Shown piece by piece: positions 1 to 64,000 of a DNA stretch of 64,000 nt. The notes beneath the pieces were generated by a model that did not search any database, was not told the DNA's origin, and saw only the letters and a list, made by a program, of their open reading frames with translations. Location: the NCBI GenBank assembly GCA_025267735.1, contig CM046303.1, positions 43,537,380 to 43,601,379 on the forward strand, written 5' to 3'. This DNA comes from Mactra quadrangularis (lineage: Eukaryota; Mollusca; Bivalvia; Venerida; Mactridae). The translations under genes and the position numbers were made by a program. Numbering within the stretch: position 1 is the first letter of the stretch; each line of letters begins with the position of its first letter.

Positions 1-245
1 ATTGGACACCTCTCGGGGTATATCCCTTACGTCTTTTTATAATTGACTATGATGGATTTTCGTTGGACTATATCTTTGCCCTGGAATTTAACCACCGACC
101 TTATGTTTATCAAAACGGGCACAATTCCGTGTTAAGGGACATTACTCCGTGTGAAACTAGACGATTCCGTCTTCTAGTACGGTACATATTTGTATTTATC
201 ATATCCCAATCAACAGATCACGTGACTAAACAAGTTCCGGCAGAA
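1..245. other. Sequence upstream of the RSRC2-like start codon
   Basis: No gene is recognised here. The stretch ends at the first ATG of the RSRC2-like gene (246) and probably contains its 5' UTR and part of its promoter. An open frame from 63 runs through the region into the first intron. It is in a different reading frame from the RSRC2 start and has no recognisable protein features, so I treat it as chance. No clear TATA box was identified. Confidence 0.4.
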
Positions 246-3200
246 ATGGATTTGCTGGCTAATTACGATGACGACAATACAGGCGAAAATTCGGTGTCGC
301 CGAGTCCAAAACCAAACGATGTAAGTTTTCAATGTTTTTATCTAGGTCCCTGCTGTAAATTTAATCATTACTTTTTACAATTGATCGTATTAGCTATGTT
401 AAAAATGCGGACGTAAATCCTACTCCAATCTCCATTTTGAAATTTGATCATCGGTTTTATGAGGTTTGTTGACAATTAATGCTGCAGGTCATGCCCAGTT
501 AATATCAATCGTTGATTTGATGATCCAGTCTCATGTTGATTTCAACGGCTAGAGCAGTCGGGACACTTGCACTTACAGCATGTACTGGATCATGACGTCC
601 TTTAACGTTTGAAAGTTTTGCCCCATGAAATTTCTATTTTTAGCCAGTGGCTATGATTAATCTTTTATAGTGAACTTCAACTAAACAAATGCATGGTAAC
701 AGAAGAGAAAGAGATCTGTAAACAGACACTGTTATAAAGGGAAATATATATTTGTCCCAATACAGATATACGTATTATTTCAAGATTTTGGTTCTATATG
801 AACCGTTCTGACATGTTTTTTATAGAATTGATAGTTAGGCTTAGTCTCTAGTCCTAAATATAAGACCCTACATAACTTTTTTTATCATTTGGACGTTTTT
901 CTGTTATGTAGGGTCTTAAATTTATGAGGTTAATTTAACCTTCACTTACCACGGAGAGCCGTGAAGACTTCGTCTAAATTATACATGTTTACATGTCGAG
1001 TGTCTAGAGCCAAGAGAGTGAAGAGTGAGCTCTACGGGTAGAAAGTAGACAGAGCTCGCTTCTGGTTGGTGGTACAGCTCACGTGACGAGGCAGCGTTTT
1101 TTTTCACCCGATTGGGAATGGGTCCTGTACCCCTCCGATTGGGATTTTTTAGTCGTGATAATGGGAAAAATTGGGAAAATCACGCACAACTAAGAATAAA
1201 TTGGGAATATTAATAAACAAGTGTTTAAATACAGAAATTGTAAAATATCTGCATCATTCTGCCTTTTAACAGTTACATTAAACTAGATTTTGTAGTTTTT
1301 GAGACATGCAGAGGTAAATTACACAAATAAAGGAACTTTAGAATTTGGCCATCCATATAATGACCCCTAGAATTTGGACACTCCAAACAACAATATAGTG
1401 CCATTGTTAATAGGCTTAAAACGAAAGAGGGTATACGCGAGTCAGGTTATGTGACAAGCTGTTTATCCAAACATTTGGGAAATGTCATTAAAAATTATCT
1501 TCAGTCACATTATCTACTCAAGCTTGATGGAAATGTGTTCAAAGTTACCAGCAACTTATCTTCTTATGTAATGAAACTATCTGATAGACCACAACATAAT
1601 TCAGAAATAAGGAGGCTACCAGTATTTCAGTGTCTGAGTCGTTTTTAGATCTGTTATGATCAATTTAATCAAATAACCTTTCCTATAGTTTTACTCAAAA
1701 TCTTCCTGAAAAGCAGTTCAGCTTGGTTTTAAAATGTCTCATTTTCCCACAATAAAAAACCATTAAAAATCATTAAATGTCCGAAACTGTCGGGTACGAA
1801 ATTATTGGGGACGAATGTTTTACAATATACTCTGAGTAACAATTAAACTACTGTTGGATTAATTCAACCATTGCTGAATTATTGAGAAAATTATTGAGAA
1901 ATCATCATGACATGAACAGCTTTCAATTTCTATGCTTAATGGCAGCTAGTTTCATAAAAAAATCGTAAAATCACGGGTCCTTGAGAAATTAGTCAATGTA
2001 ATGACCTTGACCGGAAATAAAATTTAAGCACAATTTTACGCGGTAAGACAAGGGAGTTTGTTTGTAAACATAAAATTTTACATCATTAGTTTGATTGTAA
2101 AACTAATAAGCGGAACAATGAATGTGTGAAAGAGTGATTACACAAGCTCTCAGATGATAATTATACAAGATGACGCTATTCACCAACATTAACGGATTAG
2201 AGATGTTGTAAAGAACGGCATGAATAAAGATTCTAATTTATTTTTAATTAATGATAAGTGATATTGATTATTGAAATTTGCCGACTCTTGCCCATTAAGT
2301 GATAATTGACACACGGTCATTAAATAACTGTCAGTTACGATACTTGGACAAATAAACAAAAGTAAAATTTTATTAATTTCAAAACCCGTTTTTTGCCGAT
2401 TTTTTTAGTTTTGACAACTTATGCTGTTGTTTCTCTTGATTTTGAAAATACCAATAAAAGAAACGATTGGGAAGGGTCCGTTGACACAATTGGGAAGGTC
2501 CGTTGGCGTGATTGGGAAGGGTCCGGTCGTCATTGGGAATGGGTCCGTTTTCCGGACCCATTTTAAGAAGGAAAAAAAACGCTGCGAGGTTCTGTCCTCT
2601 GATTGGCTGGCTGCACCGCTGGTTGCCGCTAGGCGAGCACCTGCACTATTCAGGTTTTCACTACATTAACAGATTGCTTCAAAAACACATGCATAATGTA
2701 TTTTTTAGAGTTAGTTTTTTTTTTAACCATTTAGTATTTTTTCTTATATTGTGAATTTTAATAGGCACTTAAAAATGTTTTGTTGTTTTTTTCATTTAAA
2801 TTTTGTTGTCTATTTTTTCAGGATAAACTTACATCAAATATGGCTCCTACAGTGCTAGAAAATGAATGGTTGTCATTTGAGCAAATGATTGCCCCAGGAG
2901 GTGGTGGTGGTAATTCAGAAGCAATGAAGAGCAGTGAATTTCTTGTGAATGGTATTGTTGCATACCCAGGTATGAAATCTAGTGCAAGTACTAGCAATGA
3001 TGGCATTCCTTTGGAAGATCAAACTTCAAAGAGCAGTGATAATGAAACTGGTTTGTAGTCTTATATTAGCACTTACTGTTAGCCTACAGGGCTGGCGAAA
3101 TCTTAAAATTGTTTACTCGTCTGTTCTTGCAAACTTGAAAAGTTACTTGTCCGTATGAACATCATAGAATAAAATTATTGAAAAATTCACTTGTTTGTTC

Positions 3201-6200
3201 TTGCCCTTGGACACAACGGACAATACAGACGATTGATTTCACCGCCCATGCCCTATTTTGTTTAGTTGGTTATTAATGTAGATTGCAGAAAGTGCTTGAT
3301 CATTTATACCTATTCCAGGGACTGATGGGAATCTAACAAATCAAATGACTGACTGTTGTTTACAAATTTTCAATCAGTATGATATATTGTCCTCTATTGT
3401 ACACTTTTTGTCTTATACTACATGTGATAACGGTTGTTTGACTACAGTATTAACTTAGCTGACGGCTGATACACACTTCGCTAATTTTCATCAAGTCTGT
3501 GATATTTTAACACATCCGTTTAGTTATACTGTTAAATTCATAAAAGGGTATTAAGATTTTTTAAATGATTGCTTTTTTCAATTAAAATCATGTTGTAGTT
3601 GCCTATTTCAAGATATTTGGTGGTATTAGAATATACAATTATCTATGATACATTTGCTCTTTATTATCCCCAACTTTTCGGCCAAATGCCTATCTATAGT
3701 ATGTATATCATTACAATCGTAACTTATCTATATTCAGGACACACACACGATACTGGTGCTGGTGACAATGATAATGAAGATGAGGATGATGCTTTCTTTA
3801 GATTACGAAAGGTAGGAATATAAAATCAACACTGGAAAGTAATTGCACATAATATTATGTCCCTTTCTATTCTTGGTGTTACATGTATTTAATGATAATT
3901 TAGTAGCGTTTGTGCAATACACTCTCCAGTGGTATGGACTTGGTCATATTTGTTTATGAAATAAGAAAAAAATACTTTAAAGTTACCATTGACAATTGCA
4001 TAGAAATCAAATTTAAATTAACGCACACAAAGATAATTGTATAACTATTTCTGTTCATGAATACCTACGTTGTGTTTTAAATTTCTATTCAATTGTCAAT
4101 GTGTGCTTCTGTTACAAATAAACGTGTGTATATAATTGATATGAAGAACACTTGGTATGCAATGTGAAATAGAATATTTATGATAAATATAAATATATAC
4201 TAGTATGAAATGGATATGATACTCTTGATTGCTACCAAGTTATGATTTGTCTATGTGCCTTGTACATAATTAGTCATACCAAACATATTGCTTAATTTGT
4301 TTTGGCATTTACTGCCAGGGTTTAAATATCACATACAAAAGCAGCTCACGTTCTGACACAAATACTTATATAATATCATAGGTAACCAGAAAAGATAAAT
4401 TGCTTGAGGGACGCCCCGGTCAAATTGTGATGAAATGCTACTGACAGACGGGTAAGTACGACCCCTTCAGATGATGGACACGAAAGAAGAGAGTTGAAGA
4501 CTTCCATTCATTTTAAAATCAGTTGGGGGAGACACCACGATTACTTTTTTATCAAACAAGAAAACAAATGTTTGACTTAATTCTAGGTTTGCTTTGTCTA
4601 ATATATATCTAACCTTTTAAGTATATATTAATATGTAAGTAAAGCAGAAATTTCAAGTTAGTAACACTTTCACATCATTATGAAATTAACTATGTCAAGT
4701 TATGATTGACAAAAAGAAACTTGCAAAGTATATTGAGAACATGTGTTTGTTTTATGAATCATTAATGCATACTATTACTGTTATATTCATGAAGTATAGT
4801 TATCTAAGACATTTTGTACCCACGTTTATTATTCTAATTTTATTAGTAATTCTTTTGTTACTAATCATACCCTTGGGTATCCTTTCTTTTTATAAATGGC
4901 CCAATGTTAAATATACTTTATTATTAGTTAAGATAATGAATGAATTCAACTTTAACGGTAAGAAGAAGAAAATTTATGAATAGTTTGACTTGCTTGCTGA
5001 ATAGTCAATATTTGATGGTCAATGTTGAATGACACTTTTTGGCTGAAATATTTCAAATTTTTATCAAAGGCTTTTACAATGTGGTACATAAAATGTAATT
5101 TGTAAATGTTAAGTTTCAACTTAAATGGGAATTTTCTAAGTGGCTAAAATTTAATGTTTAACTATTTTCATTAATTTTATGTATACCTATCTTTCATGAT
5201 TCAAACAAGGTAGTCAGTACCTTGTTTACTTCAGCCAAATTGTATCATTTAACATGACATTTATGTATCAAATACACATATTACAATGCCAATTTCAGTT
5301 TGCTTTTAATTTCAAATCATTGGACTTTTCCCTTTAACAAAGTTGCAATGGTTATTGATCAATTGATGTTTTTTTATGATCTGAGTATGCTGAAATATGT
5401 TACTTGTAAAAGAGCGTTAAACTCTTCGAGAAAAGTTATAATCTTGTGATGTCTGTTAGCTCAAATTTACCACAGTATATTATATATTGTGGTAAATGAA
5501 GCCAACTTAATACTTTGTACTACTAAAGATCAACTATATCTTGAAAAATCTGTTCAATTAGTATGATGAATTACGATGACTTAATCAAGCATTACTTTGT
5601 TATTTGTTTCTACATTTTTCTCTATCAGATATTTTGTGTTTCGTATATTATGAAGATTAATGCATGATATCATTTGTATCAGCTTGAACTCTAATCATCA
5701 TCATTGAATTAATGTTTATTTTCAGCAAGTAAAAGAACAAGACAGATCTAGTTCATCAGATGGTTCTGGTTCATCAAGATCAAGTTCCTCATCCAGATCA
5801 CCATCACCTCCACATTTATCACCTGTTAACAGTATCAAATCACATGAGAGTGATCCACCTGACCTAACACAACTGACTGATGAGAAATCTCTCACTGATA
5901 GTAAAACAAAGGTGAGAACATAATATATTTTTCATTTTCCTATATGGTCATGCTATACCAAATCACCAAAAAACAAAAAATTCCCAGTTCAAGTATTAGA
6001 TTTTGTTGAAATTTTAATTACATTAAATTTAATCTTATTCATGAAGAAATCCAAAATTTTAGTATTGTGCTCCAAGATGGCTCTGATATTGCTATACGTA
6101 CCAACTTTAAACGTCTGTATCTCAGAAACTATTTGAAGCACAATTTTGGATATCTTCATTAATAAGATTAAATTTGATGAGGATGAAATGGGTAGTTTGG

Positions 6201-9200
6201 TATAGAATGACCCTATATTCAGAGTGACATATCCATTCTTAAAATGATGTGGTTTAAAGTGTGCTTTCATTTACATGTTCAGTTGACTTTATAGTTTTGT
6301 ATGATACACCTAATCATTGATATCACCGTCAAGGGGGTGATCCTCACTGTACCCATTTACTACATATGAGTGAAGTGGAACAGTTAAATAGGTAAATATC
6401 CTGCTTAGGGAAATTAATAGTTCTCAAAGTGGGTTCAAATCCAGCCCTCTTGAACTCTAAGGGTATCCTATCACTGGATCACTGCTTCTACAAGGTGCTC
6501 ATTAGAAAGTTTTCAAGACTATGATTCTGATGTTCTGGAAATTTGATGAACTTAGGGATCAGTTAAAGATGCTGGAAATTCAAATGTATCTTTTTGAAGT
6601 TAATTTAAAGGCCCTTCATTTGATAATGTACTTGTGATATAGTCCCCCCTAAATTGATTGTAATAAAAACTAGTTGACCTTTAAGAGTTTAAATACATGC
6701 ATGGTTGTCAGCTGTTAAACTAAATTCATAATCCAGCTCATACATATCTATAGACCTTGGTAAAGCTAAAAAAGTACTTCACAATGTAAGGGACTATTTT
6801 TTTCTGAAATTGATCAAAACCCATTCTTTCCTTTGAGCTCTAGTATAATGTTAAGCTTCATTGTTGTCAATGGTTTTAACTTATATAACTGCATGGGTGC
6901 AAGTTTTCAGGCATATGCCTGAAGTTCAGGTTTTTCACAACAAATTAGACAATTGTTTTGCTATTAAATTATGAAGAAAATGGTTTCAAATTACAGTTTT
7001 CAGGTTTTTCAAAATTTTCATCTTGCACCCATGTAACTGTGATGAACTATCACATATGAGAGAAGTGTTTGATACAGGTACATAACAAATGTAATTTTAT
7101 GTATTCTAGGACAGTGAAGCTGACGATAATGTGGAGAAAGTAATAGAAAAACCAAGGTCAAGATCAAAGGATCGTAAAAGATCACATAGAGATAGCTCAT
7201 CTAAGGTTTGTTATGTTTGTACATTTTAAAGATAAACCTGGAGTGACTAATTCTTTGTTAAATCTGGGTCAAAGATAAGACTCAGATATAATATTATGTT
7301 TGATGATACAACTTTTAGATTATAGAACAATTCATTTTGTTGAGAAATATAACTGAAAATGATTTACACTTATCTAAACCTGAAACTAACTTTAATTGAT
7401 GTGGTTATTTGCCAATTATTTGTCAAAATTGAAACCAGAAACCAACTCACTGTCTATTATAACTGACCAACTCTCATTCTCCTTTATAACTGACTATGAA
7501 CTGATATATGAAACATGGTTTGTCTAGTTGCATGAAAATTTCAGTATTAATACTGATTTCAGTATTTTGAGAATAAGCTGCAAGTATTATCAAAACTTTC
7601 AACTTCCACCCTTGTAGTTGATTCTTCTCATTAACATTAGTCTTTACCTTAAACTTTTGCAAATACTGACCAAATTTATTGTGTTAAACAGTATTTAGCA
7701 AAGTTATTTTTGATAAGTAGTTTTCACTAGCCCAAATCAAGTTTTACTTGTCCAAGACTTCTGACTTGTTGGTTAAAGCAAAGACAACATAAACATTATA
7801 CAGTAAAATTCCACTATAAGAGCCACCAAAATAGTTGGTCTTAAAAGAGGAATGGTCTTAATATATGGACTGGTTTCTTTGAAAATTAAGCATTTGGGAC
7901 ATGAAAAATCACATGATTTTTAAATAACGAAAATTGTCTTCATTGTGGAGCTTTACTAGTCTTCTATTTTTTGTAGCATGATCATCATAGTTCATCTAAG
8001 AGAAGACGTAGCAGGTCACATTCCAAAGATAGGAAGAAAAGATCTAAGGACCATCATAGAAGAAAAGACAAGAAATCACGAGATAGAAGATCTAGAAGAG
8101 ACAGTCGTAGAAGTCGAAGTCGTGATAGGAAAAATAGTAAAAGTGAATCTAAAAAATCTGAGAGTCATGAGCATAATGATACAAAAGACTCTTCAGGATT
8201 AGAAAGTACGAACGATAGACGTAAATCTGAGAGTAATGAAAATAAAGACTCTAAAAGTGAACGACATCGAAGTCGTAGTGCAGATAGGAAGGATAGAAAG
8301 AAGAAAAGAAGAAGTAGGTCTCGTTCTAGACACAGGCATAGAAGTAAAGATAGAAAGAGTAAAGAAAGAAAAAGAAGTAAAAGCCGTGATAGAAAGAAGA
8401 AACATCATAGTAGAAGTCGTAGTCGAGAAAGGAGAAGTCGTAGTAGAGACAGAAGAAGTCGTAGTCGACATAGAGATAGATATACTAGGTAATGTATTTT
8501 TATGCATGTGTTATTATAGACTATATCCAGTATTAATATTTGAGTTTTTGCTTGTGGTACAAACAAACGTTCACCATTCAAATGAGAATATGTGTAGACA
8601 AAACAATAGGTATTAAATCTGTGTTTTCTGTTTTTCACAAAAAATGTGTTATAAGTTGTGTTTGTACCAGTACCATCTGTGCATGGATGAAAAAAACATA
8701 AGTTGGAGTTCCGAATTAGATCTTGTTGCCCATTGTTCCAGAACCTTAAAATACTTCATTGAAGGAAAAGGTGGTATCATATTATTGGGGTTTTCAATAT
8801 AACTTTTTTTGCTTATTTGTTTAGATTTTCTGCTGTATTTTGGACGAGAGAAAATAGGAAGGTTCAGCATAGATCTAGTGTTTCAAATAGTTTTTCTATC
8901 TCAATTTTTTTTTTTATGAAAATGATGATGTGTAATTTTTCTTCATAAATATTTCCATCATATAGCATTGTTGTTAGGCAATTCAAATGATTACAAGAGA
9001 AAATAAGCTGTTGAAGTTCAAGGCCAAAGAAACTGACCAAGTTCTACAAGTATCTGAGGTTGACAATTTGACATAGTTAAAATACTTCATTGTATTAGAT
9101 ATTACTTTGCAATACTACTGAAAGGAGTTAAAGTTGAGATTATACATGTTTTTGTTTTGTAAATGCACTTAAATTTTCAAGCTTAAAAGTATTTTCAGGA

Positions 9201-12200
9201 ATAGAATAATGATTGCCAGTATTCTCAGTCACTTTGTGATTATTTATGTCTTACTAAAGTTATAAGCTGCCCGGCTAGCTCAGTTGGTAGCACGCAAGTC
9301 TACTGAGCGAGGGGTCGTGGGGTCGATTCCCAGGCGGGGCATACTTTTGTGGAGCTTGGTCATGAAATAATTTCCACGGCCATTCTCCCTCCTACCAATG
9401 ATTTTTAATTACGTAGGGTAGTTGTCAGTCACTGACGAAAGTATGCGCTTAGTAGTTGGTTAACAGCTAAATCCAGAGATGTAGCCTTTCAAGGAGGAGT
9501 GAGTTGGTTGACTGACCGCCTTTATATGACCTATATAATGTGTTGCTACGGCGTTAAACCCAACAAACAAACAAAACTAAAGTTATAAAAATTATATTTC
9601 AGTAGAAGTAGAAGTCGTGAAAGATTAAGAAGTAGAAGTCCAGTACTTGGTAGAAAGTTAACATTTAAAGAACAGATGAGAAAAGAATTCATTAATGCTA
9701 GTAAAGAAATGTCACATGAACAGAAAGGTTTGTCATCTTTGATATATTGCTTGTTCACATTGTCCTGGGGGGAGAAATCCAAGATTAATAATATGCTTAC
9801 ATTAAATCAACTAGCCACAGGTTATGCTACAGTCTCATAAACATATAAATAGTCGTGAGGGCACTGTAGGGGCGCCGTGCCATCAAGCTCCGCAAGGACC
9901 CGTACAAACTCTTGCGTACCCATATGAATTGTTTCGTTTTTTACCAGAGTCCGTGAGATGAACCCAGGATACACGTATCGGTTTCAAAGTCAAATTGCGA
10001 ACAAAATCATGGCCAAGTATAGATTAAACATGCATATCTCCCAGCTACGGCTCCGTACGGATGTGTTGATTTGTGCCAGGTGCGTACCGACGCAAGGCTT
10101 CAACGGCCTACAACTGTCTGCACGTACGGGTCCGCAAAAAGCCATGATTTTATGGGACTGCGGCATTAGTAACTGAAGCATGTAGTAGCTGTTCAGTGGT
10201 AGGATACAAGAATTCTAGGGATCCTTGGTTTTAACCCCGCCAGGACCAATGCTTATTATACCCCCGCTTCGAAGAAGAGGGGGGTATACTGTTTTACCCT
10301 TGTCCGTGCGTCCGTCCGTTACAAAATTTCCGTCGCAGTTTTCTCAGCAACTATAACATGCAGCAGCCTAATACTTTGCATATTGCTTCATCCCATAGTC
10401 CCATGTGGTGTAAAGCGATTTCATGCTCCTTGCTCATCTACTTCCTGTTTGTCGCATATTTTTACATTTTTGCGGGGGTATCACTAGTGAGCATTAGCTC
10501 ACAGATTTACTTGTTTTTTTAGCAATAAATTTACCTGTGATTGCTTCACTACACATGTGTGTTTATATGTTCTAAAGAATTATCTGCTTGAAGTTGATCT
10601 TCGTGATCAGGGTTTTTTATTCTAGATTGTGAAGTTGCTTAAACATGCATATGAAAGCAAACTTGAAACCAAAATTTTCATCATTAATATCATACATGTA
10701 TATTTCTATCTCAAAGTATTCTGATCAACCCTTTGAATGTAATTTTAATGTAATGGTAATAAAAAAATTAAATCTTGATTTGTTAGCGAGAGTGATAATA
10801 CATAGTAATCAAACTTGGTCTGAATATTGGATGTCTTCAATGGTCTGTGAGTGAACATTCTTTGTTATGAGACAGTGCCTTTGAAGACCTATATTTGGGT
10901 TCAAGCAACTGAAGAAGACATTTGTTTGGGCAAGTAAAACATACTGCTGGTTGTCCTTATAGGCAACATCAGGGATAAGCCGAGAGGGCGATTCGGGCGA
11001 AGAAGTCGCCCTTTCCGTTAAAACTTCGCTCTATTAGCACATCAAAGCGAAAACGAAGTCGCCGACATTTTCGGAAAATCAATGAAACCAATTATGACCC
11101 AGATTATGTCAGTCCTCGAGACCTCGATTTAACGATGGATGGAACGTATCTTACATCTGCATATCTTATGTAATCGACCTATCAACTAGGCGGGAGTTGT
11201 GCTGTTAGTAAACACGCCTTAAAAGCCGATAATTAGTGACTCGTTTGTTTATCAATGCCCCCTGTGTATATTGTCACCTTTAAGATCAACCAGCGTCCGC
11301 TTAAAAATCAATAGTGCTATAAGTCGGCCCGATAAGTTTGATATCGTAATTAAACGATTGAAATTAACAAACACGTGTCAAACTGTGATACTACAATAAT
11401 AAAAGTAGATAAAGCTTTTTGGATGCTTGCCGTTAAATTGATAATTGTACTAAATTATGAGCGAGTTGTGAGGTAGTTAGAAAAGACGTAATTAGCAGTT
11501 TGTCAATGATTGCGTATGTTTTCGAGACCCACGCTATCGTCAATCAAATGAAGCAAGGTTAAATCTACGTTAGTAATTTATTAATCTTATTAATTAAGCA
11601 ATAGATAACAGTGAAATTCCCTCAATTTTTTTATTTCAAGAATAAACACCGGTTGGTTCAATTGAATTTATGAAAATTGTCGAAGTATTCGTCATGTAAT
11701 CTATCTGTTTGCAGACTCTAAAAAATCAATAATAAGCATACATTGCTAGATAATATGTTATATTTAAGAAAATGTATGTTCTTTACAGCAGACCTAATAA
11801 AATAAAAAATATTTAAACAAAGAAGGGTCAAAAACGAGGACACTTATAACATATTTTCCAAAAATGGTCGTATATGCATTTATAATCTTATTTGATGAAC
11901 ACATACTAGCAAGTAAAAATGCTAAACCTAACAGAAGAACGTTTTATTGAAATGAAAATTAGATAATTTAAGTTTACAATTTGATACAAAATCAATGTGT
12001 TCTGTGAATTTTGTGTAAAACATAGAACTAATAACTCAGTAACCAAACATCCAGGGAGTATTTAATACACTACTTGTGAGTTACAGCAGACATATCATTT
12101 ACTAAATGTAATAGTAATTACATGTATTTAAAGGATAGAAGTTCTAGAAAAGTTTGCATTTGAGAAGTTTATGAATACTGTTCAAAACATTCCATTCGGC

Positions 12201-14754
12201 TCATCGGACTTTTCCCGCTTGTCGATCCTCACTTCTCCCTCACATCACTGCACTTCTCCCTAAATTACTGGGAGGGAGAAGTCACTTCTCCCTAAATTTA
12301 GAACCCAGGCTCATCCCTGAACATATTTTAAAAATTAATGTCAAGTCTTGCAAACAGAATGCCCCTTGAAAAACAAGTACTCATTGGCTGATATTTTAAT
12401 AGCATGTTGCTGAAATAGACTATATATGGAATTCAAATATTTGGGTTTTCCCCTGCGGTACAAACAAACATGAAATGAAAACATGTGTACAAAAAACAAT
12501 AGGATTTAATCTATTGTTCGTGCTATTTAGCTATAATGTGTAGAAAACTTTGTTTGTACCGCCTGTGCACGGACGGAAAAACCCATAAATTTGAATTCCG
12601 GAGTAGGTCTATTGAAGGATATAAGATGGCATGCTTTAGTCGGAGAGTTTGTAGTGTGCTTTTTGAAAAAATGTATTCAGCTTACATAATAATTATAAAC
12701 TTGTATATTTCAGCTGCCACAGAACTTGATGCATTAAGAAAACCAGGAGAATCTTTAAGACCATCAGATTTATTAAAGGGTGTAAAATTAACTGGTGGAG
12801 ATTCTGTCACACCACAGATGGCTCTCATGCAAACCATGGCAGCTATGCACAAGAAGGTAACAATACTTTAAGTACTGAAATAACTATATTAAAATAGAAT
12901 TTATATTTTATAATAAAGTATATGTAGTAACTGTATATATTAGCACAAAAATTTAGGATGATTGCCTTATGAGTAATCAAATTGTGGGTAAGAAGTGTGC
13001 TGAATGGTCAATTAGTATGAAGAAAGTAATATTAGTAGTGGGTTGATAAATGTGGGCTATGCTTAGCAATGCTTAGTATTTCCTCACCAATTTAAGATTC
13101 AACATAATATTGTGAACTCATTGATTTATGCATTAAGAATATGATAAAACTGTTTTGACAATGATTTGGCAGTCTTGCTGTACAAATTCATTATTACCAT
13201 TATTTTTTATGTGCTGGTGTTTAGTTTGTTTTTCTATTTCTGCAATTTTAGTAGACATCTCTCCCTTCTCCTCTTCAAAACATCTACTTTTTACCTCAAT
13301 CATGTATCAAAGTTGTTGACTTGAGGGTAGTCAGTCATGGTTAGAATATAGTCCAGAAAATGTGTAAAGTAAACTGTTCTGTCTGCTATTATTGGAAACT
13401 TGTTTAAAGCTTCTTGAAATGAAACTATACAAATCGATGTGACCTTTTTATTTGAATGACAATACATTTACCCACAAATATAACTAAATGCTCTTTTTTA
13501 ACACCTTGTTCCTGGGACAAAATGTAACTGTAGGCCTTTTTTAAATATGCAAAAAGATTAAGTAAAAAAGAAAAGGTCCATTAAGAGTGCAATAGAAGAA
13601 ATGTATTGTTGATATGTAAATGATGATGAAAATTTTATTTATTATTCTAGGCACAAGAACTTACTGGTGTTGAAGTACCAAAGTATTATAATCCAGCTGC
13701 TGTAAATCCATTGAAGTATGCTGAACAAGTTCAGAAACGTAAACTTCTCTGGTCAAAGAAGACCGAAGAAAAAGATAAAAATAAAAATGTAAGTATGATT
13801 TTAAATTTGTAGTACATGAAACAATAGGAAGATTACTAATGAAAAAATGTCCAAAATATTTCATTGGTGATATTTTAGAATAAATTGTCCTATGTTAGTT
13901 TCTTATGGAGTAAACATAAACTGAGCAATAATGGTAAAACGGAATGCTTGCAGAGCCCAAACGTCTGCTTGCTTCAATGAACAGGTGTATTGGTTTGTGA
14001 TAGCAAGCTCGACTTCAATTTTGGCTATCCTAGTTTGGTTTTTGACCATTATTTGTCATAGTCTCGTATTCATCTGTAAAAGTTTAGCAAAACTGTTGGC
14101 AGAAATTCTGAACTTGCCATACATCATTAAATGAAATGATTGCTGTTAAGATTTTTAAAAAACTAAGCTTACTTATAGAGTAACCTATTTTAAGATTAAA
14201 AAATTCCTTAGAGCTTATTTATGGAGAAACCTATTTGAAAATGGTATTGTTAAATTTTATTTAACTGTCAGTGGTGCGTAAATTAACCCCTTTCATTTAA
14301 ATACTAGATATATTCAACTATTTTAATCAACAGTGGGTAGGAATGTACTAAAGAATGGTTATGTAAGTACCACTTGACAGTTGAATAAAATTTTACAATT
14401 GTTTGGCCGACCTTTTTTTCTCATTATTATTTAGTAAATGTTGTGTTGTTACAGGAGCAGATAGAATCCCAATGGAAATCAGCTTTTATTGGTGGAAGTG
14501 AGGATGATAAAGCTGTCTCTAAGTTCCGTAAACTAATGGGAATGAAAGGTGAAGACGGTGCAGCTTCTGCGGAACTATTATCTGAGGACGTACAGAAAAT
14601 GTCTGAAGAGCAACGTCGTAAACAGGCGGAATTATTTCAAAGACTTGACCAAGAATATCAGTTTGCTAGAATGACGACACACACACAACGTGGTGTTGGA
14701 CTTGGTTTCTCTACGACAGTTATAGACCCTAACCACCCACAGCATCCTCCTTGA
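246..14754 (+). CDS. RSRC2: RSRC2-like arginine/serine-rich protein, 10 coding exons
   Basis: Coding exons, all GT-AG with consistent phase: 246-320, 2822-3050, 3738-3811, 5726-5911, 7110-7205, 7977-8488, 9603-9727, 12714-12856, 13651-13788, 14455-14754. They give 1878 nt, 625 aa plus stop. The protein starts MDLLANYDDD. It has an acidic/Ser-rich N-terminal half, then an Arg/Ser/Lys repeat region (about residues 190-410, mostly exon 6). The conserved C-terminus contains QMALMQTMAAMHKKAQELTG, a VPKYYNPAAVNP motif, KFRKLMGMK and a final THTQRGVGLGF, matching the SMAP-type C-terminal domain of vertebrate RSRC2. Human RSRC2 is about 434 aa; the extra length is mainly RS and acidic sequence. A nuclear role in RNA processing is inferred from the family and the RS region. 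The start is the first in-frame ATG of exon 1. Exon 2 has an alternative in-phase donor (exon end 2969). Confidence 0.93.
846..930. repeat. Short perfect hairpin in RSRC2 intron 1
   Basis: Arms TAAGACCCTACATAAC (861-876) and its exact reverse complement (903-918) are separated by 26 bases. Weaker pairing extends outward. A short palindromic MITE or its remnant is the likeliest explanation. No duplicated target site is clear. Confidence 0.6.
1090..2570. repeat. Region bounded by repeated ATTGGGAA(T/G)GGTCC motifs
   Basis: The motif ATTGGGAA with GGGTCC occurs near 1110-1145 and four times in tandem between 2464 and 2550, ending in a GGTCCGTTTTCCGGACC palindrome. These may be the two ends of one intronic repeat of about 1.5 kb. 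No coding sequence of a transposase is visible between them. An open frame at 1451-1648 has no recognisable features. Confidence 0.35.
3085..3260. repeat. Small inverted-repeat element (hAT-like MITE)
   Basis: The left end reads AGGGCTGGCGAAATC. The right end, read in reverse complement, is AGGGCATGGGCGGTGAAATC, so the termini match imperfectly. The interior repeats CTTGTTTGTTCTTGC-like words. It lies in intron 2 of the RSRC2-like gene, just after exon 2. An AGGGCT terminus suggests a hAT-type MITE, but the exact ends and target duplication were not resolved. Confidence 0.45.
3812..7976. other. RSRC2 introns 3-5, no further gene seen
   Basis: Apart from exons 5726-5911 and 7110-7205, this is AT-rich intron. 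Open frames at 4702-4983 (+), 5989-6270 (-) and 7474-7662 (-) show no domains and no codon pattern suggesting real genes. A stretch near 7800 contains CAGTAAAATTCCACTATAAG, resembling one end of a pogo/Tc1-type element, but no partner end was found. Confidence 0.4.
8517..8722. repeat. Palindromic MITE, copy 1
   Basis: Begins near TAGACTATATCCAG and ends near CCGAATTAGATC. Long imperfect inverted arms include GGTACAAACAAAC on the left and GTTGTGTTTGTACC on the right. The same family occurs at 12416-12611 and 23268-23456. It lies about 30 bp after RSRC2 exon 6. The whole element should fold back into a hairpin. Confidence 0.65.
9266..9575 (+). mobile_element. tRNA-derived SINE, full length, 13-bp target duplication
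   Basis: The head carries A-box-like GGCTAGCTCAGTTGGTAGC and B-box-like GGTCGATTCCC, followed by a body with GTGGAGCTTGGTCATGAAAT and TTGTCAGTCACTGACGAAAG. The tail is CAACAAACAAACAAA. It is flanked by a perfect direct repeat ACTAAAGTTATAA (9253-9265 and 9576-9588), a retroposition target duplication. The family has further copies at 16200-16430, 37250-37440, 40240-40480, 45688-45990, 47233-47570 and 60790-61075. The insertion lies 27 bp before RSRC2 exon 7. Confidence 0.9.
9825..10165. mobile_element. PIF/Harbinger-like MITE, copy 1
   Basis: The termini are TGCTACAGTCTCATAAA on the left and, in reverse complement on the right, TGCCGCAGTCCCATAAAA. The flanks are TTA on both sides (9822-9824 and 10166-10168), which fits the 3-bp TWA duplications of PIF/Harbinger elements. 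A related copy is at 39829-40172 with the same ends and TTA flanks. No transposase is present, so it is non-autonomous. Family assignment is inferred from ends and duplication length only. Confidence 0.65.
10254..10515 (+). repeat. Dispersed repeat, ATTATACCCCCGCTTCG family, copy 1
   Basis: Starts ATTATACCCCCGCTTCGAAG and ends GGTATCACTAGTGAGCATTAG then CTCACAGATTTACTTGTT. A near-identical copy is at 44772-45053. It contains a GTCCGTGCGTCCGTCCGTT run. No coding capacity. The opening TATACCCCC and closing GGGGGTA give short inverted ends. Confidence 0.75.
10970..12319. mobile_element. 1.35-kb inverted-repeat element (CAGGGAT ends), copy 1
   Basis: The left end CAGGGATAAGCC matches the right end read in reverse, CAGGGATGAGCC. 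A 5-bp direct repeat AACAT flanks it (10965-10969 and 12320-12324). Near the right end, GGGAGAAGT/ACTTCTCCC words form an internal palindrome. A diverged second copy is at 57930-59325. No intact transposase frame is visible. CAGGG termini resemble hAT ends, but hAT duplications are 8 bp, so the superfamily stays open. It lies in RSRC2 intron 7. Confidence 0.75.
12416..12611. repeat. Palindromic MITE, copy 2
   Basis: Left arm words GGGTTTTCCCCTGCGGTACA and right arm words TTTGTTTGTACCGCCTGTGC / GGAAAAACCC are inverted copies; outer TAGAC/TAGGTCTA words are also inverted. Same family as 8517-8722 and 23268-23456. It lies about 100 bp before RSRC2 exon 8. Confidence 0.7.
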
Positions 14755-17083
14755 TTTGGTTTCATTACAAGCTAGTTTGTCATTTGTTCATTACCTGGTA
14801 CAGTGATGATTTGTTACTTTGTGAGGATATAGATAACACATTACTTATACCAGACTTTACTTACATTATGTGAAAGACAACTACCAAGTTTTTAGTTGCA
14901 CCAACATGATAAAATATATCAAATCAAAACAAGCCATGTTTGATATGTGAATGTTTTACAAGTCAAAGTGAACTGGCAGCTTGACAAGAATCAATTTTAA
15001 AAAGGGATTCTGACAAAATACATCATATATATATACTGTATACTTTTATCCCAGGAAATCTGTTTGAAATATTGTCGTTTTAATTTTACTCATTTTGATG
15101 TATTGCCTTGACGATTGTTTTGAAAGACGAAAGTCTTCTTCATAATTGACCTATAGTTTTTGCTTTATGAGTACACTTATGATTAAGAAGGAGCATGTGC
15201 TTGTGATTCTCATCCAGGTTTGATAGTAATATAATTACAACAATTTGAATATCATTGTGATTATATTCACTGTCTTTAATTTGTTATAAAATGACTGTAA
15301 ATTGTGTGATAGTTAATTTGTATTGGCAAGGTTTGTCACTTCCTGTTTTACCAAGAACTCCAAAAGAATCCCAAGTCAATTATTTAAAGTTTTTTTCTTG
15401 TATAAGGGATTTCTGTTATAAAGCACAGAATCACAGATACAGATTTACAATTATAGATTATGATGGTCAATTTATAGATACTCATTTTCACATATGGATT
15501 GGGCAGTTTTTAAGGTACCTAATGGAATTCCCTGCTGATCTTCTCGGGGACTCCTAACTTTTTGGGATCCTTGGACACCATAAGTGTTGAACCTGGAAGG
15601 TGATTAAATTTGGTTGTAAAGTATTGATAAAAGATTTTTATCTCTAATTTGGTGTGAATGAAAAGGAATTATACAATGGGTTGGTCCATTTTTTAAAGTG
15701 CCTCTACTTGCAAGATTATATATGCCATAGTAGAATAGTCACTATCACAAATATCATGTTTGTTATTGTTTATTTTACCATTAAATGTTTGGTATAACAG
15801 AGTTGCACATGCTCAGAGAGCATGTATGACTATGAGTAAACTTGGTGATGACATAATTTATTTTATCACTTTTCATCTTTATAAATATGATACATGTGAT
15901 GTATAGGTTTTGTGAACTTAAAAAAGTGTACTCCGTTTCTTTAAAATGAGTGTACAGACTTACATGTTCTTGTTTAAAGAAATTATGTTAATGTAAATTT
16001 TGTACTATGATCCAGAAAAGTGACTTATTTGATGTAATTTTAAAAGTAACATATGTTTTATGTATTAGTTGAAGTGAGATAATAATTAAAGAAAAAAATG
16101 TTTACAATATTTTTGTTTTGTTTTGTTTGTTATGTAAAATGATGCAGAGAGACGGATCATATTTAACTTGTGTTCATTTACATGCATATTGAGTTCTTTT
16201 TGGCTGGGTTAAAGCCATAGCAGCACATTGTATATGCCATATCACTGGGGTCAGTGAAACTACTCACTGTTCCTGGAAATGCTAAATCTCTTGATTTAGC
16301 TGTTAACCAGTTATTAGATTTATATTTCGGTCAGTGACTGACAAATGCCCTACATGATTAAGAATCATTGGTAAGAGGGAGACTGGCCATAGAAATTATT
16401 TCATTACCAAGCTCCATGTAGCTTTATGACTTCCTATTATATTATCAATTGTTTGGAATCTGCCTTTTCCTCTACTGTTATTTTAAATATTCACATTCAC
16501 AACCTCCTTCAAATCTGTTCGTTGATAGAAGTATACAACAGCCTGTTCATTAAACATCAGTAAGGATACACAATGCAATGGTGTGTGCTGAATTGTAGGG
16601 GTGTAACAATGCAGTTAAAACCGTATTGCAATACATATTGTTCTTTGAGCATACATGCATAGCATAAATTAATGCACGTGCATTGTCTTAATTTTATCAA
16701 CATTATACATAGATATTTGTATTTCCAAATGATCTACACGTATAACGCAAATGTTTGAATAAGTTAGAAAAAAGGTTTTGAATGGACTTTCAAAGATAAT
16801 TATTCTCTCACATTACGAAAAATATTTCAAGTTTAACACATTTTAACATTAATTCAAACATCTAAATTTCAGACTCTGATTAAAACAATCGGTAAGAAAC
16901 ATAACTAGAAAAACCCGTTCAGAGAAAACGAACTGGTTAAAAACCGTCATAAGTCGAATTGCAATATTAACCAGGATATCAGTTAACCGTTACACCCCTC
17001 CTGAATTGTATCCTAAGCCACTGCTGGACACACTTAATTGAAATTCATAAACATGAACTATTAGTTACCACAATTAGAATATT
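14755..17083. other. 3' UTR of RSRC2-like gene and convergent intergenic region
   Basis: The RSRC2 stop is at 14752-14754 and the Kazal gene ends at 17122 on the opposite strand, so the two genes converge here. ATTAAA at about 16085-16090, followed by an A-run, is a possible poly(A) signal for RSRC2. The open frame at 15291-15557 has no recognisable domain and is probably in the 3' UTR. A reverse SINE fragment occupies about 16200-16430. Confidence 0.4.
16200..16430 (-). mobile_element. tRNA-derived SINE fragment, reverse, diverged
   Basis: On the minus strand it shows the SINE body: CAAGCTCC-type start, GGTCATGAAAT-like, CAGTCACTGACC and the TTAACAGCTAAATC block, ending near TTAACCCAGCC. 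The tRNA-like head is absent or too diverged to see. Same family as 9266-9575. Confidence 0.6.
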
Positions 17084-17089
17084 TTTATT
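17084..17089 (-). terminator. Candidate poly(A) signal of the Kazal gene
   Basis: AATAAA on the minus strand, about 33 bases after the stop codon of the Kazal-domain gene. Position and sequence fit a polyadenylation signal, though the 3' UTR would be very short. Confidence 0.5.
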
Positions 17090-17121
17090 TGCAAGAATAT
17101 GACAATTGTATTCAAAACATA

Positions 17122-20100
17122 TTAACACATTCCAAATTTCTTGACATCTAAGTCTCTGTGTGCACATCTTGACTTCTCGTACTCGCATCTGAAATATAAG
17201 AAGTTTAATGACCCAAAAATCAACATTTTGTTGAACAAAACAATTATTTATTATCCTTTTTATGCTGATGATGTTACAATGTACTGTGAAACCTTTGTCA
17301 GCAATATGTTACCAGACCTGGCTAAATATTTTTTGTATAGGCTAATCTGGGTCTATATGCATAGAATTGGTTGTCCAAATTCGTAGTTTGATCTCGTACA
17401 CCCTTAAACTGAATATGGACTACTCCAAGTTTATGACTGGACAAGTCTATCACTACAATGTGGTGGGTTTATAGGTTAAAATAGATATTTGAATATTCTG
17501 AAATGTAACAAAGAAATAGGAACAAGTTCAAGTATTTCTACTTACACATTGTCGTAAGTGACGTTATCTGTTCCGCAAACTTTCCCTGTATTGGTTGGAC
17601 AGTCTTGGTGCATTAATTCAAGACAGAAAAAATCTAGAAGTTGATTATGGTTTAAAAATATAGGTTCTCTCGTTGTAGGGGCCACTGTGGAACCACCTAC
17701 AATTGGTGTCAAGGTCGTGGCTGCAGGGGCCATTGTTGTGGCTACAGTGCCTGCAACAGTGAAGCCATGAGAGGCACACGAACCAAGAAATTTCAAGTGA
17801 AGTGTTCTGTCAATACATTGCTCTTTAGCAAGATAACATCTGAAAAGAATCAAATAAGGGTAAAGTTAATTGTAAATCACCATGCTTTTGGTTGAAGTCA
17901 GTATCCATTGATTTAATACATTATTTATATAACTTATAAGCGTTAAAATGAATCGAAATTGTGTTAATTGGTATTGATACAATTTTAAACGGAACTTATG
18001 AAGAAAGAAAAATAATTGTTGACTTTTTAATTGGGAATGATGTTACGTTGAACAATTAGAATGACAGTTGCTGCACGACAAGCACCAAAGCACTTAAAAT
18101 TAGTAAAATACACACAAATATGCTCTAATAATGTATTGAAATAAAATGGTTCCGCATACAGAGTCGTGTACCATTCTGTACACAAACGGTCTGACTGACC
18201 TTTGTACGGAGACGCCGCGCATCACGGGTAAACTGTTTATTTACCTGAAAACACGTGGCCCAATGTTTACATTCTATCAAATTCCCCCCTTCAAGTATAC
18301 TGAACAAAAAGAGTATGATTTTTGTGTCTACTCAACAAAATTTGACTATCCAACCAACTAACCTCATTAATTAAAATTTTTATACCGGTAGTTAAACCTT
18401 CATCATAACGTGTTTACATCTGTCATTCTTTACACAGTAATTTGAAATCGAAACTAGGTTACACGATTTAACTATGCACAGGGTTTTAAAAGTACTTTGT
18501 ATGTATAGATTTATATTCCTGTAGCTATGAGTGATTATTTATTTTATATGTCAACAACGACTTTGTCAAAAAATGAAAAAATCCAACGATTTTGTCTTCA
18601 TGCGCCGCACTTTATTCTGTTGCGTGCCAAAACGCCGAATTTTGAGACGGTTGTGCGTCTTAGTATAGAGGTGATATCTTCATTTATAGAATGAGTCGTG
18701 TACGCGTCGTGAACTTCTATGAATTTATGCATACTTCATTGCATTCATAGTACAACGTACATAAGGTAATGTTTACGAGGACTTAGTATGAATGTGTTAT
18801 TTTATGACATTGATAAAATATATTGTAAATGAATATTGTATAAAACATTTTCATTAGCTCTGGTACCAGTGTTTGCTGGTGACAATCAGCAACTTAGACA
18901 GCATCTTTATCCCGCATTACACATTCATGGGCGACCGGCATGGTTTCAAAAACACTTTCCCTAAACTAGTCAATCCCGCATTTTTACGTGTCTGGACCCC
19001 CCCCCTCAAAATGGCCGCAACAGCCTTGAAATTGGTGTATTTTAACTGGATTTTGAGAATTTTACTTCATGAGAGTTGTCCCAAAAATGACATTTTTCCG
19101 CGCACCTCCTCCATCAAGAGATGTCTCAGGGGGGGGTCCGAAAAGGGGATGTGCTGTTTGTAACTGGGGTTTGAAGGGGTACAGCGCCCCACATCGCCAG
19201 AAATAAAATCGGGCTCACTGAGTGCAGGAAAATGGCGCAAAATGTCGGTAAGAAAACATGTTTTCAGTAACTGAAATCAACTGGCACTTTAGACCACAAT
19301 TTTGAAAAAAAATAAACTGAATGAAACGCAAAGTTGGGGTTCAAAAAGAGCGAAAATTGCACTTTTGCCCTTTTGCCCCGCCCCAGCGTTGTCATGGTAA
19401 GTAGGATCGTAGCTCAACTTGTTTTTTTAAAGGCAGTTTCCTTAACTTGGTCAAGTTGCATATCTGTCTGTAAATTAATAATGGAATTAAAGCATCTTGA
19501 AATAGCCCTAGCGCGTCAAGGTGAAAAAATGGATACTTTTCACGCATGTCGCAATCAGTAAAGGACTATACAGACTCAGTGCCGGTCGCCTATGTTCACA
19601 ATCGAAAGAGAAGTGGAACTTTTTGGGAAATTTAAGAGATAAATATATCGTAAAACTTAAATAAACAGTCAGCCAATACATGTAACTATATGGACTATCA
19701 GTTGCAAGATGTCGTACTGTAATATGATATGCTAATATTATTTTATTTAAGAACAGTAGTGTTGTGAAATACGTACTGACGTTGCGCACAATGTTCGACA
19801 ATTGACGTTTTTCGCGTGTTTTCGATCATTCGCCGTATAATAATATTTTGCACGATATTAATTTTCCAACATGTTATATATGGAATGAAAAAGCATTTGT
19901 TGCCGATTACGGTAGTGTTCATTGCTTTAATATTAAATAACATTAAGTGTTATTTGAATATGAAAATAAAGTGGGCTAGCGTCGTTTTGAGCGTGTCCCA
20001 ACGTAACAAGCAATTAATAGTTTTATTCGGAAAAATGCTGTGGTTCCATTAATAATTGAACAACTCCCGAAAAACTTTAGCCTTTTACACTGACGTCAAA

Positions 20101-22652
20101 TCCGTTGATGACGTCATTAAACGGAGTTAATAGTTGGAGAATATCTGTGTCTAGCAAAACTGTTAAAATCTGTAAAATTTGCGCCATTTCTATAATTGAC
20201 GTTTGTTTAACTAGATGTGTTAAAAGAGGTCTTTATATTTGTGAAAAAACAAGTCTGTATTGATTTTGTAATTTTTGTGCTTAATCCTTACATATATAGT
20301 TTATGGTATATAGAGTTATAGTTGCAACGAGACAAATTCAAATTCATGTCTAGCAACAATGTGAATTCACTCATTTTTGTGATGTTAAACAACGTTAAAC
20401 AGGTGCGTATTTCCCATTACGCACATTACGCACGAGCGTAACCTTAATTCCTGAAATCGGAAATCTTAAAGTGCCAAATACACTGAAAAATTGGAACCGG
20501 TGGCCAAATTATCATCAAAATGCATCTTAGCCAGTGTAGTGTAAAATATTTTGGGGTGGGCATGCCATCAGACCCCTAGCATTTGTACGTAACCCGAAAA
20601 ACAGCCTAGATACGCGCCTGACGTTAAAAACAGAGGTGAGAAGTGATTTCTTTGTATGCATGCACGAGTCTTGGGTATGATGCGCTTATAAGGAACTACC
20701 ATGAAACAGCTCACGCAAAGGTTCCGCAAGACGCCGCTGGTGGCATTCTTAAACGACAGGCAGATACCGCTGTGATAAGAGGGAAGACTACCATTCAAAA
20801 AATGAAAATGAAGAAGATTTCTAAAACTTCGCTAAAGAAAATTTAGAAATCCCGAAGTCATAATACAATACTGTAAAACAACTTAAACTTCAAGTATTAC
20901 AATGAATGACCGCAGTATCATTACGTTAAACAACTACATAATCTATCAGATGACAGAACTATTTTTATCGGCCAGAAATTGACTGTGTAGTAGATCAGAG
21001 ACAAACGTATCACTTCGCACGTTAAACTGGTCAGGCATTTTCGTCGATAGTTCTCGATCTGAAGTATAACTTCAGCAAAATCGCCTAAAGTCTAAAAACG
21101 GTGTGTTTAAAACCGTGTTAACACATCTGGTAGTTTTATGACGTCCAGCGCACCTAACCTAGCTTTCATGGACCCTTGTCTGTAGCCAGTACTCACCTAC
21201 CCTTCAACAAGGCCGGAAACTTCTCCATATACCATATCGATGAAGCAAAATTGACTTTATTGTCAAATATTTATAGAAGGGTATAACCTCTGCGATGGGA
21301 TTCGAACCCGTATTCCACTCAGAACACGAGATTCCAAATCCCGGCTCGCTACCAACTGCGCTACCGAAACTACAAAAATTATACGTGTTCGCTGCCCCAA
21401 TACGACGTTATGGTTAGGCTAAATAGTCGAACATTGTGCGCAACGTCACCAAATCTTATCTGTAGCTATACTTACGAATTTGGATAATCTTTACCATTTG
21501 TAGCACAAACAACTCCAGGTGTATAAGTGACACAATTCAGAGAGCTTACCCAACCACAATTCAAGAATGCTTGAGCATTTACCACTGTAAAATATGTAGT
21601 ACGTAAATGATATTGAGGGAATATTTTTACATAATCTGAATTTATTTGGAAACGTATATAAATATATTCAAGAAACATTGGCGGAGATTTTTTCTTAACG
21701 TAAAAAACGTGTTAACTTTTAGTCATGTTCATCTATCAACAAAGGAATGAAGGATATGAATTTCGGGCTGAGGAACTAGTAGTATATACGGCATTATAAG
21801 CCTGCTATCAGTTCACACTGGTCTTTGATTTCACCTATATAATAATCAGAATCAACCATGCAGCCTATATAAGAGATCATGATTAATATTAAATATCTCC
21901 AGAAATGTTTCGTCATTGAAAGAAGTAGAGTTCCATCATCTTGGTATAAAATGTATGACATTTCAGTGACACTCAGCATCACTCTGAACTCAATCGGGTT
22001 GATCCAATAGTTGAAGGTCACCGAAATTGCCAATGTCTTACGATTAACTCGGCGTTTCATCGAGTAAATTTAACGACGGCTACGATGGCACCCGATCTGA
22101 TTGTATCATAGATAATTGTAAAGTTTACTAGTTCTACGTGTTGTATCGGGCTCAATCGGAGCAACTCGGTATTTTCCGTCGCTTAAGGCCACACCAAATT
22201 GATGTGTTCTGTTGATTTTTTCTGGAAAATAATGGGGAGAGCGAACGAAGAAAACAAAATTAAAAAATCTTAATTCAGTTGCTTTATATATCGGTTTGAC
22301 CAAATTTTTATGAGCGAGCGAGAAAATAAACATTTTTTTGTAAAAAACGTCAAAACTAAGGTGCGAGCTAATCCATAGAACACATAATCAACTTGTTGTG
22401 GCCTAATATAAATGGGCTACGAGTTTCGCTTGACCAGAGCTCTAACAGGTCAATGAAGCTGGATACTATGAAACTCGAGTAAATTCTCTTCATATAAAAC
22501 ACTATATTACTTGATAATGTATATGACAGTATATGATAGTGATTGTATAGTGCATAAAATGGAATCTCATTGTATATATTACATTCCATATTCAAATTAT
22601 ATAGTGCTTAAACCAACAAAATACAATTATACGCAATATGTCATACAAAAAT

Positions 22653-22688
<36 letters not shown>

Positions 22689-22823
22689 TATTAATGCTAA
22701 TTTTTGAACGAAAAAATGAATTAGTAGAAACCAATCTAAATTTAATTTATGATTGACTTACAGATAAATGCTTATATTTTTACCTGACAAAGCAGCGAGT
22801 AAGGTAACAAAATAACCCAACAT
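17122..22823 (-). CDS. Secreted protein with two Kazal domains
   Basis: Exons in transcript order: 22823-22784, 21584-21476, 17839-17546, 17188-17122, GT-AG throughout; 510 nt, 169 aa. It opens with a hydrophobic signal peptide, MLGYFVTLLAALSVVNA. Kazal domain 1 has Cys at 23, 31, 40, 51, 58 and 71 with the GKDYPNSC core. A Thr/Pro/Ala-rich linker (about residues 78-105, likely O-glycosylated) follows. Domain 2 repeats the six-Cys pattern with VCGTDNVTYDNVC and ends FGMC-stop. Each domain has the spacing C-x6-C-x12-C at its end, as in Kazal modules with a central helix. The family typically inhibits serine proteases; by position the P1 residue would be Thr in both domains, so target specificity is unclear. 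It lies between, and opposite to, RSRC2 and DAGLB. No one-to-one named orthologue is recognised. Confidence 0.88.
18172..18693 (+). mobile_element. 522-bp element with 10-bp target duplication, copy 1
   Basis: The ends are CATTCTGTA on the left and TATAGAATG on the right, i.e. short inverted repeats CATTCT(G/A)TA. A perfect 10-bp direct repeat AGTCGTGTAC flanks it (18162-18171 and 18694-18703). A second copy, 55330-55871, is flanked by CTCTACACT on both sides. Target duplications of 9-10 bp are typical of Mutator-like elements. No transposase is present. It lies in Kazal gene intron 2. Confidence 0.8.
18870..19500 (+). repeat. Dispersed repeat, GGGTTTGAAGG...CAGCGCCCCACATC family, copy 1
   Basis: Shares with 24180-24590 an ordered set of blocks: TTTTTCCGCGCACCTCC, a CTCAGGGGG run, CTGGGGTTTGAAGG, CAGCGCCCCACATC and AAGTTGCATATCTGTC. 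The copies are diverged and differ in length. An open frame inside has no recognised domain. It lies in intron 2 of the Kazal gene. Confidence 0.65.
20640..20848 (+). pseudogene. Possible fragment of a repeat-associated protein
   Basis: A 67-codon frame includes RNYHETAHAKVPQDAAGGIL and KRQADTAV. This resembles a motif (AHGKGxxDGxGxxxKRxAD) that I associate with uncharacterised, often multicopy invertebrate proteins. The frame has no long continuation and sits inside an intron on the opposite strand, so it is more likely a relic than a gene. Family recognition is from memory and tentative. Confidence 0.3.
21180..21370 (-). repeat. tRNA-like SINE head, reverse
   Basis: Read on the minus strand, the sequence shows GGTAGCGCAGTTGGTAGCG (A-box-like) and GGGTTCGAATCCC (B-box-like) at tRNA-like spacing. 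It then runs into unrelated body sequence. The acceptor ends do not pair, so this is not taken as a functional tRNA. It is probably a second SINE family, distinct from 9266-9575. Confidence 0.5.
22187..22330 (+). repeat. Solo end of the GGCCACACC inverted-repeat family
   Basis: GGCCACACCAAATTGAT at 22187 matches the terminus of the 2-kb element at 25690-27672 and is preceded by TAA. Downstream GAGCGAACGAAG and GAGCGAGCGAG words resemble the CGCTCGC words near that element's right end. No opposite terminus was found, so this appears to be a truncated copy. Confidence 0.5.
22654..22684. repeat. (TA)n microsatellite
   Basis: An uninterrupted run of alternating T and A of about 28 bases in intron 1 of the Kazal gene. 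Confidence 0.9.
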
Positions 22824-22914
22824 CTTTATGTTATATTAAGTACACTCCAGCAATATGTTAAAATTCACTAGTGAAAATTTGTCAGGTGTACCAAACCTTC
22901 CCGTTATCTTGACC

Positions 22915-22932
22915 TTTTCATATATATGTACA
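22915..22932 (-). promoter_or_regulatory. Candidate TATA element of the Kazal gene
   Basis: On the minus strand the sequence reads ACATATATATGAAAAGG, about 100 bases before the start codon at 22823. That spacing would leave a 5' UTR of roughly 65-75 nt. The AT-rich setting makes chance matches common. Confidence 0.35.
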
Positions 22933-23267
22933 CTGCCCTCCAAAAGTTTCTGCTTACATTCACAATTTACATTGTATTGAATGGAATTTCAAAAAGTTGT
23001 AAGTACAGTTTATAGGTAAATGATTTTCAATTTTGCTTCTTTGAAATCATTACATTTTTTCTTTTGGATATGAAATTACCAAAGTCTCAAACTTGGCACT
23101 GGATTTTTGAGATACATTGACGATAGTTTTAAAGGCTTATAGATAACCTTTGCTGTAACTTAAAACATGAAATGTACCAATAAAATTAGCTTTTCATTGC
23201 AAGACAAATCAATAATACAAAGTATGAAACTAAGGATTCTATAAACTTGAACTCGGAAGTGATAGCA

Positions 23268-23456
23268 ATAGATTATATCCGAAATTCAAATTCTTGGGGT
23301 TTTCCTTGTAGGTACAAACAAACTTCCAATGTCGTGCAATGAAAATATGTGTACAAAGAAGAATATTTCGTGTTTTTCAACAATAATATGTAACGAACTT
23401 TGTATCTACATCGCACGGACGGAAAACCCCCACAAATTTGAGTCCCGAATTAAGTC
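23268..23456. repeat. Palindromic MITE, copy 3
   Basis: Begins near TAGATTATATCCG and ends near CCGAATTAAGTC. Inverted arms contain GGGGTTTTCCTTG and CGGACGGAAAACCCCC. Same family as 8517-8722 and 12416-12611. Confidence 0.65.
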
Positions 23457-24179
23457 GTTTCAATCAACTGTTCTGTGAAGGTACTTTTTGTGGGCAGTGT
23501 ATTTCCAATTCTTATCAGTTCTTATCTTGAACATGACATATTTAAGTCTATATGTGACAAAATAGTAGCTTAATATTACACAAATCGTGAAATAATATAT
23601 CACGATCCAGTATATGACGAATTAACAATGCACATGATTATATAAAATGATTGACTCCCTTAAATTAAGTACCGACATCAAATTATAATTATGCAACAAT
23701 TAATGTACTTATACATTTTCTTTGGTTTGGTGATGCCTTGTCATCACACATTTATGGTCATTCGACAGGTCCAGTATACTCAACCAAGCTTTTCTGGACC
23801 TTTGTCTGTACCAAAACTCAACTTAAGTCAGAATTCCCGTATTAGCTGTTGTCAAACTTCGGGCAATGTCGGGTCATGTCGACAAATTACGTGAGCGGTT
23901 TTCGTCGGTGTCGTTATAAATCAATAAAGATAGGATATACTTTTTTATTGTGTAAATCCTTCATTTTTAAAATATTATAAATAATTTTCTTATATTACCT
24001 AAAAAGATTATTAAATCTCCCAATTATTTGAGAAAATTACGGTGGCATAGAGGTGACATGGAGATATATTTAATTTTTTACGTGGCCACGTTATAGCTTT
24101 ACGTGCGCACGTTATAACTGCCTGTACTGTGATATTAAACCTTAGTTTAAATTTAAGTGTCCATTCAGACCTACATTTT

Positions 24180-24590
24180 TCAGGGGCGGATACAGAACAG
24201 GGCTGCCTGGGGGGCTGGTAGACACAACTTGGGATGGGTACGGGAGGGGTGTCCCCTCCCGGTGGGGAGGGGGTACGGGGGCCTCCTCCGAAAATTAAAA
24301 AAAAATGAAGGTCTTAAAATCATGCATTATGGTGCATTTTTTGGCCACTTGGTTTAGTAAATTTCATTTTAGGAAAGTACGTGGTCCCAATAATGAACAT
24401 TTTTCGCGCGCCTCCCCTATCAAAGATGACTCAGGGGGTCCCAAAGCGGGACATACCCCCTTTGTAGCTGGGGTTTGAAGGAGGCAGCGCCCCACATCTT
24501 CAGAAAAAAATGGGTTAGTTGTCTGACGGTCACACAGGGAATAACTTGGCTAAGTTGCATATCTGTCAGTCAATTAGTAATGAAATATGG
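24180..24590 (+). repeat. Dispersed repeat, GGGTTTGAAGG...CAGCGCCCCACATC family, copy 2
   Basis: Opens with CAGGGGCGGATACAG and contains the same ordered blocks as 18870-19500. CAGGGGC(G/C)GAT also occurs at 25173, suggesting these are element termini. Confidence 0.6.
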
Positions 24591-25566
24591 ACCTTCCTTT
24601 TTAGTCAATTTTATATTGTGTAAGTTTCTGTCCCTGAGTGCTTTTGTATTGTAATATTTTTAATTGAGCTTGCATTTAATTCATAATCAAGGTAATCGGA
24701 ATTTTAGAAATATATATATTTTATCCACTCAAATATTTAGAATTCCCGCAATTTTATATGTAAGTGGGCGGAGCTCCCACGCGTGTTTACGAGTTGTTCT
24801 CTCAAATATCGCGATTTAGACAATCCCATCATGGCGACTTAGCAACTTGTCAAAACAGGTTAAAGTTATTTGATCAATGTAACTGGAACAATAGTGTCAA
24901 AGTATGAAAAAATACATATAAAATAAATAGCGTGGTATGTACGACATTTTGTACATAATCTGACGTAAATATATCCATTTTCTCATTGTAAAACATGCCT
25001 ACATTTACGGAAGCAGGAAGTTTGGTGACAGTTGTCAAATCGAAAGTAGCTCGTTGAGTTAATAATTATAACTATATACACTAAAAAAATACCAAAACAT
25101 TCAGATTTTTATTAAAAGTCACTAAGCGAACGACGAAGCTGTAAATATGTAGATCTTCTGTGACTGTATGCATCAGGGGCCGATCCAGGATTTCTAGGGG
25201 GTCCGAACTTTTCCTAAGGGGGTCCAAACTGTTATTAACGGCTGTGAGTAGAAACATCTGCTGTAAATTTATGCTATATCTTCTCAGTCCATGAAATGAA
25301 GCCGTTTTTTTTAACTGTTGATTCCTACTACCTACTAATCAAAGGTACAGAACTTCTGATTATGACCATGAAAATCAACTTTGGTAGTATGAAAATCTTA
25401 ACTATTGTCTATGTAGGTTACCAATACTACCATAAAACAGGAAATATTATTATCATTTTCAGCACTTTATTTAACACCGTTAAAGTTTTTCTTATTTCAG
25501 TCTTAACCAGGGTTTCAAGGCCTTTGTAAATTGTCTTTGATATTGATTCAACAGTTTAAAGACACA

Positions 25567-28500
25567 ATGCCTCAGTTGGTTGCATTCAATAGAAAATGGT
25601 CAATTGGAAGTGATGACTTTGTGTATCCTGGTATTGGAGAAATTTTGCTCAGATTGATTTGGTAAGATTTTTTCTTAACTTTTCATTTAGGCCACACCAA
25701 ATTGATTACTTGTTCTACGGATGCAGCGCACCAGTTTTCTTGATTTTGAAAAAAAATTTTTTTTATTTTTTTCTTACCGCCCGCACATTCAAAAACTCCA
25801 CATCCAAAAAAAAAATTTTTTTTTTGTTACCGCACGCACATTCAAAAACTCCACATCCAAAAAAAATTTTTTTTTTGTTACCGCCCGCACATTCAAAAGC
25901 TCCACATTCCAAAAAAAAAATATTTTTTACCGCCCGAACGTTCGAAGAAATTATGCGCTGTTGAAGCATTTAGCGAAAAAATCGTAATTTCACCAAATCA
26001 AAAGCCGGATGTACGTCGTATCATAATTTATCATCTCAAGTCTTGTGGCAGGCTTTAAAATCGATAATTAGCTATCATTAACACTAGGTGTTCGCGTATA
26101 CAATCAACAAAGTGAAACTTTTATGATCCAATAATTATGAATTACGTAATACACCTTGATCAATTAAACCCATATCGGGATCGGGTTTAACGCCCGTATT
26201 GGCCGTACAATCTCTGTAATAGTGATCTTGTTTTGCTAAAAAATTCTCAGACAGAATATTTCGAATTTTGTGCGTGCATAGAACATGTATACAACTTTTA
26301 AAATAATATTTACTATAAGTTCGGTAGCAGAAACGAATAATTTGATGGAAATCAATTTCTTAAGATCGATTCTTTTTTAAACAAAGAAAGGTCAAAATTG
26401 ATGACATTATAAACACGTTTTCCAAAAATAAAGAGGTCACATTGCACTTTCTATTATGAACGAAGCTAACAGTCTTACACATCAAGTTTGCTAAGGGTAA
26501 TTAAAATTTAGCGATAAGTAGGATAATTATTACAATTAATGCTAAATAATTGTGAAAATTTCACAGTTTTAAACGTAATAACATTTAGTCTGATAGACCT
26601 TATTGTTTGGGGTTTTAACCCTTGATCGTATTATCAACAAGTATTTATTTGTTTTGTTTTTTATGATTCTGCCAATAACGTGCCCTTGTCGCACAAGAGC
26701 CAATCATCGCATAATAATTAAAACAGATGCGCTATCGTCGCGTCAAAATTCAATCAGTGAAATTCGTATTTGCTAGCGTTTTAAATATACAAATCTGATT
26801 GTTCGTTTACAACGCAACAGTCAAATGAATAAGACAGCTAGAATAGATTCAATACTTGGTGACGTACAGAACCTACGTCGATCTACGTTATTTCACTGAG
26901 AGTCTTAATCATTTTCGTGGGGTCGCGAAAATACGTTACAATTGCATTTTGACGTGTAAATTTCTTTTTTATCATCAATTATGTACATTGCTTTAAAAGA
27001 ATACGAGTACATTAGTTGATTTTAACAGAAATTCACGTTAAGTCTGAATTGTTACTAATATAGGCATTGATCTATTTCTAGAACATCAATTTTAACCATT
27101 TTTGTTTTAATGCTTTCAAATCTTAGAGCACAGAACATGCTGATGGTAGGGATCAAAAGGTACTGTATTATCTGATTATATCTTTGACATTTGGCTTTGA
27201 ACAGACATGTGAAAGGGCTTCAGTGCACAAAATACTATTAAAACAAATAGAAATATGCGGTCCTAAATAGATTAAAGCGTAGAATTTATTTATCAAAGAT
27301 GTAAGCAAACAACATAAACAAACAGTCATTGCCATTGAACATGTATTTACATGGAGAACTAGGGATGTTAAGCTATTCATATCATCATCCAATGAGACAA
27401 GAAAAAGCTCCTATTCAAGTGCTTTGTTGCGACTAAATTTTTTGTCGCGACTTAACTTTTGTTGCGATCTCTTATTTTGTCGCTATTTTTTTTATTCGCT
27501 CGCTTAAGATTTTATGTAAAAGGAAAAAAAAAATTTTTTATTTTTTTTTATTCGCTCGCCTTTGGTTTAATTCAAAAGTAAAAAAAAAAAATATTTTAAT
27601 TTTTTTTTGGCTCGCTCGCCCCATTTTTTTTCCAAAAAAATCCGTAGAACAAGTAATCAATTTGGTGTGGCCTTATCTATAAGTATTACTTTATTCAAAT
27701 TGGATAGATTTGTAGAAAAAATGGAGAGCTCTCCTACGCGCCCTAGCGTCTGCTTCCATTTTCTGATTAAAGTTTTGTGCAGTAAAATATATTTTACTAT
27801 TACTTTTTTATTTCTTATGGTATCAACTTCAAACTTTAAATATATGTTCCTTATTATCAACCACATCTCATGTGACAAGGTTCATGACTCCAAATACATT
27901 TTTTTCATAATTATCTCCCCTTGAACTAGGACTTTTCTTAAAGAAATACTTACTTAGTAGAGCATGCTGTCTCCACTGAAAGCGCTTGTTTTTTGTCATA
28001 GTAACTTATGTTATTTCTTTTACTTCAGGTTGATTGTGGTCTCAGTTATATTTGATGTTCATAAGACAGCTTTTGATTGTAGAGGTGGTCACCTACTTCT
28101 TACTTATTTCATTGGACTGCTCACATTACTGGTCGTCAGTACAGTTGTAACAGCAGTAGTGGTCTACATAAGCATGAAGGGTACCATAACTAATAGCTGG
28201 CCAAGAAGAGGTATACCTAAGCTAGTCTATGTAAAATTTGCCCTTTCTCTTCCTGAACTCGCATGGAATGTAATGGGAACCTACTGGGCTTTTGGTCTCT
28301 CCAATGGATGTGAATCTCATGTTGTATGGACAGTAAAAGGTGTTGTTTTATCTGGCTGGATCATTGGTTTAATAGTGTTAGCAGGCATTGGCATTGTATT
28401 TGATCCTCTAGGAGCACTACACAACACTGATTCTGGAGAAAACTCTCAACAAATGTCATCTGCTGCCAAACGTGTGTGGGAAACAAGGTTTGTTTGTTTG

Positions 28501-31500
28501 TTTACTTTTAATAAGTACAATGTTTTTATGAGACTAAAAACTATGTAGGAGCAATGGTTCCCTGGTGGAACACGTGCTTAGAGATCAAGAGGTCCCAGGT
28601 TTAAACCTCACTAGGGACTATAGGACATCGACTAAGCAAGTCCAACATGGACACTGCTACTCAGTCATTTCAAATATATTCTAAAATTGGTACAAAACCG
28701 GTCAGGACATCAACTAAGCATTGTCCAACATGCACCTTGCTACTCACTTGAAATAGGTGTCACTTACTGTCACTTCAAATGTACCCACTTGGGGCTCTGT
28801 AATTTCCTTGAACTTGAAATTTTCTTACAAGTTTACCTACTCTACCCAGGTGTAAATGGACAGACTTTAAACTGCAATTATAAATGTTATAATATGTGAG
28901 AAATTAACAAGAAAAGGAAAGACAAAAACATGAACTGTGCCAATGAATAAAAATATTGAAAATATTTCAACTTATGTTTTCTCTTCAAAGCCTTTCAGGC
29001 CAAACATAAATTATTTATTTTCTATTATCATTTCAAGAAAATAACAAACTCATAAATAGGTATGCCCGGACAGGTACGTTTTATTTCATTCAATTCTGAT
29101 ACATTTAATTCAAATAGCACTTTCGCACTTGAACAATGGCTCTTGAAAAAACTATTGCCGCTATAACATCGGCATCAATGTCCTATTACATTTAATGTTC
29201 TCCGTAAAAAAAAGTGTCCAGAACCAATATTCCCTTTCATGAAAACACAATCATACCAATTTCACTTAAGCATTAAAATGACTGTACAAAAAGTCATATC
29301 TGCAAAAGATAAAGAACATGATAATTTCATTTCTAAATATATGATACTGAAAGAAAGAGAGAGAGGGTGGATCCCTCTCACAAAATCAAAATCATAAGTA
29401 TATAACTCATCCATTTTCACGTGACTATACAAAAAGTCAAATCTGCAAAAGATATAAAACACGATTACTTAATTTCAAAGACATTTCAGATACAACTAAA
29501 AAGGAAGAGGGTGGGAGGGTGGGTAGTACGATAAAAGTATTTAACGATGTTTCCTTTGTCCTGTCCGAAGCTCGAATGAGTTTTCAAAACTCAATACGTT
29601 CAAACCTACACAATATGGCACGTGAAAAACGTGCTAAACGCTCCAATGAACATCTTTACATTCAGCCAATAATAAATACATTTATGTTTTCTCTTCAAAG
29701 CCTTTCAGGCCAAACATAAATTATTTATTTTCTATTATCATTTCAAGAAAATAACAAACTCATAAATAGGTATGCCCGGACAGGTACGTTTTATATCCTC
29801 GACCCAAAAAGAATGGGTATATATTCAAGTATTAGTCCACCCTCACTTTTCAATAGTCTGGTAATATGCAAGAAACAATTGATGGAAAGCAACAAAGAGC
29901 ACATTTGAGACAAGCGTTCCTGACAATAAATGATCCAAGACCTCAAGAAAGATTGATACAAAGCGTCACATACAGCCGAATAGTGGTTGCATTATGTGTA
30001 TATACATTTAAAGAAAAAATAATGATATATGCGGCAAAGAAGAACCCAATAATTCTATAGCTTTGTGTCATAAATTGAAATATAATTCAAAACGTGTAAA
30101 ACGTCTCTGTTTGAGAGGCAAAGTTAACAAAAATATTTCATTTTCAGTATTAATTTCTTTTTATAAACTGTTTAAAAATATTACTTTTTTGGTTGCTATT
30201 CAATTAAAGCTACTTAAGAATATCATATAAACTATGCACTAAAATATATAATGTATAATTATCAAGGCATGGTCTGATAATCCTCCTTCGTGTGTCATTT
30301 AAGCGTCAATGGTTTAGACCGTCCCAAATTATCTATGATTTGATGTAACGAACCGTTTTGTACAAAATGAACTCAAGTGTGATAATACTTACATCTAAAT
30401 CACAGTTTAGGGAGAAGATATTTAACAATTTTATTCAAGAAATTCATTCTTAGTATAAAACAAATGCTTAAGCACATAAATGATATATTTACAAAAACAC
30501 ACCAGATACATTGTATAATAAATCATCAAACTTCACTAACTAGAACTCACTGTCTAGATGATCACAGAAAAGTACACGTTTTAGCCTAATATGTTTCATG
30601 GTGGCCCTCATGAATATATGTGCCATGGCAATGATACCCAAATTGTTCCGCGTGCTCAGACAAATTCAAAACTCATTCCATATAAGAGCGTAGGCTTCAG
30701 TCTGCGTTCAAATAGACGATTGCTTTGAAAAGAAATATAAAATATAACAAAAATATCTAATTATATGTCCATTTATCCAGGAAAACGTATTATTGCATAA
30801 AACTGCATGTCTTAAAAAGTTATCGCATTTAAATTTCGAGATGCAAAGATATAGACCTTAAAACTTCAATTGATTGTATCACATACTCATCTTTAGCGAT
30901 ATCGGATTTCAGATTGGATATCCATTATTAATACCGCTTTTAACAGCAGCCATAGCTTCTAATAATGTTCTTAAAAATTAATATTTCAAAATATATATTC
31001 AGTAGTACTATAAAGAATTTGGCAGACAATAAATTATAATGTTAATATCTAAATGGACAAGTTACCGTTCCTGTTTTACGTATGATTACGAATTTACCAT
31101 AACACATCTAGGCAGCCTAAATAATCAAAATTGTTACGATATTTTAAACAATACAATACAGTAGGATTAACGACGAAATACGGTGATAAGGCTTTTGACG
31201 ATTAGGACCCCTGGTCAATTCTGTTAGAGGCAGTGAAAAACTTTATATGTTAATCCTGAGAACAAATAGAGGTCTCGTCTTTAATTCTAACTACTTAAAT
31301 GTATCTTAAAATTCAAGCGAAACTTAGAAAACAAATTGCCAAGAACATAGCGTCATTCAAACTTATTTTGAAACCATATTTAGTTTCCGTATTTCATAAA
31401 TGTTCAACATTAAAATGCAAAATCTGATTAGTAGATAAAGAGTTCAATTTCAAAATCTAAAAATTGTCGACAATTATCCTCAACAAGTGTGAAGTACACT

Positions 31501-34500
31501 TCTTTGCCAATACCAGACAAAAAACTGCAACAAAAACATTTTAGATTCCAATATAATGTCTACAAGTGTAAATTCCTTTTCCTGAACAAGATACAAACAG
31601 TCACAAAAAATATCAATATCTCAAATTATTAAAAAAAAATGTGAAACATATTTCGTTGCCTGTACAAGATACACACAGATTTTTTGTCTCCCATAATCTC
31701 AAAAAGTGTGAAGCACTTCTTTATTAGTATCTCATCACCTAAACAAGTGTAAAGCACACTTCTTTGCTTGAACTGGATACAGTCACAAAACTATCAATAC
31801 ATTTATTTTTATATAATCTCAACAAGTGTGAAGCACACTTCTTTGCCTGAACATAAAAAAGACAGTCACAAAAATATTAGTATCTCATTTTATATCAAGT
31901 GTGAAGCACGTTTCTTTGCCTGTACAAGATACAGACGTTTTCAAAAATATCATTACAAGAATCTCATATAATCTCAACAAGTATGAAGCACACTTCTATG
32001 CCTGAACAAGATAAAGACAGTCTCAAAAATATTATTATCGCATAAAATCTCAACGAGTGAAGCACACTTACATACTTTCGTATTTGCCTGTACAAGATAG
32101 AGTCAGTCATAAAAAATATTAATATATCATATGAAACAACAATTTTGAAGCACACTTCTTTGCCTGTATAAGATGCATACAGTTTCAAACATACATGTAT
32201 AAATATATGAATTTCATATAATCTCAACAAGTGTGAAGCACACTTATTTGCCTGCACAAGATTCAAACAGTCACAAAAAATAGTATCTCATATAATCTCA
32301 ACAAGAGTGAAGCACACTTCTTTGCCTGTACAAAATACAGACAGTCACACAAATATCAATAAATTCATCTCATATAATCTCAACAAGTGTGAAGCACACT
32401 TCTTTGCCTGTACAAGATACAGACAGTCACAAAAATATCAATAAATTCATCTCAAATAATTTCAACAAGTGTGAAGCACACTTCTTTGCCTGTACAAGAT
32501 ACAGACAGCCACATTTTTTTTTTCATTATCTCAACAAGTGTGAAGCACACTTCTTTGCCTGTACAAGATACAGACAGTCACTTTTTTTTTTCATTATCTC
32601 AACAAGTGTGAAGCACACTTCTTTGCCTGTACAAGATACAGACAGCCACTTTTTGTTTTTCATTATCTCAACAAGTGTGAAGCACACTTCTTTGCCTGTA
32701 CAAGATACAGACAGCCACATTTTTTTTTTCATTATCTCAACAAGTGTGAAGCACACTTCTTTGCCTGTACAAGATACAGACAGCCACTTTTTGTTTTTCA
32801 TTATCTCAACAAGTGTGAAGCGCACTTCTTTGCCTGTACAAGATACAGACAGTCACAAAAATTCCATAAATTTATCTCATATAATCTCAACAAGTGTGAA
32901 GCACACTTCTTTGCCTGTACAAGATACAGACAGTCACAAAAATTCCATAAATTTATCTCATATAATCTCAACAAGTGTGAAGCACTCTTCTTATATTAGT
33001 ATCTCATATAATCTCAACCAGTGTGAAGCACACTTCTTTGCTTGTTAAAGATACAGACGGTTACATAAAGTTAACTATCACATATAATTGCAACGTTTGT
33101 GGAGAGCAATATTTTGCTAATACTAGTTACTTTTATAATCTAAATAGTTATTCTTTATTCATGACTTAAAGTTTAATACCTGAAACATTACTATTGAAAA
33201 ATATAGATTAACACCTATCTTTTACCAATAGTCTATATTACGTTTTAACCTGCCATTAACAAAGTCACCAGAAATAACACTTTTGAAAATGTTTGATTGT
33301 TCCTGGTAGTAAAGAAAATCAAAATCTTGATTAAATCTAGATATAAAAAATATACTCATCATTGCTTTTCGCTGTCGGTTGGTTCCTTTCCTGTGACTCA
33401 AATATTGATTATACTGGTGTTGATACCATTTTGGATCGTATTGGACCAGAGACATTCTCGTCTGAAATGTCCACGACGTCCACATTGAAAACATATGTTC
33501 ATCTGATGCTTATCTCGATGATCTGTTGTATGATAGGTTTCTGTTAACATGGCTTCTCCATAAGCCACTGTTGAGGAACTTCTCCCAAGAAATGTCTGTC
33601 TGCCAAGGACATATATGTAGCATCCGTAGTGAATAGTTTAGGGCATGAAATAGAAACAAAATCATGAGGTGAAACAGGAGATAATGGTGGCTGTGAATAA
33701 TTAACACTCTTTCAAAGCATTGCTTTCGATGGCTTTTACTTTCTTCTCCTTCTTCACTGTCTCTGCCGAGTGAAGGCTTTTCATAGTCCCTCTCTGTAGC
33801 CCAGTCCCCGGGAGAGGAGAAGTCAACCTTAATAAGTCTATTTCTGTAGTTAAGTTTGTGTTTCAGAGCTGTAGCAATGTTGTTAATGAAGCCAACACTA
33901 GAAAACTTATTTATATCATCTAAACGTCAGTATTTTCATTATAAATTCAAATTGAATCTTTGGGATTCAATATAAAAAAACCATTATTTTCTTTAAATTT
34001 ATCAGAAACAGACGAAGAGAATTCTCACATTAAATCATTGAGTTGAGAATCAAAACAAATATTCAATAGTCAAAACGTATCAACAATATCTGTATTATCC
34101 CCCGAGGGCTTACCTTGACCACGTGCTACGTCTCCCCCAAATCACAACCAAATGTCCAAAATCCAGGTTAACAATATCTCGTCTCTTTGATTGGAAAGAT
34201 ATTATCCCCCATGTCCATGTTTCTTTAGATTAAAGCCACACACTCTTGATTCGCACTAACATCAGCCAAAGCGTTTAAGACGAAGCCATACTCAAATTAA
34301 AATTCGATGTACGATAAAAGTATTTAACGATGTTTCCTTTGTCCTGTCCGAAGCTCGAATGAGTTTTCAAAACTCAATACGTTCAAACCTACACAATATG
34401 GCACGTGAAAAACGTGCTAAACGCTCCAATGAATATCTTTACATTCAGCCAATAATAAATACATATAAGGCCATAAGCACAAGTCAATAAAGAGTCTTAA

Positions 34501-37500
34501 TAACATAAAAAATTAAATGTACAAGAGAAAAGAGAGGTTAAATCATGTTCTAAGAAGAAAAAAGACACCAGAAATTAAAAGTAGACAACTTACAAAACTT
34601 TATAATGTTACTGTATTTCAGGTGTAAAATATTATGTTGTTGTGTGGGCTGCGATGAACAAAGTACTAATGCATTTAGTGGTATTGCTGAAATATTCTCT
34701 AATTTCTTTCATGTAAGTACACATATGTTTACACTTGTGTTTGTTTTTCTTTTTAAATTAATATCTATTTAGAGGTATAGGGTAGAAGAAAGCCTGATGG
34801 CAATTATTGGTCCCCTTGAATGAATAATGCCCTCGAGCCTCCGCTCTTCAGAGCTAACTCATGAATATAAAGAAGCTGTGTTAAAATACTTTTCTTGATT
34901 TTTTTTCTGGATGATGTCATATTTGTTATGAAATTCCCTTAAAAGAAATTAAGACTTAAGCATTGAGTTTTATCACTATTTTAATAACCGCTAAGCAGGT
35001 CTGGACATTAAAGGTTGTTCTAATGTCCCTGATTGCCTTTATTTGGGTTGAAGTGGCTTGTTACTGCATGTAAATAAGTGAAACATATATCTGTTTGTTA
35101 AACAGGGAAACCTAGTTTAAAGATCAATGTCTAGCCCTGCTAACCATGTGTCGATTTGATATGCTGGTGTCATGACTAATGTAAATGCTTAGCTAGACAA
35201 GTATAAGAAGATCAGTTGGTGGTAGGATAAAAGGTTTTATTTATTTCAGGGTGTAGATTTAGTACCAACAGACATTGCTTGTGGTCTTATCTTAGTTCAC
35301 AGAGATCAACAAAGAGAAAAGAATAGATTAATGTCAGTGAGGGTTGAACCTGTAAGAAGACAAAACTCTACTGGATCCTTTAGGAATCGTGAGGAACAAC
35401 AGTCCATTCAGTATGTATTAGTTAATATATTTTGTTAAATTTGCAAATTATTTTTCTTGGTATAGTACATTTTCCTCATTGGGATTTCTTGATAAATTGA
35501 TGATATAGTATTTTTCAATAGTATTTTTCATTAAATTGCGTAAGATTTCTAAAGTTCATCCATTGTAGCAGTCTTTATGCAAGACAATTAGACAGTCAGG
35601 CATTCTATTTCAGAGGAATATGTTAGGTAGGGCAGGCTCAGTGATTTTTAACAGAGCCAATTATGATTTTCACTAATAGTCTACTGTTCTTGTCTATATT
35701 ACTGAACATAAATTTAAATTTTGAAAAAACAACTTAGAGTTCAAGGAGAATTGTTGGGTAGGATGGAGTTGTCTTGAACACAGGATGTTTCAGGCCTTAG
35801 TTGTAAATTTAAACTTCATTCTTATCTTTTCTAGGCCTACAGATGATGGAGCATCAGTCAGTAGACTTGACAATTCTAACATACCCACTCCATTACCATG
35901 GATGAACATTGAACTGATGTGTCATTATATGAAATTTGCTATGGCTAGTTATGGTTGGCCTTTGTATATATTTACACATTTAATGACTGGATCATGTCAG
36001 TTATGGTCACAATGCAAGTAAGTATAGAATTGTGTATCAATATACATGTATCACATTTAATCCATTGTCTGCAGGGCTCAGCATTATTTCTTAAGGTAGG
36101 TTGTCTGCTTGGACAAGCAGTTAAATATTTCCGTTGCTTAAACAAAGTGTTTACTAGCAGTTACAAGTTGCCCAAACCCAGATATAACTTGCTAGGGGCA
36201 ATTGGATGACCTTTAATGTTTAGCCCTGTATCTGTATGATAGACTAACAGAATGCATTTATGTATTGGTCCAATTAAAGGACATTAGACTAGACCATGAG
36301 CTTTCTGGTGGAGTTTTGAAAATATGTCTGTGCCACTTATGACTTCTTTTCCAGTTAAGTTAAAAATTTTGCTGATGCTGACTGCCCAAAATAACAATAT
36401 TTAACAGGTGCTTATAATAAGTTATGTCAGACATAAACTGTGATATTATTGAAAATTGCTGTAAATCCAAACAACAGTTATTCTGTCTGTTGGAGTAAAA
36501 AATCAAATGGTCTGGGCTATTGGACTAACACAAGTCTGGATGTGTACTAACATTAAAAAACATGGCATGAATAGTTTATTAGTGTGATAGTGAACATATT
36601 ACATGTACATATACAATGCATACTATATTTGTTGTTTAACTGCTTGCCAAAACTACACTATTGTTTTAATAGTAAAAGTTTACACATTTTATGCAATTAT
36701 ACAATTTTACTTTTTTGTTGCTTGTTGTGTTATGTTATTTATATCATGTTTAATAGTTTTGCATGGCTATTGCATTTATCCATTTAAATAGTTTTATTAT
36801 TAACAATATATGTGTATATTTAATGTTTTTCCTCATGCTTTATGAAAAAATATCATGTTGACAATTATACCTTCAACATCTAAAATAATATGACTTTTTA
36901 TCAATAATATGTATTGCGTCCATAGTTCATGTTTCATTGAGATTTGTTTTCACTGGATTACTAGTACGCCCCCTGATCTTTAGAAACTCCTTATTTGTAT
37001 GTAGGTCCATTTTTATCCCTATTGCTTTTTACCTTGGCTATTCACCTCATCATGGAATGTTATTAAACTATGCCTTTTTTGCATGTTATTGTTATCAATG
37101 CAGTTGTTTTATTCAGTACTCTACTCAAAATCATTGCATCAGTATCTTAGATCACTAAGATACTTCACATATATCTGAATACATTCTTGCTTTAAGAAAG
37201 GCAAACATAAACAGCTTAATGAATAATTATAAGTATTTAAACATCAAAGACCCGCGTGGTTACAGCAGCCAGTGTCACATCTGTTGAAAAATCCTGGAGT
37301 TATGGTTCCATCACCATTATGGGACATACAAACCTGAAACCTTGGTGGAGTTTGATCATGAGATATTTCCTACGGCCATTTTCCTTCCTATTTTTGTTAT
37401 ACTAGTTGTCAGCCACTGAAGAAACTACACTGAATAAAATGTCAAAAAATGAGATAGCACCCCCTAAATTACTTTAATCAGAGATTATTTCAGATGATGA

Positions 37501-40500
37501 TCAATTTTTCAGTTATACTTGTCTACCACCCTGTCTCCGAAATAAACCATCATATTCCAGAATGTCATATATGGATTGTTTATACTCTTGTCTACATTCA
37601 TGTAAATCCCAAAGTATGACAGTTATTGAAACAGAGAAGGAATTGAATGAATTATGTTTATCTTTACAGTGAGTCTTGATTGCATATACCACTTTCCTTC
37701 TTGTTTTGGTTGAATATAACACTTTCTTTGTAGTTTTAGTTAAATATAACACTTTCCTTCTTGTTTTGGTTAAATATATAACACTTTCTTTGTCGATTTA
37801 GTTGAATATAACATTGTGACACTGTAGTTGCATTGAATATAGAACACTTTAACACTGATGCTTTATTGAATATAACAGTGTTGCTCTGCATGTATAGTTT
37901 AATTTGATATAACCCTGTAGTTGGATTGTATATAATACTGTATGTAAAACTCTTTTTGGTCTTGATCAGTAAAATGAAAATGAAAGTCAGAGGCTCGCTT
38001 AATGTGTTGCCATTTTGAAACAGTTAAGACATTTTAAAGCATTTAACTTTCATTGTCTGACAATTTAATGCATCTGAATTTCATTTTCCTTCTTACATTT
38101 AAAGCATCTGAATTTCATTTTCCTTCTTACATTTGAAGGATCTGAATTTCATTGTCTGACATTTTAATAGTTATTATTTTTTTTATTTTCTGTTTGACAT
38201 TTCAAAACATCTGATTTCATTTTTCTTCTAACTTTTTCAAGCATCTGATTTTCATTGTCTGACATTCAATTAAGTTTGACATTTTCATGCATCTGACTTT
38301 CATGTTCATTTTACTGGTGAAGACTCTTTAACCAAAAATTTTATTTATGAGTTTAATTCTGTAAATATTTGTTTGATCTTCCTTCCTTTTGGAGTACTCT
38401 TACAAGGACATAATTATATAACTGTAGTGTCACTGAATATAACACTAGTTTGATTTGATATTACCCTATAACAATGTAGATTACTTGTATATAACACTGT
38501 AGTTTGATATTTGTTTGTAGTCATTTTGTACACATCATCCTTGTTTGATTTGATGCACTAAAAGTCAAACTTTATTTAAATAATGTGCATTTGATATTTG
38601 TTAAATTATTATTCTATAAGGTATTGATTTATTTGAACTCTAAGTTAGTTTAGTTTTTTCTTCACTTTATTCTGATTGATTTTGTTCCTCTATTTAAACA
38701 TATATATTAAGAATACCTGGATGGAATGTTTTTGTATCTATTTTTTTCTTCATACTTAGGAGCTTTTATATCATAGTTGAAACATGTGTAAGATTTTTTA
38801 CACATGTTTAAACTATGATATCAAAGCTATATGATATTAAAGTATGATTTTTTTTACATTATATGATTTAAGTTACTTTGCTCCAGATATTAATCACATT
38901 ATTGTTAAACTACTCCAAATTCTTCTTGATAACTTCTTGGCTTATTATTTGTGTGGAAATGTTGTTTTGTGATAGAATGTCAGAGTTCTGAGTGTAATTC
39001 TTTTCTGTCTTATTGTTTATATTAAAGTTTGAGTTAATATTAAAAAATCAACTACATGTGTACCACATTTTGTGTGTATAAAACTGTATGCTGATAATGT
39101 TTAAAAGCTGTAGAGTCCTGCTGAACCATGTTCAGCCAACTGTCCATCTTATTATGACATTTTTATGTCAGCCTAAACTTAGTCTAACTACATACACAAA
39201 TAAAGAAGACATAAGACTTATTTTGCTCTGACTAATTGGTATACATGCAGGGCTCTACATTAAAGGTTGATTTATTGTCCCTGACCACCTACCTAGTATA
39301 TTTGGTTCAGGCAAGTGAAATGTATACAAGGTAGTCCAATTAGGCAACCTTTAAAATTGAATATCAAGCCCATGATATGTAATGTGAACTTCCCATAAAG
39401 ACCACCTCCTTATGTTAAAATAGTAACCTCACCATTACCATGCTTTTCAGGGACTACCAATTTCTAGTTTGGTCAACCAAAATTTCTTTTAGGCAACCAA
39501 ATTTCTACAAACAAGATATAGTGCTAGCTGCTAAAATGATCTGTTAAGGCAACCACTTTCATATCCTAATTTCGTACACTGTAAACTATATGTATATATT
39601 TCTAGATGCTGTTCATGTTGTATAACAAGCAGTGATATACAAGATGATAACTGTTGTAGATGTAATACTGCTTCCATACATAAAACTACTGGTGTTCATA
39701 ATGATGATATTGTATATGCTAGCTTTCATAATAAGGTATGTACCATTTATCAATCTAATGATGATATTGTATATGCTAGCTTCCATAACAAGGTATGTAC
39801 CATTTATTCATCTAAAATCATTCCTTAATGCTACAGTCCCATAAACATAAAAATAGCCGTGAGGGCGCCGTGCGATCAAGCTCCGCAAGGACTCGTACAA
39901 ACTAATGCGTTCATGTACAGACTGTTACATTTTTACCAGGATCTATGAGATGGGCCATGGATACACATAATTATCAGTATCAAAGTGAAATCATGAACAA
40001 AATCATGGCCGAGTTTGGATTAAACTTGGATATCTTCCAGCTACCGCTCTGTACGGGTGTGTTGTTTTGTGCCATGTGCGTACCGTCACCTTAATACACA
40101 AGGCTTATCACGGCCTATGGCTGTCTGCACATACAAGTCCGCAACAAGCCACGATTTTATGGAACTGAGGCATTACTCTTTATTTGCTTGGCTACTAAAG
40201 ATGAATAAATGTATAAATAATTCCAACACTCTACAGTTGCCAGCAATGATCAAGCATACTCATGAAATTATTTATACGGCCATTCTCCCTCCTACCGATG
40301 ATTTTTTATTATGCAGGGCAGTTGTCAGTCACTGAAGAAAGTATGCCCTTAATAGTTGGTTAACAGCTAAATCCAGAGATTTAGCCTTTCCAGGAGGAGT
40401 GAGTAGGTTGACTGACCACTATTATATGACCTATACAATGTGTTGCTACAGAGTAAAACCAAACAAACACACAAACCAGGATTTAGTTATATGACTTATA

Positions 40501-43500
40501 CAATGTGTTGCAAAGGTGTAAAAAACAAACAAACAAAAAACAGGATTTATTACTCTCATTTGGAAGAAGAAACAATATGAATGATTATATTTTATATATT
40601 ACAGATTTATGAGACTCCATTTTATGTATGTATAGATAGATCTCAACAGAAAGTTGTTATAGCTGTACGAGGGACATTATCATTAAAAGTAATTTCTTAT
40701 ATTTTATCTAACTTTTATTTGTTGTGTTTTTAGTATTGTTTAATTTCATATGAACTACATTTTTGAAATTTCATAGAAAGGTATGACCTACTTTGACTAA
40801 ATATCAAATCTAGATCACTGGAGTCAAAGTTTTATATGTAAACCAATGTCTGGTTAAATTTTGTTTAGATGTAACCCCTCAGATTTTAAATACTTACCAC
40901 CAGGGACCTGGAAATTCGCCGATGTCAATCGGTCCAATGCCGTCTTGAGTACCGGATACGGGTTTTAACGTGTACCGTACGGACCAGACCGTTTACTGTA
41001 CTTTATTCACGACCATGTTAGTACTTTTTTTTACTCCCCTTTATTAAGAAGGCATACGATACATAGGCATTGTTTGTTTAAATTTTTACAAAACTTTACT
41101 TCTATCTAGCAAGAAAACGTGGTTTCCGAAATTACTCCCCGCAATCGTCGGTCGGTTCAACAAACAGAACTTGAAAAAAGACTGTTTCATCTAGCTCTAA
41201 TGTTGTTGGAAAACTCCGTCATTTAGGCAAATCATTTTAACTGAGCATGCGCAAAACGGGTCCAAAGTAAATGTCGCGCATCTTTAAGTATCGTTCGCTA
41301 AATAAAGCATGAAAGCGTAAAATTATGATCAGCTTTTTAATTACTCACGTAGATTAAAACGTTTGTCATACGAAGTGACGATCTAGCGTGGGTCGTGAAA
41401 ATGTATGGCATCTCATCACAATGGTTCAAGCGGTTTCGTTAAACACAAATAAATATCAAATTGTGCATAGTACACCTATTTATAAATAAATTACTGACTA
41501 AACTGTTCGTTTTGAAAATTATTTTCGATGTCATCAAAGAAGGGAGAAGTGTGGTTGAATTTTGATCATCAAGAACTGACCTTCGATTAATTGCATAGAT
41601 ACATGTCCTAAGATTATTTCTTATTATTCACACCTCAATTTACGGCGTAAAAATAAATCATGAATCAACAAATTAAAGATCAAACGAATACAATAGGAAT
41701 TGACAACAAAAGCTATTAAATTGTTTTCTTTGTAATTATTCATAAAACATTCTTCATAAAACATTATTGTTTTTTACAAGTTTACAGGTTTCAAACAGAC
41801 CATCTGAAATCGTAATCGGTTCGATGGACATGATAAAGTAAGAACATATTCTGCTGTTCTTCAATTTAATCGAGTGCAAATCAAGCCTACCTTGCTGTGC
41901 TCGATAAAAAAAATATCACTGCCTCAACCCGCATGATACCTGTAACCATGGATACGTTATACAGGGTCCTTGATGTGTAACCTGTGGACAATTAAGCAGG
42001 ATATTACAACAATAAACAGTGGGTTTATGCAACTGATAGTTGTTTGATAATATTTTATCGATACGTTTTCTTGAAAATTATGGAAATTAATGGTTTGGGG
42101 TCAAAATTAGCGAGTTTTTCCCGGACCGATTTTTTTAAGGATTTTGAAATCTCAATCGGTCCAAAATAAAAAAATCGGTCCGAAAACCGAAAAACCGGCG
42201 ATTTCCTGGTCCCTGCTTACGACAGGACTTCTGTACTCACAATCAACAAAAACAATAACCCAAACCTATGTATAAGAATTATGGAACAAATATTGAGTAT
42301 TTAAAACTTGTGATTGCCTACATGCTCAGATAGTTAAGGTTTCCACTTTTGTGCTAGATGCAGATATCTATAGAGATGTGTATGCAAGTCCAATCTGATT
42401 AAAACCCGATCTTAAATTTTCTGCTCGCATACTCGCTAATTTAGATCTGGCCTTTTTCAAACAAAGGTCACGTTCTGATGACCTTTTCTCATCATAATAT
42501 TCGTGACGAAATTGTTATAATACGTAACTTGTTTACATCGTCTACGTCACGCAATTTGAAATGAGCCGCCCAATCGCAGACTGTGAATAATACCACTGTT
42601 AAATTAGCATGCAAACCTTGGTCTAAAAATAGAAATTACGAAATCAAAATGTGATTAATAGTGTTTTCGTTTAGATGAAAGCTATGTATAGATTGGTCGA
42701 CACAAAGTTCATCTCGACGTGACCTTCCACGGAGACAGTAGAGATCCTGTACAACAACGCTCTACAGGATATCTGTTTGCGGAGATTGATGCAAGCCCAC
42801 CCATCTGGTTTGTTTAATATTTATAAAACATATATTTTCAGGATGTGATTACAGATCTGACTGCTGAGTATGATCCTATAGAAATAGATGGTTTAGAAAA
42901 TTGTGTGGCTCATAGAGGAATGTTACATGCTGCTAAATTTGTACAATCAACTTTAGATAGATTAAAAATATTAGAACAAGCCTTTGATAGGGCTCAGGTA
43001 ATGCTTATGTATTTTTGTAATGTCTTGGCAATTATGCAATTCTATTTCTTCACACTTGTGGATTTGAATGAGATGGTACCCAGGTATTTGCAATCAGTAT
43101 GCTTTCACATGTGGTAATATAGGGGGCAATAAGTTGTGAAGCAATGAAAGACAACTTAAAAAAGACAAAAGCTCTTTGAACAGTTTTTTAAGGAAAAGTC
43201 TGCTTAAAAAAGTTTCGTTGCAATATTGTTGTTGTTTTTTTCTTGTAAAGTTGGATTTATATATACATTCACATTGCATGCTCAGTTGCCTTTCTATTAT
43301 CCTCAACCAGCCTTCCTTGTTCATCCAAATAGATATTTCCATAGAAGTGACCTACTCACTGTACAAATTTACACATACTTTGAGCTGGACCACAAGTATC
43401 TTCAGATTAGGGAAGGGGGTAATTTTTTGGAGAGCAGACTTTTCTGGGTTTTTTATTATTTCAAAAAATGTTTGTGGCTTCTAGTTGATTGACAACTGAA

Positions 43501-46500
43501 TCAGCCATTTGCTTCAGCATGCTATTTATATATACATTGTATCATCAAATTCTGTTTCAGAAATCAGATTAATTTTTGTTTGGCCAACCATTAAGAAGGA
43601 TATCATATTCAACTATTTGAATTTATTCACAAACATGTGTCTTTACCATTTTTTTTGTGCTGCAGTCATTTGATTGCATGACCAATGAATAATGTTACTT
43701 TTATTTGATGTTTATGTGGCTTAATCTGGGAGTTTTAGGCATAAACAGTTTAGTTTAAATGATTACATAGATGTATGATATATTTCAGGGTGCTAAATTA
43801 GTTATAACTGGACATAGTCTAGGTGCTGGTACTGCTGCTTTACTTGCTTTATTATTAAAACCTAGGTATCCTGATCTGGTTTGCTTTGCTTTCTCTCCAC
43901 CAGGTGGTCTGATGAGGTAAGTGATATAGAAGCTTTGTTAACATCACATATAATCAACAATTGGGCTGTCATGATATACCAATATACAGGTATATTGCAA
44001 TATGCAGCTGTGGCTAAACATACCATGGTACGAATTATCATACCAGTATTTAGTGATATTTTTTATTTTCATTGAAAACATTTTCTCTTTGCCAAATGAA
44101 AGTAGTGAAATGTCAATTTTCCATGATTCATATGATTAAAGCTTAAATTCAAAGAATTTAATTGATCTGGATGCCTTCAGAATGTTCCAATAACTCTAAA
44201 AATGCCCAGTTTTTCTGCAGTCTGTTACAGGCACTTTCCCTACAAAATCCTGTAACATACTTCAATACTGAACAGATGAATAATTTTTTTAGACAAAAGT
44301 ATTATGCAGCCGTGTCTTGGTTTGCAAAGCAATATATTGTGGTACCTATTGCGATAAAGTTCTAGCACATTGCAATATACTGCAATAGGCTTCTGGCGTA
44401 TTATGACAGCCCTAATCAACAAATAACATCAGCTTTAATGCTATTGTGCGACAAAGAGGTATCCACTGACAGATACTTACCTGGCTGCTTTACTTTATCT
44501 TCTAAGCACTACCCTTTTGATGCTGAATGCTTAACAAGGTGCTGCTAGCACTATTTTTTATTGTCTTGGTGTGACTTGGCCCAGGATCGAACCCAAGAAC
44601 TGTCTGACCTGAAGCAAATGCTCTGCCCTTAGGCTATCATCTTATATTTTTATTGTTGTGAATAAATTTCTGGATTCCAAACTAAAGTTTATGCATTTTC
44701 TACTAGATATGAGTGGTGAAAATAATGTTTTAAAATATTGAAGAATACCATGCAACATAAAATAATTGGACTTATTATACCCCCGCTTCGAAGAAGAGGG
44801 GGGTATACTGTTTTACCCTTGTCCGTGCGTGCGTCCGTGCGTCCGTGCGTCCGTCCGTTACAAAATTTCCGTCACAGTTTTCTCAGCAACTATACCTTGC
44901 AGCAGCCTGAAACTTTGCATATTGCTTCATCCTATAGTCCCATGTGGTGTAAAGCGATTTCATGCTCCTTGCTCATCTACTTCCTGTTTGTCGCATATTT
45001 TTAGATTTTGGCGGGGGTATCACTAGTGAGCATTAGCTCACAGATTTACTTGTTAAAGTTAAGTGTTCACTGAGAACCTATAAGGCATAATCATATACTG
45101 TGAATTCTCTAAGTTTCACTGTTATTTGTTATTACATCTTAATACAATTTAGATAAAACATATGTTGGTATGTATTAATTATGTTTTTCATTTTATTTTA
45201 TTTTCAGTTTGTGTGCTAGTAAATACTGTCAAGATTTTGTATGTTCTGTAGTATTAGGTGAAGATATAATACCTCGGCTTGGTATACATACAATGGAAGA
45301 TTTAAAAATAAACTTATTAAAATCAATACATGAAAGTGATAAGCCTAAGGTTAGTAGATTCTATTATACTGTTTTACTGTGGTTATCATTGGATAGCCAA
45401 CTCCATGTTGGTTTGAATCCAATCCAAAATCTACCCCCATTGTTTCCTTGAACAAGAAAACTTTATCCTACTAGTTCAGTACTGGGGGACCAGGAAGCGG
45501 ACTAGAAAGTGATTAATCTAAGATGTGAGAACTTGTATCACAATTGAGCTAAAATAAATATGTATTAACTATGTACACTGTTTTACTGGGCTATCAATTT
45601 TCAGCAGATTTTAGTTTCCAAAGTTCATCTGTGAATATATTTACCTTTGATGAGGAATTTTTATGTTATCTTTGCAATTATAATAAGATGCACAGCTAGA
45701 TTTGGTAGCACACAAGCTCACTAATCAAGGTGTCATAGGTCCAATTCATGGGCAGAGCATTCTTTGGTATAGCTTGGCTTATGAAATAATTTCTACTGCC
45801 ATTCTTCCTCTTACCACTGATTCTAAATCATGTAGGGCACTGACGGAATTATGTGCCTAGTAACTAAGTAACAGCTTAATTTAGAGATTTTGCCTTTTCA
45901 GGAATGGTGAGTAGGTTAGATGACCCCTTGATATGACCTAATCAATGTGTTACTGTAGTGTTAAATTCAAATGAACAAAAAAACAACAAATTTACAATTA
46001 AAAAATACCCTCCCAATAACAGTCATTTCTCTAAAACACCGTGATAGATTTCACATGTAGACATGTATATATTTCCAGTATAAATTGTTAGCTAGTGGCG
46101 CATGGCAGATGTTTTGTGGTTTAAAAGAATCTTCAATTACAGATGAGTCCAGTGAACGATCTTTACTGAATGGAATACATAGATCTTCATCATATGTTGG
46201 TGGCGATGAATCTAACCTTGAGGTATGCTTTCATTTTTAATTTACTTTAAGTCATTTAAGTTATCAACGTCAAACCATTTTTTAACATGCTCCAGATTTT
46301 TAAGTGTACTGTTCATAAGCTCTATATGATATAACCTGACATGTAAAAAAGAACTGGATGTAAAGCACCCTTAAAATGTTGATTTTATTAAATGCCGTAA
46401 AAGCTTGGTAGCTCAGACTCAAAAGTTCATGACAAAATTTCAAGCACATGGAGTGTTTGACCCATCAGAATTCGTATTACATTGTATTCCAGCATTTTTG

Positions 46501-47808
46501 TTTTTTTTTTACAATTTTATCTACAAGCTTCCTTCCTAGATAAGAAAAGGAAATATATTGTGTCTTGTAAACTATTCAACCCATTCAGGTAGTTTGTGCT
46601 AGCACTGTATTACATTGTGATGACTGATTCTCCATATTTACAGAATGCTTTACATGAAGCACAAAGAAACAATGAACATTGTAAGATCTCTCATCCACAA
46701 ATGTATCCACCTGGTCAAATACTTCAAATATCTGAAGCAACTAAGAAAAGGTATATATTTTAATTGATAGTTTTATATCATGTGTTTATATTTCTTAATG
46801 CACAATAATGTGAAAGGAAGCCAACAACTTACATTGATCACTCACTTGTTTGCTGTCCAAAACCAACTACGATGTTGACTGGATATAATTATTTTGCTCA
46901 GGAAAACAATTGTGGTCAATGTTTGAATATACCTATCTAGCCTACTAGGTTATACTCTTGCAAGTTATTTCCTAGGAGCCATTCGCTTTCAAGTCTTTTT
47001 TTGTTAAAGAAAAGGTATTAATAAACTAGACAAACCAAAATGGCCAAAGTATGACAAGCATGGATTACACTGCTAATTATTCTTTTTGAATTATAAACCA
47101 CTTCATTTGAATTTATTTATTGTCTCCCAGCTGTGACACATTTTACCTTTCAACGTAAAAAACATTCAAGTGTCAACATTTTATATTTACTCTTATAATT
47201 TGTGCAAATATTGTGAAATTTTGGACTAAATTTTTAAGCCGCTGGCTAGCTCATTTGGTAGCACCCAAGTCTACTGACCGAGGGGTTGTGGGTTCTATTC
47301 CTGGGAGGAGCATACTTTTGTGGAGCTTGGTCATGAAATTATTTCTATGGCCATTCCCCCTCCTACAAATGATTTTTAATTATGTAGGGCAGTTGTCAGT
47401 CACTGACGAAAGTATGCGCTTAGTAGTTGGTTAACAGCTAAATCCAGAGATTTAGCCTTTCCAGGGAACAGTGAGTAGGTTGACTGACCGTTCTTATATG
47501 ACCTATACAATCCCTTGCTACGGTGTTAACCCCCCCCCCAAAAAAAGCCACAAAAAAATCATAAAATAACTTGGACTAAATTATAATATACATTTGTATA
47601 TGGTCTTTTTTGTAGGTCATGTTTTGGTGTACCAGAGTACAATGCGGAATGGTCAACTGTAGAAGATTATAGTAAAGTTATAGTTAGTCCTAAAATGTTA
47701 TCAGATCATTTTCCTGATGCTGTTATGAGAGCATTAAGTCAACTTGATAATAGAGACTATATACCTATGTTAGAACCAAGAAATTCTTCCTCTGTATTAC
47801 ATGTATGA
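25567..47808 (+). CDS. DAGLB: Diacylglycerol lipase beta (sn-1-specific), 14 exons
   Basis: Exons: 25567-25661, 28029-28487, 34622-34712, 35250-35410, 35835-36017, 39606-39735, 40605-40688, 42842-42997, 43789-43916, 45208-45349, 46079-46222, 46644-46750, 47616-47808. That is 13 coding exons listed here with 2073 nt, 690 aa (human DAGLB 672 aa). It starts MPQLVAFNRKWSIGSDDF and carries the four-helix N-terminal membrane domain, mostly in exon 2. The alpha/beta-hydrolase domain follows. The nucleophile is Ser463 in GHSLGAG, the acid Asp515 in GEDIIPRLG, the base His658 in SDHFPD; the Ser-Asp spacing of 52 equals that of human DAGLB (443/495). The enzyme cleaves diacylglycerol to 2-arachidonoylglycerol and other monoacylglycerols. 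DAGLB rather than DAGLA because it stops shortly after the catalytic domain, lacking the long DAGLA tail. Exon 39606-39735 has a duplicated donor (alternative end 39792). Confidence 0.95.
25690..27672. mobile_element. 2-kb PIF/Harbinger-like element with perfect inverted ends
   Basis: Left end GGCCACACCAAATTGATTAC continuing through TTGTTCTACGGAT is matched exactly in reverse complement at the right end (27640-27672), about 33 bp. TTA flanks both sides (25687-25689 and 27673-27675), fitting a 3-bp TWA duplication. Subterminal regions are long A/T homopolymer blocks: CCGCACGCACATTC-A-rich repeats on the left (25740-25940) and TTCGCTCGC-T-rich repeats on the right (27480-27625). The centre shows faint similarity to the 10970-12319 element (AAACAAAGAA(A/G)GGTCAAAA and TTTTCCAAAAAT). 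No intact transposase is visible. It fills most of DAGLB intron 1. Confidence 0.8.
28550..28900 (+). repeat. Possible tRNA-like SINE relic in DAGLB intron 2
   Basis: GGTGGAACACGTGCTTAGAG and GGTCCCAGGTTTAAACC sit at a spacing like tRNA A and B boxes. The block GGACATC(G/A)ACTAAGCA is repeated (28622 and 28706). A similar arrangement occurs at 50392-50620. The assignment is weak because the sequence is diverged. Confidence 0.35.
28972..29084 (+). repeat. Direct repeat A, copy 1
   Basis: A 113-bp block beginning TTATGTTTTCTCTTCAAAGC and ending GGACAGGTACGTTTTAT. It recurs essentially unchanged at 29682-29794. It forms the left end of a 710-bp unit whose right end is repeat C (29526-29681). Confidence 0.9.
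29526..29681 (+). repeat. Direct repeat C, copy 1
   Basis: A 156-bp block from GTACGATAAAAGTATTTAAC to CAATAATAAATACAT. It recurs at 34309-34464 with one noted difference (GAACATC versus GAATATC). It abuts repeat A copy 2 directly. Confidence 0.9.
29682..29794 (+). repeat. Direct repeat A, copy 2
   Basis: Second copy of the block at 28972-29084, immediately following repeat C copy 1. It starts a 4.8-kb unit that ends with repeat C copy 2 and encloses the satellite array. Confidence 0.9.
29795..31478. other. DAGLB intron 2, no gene seen
   Basis: AT-rich intronic sequence between repeat A copy 2 and the satellite. An open frame at 29866-30060 has no recognisable domain. I see no further structured element here. 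Confidence 0.4.
31479..33056 (+). repeat. Palindrome-bearing satellite array, about 22 units
   Basis: Units share the core CAACAAGTGTGAAGCACACT then TCTTTGCCTGTACAAGATAC and AGACAG, joined by variable A/T-rich linkers. Each core contains the palindrome AAGTGTG-AAG-CACACTT. Unit period is about 62-66 bp between 32520 and 32840 and about 75-85 bp elsewhere. Copies at the left (31479-32300) are diverged; those between 32370 and 32960 are almost identical, as expected of recent unequal exchange or slippage. Long repetitive frames (32389-33048 on +, 32526-32825 on -) are by-products of the period. It lies within DAGLB intron 2. Confidence 0.93.
34309..34464 (+). repeat. Direct repeat C, copy 2
   Basis: 156-bp block nearly identical to 29526-29681. 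It ends 157 bp before DAGLB exon 3 and closes the 4.8-kb unit that started at 29682. Confidence 0.9.
36065..36240. repeat. Small inverted-repeat element (GCAGGGCT family)
   Basis: The left end CAGGGCTCAGCATTA and the right end AATGTTTAGCCCTG are inverted copies. The interior has CTTGGACAAGCAG and AAGTTGCCCAAAC. Related sequences begin at about 34994 (CAGGTCTGGACATTAAAGG) and 39248 (CAGGGCTCTACATTAAAGG) in other DAGLB introns. CAGGGCT ends suggest hAT-type MITEs. Confidence 0.5.
37250..37440 (+). mobile_element. SINE fragment, strongly diverged
   Basis: Contains CTTGGTGGAGTTTGATCATG, TTCCTACGGCCATTTTCCTT and GTTGTCAGCCACTGAAGAAA, in the order found in the SINE at 9266-9575. The head is decayed. 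Confidence 0.5.
37660..38310 (+). repeat. Two degenerate short tandem-repeat tracts
   Basis: The first tract (about 37660-37930) repeats TTAAATATAACACTTTC with variable spacers. The second (about 38030-38310) repeats CATCTGAATTTCATTTTCC and CATTGTCTGACA at roughly 35 bp. Both are diverged. They lie in DAGLB intron 5. Confidence 0.6.
38761..38828 (+). repeat. 31-bp near-perfect hairpin in DAGLB intron 5
   Basis: The arm AGCTTTTATATCATAGTTGA continuing to ACATGTGTAA (38761-38791) pairs with 38798-38828, with two mismatches in 31 positions and a 6-base loop. Size is comparable to an animal miRNA precursor, but such high pairing also fits a small palindromic repeat. No second copy was seen in this window. 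Confidence 0.6.
39700..39813 (+). repeat. DAGLB: 57-bp tandem duplication across the DAGLB exon 6 donor site
   Basis: Copies 39700-39756 and 39757-39813 differ at only a few positions. Each copy includes the last codons of the exon (NDDIVYASFHNK) plus the donor AAGGTATGT. The length is 19 codons, so the reading frame stays open from the first donor through the second. Donor 1 ends the exon at 39735, donor 2 at 39792. Use of donor 1 gives the ancestral sequence; donor 2 would insert VCTIYQS plus a repeat of NDDIVYASFHNK. Confidence 0.93.
39829..40172. mobile_element. PIF/Harbinger-like MITE, copy 2
   Basis: Left end TGCTACAGTCCCATAAAC and right end (reverse) TGCCTCAGTTCCATAAAAT, with TTA at 39825-39827 and 40173-40175. 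The interior matches 9825-10165 (CAAGCTCCGCAAGGAC and similar). It begins 16 bp after the duplicated donor segment of DAGLB. Confidence 0.65.
40240..40545 (+). mobile_element. SINE, 5'-truncated, with duplicated tail
   Basis: Body blocks GGCCATTCTCCCTCCTACC, TTGTCAGTCACTGAAGAAAG and TTGGTTAACAGCTAAATCC match the SINE at 9266-9575, without the tRNA-like head. The tail segment TATACAATGTGTTGC plus an AAACAAAC run occurs twice (about 40433 and 40498), so the 3' end was tandemly duplicated. It ends about 60 bp before DAGLB exon 7. Confidence 0.7.
40901..42215. mobile_element. 1.3-kb hAT-like element (CAGGGACC ends)
   Basis: Left end CAGGGACCTGGAAATTCGCC; right end in reverse complement CAGGGACCAGGAAATCGCCG. 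Flanking 8-mers CTTACCAC (40893-40900) and CTTACGAC (42216-42223) match at 7 of 8 positions, consistent with the 8-bp duplication of hAT elements. Subterminal CGGTCC words recur in inverse orientation. No transposase frame is intact. It lies in DAGLB intron 7. Confidence 0.75.
43926..44420. other. DAGLB intron 9, inverted TGCAATA/TATTGCA words
   Basis: GGGCTGTCATGATATACCAA with ATATTGCAATATGCAG near the left and TGCAATATACTGCAATAGG with GCGTATTATGACAGCCC near the right look like the inverted ends of one element of about 450 bp (43963-44414). The CATGACAGCCC end is inverted relative to GGGCTGTCATG. Open frames inside have no domains. Confidence 0.5.
44772..45053 (+). repeat. Dispersed repeat, ATTATACCCCCGCTTCG family, copy 2
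   Basis: Near-identical to 10254-10515, with two extra GTCCGTGC-type units in the GTCCGT run. It lies in DAGLB intron 9. No coding capacity. Confidence 0.75.
45688..45990 (+). mobile_element. SINE, old diverged copy
   Basis: A recognisable head (CAGCTAGATTTGGTAGCACA, then CCAATTCATGGGCAGAGCAT) and body (CTTGGCTTATGAAATAATTT, AACAGCTTAATTTAGAGATT) follow the order of 9266-9575 with many substitutions. It ends in A/AAC-rich sequence. It lies in DAGLB intron 10. Confidence 0.65.
47233..47570 (+). mobile_element. tRNA-derived SINE with 12-bp target duplication
   Basis: Head GCTGGCTAGCTCATTTGGTA and body match the SINE at 9266-9575. Direct repeats TTGGACTAAATT flank it (47221-47232 and 47571-47582). 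The tail contains a C-run followed by A-rich sequence. It ends about 45 bp before the last DAGLB exon. Confidence 0.85.
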
Positions 47809-48450
47809 GGTTTAACAAGAAGAAGATATTCATACATACTATTTAATGGTTCTATATAATTCATGTGAAATATACTCTTTATGGAGGCAGCAGATACAGA
47901 AGCAAATACTGATAGATTATCAGAGTCTAACAAACTCATTTTTTCATGGGAGAACCTTTCACTCATATTATCACTTTTAATTCCATTTTCTATGTAATTT
48001 GCAATATATTTGTTTTAAATCCAAGAAGGTTCATAAATCACTGCCCTTTGGCCAAACGCCTCTCTTCCCTACTGGGGCCACCATTGTTACATGAAGGACA
48101 AAATTAGTTTGATCACTATACAAAATTGACAATTCTTTTGTTTTCGTTTTTGTGTTATATTGCCAATAAATTACTATTGCTAAAATTTCCTTTCTTTAGA
48201 TTGCTAATTTTATCAATGTCAACTTAAGATAAATTTGATTTTTTTAGCCATTGTCCTGCTTCAATACCATGTTTCATTGTTGAACACAAAATTTGCATGT
48301 GTGATAATCCTACCTATGTGATATATAATTATTTTTGATACTAATATATACATGTAATTTTTAATAAATTCTAATCAATTTCACTAGTTTTAATTGAATA
48401 TTATTGTTATTGAGATTATTTTTTATTCTTTGTTTTCCACTTTTTTCTCA
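47809..48450 (+). other. DAGLB: DAGLB 3' UTR with candidate poly(A) signals
   Basis: AATAAA occurs at 48165-48170 and 48363-48368, 360 and 560 bases after the stop. The first is the nearer candidate for the DAGLB transcript end. No other gene is seen in the stretch. Confidence 0.45.
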
Positions 48451-49030
48451 CTCATTAGCTCGACTTTTCGAAGAAAATGAGAGCTTTTACTGTCACCTGC
48501 ATGTCGACGTTGGCGTTGCAAATCAAGGTTAAAGTTTTTACAAATTTAAATAATTTCAATACTGTCAAAGATATTCAACTCAAACTTGGAATACTTATTC
48601 ATCATCACTATCTCCACCTTACTATCAAGGCCCATACCCCTGGCTCCACTGTTTTAGGAGTTATGCCCCTTTTTTACTTAGAAAACATCCAAAATCAAGG
48701 TTAAAATTGTACAAATCTTAATTACTTCAATACTATCTAAGATATTTAACTCAAACTTGGAATACTTATTCATCATCACTTCATCCACCTTACTATCAAG
48801 GCCCATACCCCTGGCTCCACTGTTTTAGGAGTTATGCCCCTTTTTTACTTAGAAAACATCTAAAATCAAGGTTAAAATTGTACAAATCTTTATTACTTCA
48901 ATACTATATAAGATATTTAACTCAAACTTGGAATACTTATTCATCATCACTACATCCACCTTACTATTGAAACCCATTCACTGATGAACTGAGAAAAGTC
49001 GAGCGCGCTGTCTTACGGACAGCTCTTGTT
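48451..49030. repeat. Inverted-ended repeat with three internal tandem units
   Basis: CATTAGCTCGACTTTTCGAAG on the left and GAGAAAAGTCGAGCGCGC with ACAGCTCTTG on the right share the inverted word GCTCGACTTTT/AAAAGTCGAGC. Inside, a unit of about 170 bp (AATCAAGGTTAAA ... CTCAAACTTGGAATACTTAT ... TCATCATCAC) is repeated three times from about 48523. No coding capacity is supported. Confidence 0.75.
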
Positions 49031-50011
49031 TTACATTTTAATGACTTGTATTAGCTTTCTTAATCCATGGCTGTAACCATACTCCATTTTATTTATTGTA
49101 CCATATATTTAATACATTTATCACATATTTATCAATATTTATTATCACATACTTGTTGAAAATGTTAAAGTGACAGTCAGTATTATTCTCATGATGTATT
49201 AGTCTTTATAATGATAATAATTATTATAATAGCAACAGCAATGAAATGAAGATTTCTTGTCTGTCCAGAACCAAACATTTCATATTTACTGTAAAACAAG
49301 AATTTAATATGTATGTTTTGTTAAATTTGACTTGTTCTGTCTCAATTTATCAATTTGTATTTTTGAACTGTTATTATTATTAATGTACATGTATATTTAC
49401 TGTCAGCACATACTCTAAGATAAACTCTCTATTAGTTGTTAGTATAAAGTTCTAGAGTATTTGAACATCATGAAAATACAAAACTATTAGAAAGGTCAAT
49501 TCATTTGGATAACTGTGAATTTGACCACAGTCACTTTGCTTCCCTTCTATTTCTATATCATGTTTAACTATATTTCACTAGTCACTCGTCATTTTAATGA
49601 TTGTAGCTATAGTCACTTCAAATGTTAGCAAAACTGTCCACATTCTATTTATTCTGTATTAACATGTACATGTATGCATGCTCTTAAGAATATAACTAGT
49701 GTCTATCACTTCCTTTCAAAATATTGTCAGTACCCCAATTCTAAGTATGTTAATGTACTTCCATTTTTTTGCTCATTTTATTTAAAGTAATGTCTTCCAT
49801 ATTTATATATTCATTACTTGGAACAAAATTTTACTATACTGTATGAATCAATATTTGAATCAAAATAGATTGATTCAGAATAGGTAAACTGAATGCTGCA
49901 AAATAATAATTAAATGATGAAATGCAGTATGAATTGGCATAAATTTCTTTTTTATACATTTATTTATTTATCTATCAGTATTATTCTCTTTCTTTTTAAA
50001 CAAATACTTGT
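49031..50011. other. Intergenic AT-rich sequence, nothing recognised
   Basis: No exon, RNA gene or bounded repeat is recognised. The sequence is strongly AT-rich. Confidence 0.4.
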
Positions 50012-50104
50012 TTATTCATGACTGTATAATGCAACAAGAACAATACCGAAGATGATAAAAGCACTTGAAGCTATGGTCACAATTATGAGAAATAACAATA
50101 ACAT
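50012..50104 (-). CDS. Candidate 30-aa transmembrane peptide or terminal exon
   Basis: The minus-strand frame encodes MLLLFLIIVTIASSAFIIFG followed by IVLVALYSHE and TAA. Nearly the whole peptide is one hydrophobic helix with a short polar C-terminus. A splice-acceptor-like TTTATTTTAG lies immediately upstream (exon would start at 50108), so it could be the last exon of a tail-anchored or small membrane protein whose earlier exons I did not find. It could also be a stand-alone micropeptide. An AT-rich background readily yields short hydrophobic frames, so chance is a real alternative. Confidence 0.3.
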   Translation of the reverse strand: MLLLFLIIVTIASSAFIIFGIVLVALYSHE

Positions 50105-50319
50105 CGTTCTAAAATAAACAAGTATACATGTGAGATTAGTTAACACTGAGGTTTTCTAAATGGAATTGCATGGCAAAATTATTTTATTGTTATAATTATC
50201 TCAATTTTTGTATTCTTTTATGTAACTATTTTATATCTTAATTAATGGTTCTGCATGATGTGCAATGATATTAATAAAATTGTTATCAATAACATAGTGT
50301 TTGTTGTACTAAGATAAGA

Positions 50320-50640
50320 TAAGATAATTCTTTATTTCGAGTCGGCAAGTATACCTTAAACAATAAACATAAGCCCTTGCTGGGCTTTTGAACCAACTGG
50401 TTTGTTAATTGTAGGAGCAGTAGTTCAGTGAAAGGGTGCTTGGGGACCTAGAGGTCCAAGGCTTGAACCCCAACAGGGGCACTGCTTATTTCCTGGCGCA
50501 AGAAAGCAACATGTGGTTGTTTCACTCTACCTAGGTGTAATTGGGTACCTGATAAGGTATTGTGTCTATATGTTGGCTGCACTTAGTGGAGTAAAAGACT
50601 CCTCAGGAAGATTGATAGATAGATACCAGTTGCTCAATTA
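50320..50640. repeat. Retroposon-like segments with GATAA tail and tRNA-like boxes
   Basis: (GATAA)n followed by TTCTTTATTTCGAG at 50325-50343 looks like the 3' tail of a retroposon on the minus strand. From 50392 a plus-strand block has AGCAGTAGTTCAGTGAAAGG and GGTCCAAGGCTTGAACCCC, at A/B box-like spacing, then a body ending in a (GATA)n run near 50620. These appear to be two short retroposons side by side. Confidence 0.45.
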
Positions 50641-53016
50641 CCATGGGTAATTATAAATAGCTCTGTAAATATTCATAAGCATCAAACGTCAACTACGAAA
50701 TGAAATTACTTTTTAAACAATTGTACATCTAGTGACACTTACATTAATGGAGCTACAGGTCGGTAGAAAATGTTTGTACTTTCAAGTAGAACATGGTGGG
50801 GTTCCAACACTTGACATTAACTTTCAAAATAGGTTGCTCAGTAGTAAGACCAACTATAAACTGTACTTGCCCAATCAAGTGATAACTTGCCCAAACAAAA
50901 GGTTATCTAAATTTGAGTTGTTAATACATTCTGATTGCTTGATCAGACCACTTGGCACTAACACTTGTTGCCCGAAGTCAAAAGGCAATCGGACAACTGT
51001 TAATGTCTTGCCCTTGATAAATTTTTTGCTAAAGTAAGCCAGTGGTCAAATGAAAAAATAAGCATTGGCTCAATGATTATAAGTCAATGCTGTTACACTA
51101 GCCCAGTTGCATCCAATTAAAAATCACCCAATGCTCTAAATTGTTTTATTTATCATCTATTTCCTGAACTTTACTTTTGTCTTATATCACAAAATTTAAT
51201 GCGCAATGAAAAATAATTCTTCATGAAAATGTAATAGTGTCAACTTGATCTGTACAGTACAGTAAACCTTACAAGTGCTATAAAAGGGAAAAACTCATAA
51301 TATTCCTCTATAAGAAATAACACTAATGACAGTAGCTTTGGTCTATCTCTTACTAAAAATACCATCTACATTGTCCGTTTTTTCTCAACTATCAAAACAT
51401 GAATAATTTCAGTGAATGCGTTTGTAAAAATCATTGTCGTAATACACCCATGAGTTTCCGAGAGTGTGTTTTATGATTGAATAAAGCTTTTTATGCCCTA
51501 TGATAAGTTTAAGTCAAGATATTTTTGATAAAAATTAGGCTTCCAGTACAAAAACAATGCATTCAGTCACCGTGAAATTATTCAAGCTTTGACAGTTGAG
51601 AAAAAACGAACAATACAAAGATTGCTGTAAAAACATCTTTTCATTTATAGTATTGTAAGGCTCACTGGTCCTACACTGCACTCAAAGTATATACAGTATA
51701 TTGTCTATAGATCTACATAGATCGGGAATAAAAACAATGGAAGACTACTAGGATAAAGTTTCTAACTTTTATCGTTGTGAAAGAACACACAAACAATAAA
51801 TTAAATGCCTATATAATGACCTAATGGAAATGTCGGACGCTGAGGAGTGGGAAGGCAACATGGAAATAATGTTCCCACAGGTCTACTCTGGCGGAGCAAA
51901 AGCTGGAGAGTGAAGAATGGTCTGATATATATAGACTTTGGGGGAGTGATTCTGCCAAAATATACATCCCGTACAAGACGTTTGAACGGTGTCGCGACCA
52001 ATTACGTTAAAGAGCGGAATTAACGAACCAATGAAAACGTTCCGCTAACTTTAGAATGAACATAACGTTACGCCGCTAAACTAAACGTAGTTTCGCTAAG
52101 AAAATACAACATATTAAAATAAACATAAAACAAACCCAATTTTATTATACAAATGGTAATATGTGATTTAAATAGGGTTTCTGTGTAACACTTTCTGTTA
52201 ATTAATTTAAGTTTGGGAGATTTCATCGTCTGTCAGGATGGAGAAATAAGTTCTGCTAAAGAATGGAATGCTTAATGGAAGGCATATACATACTCGTGCT
52301 AGCATTATACATAATAATCACAACGGAGAAATGTAGACGAAACATCATAGATAAATGAAAACGGTACGTGAAATTGAAATATATAACAATTTTAATGCTA
52401 ACCGCGATTGTAATTGGTTTTCGCGACGTCGGTCATATGTCAACAAAACAATTCCTTGCCCTCAGCGTTCACAATTTACCATAAATACGGGATACAATTC
52501 TGATTCCTAAGTAATGTATACTAGTCCTGCATGGGTTTTAGCTATGATATATCAATATAACATAATGATCATATCACAGTATTAAATATTACAATGCTCA
52601 TTGTGACTTTCATATAGAAATTTAATGATGATGATCAATATGACACTACCTAGCAATGATAATTTGACCATATAATGCCCATTTGTTTTACACCTTTATT
52701 GAACAGCTAGTATCATATGAGTTGTACCTTTTATTTAACCATTGTTCTGCAGAAGCACCAGTACAAAGCTGATCAATGTTTAACTCACCAATTCAAAAAG
52801 CAACTGCTCTGTTTTCTAACGCATGCAGTCATGGAAACAGGCCATTTGAGGTTACAGTGGTTTGACATAAGCAACAATAATCACTTCACCATAAGAGAGT
52901 GCAATAGGTTTAAGTAGTCCCACAATGAATTAGAGGTAGTCACAACTCATACACAATGTCTGTGGCAGTTTTTTATCAGTAGCTGTGAAATAGAGGGTAT
53001 ACTATGAACACTTTCG
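50641..53016. other. Intergenic region before the NAT9 end
   Basis: No gene is established. Near 51840 a less AT-rich stretch has a plus-strand ATG followed by SDAEEWEGNMEI, which could be a short first exon, but no downstream partner was found before NAT9. Overlapping minus-strand frames (51801-52001) have no recognised domain. TTTATT at 52730-52735 (AATAAA on minus) is a possible poly(A) signal for NAT9. Confidence 0.35.
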
Positions 53017-56000
53017 TTATCTGTATTTAAGAATCTGATAATGTGAAGTAGAGTCTTTAATAAATTGTTTTATATGATCTGTAAGCTTTAGACTGTAAGT
53101 GATTTCTTCAAACACATCACTTTTTGATTCCTGAAAATATAGTAAGAGGAATTAAAGTAATGTAAATTTTCCTCTACTGAACATGGCATAATAAATTGTC
53201 AAAAGTCATGCAACATATGAAGACATTTTATGACAAGGTTGCGTTGATTGAAGAATACAGTAAAACCTGTCATATGCGACTTTCCGGCGGAACATCCAAA
53301 CATGGTCACATATGACAGTGGGTCTTTAAATTCAGGTTCAAGTCAATATAATAGCGTGTCACCAATATTGCACTTTCAGGCAAATAAGTGAAACCCCCAC
53401 TGAGTTGGGACATTAAACAGTTAAAAACATGATATTACATAGCATAATTCTCCCGATTTTCTATCAACTTTAAATTTGTGCCCTCGAAGAGTAATACATT
53501 TTTTTAGACAATCAATAATTTTATTACTCAATTTGATTTACATTAATTAATTTTAAAAATTGTCTTTGGTTTGATAATGGACAATTTATATCAATTTCAA
53601 TATTAAAAATAAATTTGTTTTACACATAAACGATGACATATGTTTAAGAACGAAAATCGCATGCAAGTTCCTTTGATGACGAAAATACCGGTAATAACCG
53701 GAATACGGCTTTTAGCGATGCAAACAAAAATGGCTGATTGTTTTGCAATCACGTTCGAATCGATTCATTTGCCAAATTTAAGTAATAATTGTCTATAAAG
53801 GCTTTTTAATAATGTTTAAACTAACAATCAAATGTGCTTTGCCTTTTGTTAATCTGCATTTGTCTGCAGCATGTTTACAAAGCTAATTTATTTTGTATCA
53901 CGCGTGTCGATTGATGGGCCAATTATACAATTCAATAGTAATTATCGAGGTGTGAAAAACATCTTTGGGTCATTTGAGGCCTGAAAAGTCGCTTAATTAA
54001 ACCTAATTATTGGTATTGGACGGATGAAGTAGGGTCGTTAGTCGCGTCAGACAGTGTGTCGCTTAATACAGGGACTTTATATAGGCATTTATGTTGGGCG
54101 GTCTCAGATACGGTCACATAAGACAGTGAGTCGTTTAATTCAGTGGGTCGCTAAGGCAGTTTTTACTGTATCTTACAAATTTGAATCAACCAAATGTCAG
54201 TGCAGATTTCACATGTATAATATTTAATAGTGAAAAGATTTTCAAATCAGACATCAACTGCACTGAATACTGAGATGTCCCTAAAATTTTCTAAATACAG
54301 TTTTACGACATTACCAAGAAGTCTGATAAAGTTATATACGCATTTATCTAAGCTTGATGGTGAAACTAGTTCTTAAAACTTTGACTAATCACTTTCGAGT
54401 CTGCTCCCTGGTCCCCAAGTACTGAGCTAGTATGATCAAGTTTCTTGCTCAAGGAAACAACTGGGTAGGTTTTTGATGGGATTTGAACCAACTGGCTATA
54501 CAATGATTACCAGTGAGAGACTAAGGTCCTAACTGCTTGGCCGCCCTTCTTTATCATGATAAAGTGAGCAACTTCACAACCCAAGACAACTCAATCTCCT
54601 ACTAACGGGTCGAGATTTCCCAACTTCGAGTTGAGTTATGCATGGAGTTGAGTTGTCTTCGGGTTGAGTTGTCCCGTACCCATAATGTTGGCTAACAGTC
54701 GCTACTGCACACGTTGCTAGTTTGCCTCACATTCTCATGACCAATGGAAAAAAAAACAAATAAAAACTTATGTCTCTTTGATTTAAAAGATACAGTTGAT
54801 CAAGAAATAAAAATAAAACCTGGCTCAACAGAAATATAGCTATTAAAAGTTGTAAATATTTCTGTAATAAGACCACTCTTCAATGTGCTTATAAAAATGT
54901 GGTTTTCTTGATTTAGTCCTTACCAAAATGATGCATATCAAAAAAATGAATTAGCATTTAGTATATAAATTAAAGAATACCTCTTGAAATCCAAGTTTTG
55001 TAAACATACTGATACTTGGATGATTACTGTAACCAATCTTAGCAGTGATTGTTTCAAGTTGTAAATTTTCAAATCCTGAAAAATCATTATAATAAAATGA
55101 TTGACAGTTGGAGTTCTATAATGCCAAATTCAACCATTAGTAAATAATGATGGGTGATTTTACTTCTTAAACAAAATTTTGTGATCTCGGTAATTTCTGA
55201 ATGTTGACAATTTCCATAAGCTTTGGTACGCAGACACTTGTATACCAGACGTCCTACCTTCCAGACACAATCAGGTTGTCAAAGAGTACACTTAAGACAC
55301 TAACAGACAGTTGGTAACAGCTCTACACTCATTCTGTACACAAACAGTCTGACTGACCTTTGTACGGAGACGCCGAGCATCATGGGTAAAACTGTTTATT
55401 TACCTGAAACACGTGGCAATGTTTACATTCCAATAATTTCCCCCTGCAAGTATACTGAACAAATAGAGTATGTATTTTGTGTCTACTCAATAAAATTAAA
55501 CTATCCAACCAACTATTCTCATTAAATTAAACTTTTTTACCGGTAGTTAAACCTCCATCATAACGTGTTTACATCTGTCATTCTTTACACAGACATTTGA
55601 AATCATACAAGTAGAATATACTCGGTTTATCTACGCATCTGTACCTTAAGAGGTTCAAAAGTACTTTGTATCTATGGATTTATATTCCTGCAGTTACAAG
55701 TGATTATTTAATTTACATTTTAACAATGATTTTGTCAAAGAACGAAAAAAATCCAAAGATTTTGTCTTCATTCGCCGCACTATATTCTGTTGCGTATCAA
55801 ATCGCCGAATTCTGGGAAGTGTTGTGCGTCTTAGTATAGAAGTGATATCTTCACCTTCTATATATAGAATGCTCTACACTGGACAGATTCAAGAGTGAAA
55901 TAAATCGCCTACGGCTCCATTAACTTGTGCTGATGATTTTAATATGGCATTGTATATACCTGTACATGTAATTGAATATTTATGGGCGTGTTTGATTCGC

Positions 56001-59000
56001 GAGATCTGAGTACTCGGAGTACTCCGATCACTAAATAAATTGAATCAAACGGTTCGAATCACGCGCTCGGAGTACTCTGAATACACCTGCCTTTTAGGAG
56101 GAGTAAGGGGAGTATGACTTAATTTAAAACAGTTCCATGTTTTAATGCGAGGATTGCAAATGTTTTTACTATATTTTTACATATTTTGTATCATACTCTT
56201 TTGATAAACCGCTCTCATCTAACAAAAAGCGTCTTGTAACCTTTTGCATCATTCTTGTGTTTTGCTACAAAATTGGGACATTTGATTCATCGGTGCACGC
56301 TGAGTAGACCGGAGTACTCGGAGTAGTATGAATCAAACACGCCCTATACTTCACAATAGCATTGTACATGTATATAAGTGTAAAAATAGGCTCACATCAC
56401 TAACTGCATCAGTATAAGTATATTCCAAAATAATGGAATTTGTACTACAAAGTTGAAGTAGAAATACAAAATCTATTACACTCGTATATTTATATATTAA
56501 TAATTAGTTAATTACCATATCTCATCATACAGAGTAATGCGTCTTTACCAAATCCTTTACCTCTTGCAGTTGGTTCTAAAAGAAATGTAAATGTAATATG
56601 ACATTGTATTCACTGTTTATGTGTATTAAAGTTGTGTTAACAATTGATACATTCAAAATAAATATATAACTTACAGTAAGAGCAATTTCATTGCAGTCTT
56701 GTTTTTCATGTAATTTTTAGCAAACAAACATGAATTTAATACAACTAGTATGCAGTTCATCATTGATTAATAAAGCACAAGCATGTACTGGCAATTATGA
56801 GGAATAAAGCCCACTCACTTTTTTTAATTTAAAACCAGATACTGCAAGTTGTGGTCATCCAAAACCAGATTTACTTCAAAATTATAATTAACATTAAGGT
56901 ATACATTCCCTAACTAATAACAATGTTTTATGACTGCTGAATAATTTTATAAATAGTTTTATTTGTTTGTACATCGTATTTCTAAACTTTTTACCGTGTT
57001 AGATATTTTAATAATGTCAACATAGACTTTTTATGAACATATTTAAAATTATTATATTTTCATATGCAAGGGAGGTAATTACTAAGTCCTGTCAAAGTTT
57101 GTGTCTAATATTTTTGAAATGGCAATTTATGTAATAAATCTAATCCAGTGTTCGAAATTAGCGGCAGCCCGACGCCCGTGGCTTGTGTTTTTCAAGTCGG
57201 GCTTGTCAATTTTCTGTCTAGTAAGCCCGAACGGGCTTATCGCAAATTAAGTCACAACAAATGGCCGAAAATCGTGCACATTTTCGGCATAACTGCGCGA
57301 AAATCCCCTCCAAATATCTTATTAAATCATAAACAAAATCGTAAAATTCCACACGAAAATAATCGTCAAAACAAACTTTTATTGTCATCATTAACAACTT
57401 TATAATTTTATAATTTTAGTAATTTCTTCAATCATTGTTATTGTCATAATTTCAAGTAGCAATCTTGACTTATTGCATCACAAATTGTCATGTACATCGG
57501 GGAGTCTATATTTTAATTGTTTGCAGCAATTAAAACCAATATTAATTCTTTGTTTGGTGACAAGAATGTATTCGCAGTTTTAAACGGAAATAGATGTTAA
57601 CAATTTTAGAAGTGTGTCAGCATTTTTCACACTTAGTCGATGTTTGCTAGCGTGATAATGACATAATTGCAATGTCTCATTGTGTAACTATGGAGTCTAA
57701 TTTAATTGTTAGGTAGAATTAATTCTTAAAACAAGTGTATCCTAGTTTTTTAATTGTTGACTACATGTTGAACAATAATTGCGATTTTGAAAGAAAATGA
57801 TATCGGCGATCGTAGGAAATCAAATTTTCTTTGTTTCAATTTACATATAACTGTCAATAACACCTGTTTTTTTATTATTTAATTTTTAGAAAATTCAAAC
57901 ATTTCCATGTTTGGCCACATTTTTGACAAAATGGATGGGCCAAAGGGGCGATTCGGGCAAAGAAGTCGCCCTCTCTGTTAAAACTTCGCTCTATTAGCAC
58001 ATCAAAGCGAAAACAAAGTCGCCGAAATTTTCGGAAAATCAATGAAACAAATTATGACCCAGATTATGACAGTCCTCGAGACCTCGATTTAACGATGGAT
58101 GGAGGGTATGTTACATCCGCATTTCTTATGTAATCTACCAATCAACTACGCGGAAGTTGTGCTGTTAGTATACACGCTTCAAAAGCCGATACTTAGTGAC
58201 TCGATTGCTTATTGATGGCCCCTGTGTATATTGTCACCTTTAGGATCAACCAGCGTCCTCTTAAAATCAACAGTGCTATATGTCGGCCAGATAAGATTGA
58301 TATCGTAATTAAACGGTTGCAATAAACAAACACGTGTCAAACAGTGATACTACAATAATATAAGTAGATAAAGCTTTTTGGATGCTTGCTGTTAAATTGA
58401 TAATTGTATTTAATTATGAGCATGTGATCAGGCAGTTGAACAGATGTAATTATCAGTTTGCCAATGATTGCAATTTTTTGTTTTTTTAAGCGTGGTGTCA
58501 TATGTTTTCGCGACCCACGCTATCGCCAATCAAATGAAACAAGGTTAAATCTACTTTAGTAATTTAATAACCTTATCATTTTGATTGTTAGTTCTTCTTA
58601 ATTAAGCAATTAGTAACGGGGAAATTCCTTCAATTTTTCGATTTCAAGAATAAACTCCGGTTGGTTCATTTGAATTTATGAAAATTGTCTAAGTATTCGT
58701 CACTTAATCTACAATCTAAAGTCGGTTTGCAGACTCTAAAAAATCAATGATAATCATAATTGCTACATAATATGTTAAATTTAAGAAAAGGTATGTTATT
58801 TACAGCAGAACTAATTAGATAAAAAATATTTAAACAAAGAAGGGTAAAAAATGAGGACACTGATAACATATTATCAAAAAATGGCCTTTTATGCATTTTT
58901 AATCTCTTTTGATGAACATAAACTAGCAAGTAAAAATGCTAAACCATAAAGAAGAACTTTTCATTGAAATGAAAATTAAATAATTGAAGATTACAATTTG

Positions 59001-62000
59001 AAACAAAATCAATGTGACTTTGTGTTCAGTGAATAACTCAGTAACCAAACATCCAGGGAGTATTTAATACTCACACTTGTGAGTTTCAACAGACATATTA
59101 TTTACTAAATGTTATAGTAATAACATGCATTTAAAGGATAGAAGTTCTAGAAAAGTTTGCATTTGAGAAGTTTGTGAATACTGTTCAAAACATTCCATTC
59201 AGCTCATCTAACTTTTCCCGCTTGTTTATCCTCCCAACTTCTCCCTCACATCACTGCACTTCATCCCAAATTACTGGGAGGGAGAAGTCACTTCTCCCTA
59301 AATTTGGAACCCAGGCTCATCCCTGTTTAAAATTTAAGGGTCTTTGATTAAATACATTCGAAAATTCTATAATCATGAGTTTGTTATGAAGGAAATCAGT
59401 AACATTCTGTCAGTTTTGAACAACATGCATGTAAAACAAGATTGAAGTAACTACAAAGGCATTGCCATGGTGCATGTAATTTTAAAAAGGGTCTGTTAAA
59501 TATGCTATCCATATTATCCATTGAGACTTTAACACATGTATTCAAATTCTTTGAGGCAAAGAAAAAAGAAGAAAGTGTGAGCTCTGGCACTCCTGGTTGG
59601 CATAGTTACTCTTGCCACACAACAGCAAATTTAATGTAAGAAACATTAATTTTGGCACAGCCAAGAGGAGCAAAATGATAGATGTCCTGTTAAGACAAGA
59701 CTAACTATCAAAAATGAACAAATGCAGCAGTCATGGCTTTGTTCTAGTCACATATATAAATAATAAAAGGGTGTATTGATACAATAACATGTTTTTTTAT
59801 TGATTTTTGTCTCATTGCTTAAACTTCCTCAATTTCCCCAATTTTCCATACTTTTAGAGTATGTTAAATCATTCTGTTATTCGGGCTTGTTAACTTTAGT
59901 CCGGGCTTGAGAAAGTTGCAAGGTGACAAGCCCGAAGGGCTTGTGTCCAAAAATCCTAATTTCATACACTGGATTTAATCCATGCAAAATTATTAACAAA
60001 TTGTGATAAATGAAAAATATCATGTTTTGTAAGATTTTGTCATACTTTTTCAATATCAGATTTAGAATGAAAGTGGCGTTAGGGATTGTATACCTTAAAA
60101 CACCCACAGGCACGATAGATTGTACCTGATAGTGGTTATTCCAAAGGAGCACTGCATCCAGTTTTGCTTTTTCTTATGCAGAAATAGTTACTTTAAAATA
60201 AAGATTACCTGCTATCATAATTTCTATTTCAGCAGTAGTAAGATCTTCATCATCATTTAGAAATAAATTGACATCACCAATCATACTATCTGTAAACAGT
60301 GGACATATCAGTTATACAGCATTATTTTAATTGTCTTATATTGCAATAAAGTTAGCTAGTACCCACTGTCATGGAATATATTTTACAATATTTACTATTA
60401 CCTGGAAGTCTACCTACAATTTCAAAAAAAAAACTCTAGAAAATGAAAGCGTAGGACATTTTTGTTAATGCAAATCTAATGGTAGATTTATAGAGCTGAA
60501 TGACTCCCTGATATTGTATGGAGGGATGTAAAAATCTAAGTTGAGTTTGAGTCTGTAATCTAGGTCAAAGGTCAACTAGGTGCATTTATTTTTTATTAGA
60601 CCCTATGCTCTTTATTCTGAATCTTTCAAGAAATTTAATCAGTAAAGTGGATTTTTTGTTGGAAACTAATGTATTATGATTAAACATTATTTCTAAAAAA
60701 AAATGAGTGTTTGATTTCATGATTACTTCCCTTTTTAGCCTTTTTGTCACGAAAATAGGTGACAATAAAACATTCATCAATTTTTTTTTTCTGGCTGGGT
60801 TTAACTCTGTAGCAAGACATTGTAAAGATCAAATCATGACAGTCTGTAAACCTACTTGCTATTCTTGGAATTCAACTGTTAAGCAGTTACTAGGTGCATA
60901 CTTCAATAAGTGATTGCCCTTCATTTCAAGGTTAAGAATCAGTGGTAGCAGAGAGAATGGCCACAGGAATTATTTCATGACAAAACTCCACAAAGTATGC
61001 CCGCCTGGGAATTGATCCCACCACCTCTCGATCACTAGACTTGTGCCATAGAAACTAAGCAAGCCATACAGGCATCATTTTATATTTGATTTAGTATATA
61101 TACAAATACAAATAGTATCAATATTTAAAAGTGTTCTTTGTATGCCAAGTACATGTATATTTACCTATTTCATTCTGACAGCTTTCATTATAAACTTCTT
61201 TATTTAGTATAATGAATGTACATTCTGAAAAGTCATAAAATATTAACTAATAAACCATGGATACAATTGTCTACAAGTATTGTGCACACATTATCACCTT
61301 GTGACAATATGTACTTCTGTAGTGATACTGGGGTTTTAGCCAAAATCTAGAATACAGACCCAACCTTTAGGTTACACAGTGTGCCTTGAAGTTTTCTTCC
61401 TGTTTTGTCCCGGAGCAACACAAACAAGCTCTGAAAGCTGATTGAAATCCAAAGCCAGCGTATTGTTTTTCCTTCATATCAATGAACATAACCTACATTA
61501 GTCATGAGTAGATAAGTTTCGACACCTCTTAAAAAGCAATACTTCACTCTAGTACAAGTCAGAAATAAATCTAATCAATAAAATAGAAAGTTTGTCAATA
61601 ATACCAACTATTGTCATCGTTTCTCCATGATTCTTGCATCTGATATTCCTCATCTAGTGTGAGAGGTTCTGATGCTGTCAGTTGTTGTAATTCTACACTT
61701 TTCATCCATTCATGATACCTGGATACAAAGATACATGTCAGAATTGAGATTATACAATTAATGTTCCTTGATAAGTTCTTACAAATATTTAAATGATATC
61801 ATAAAATTAAATTCATAAAAAAAAACCTTTCATGAATATTTTTTTGAAGAATGGAGTGCATATAACAGTGAGTGACACCATAATTACTCATTGTATCAAA
61901 TTCATTCATCAAGTACAATCTATACTTCGTAAGACAATTAACTCTTACGAGTTGCAATAGCTCGTGACAGGGTAAAAGGAAAAGATAAAACTAAGTGACA

Positions 62001-62371
62001 GGGTAAAAGGAAAATACAAAACTAAGTACAATAAGCAGGACTAAAACCTGCTTAGCAAGCAAGTCAAATGCTCCAACCGCGATGATTGGGAAGCTTTATA
62101 AAAGTTAAAACACTAATTCAAAGTGTAATCATACATATAGATATACATATATTTCTGCTACAGCAGTACAGGGGTTTTACCAAATCTTTTCCAACAGTCC
62201 TACAAGAAACTACTACTATAGCGTTATTAAATACAAAATAAACCAAGAAATATAGAGGCATACAGTGACTAATTTACATTTAAAAAAAACCTACTTTAAG
62301 ACATGGTCGCTTTCATATGGTACCAAATAAACATTCCTCGCCTCTATTTTTGTGTTTTGGTTAATTTTCAT
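53017..62371 (-). CDS. NAT9: N-acetyltransferase 9 (GNAT family), 7 exons
   Basis: Exons in transcript order: 62371-62295, 61718-61609, 61224-61165, 60289-60209, 56575-56516, 55075-54981, 53130-53017; all GT-AG, phases consistent, 597 nt, 198 aa (human NAT9 207 aa). It begins MKINQNTKIEARNVYLVPY. It carries the family-typical YHEWMKSVELQQLTASEPLT, then MIGDVNLFLND and AEIEIMIAEP. The acetyl-CoA loop is ARGKGFGKDAL (about residues 113-123), followed by AKIGYSNHPSISMFTKLGF and a C-terminus ending ILKYR. The enzyme is a GNAT-fold N-acetyltransferase; family studies link NAT9 to tubulin and microtubule stability. The start is the first ATG of exon 1 and aligns with the vertebrate start. Introns 4 and 6 are large and hold several transposable elements. 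Confidence 0.96.
53258..54168. mobile_element. pogo/Tc1-mariner-like MITE with TA duplication
   Basis: Left end CAGTAAAACCTGTCATATGC; right end in reverse complement CAGTAAAAACTGCCTTAGCG. TA flanks both sides (53256-53257 and 54169-54170). Internal subterminal repeats TCACATATGACAGTGGGTC / TCACATAAGACAGTGAGTC / AGACAGTGTGTCGC recur. TA duplication with CAGTAAAAC ends points to the pogo/Tigger branch. No transposase frame is visible. It lies in NAT9 intron 6, about 130 bp from exon 7. Confidence 0.75.
54575..54685. repeat. Short fold-back, CAACCC(A/G)AGACAACTCAA arms
   Basis: ACAACCCAAGACAACTCAA on the left and TTGAGTTGTCTTCGGGTTG on the right are inverted copies with about 60 bases between them, plus a further TCAACTCGAAG-type inner arm. 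A small palindromic element is likely. Confidence 0.6.
55330..55871 (+). mobile_element. 542-bp element with 9-bp target duplication, copy 2
   Basis: Same family and orientation as 18172-18693. Ends CATTCTGTA and TATAGAATG. It is flanked by CTCTACACT at 55321-55329 and 55872-55880. It lies in NAT9 intron 5. The two copies differ by scattered substitutions and small indels. Confidence 0.8.
55984..56344. mobile_element. 361-bp MITE with GGGCGTGTTTGATTC inverted ends
   Basis: GGGCGTGTTTGATTC at the left is exactly matched in reverse complement at the right end (GAATCAAACACGCCC). TAT flanks both sides (55981-55983 and 56345-56347). Internal CGGAGTACTC words are repeated near both ends. It lies in NAT9 intron 5, about 170 bp after exon 5. 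No coding capacity. Confidence 0.8.
57146..59972. mobile_element. Outer hAT-like element, interrupted by a nested element
   Basis: Left end CAGTGTTCGAAATTAG and right end (reverse) CCAGTGTATGAAATTAG are inverted copies. Subterminal GCCCGA/GGGCTTGT blocks are also mirrored (57168-57240 and 59880-59945). Flanks ATCTAATC and ATTTAATC match at 7 of 8 positions, fitting an 8-bp hAT duplication with one base of uncertainty at the right border. The CAGGGAT-family element at 57930-59325 sits inside. The frame at 57148-57405 shows no transposase motif. Located in NAT9 intron 4. Confidence 0.7.
57930..59325. mobile_element. 1.4-kb CAGGGAT-family element, copy 2 (nested)
   Basis: Colinear with 10970-12319 over essentially its whole length, from GGGGCGATTCGGGCAAAGAA to CCCAGGCTCATCCCTG. 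Scattered substitutions and small indels separate the copies. The left terminus is altered (ATGGATGGGCC instead of CAGGGATAAGCC), and no target duplication was recognised. Confidence 0.75.
60790..61075 (-). mobile_element. tRNA-derived SINE, reverse, complete head
   Basis: On the minus strand the head reads GCTTGCTTAGTTTCTATGGC then GGGATCAATTCCCAGGCGGG and CATACTTTGTGGAG. The body continues with GTCATGAAATAATTCC and ends at TTAAACCCAGCC. Same family as 9266-9575. It lies in NAT9 intron 3. Confidence 0.75.
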
Positions 62372-63525
62372 GTCAAGTACACTCCTACCATCAGGAAACT
62401 TGAACTTGTAATCACGAAATGATGCTAAAATATGTCAACTTATTCAGTGTCATTTCTCTCCTATATAATTACTTCCCCTTTACCAACAGCTTAATAAAGG
62501 GAGGTAACTGCATTTTAGTAGCATTGGATAAAAACCCGTACATACGGAATATCTCCAACTTTCGTCAGGCAGTCTGCACTAAATTAATTTTTAGGTTACA
62601 TACCACTACATAAAATCCTTCTTTGTCGTATATGAAAAGTCTTATTTTCAATGTCAAATTACAGTATGACTTAGGGGTGTAAGATACCCAAAGTCATAGA
62701 CTGAGAGATCTATCTATTCCGCTGAGAAAATTATTTTCGATTGAAAGTTCCTACCATGAAAACATCCATGTTTTTTATTCTTCACAAGCCATAACTCATG
62801 CCCAAAAATACTTTTAGGTTAGACTATTGGTAGATGTCATAGATTGATGTCCATGATATAGTTGAAATGCTCAGTTGATTAAATGTTTTGTTCATGATAC
62901 TGAGGAGAGTTCCACGCAGTCTTTTTAAAGCCTCATGAATATTTGAATACATAAACCGTCGTCTGCTTGCATGGTTTTCATGCTTCTTGATTGATGCAAA
63001 ATCGGTTTTGTCGTTCATGCGCTGAAAAGCGGAAATGGGCACGTGCTCCTCGTGCAAAAATCACACTTGGTCAGTTTTGGTGAAAATCATCAGTGTGTTG
63101 ATGTGCCCAACGACAAATCAAGAAATAGCTCGAATGTCGCTTCAAGAACTTGAAATCGTCACAGGTCTGTTGCAAGACGGTGCATGTGAGATCTTTTATT
63201 GCTAATTTCTGTTAAATCAAAGCAATTGGAAATCTTCCCATATCAACACATGTTAAACTAGTTTTACATCGATAAAGTACATTTGTGACGTGAAAACAAT
63301 GCAAACAAAGGTCAGTATGGTCCTATACGCATTTCCATCATCGATCGGACACAAATGTTAAAAATAAACATTTCTTACAATATTGAAATCGGAGAAGTTT
63401 CGTTAAGTATATTTATCACATGTAACACCCAAATGAACCTACTGTTCTGTCTCAGGAATAATGTTCGTACCAATAATCCACCATCTTTGCCGACGCTTAT
63501 GGTCAGTTTTACTTTCATTAATAAT
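62372..63525. other. Region upstream of NAT9
   Basis: The NAT9 promoter and 5' UTR should lie at the left of this stretch. Minus-strand frame 62824-63057 (77 aa) is unrecognised. A plus-strand candidate first exon is at 63134-63185. No clear core promoter motif was identified. Confidence 0.35.
63134..63185 (+). CDS. Candidate first coding exon of a gene running off the window
   Basis: ATG followed by SLQELEIVTGLLQDGA, ending at a donor-like GCAT|GTGAGA. The sequence before it is less AT-rich than its surroundings and lies about 760 bp from the NAT9 start on the other strand, a plausible divergent arrangement. No second exon is identified before the window ends, so this is only a candidate. 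Confidence 0.25.
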
Positions 63526-63534
63526 ATAATAAAA

Positions 63535-63999
63535 TAATAAAGACTTTATTTAACGAGGCTACACATTTGGATAAATCCAATCTTCCATGTGGACCAGAAA
63601 ACATGTACAAGTTATTTACATTATTTACATGGTGAAAAATAAATAGAAAGATAAGTAATATGATGCTAAGTCACACAAGCCTGAAACAGAAAGAGTGAAT
63701 ATATCCTGTGGACAAAGACCAATTTAAATTTATCGAAATTTCCATTTAAGGTATTGATTTTTGAATGATGTTAGACTTTCAGCCAGTCAAATGTTAAGAG
63801 GAATTTCATTCCATATAACTGATCCTGAATATGCTAGGGCTTTTCTGAAGAATTCAAGTTTAGCTTTTGGGACGTAAAGTTGTTTATTAGAATTTGACCT
63901 TAATTTAGAGTTGCTGCAAGAGACAAATTTATTATTTAAATAATCTGAGCATTGTTGTTTAGGGATTTGTAAACAAGAATTGCTTTTTTTGTAGTCAAC
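63535..63999 (-). pseudogene. 3' end of a decayed non-LTR retrotransposon (LINE)
   Basis: Minus-strand frame 63999-63730 contains VPKAKLEFFRKALAYSGSV then IWNEIPLNI, an in-frame TGA, and LAESLTSFKNQYLKWKF before the final stop. This is the tail typical of LINE ORF2 proteins after the reverse transcriptase domain. A short 3' UTR ends in AT-rich TTTATTATTTTATTA-like sequence near 63540. The copy continues beyond the window and the internal stop shows it is not functional. Confidence 0.75.
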
Positions 64000-64000
64000 A

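Follow-up and report, generated by a model that had tools for sequence, protein, structure and literature searches.

A 57-bp tandem duplication has doubled the 5′ splice site of exon 6 in a clam gene that resembles diacylglycerol lipase beta (DAGLB). The duplication is real, and it is specific to the lineage of the source clam. Both copies of the unit carry the same donor, and use of either donor would leave the reading frame open. The likeliest mechanism, which we hold with moderate confidence, is that the first donor (donor 1) serves as the main splice site and that the duplication has little effect on the protein.

The duplication and the gene that carries it

The window, by which we mean the whole 64-kb stretch of DNA that was analyzed, holds a TRF array at 39699-39815 with a period of 57. 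The two copies of the unit are identical at 53/57 positions, and the four differences between copy 1 and copy 2 are T/C at 39726/39783, T/C at 39732/39789, C/T at 39751/39808 and A/C at 39752/39809. Since the span of the array equals 2 x 57 + 3 and T39699 is the same as T39756, the duplication junction shows a 3-bp microhomology. A repeat arising by chance is ruled out: when the mononucleotides of the window were shuffled 200 times, no 57-base stretch at this lag matched at more than 35 positions, compared with the 53 observed. An unmasked search returned no further matches to either copy in the 64-kb window beyond the copies themselves. A transposon origin of the unit is unsupported, as the repeat in intron 6 starts at 39826, outside the copies. 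Rfam gave no match at gathering score for the 64-kb window. Short tandem duplications are not rare in the window as a whole, for which TRF gave 32 rows, four of them within intron 5 of DAGLB.

Each copy contains the last 12 codons of the exon followed by the first bases of the intron (Table 1). The donor AAG|GTATGT together with the next nine bases (ACCATTTAT) is the same in both copies, so that the identity spans positions -3 to +15. Two consensus donors (39735 and 39792), both predicted from the sequence to be competent, thus share one acceptor (40605). Beyond donor 2, the frame reaches a stop after 11 more codons. A new intron between the copies was considered and rejected, since the intron lies directly after copy 2, the stop follows after those 11 codons and there is no new exon.

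Table 1. Positions of the DAGLB-like gene, the duplicated unit and the neighboring repeats in the window
Feature	Positions	Strand	Basis or remark
DAGLB-like gene, 13 coding exons	25567..47808	+	hand splicing; 12/12 introns GT..AG
DAGLB-like exons 1-5	25567-25661, 28029-28487, 34622-34712, 35250-35410, 35835-36017	+	hand splicing
DAGLB-like exons 6-9	39606-39735, 40605-40688, 42842-42997, 43789-43916	+	hand splicing
DAGLB-like exons 10-13	45208-45349, 46079-46222, 46644-46750, 47616-47808	+	hand splicing
Exon 6 with donor 1, 130 nt	39606..39735	+	hand splicing
Exon 7, common acceptor exon (IYETPFYVCID...)	40605..40688	+	hand splicing
Copy 1 (last 36 nt of exon 6, first 21 nt of intron 6)	39700..39756	+	donor 1 after 39735
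Copy 2 of the 57-bp unit	39757..39813	+	donor 2 after 39792
57 nt added to exon 6 by donor 2	39736..39792	+	would encode VCTIYQSNDDIVYASFHNK, 19 aa
AA after copy 2, same as the unit start	39814..39815	+	sequence letters
High-copy repeat of ~350 bp, intron 6	39826..40175	+	own-genome search; 7 copies compared
Part of a dispersed SINE-like repeat, intron 6	40260..40475	+	self-BLAST, 88.6% to 47331-47532 and 89.4% to 9360-9575
Other SINE-like copies	9253-9576, 45683-45986, 47225-47533; 16197-16416 (-), 60782-61065 (-)		self-BLAST

The gene is complete and intact. Hand splicing yields a protein of 690 aa with donor 1 and one of 709 aa with donor 2, with no internal stop in either. The preliminary description had placed the 57-bp tandem duplication at these positions, had assigned it to exon 6 of a DAGLB gene with two AAG|GTATGT donors, and had stated that either donor keeps the frame with a difference of 19 residues; all of this was confirmed by the TRF period, the splicing and the domain match given below.

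A class 3 lipase domain (PF01764) was found at residues 391-520 (E 6.1e-19), and the spliced window protein has the GHSLG nucleophile motif. In P0121 of Mactra antiquata, residues G136, H137 and S138 show no variation across 63 aligned sequences. Residues D190 and H332 of the same protein, which we take to be the two triad partners of the nucleophile, Asp and His, are at least 90% conserved, and both are also present in the window protein. The predicted structure of a Mya relative has four long N-terminal helices (15-42, 52-80, 95-122 and 128-156), and by homology to this model the window protein would have four N-terminal membrane helices. A long C-terminal tail is a mark of the alpha-type diacylglycerol lipase; the window protein, at 690 aa, is without one. 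Based on its domain, motif, triad, helices and tail, the product is predicted to be an sn-1-specific diacylglycerol lipase of the beta type.

Among the matches listed, the top named full-length relatives are the ‘diacylglycerol lipase-beta-like’ proteins of Ruditapes, Mercenaria and Mya (63-64%). The closest match, again among those listed, is a Mactra antiquata gene in two annotated pieces, P0160 and P0121, which are identical to the window protein at 287/330 and 322/359 aligned residues, respectively. The source clam is thus a bivalve close to Mactra, though probably of a different species from Mactra antiquata. The public Mactra antiquata annotation breaks this gene between exons 5 and 6 into ACF0H5_001090 (P0160) and ACF0H5_001091 (P0121), and P0121 begins with an apparent false start (MYISR...) in the intron immediately 5′ of exon 6. 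A fold search returned fungal class 3 lipases, with 5ch8 at the top (E 1.6e-11), and confirmed the class-3 lipase core without adding to it.

Other features surround the gene. Two long repeat pairs, each 85% identical, flank DAGLB at 10973-12319 / 57933-59325 and at 18172-18682 / 55330-55853 (self-BLAST). Upstream of DAGLB and on the same strand, the stretch 7977-14751 holds an arginine/serine-rich ORF (7977-8492) with no Pfam match and an ORF (14389-14754) with the SMAP domain PF15477. These two ORFs resemble parts of RSRC2 and may belong to a single gene.

Ancestral state, age and selection

The 19 columns of the insert are empty in the relatives. Residues were found in these columns in 0/120 aligned relatives, while letters are present on both sides of the junction in 120/120 (the 120 listed of 766 matches, an alignment that takes in vertebrate DAGLB and bivalve paralogues). 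Of 76 further proteins, 21 cross the junction by at least 8 residues on each side; the insert is present in 0/21, and three have a one-residue gap nearby. Five of the 76 proteins score 1-4 points higher against the 709-aa form, three of these five being read-through ORFs, and score gains of this size do not amount to an insert. Mactra antiquata P0121 reads NDDIVFASFHNKIYEIPFF across the junction, without the insert. This protein is uninformative on a DNA duplication in Mactra antiquata, because splicing at donor 1 would lead to this protein with or without a second copy.

The DNA itself can be followed in relatives whose apparent genomic ORFs extend beyond the donor into intron sequence, namely P0193, P0194, P0195, P0196 and P0158 (P0150 is not a read-through). 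Past the donor, these continue without a second copy for 13, 55, 24, 16 and 50 codons, respectively, of which the 13 codons of P0193 and the 16 of P0196 are so few that they would reveal just part of a second copy. As far as the ORFs reach, all five relatives have a single copy, and therefore the duplication is derived. Comparison of the sequences thus identifies the donor-1 product of 690 aa as the ancestral protein.

None of the relatives retrieved by the protein searches was recognizable as the source species’ own protein. It had been suggested that the duplication could yield a lineage-specific lipase isoform. The change in the DNA is indeed lineage-specific, given the single copy in the five read-through ORFs, but the isoform itself finds no such backing: no own-species protein was recognized, and the proximity data discussed below favor donor 1. 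Likewise, the event had been called recent because the copies differ so little. This stands on the scale of species, and on that scale only, since the divergence of 4/57 is 7% with a 95% interval of 2-17% (Jukes-Cantor 0.074, 0.020-0.193). The duplication need not be a polymorphism.

Two of the two exonic differences between the copies are synonymous, an outcome whose probability under free drift of copy 2 is 0.02-0.06. This hints at constraint on copy 2. The changes may instead lie in copy 1, and the test of constraint is powerless because they cannot be assigned to either copy. Selection for the open frame is unsupported. A duplication that is in frame and open is expected by chance about 1 time in 5, the product of 1/3 for the length (0.33) and 0.65 for seven stop-free intronic codons, and the openness is thus weak evidence.

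Predicted competition between the twin donors

Based on these observations, we propose that a 57-bp stretch across the exon 6/intron 6 boundary was tandemly duplicated in the lineage of the source clam, probably by slippage or end joining at the 3-bp microhomology. In the pre-mRNA, the acceptor at 40605 would then be contested by a pair of identical 5′ splice sites that lie 57 nt from each other. The local sequence is no guide to the winning donor because both donors are identical. Intron 5 measures 3588 nt and intron 6, counted from donor 1, 869 nt. Given introns of this length, exon 6 is probably recognized across the exon, and donor 1, which is nearer to the exon’s own acceptor, would take most of the splicing, with the ancestral 690-aa enzyme as its product. 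Splicing at donor 2 would produce a less abundant form of 709 aa, in which the loop ahead of the hydrolase core holds an additional NDDIVYASFHNK segment. Skipping of exon 6 would shift the frame, since its length of 130 nt is not divisible by 3. We infer exon definition, donor 1 as the major site and near-neutrality.

The rules behind this prediction come from work on human exons, in which the upstream donor is preferred when the donors are near-equal and the flanking introns long (PMC9225289, in the portion available). In the same portion, exclusive use of the upstream donor is described for five minigenes whose strong donors were identical and whose introns measured 365 nt, the preference flips when the downstream intron is short, and larger minigene exons with weak donors are skipped (PMC9225289). 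The clam exon has equal donors and long flanking introns, and therefore donor 1 is predicted to be its major site by this rule, which is human and not molluscan (PMC9225289).

An alternative that we consider unlikely, while granting it some weight, is that most splicing, or a regulated part of it, takes place at donor 2, so that the 709-aa DAGLB is made mostly or tissue-specifically. One native DDIVYASFHNK-IYETPF unit would then be kept and the other looped out, leaving the enzyme active or tuned. Such an outcome has a human counterpart in MSH6 c.3936_4001+8dup, a 74-bp tandem duplication over the exon 9 donor; the portion of the report available describes an absence of the normal transcript and use of the downstream donor, at 7:1 versus exon skipping (PMC9818763). 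It would also agree with human events taken without the equal-strength filter, as the downstream donor was preferred in ~60% of these and held the majority in 4/4 intron classes (PMC9225289, portion available). The human cases compared, PMC9225289 and MSH6, point in opposite directions as far as the available portions go. Predicted local pairing leans slightly to donor 2, with a mean unpaired value of 0.24-0.35 compared with 0.22 at donor 1, a small difference. The frame of copy 2 is open with no stop having arisen, and its exonic differences from copy 1 are both synonymous. On the other side, the openness has a probability of ~0.2 by chance, and residues in the insert columns occur in 0/120 aligned relatives (of 766 matches). 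MSH6 intron 9 is short, in contrast to the 869 nt of clam intron 6, and this would bring the MSH6 outcome into line with the minigene rule. Exon-centric proximity, in a setting of equal donors and long introns, favors donor 1 over donor 2 (PMC9225289, portion available).

The place of the insert in the protein also bears on the use of donor 2. Two relatives were modeled as stand-ins for the spliced window protein, P0121 (mean pLDDT 85.8) and Mya P0005 (85.9). In the P0121 model, residues K48|I49, where exons 6 and 7 meet, are part of loop 45-53, between strands 40-44 and 54-59 (block pLDDT 92 and 97). In the P0005 model, the junction is enclosed by strands 343-347 and 357-362 (block pLDDT 95 and 93). 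When the sequence is aligned with that of 5xk2, the segment connecting the corresponding two strands differs by one residue. These models suggest that the insert would come to lie in a loop that is tight, modeled with confidence and placed ahead of the hydrolase core. IYETPFYVCID had earlier been described as a core strand; the models place IYE in the loop and start the strand at the F of PF. Since the insert repeats its neighbor, it could alternatively sit before the first strand, in the helix-strand loop 34-36 of P0121, and this predicted freedom to take either loop 34-36 or the strand-strand loop 45-53 speaks for a tolerated 709-aa form. It seems to us quite unlikely that donor 2 is the main or a tissue-regulated site in the clam lineage and that it gives a doubled NDDIVYASFHNK at a point where 0/120 aligned relatives have an insertion. 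In that case the new segment would be born partly from the intron, and it would be buffered both by the choice of register that the repeat allows and by the continued production of the old protein from donor 1.

The length of intron 6, on which the predicted preference for donor 1 in part depends, owes much to repeats. The ~350-bp repeat begins 11 nt past the duplication and occupies much of the intron. Our search of the clam’s own genome (an assembly of 979,026,929 bases in 447 contigs) had 12395 candidates, of which 40 were scored; 39 of the 40 were further places with this repeat, at 84-87% identity, and self-BLAST located another copy at 9824-10168 in the window. The fuller copies of the SINE-like repeat open, as judged by eye, with a tRNA-like stretch ggctagctcatttggtagcac...gggttctattcc. 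Together the two repeats make up 566 of the 869 nt of intron 6 and leave a repeat-free part of ~300 nt. Because the repeats supply these 566 nt, the intron without them would be near the short class (250 nt in the available portion of PMC9225289). The exon-definition class of exon 6 may therefore itself be recent.

Repeats also occur in intron 2 of DAGLB, where a tandem satellite at 31473-33144 has units of ~69-82 bp with the core CAACAAGTGTGAAGCACACTTCTTTGCCTGTACAAGATACAGACAG. The same intron has the direct repeats 29526-29684 / 34309-34467 (98.7%) and 28972-29087 / 29682-29797 (99.1%) by self-BLAST, and these pairs are possible traces of recent copying.

It is very unlikely, in our judgment, that the duplication is an artefact of assembly or haplotype joining, or a segregating allele of a gene that is usually single-copy. 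Bivalve genomes have high heterozygosity, as is generally known, and this would lend itself to such an explanation. However, the copies differ at 4/57 sites, no other match to them is present in the 64-kb window, and the window lies inside a 70-Mb contig, at C11:43537380-43601379. In addition, the own-genome search gave one full match, and the other 39 of the 40 scored (of 12395 candidates) were all in or around the intron repeat. Recursive splicing, in which donor 1 would be joined to the AG at 39791-39792, donor 2 regenerated and exon 7 then joined to give an mRNA for the donor-1 product, is scarcely credible: AAG|GTATGT in the unit does put an AG|GT exactly 57 nt beyond donor 1, but the bases 5′ of this AG (ctagcttccataacaag) have no polypyrimidine tract by eye, and an intron of 57 nt would be very short.

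Comparison with known systems

In the literature on DAGLB splicing and on molluscan DAGL, the clam duplication was not found among the matches listed. The available portions of PMC1877881, PMC11718197 and PMC2423196 contain nothing bearing on duplicated donors. Based on the available portion of the report, the MSH6 duplication is similar to that of the clam in that the end of an exon and the start of its intron were duplicated and the donor thereby doubled, with 66+8 bp in MSH6 and 36+21 bp in the clam (PMC9818763). In contrast, the human variant is pathogenic and out-of-frame and leaves no normal transcript, whereas the clam unit is a multiple of 3 and free of stops, and both of its donors would lead to full-length proteins (PMC9818763).

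The minigenes with competing identical 5′ splice sites share with the clam exon equal donors, an internal position and long flanking introns (PMC9225289, portion available). However, they are engineered human constructs with CAG|guaagu donors and 365-nt introns, while the clam offers a natural gene with AAG|GTATGT (PMC9225289). Natural twin donors 57 nt apart would allow exon-wise and intron-wise distance to be cleanly told apart as the factor that determines the choice of splice site.

Intron gain by tandem duplication, described for potato RdRp and vertebrate ATP2A1, likewise doubles the splice signals, and the Rogers model of this process involves a duplicated AGGT (PMC4974935, portion available). 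AAGGT is present in each clam copy, as that model requires; the model also calls for a new intron bounded by the copies, flanked by exon sequence and leaving the peptide as it was. In the intron-gain cases the new intron lies between the copies, whereas copy 2 of the clam continues into the old intron and would act as an alternative donor (PMC4974935).

The GNNK donors of KIT are also similar to the clam donors, as two in-frame donors lie on one exon, and use of the upstream donor drops a few residues that use of the downstream donor adds (PMC12818652, portion available). The KIT donors are 12 nt apart and common to five mammals, in contrast to the clam donors, which are 57 nt apart and lineage-specific (PMC12818652). 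If donor 2 is used in the clam, the gene would also show how a rigid enzyme can gain a segment that comes partly from an intron while the old product is kept. Taken together, these comparisons indicate that events of this kind have precedents among human variants and in studies of intron gain; the clam stands out in that both outcomes are in frame and that the donors are identical from -3 to +15.
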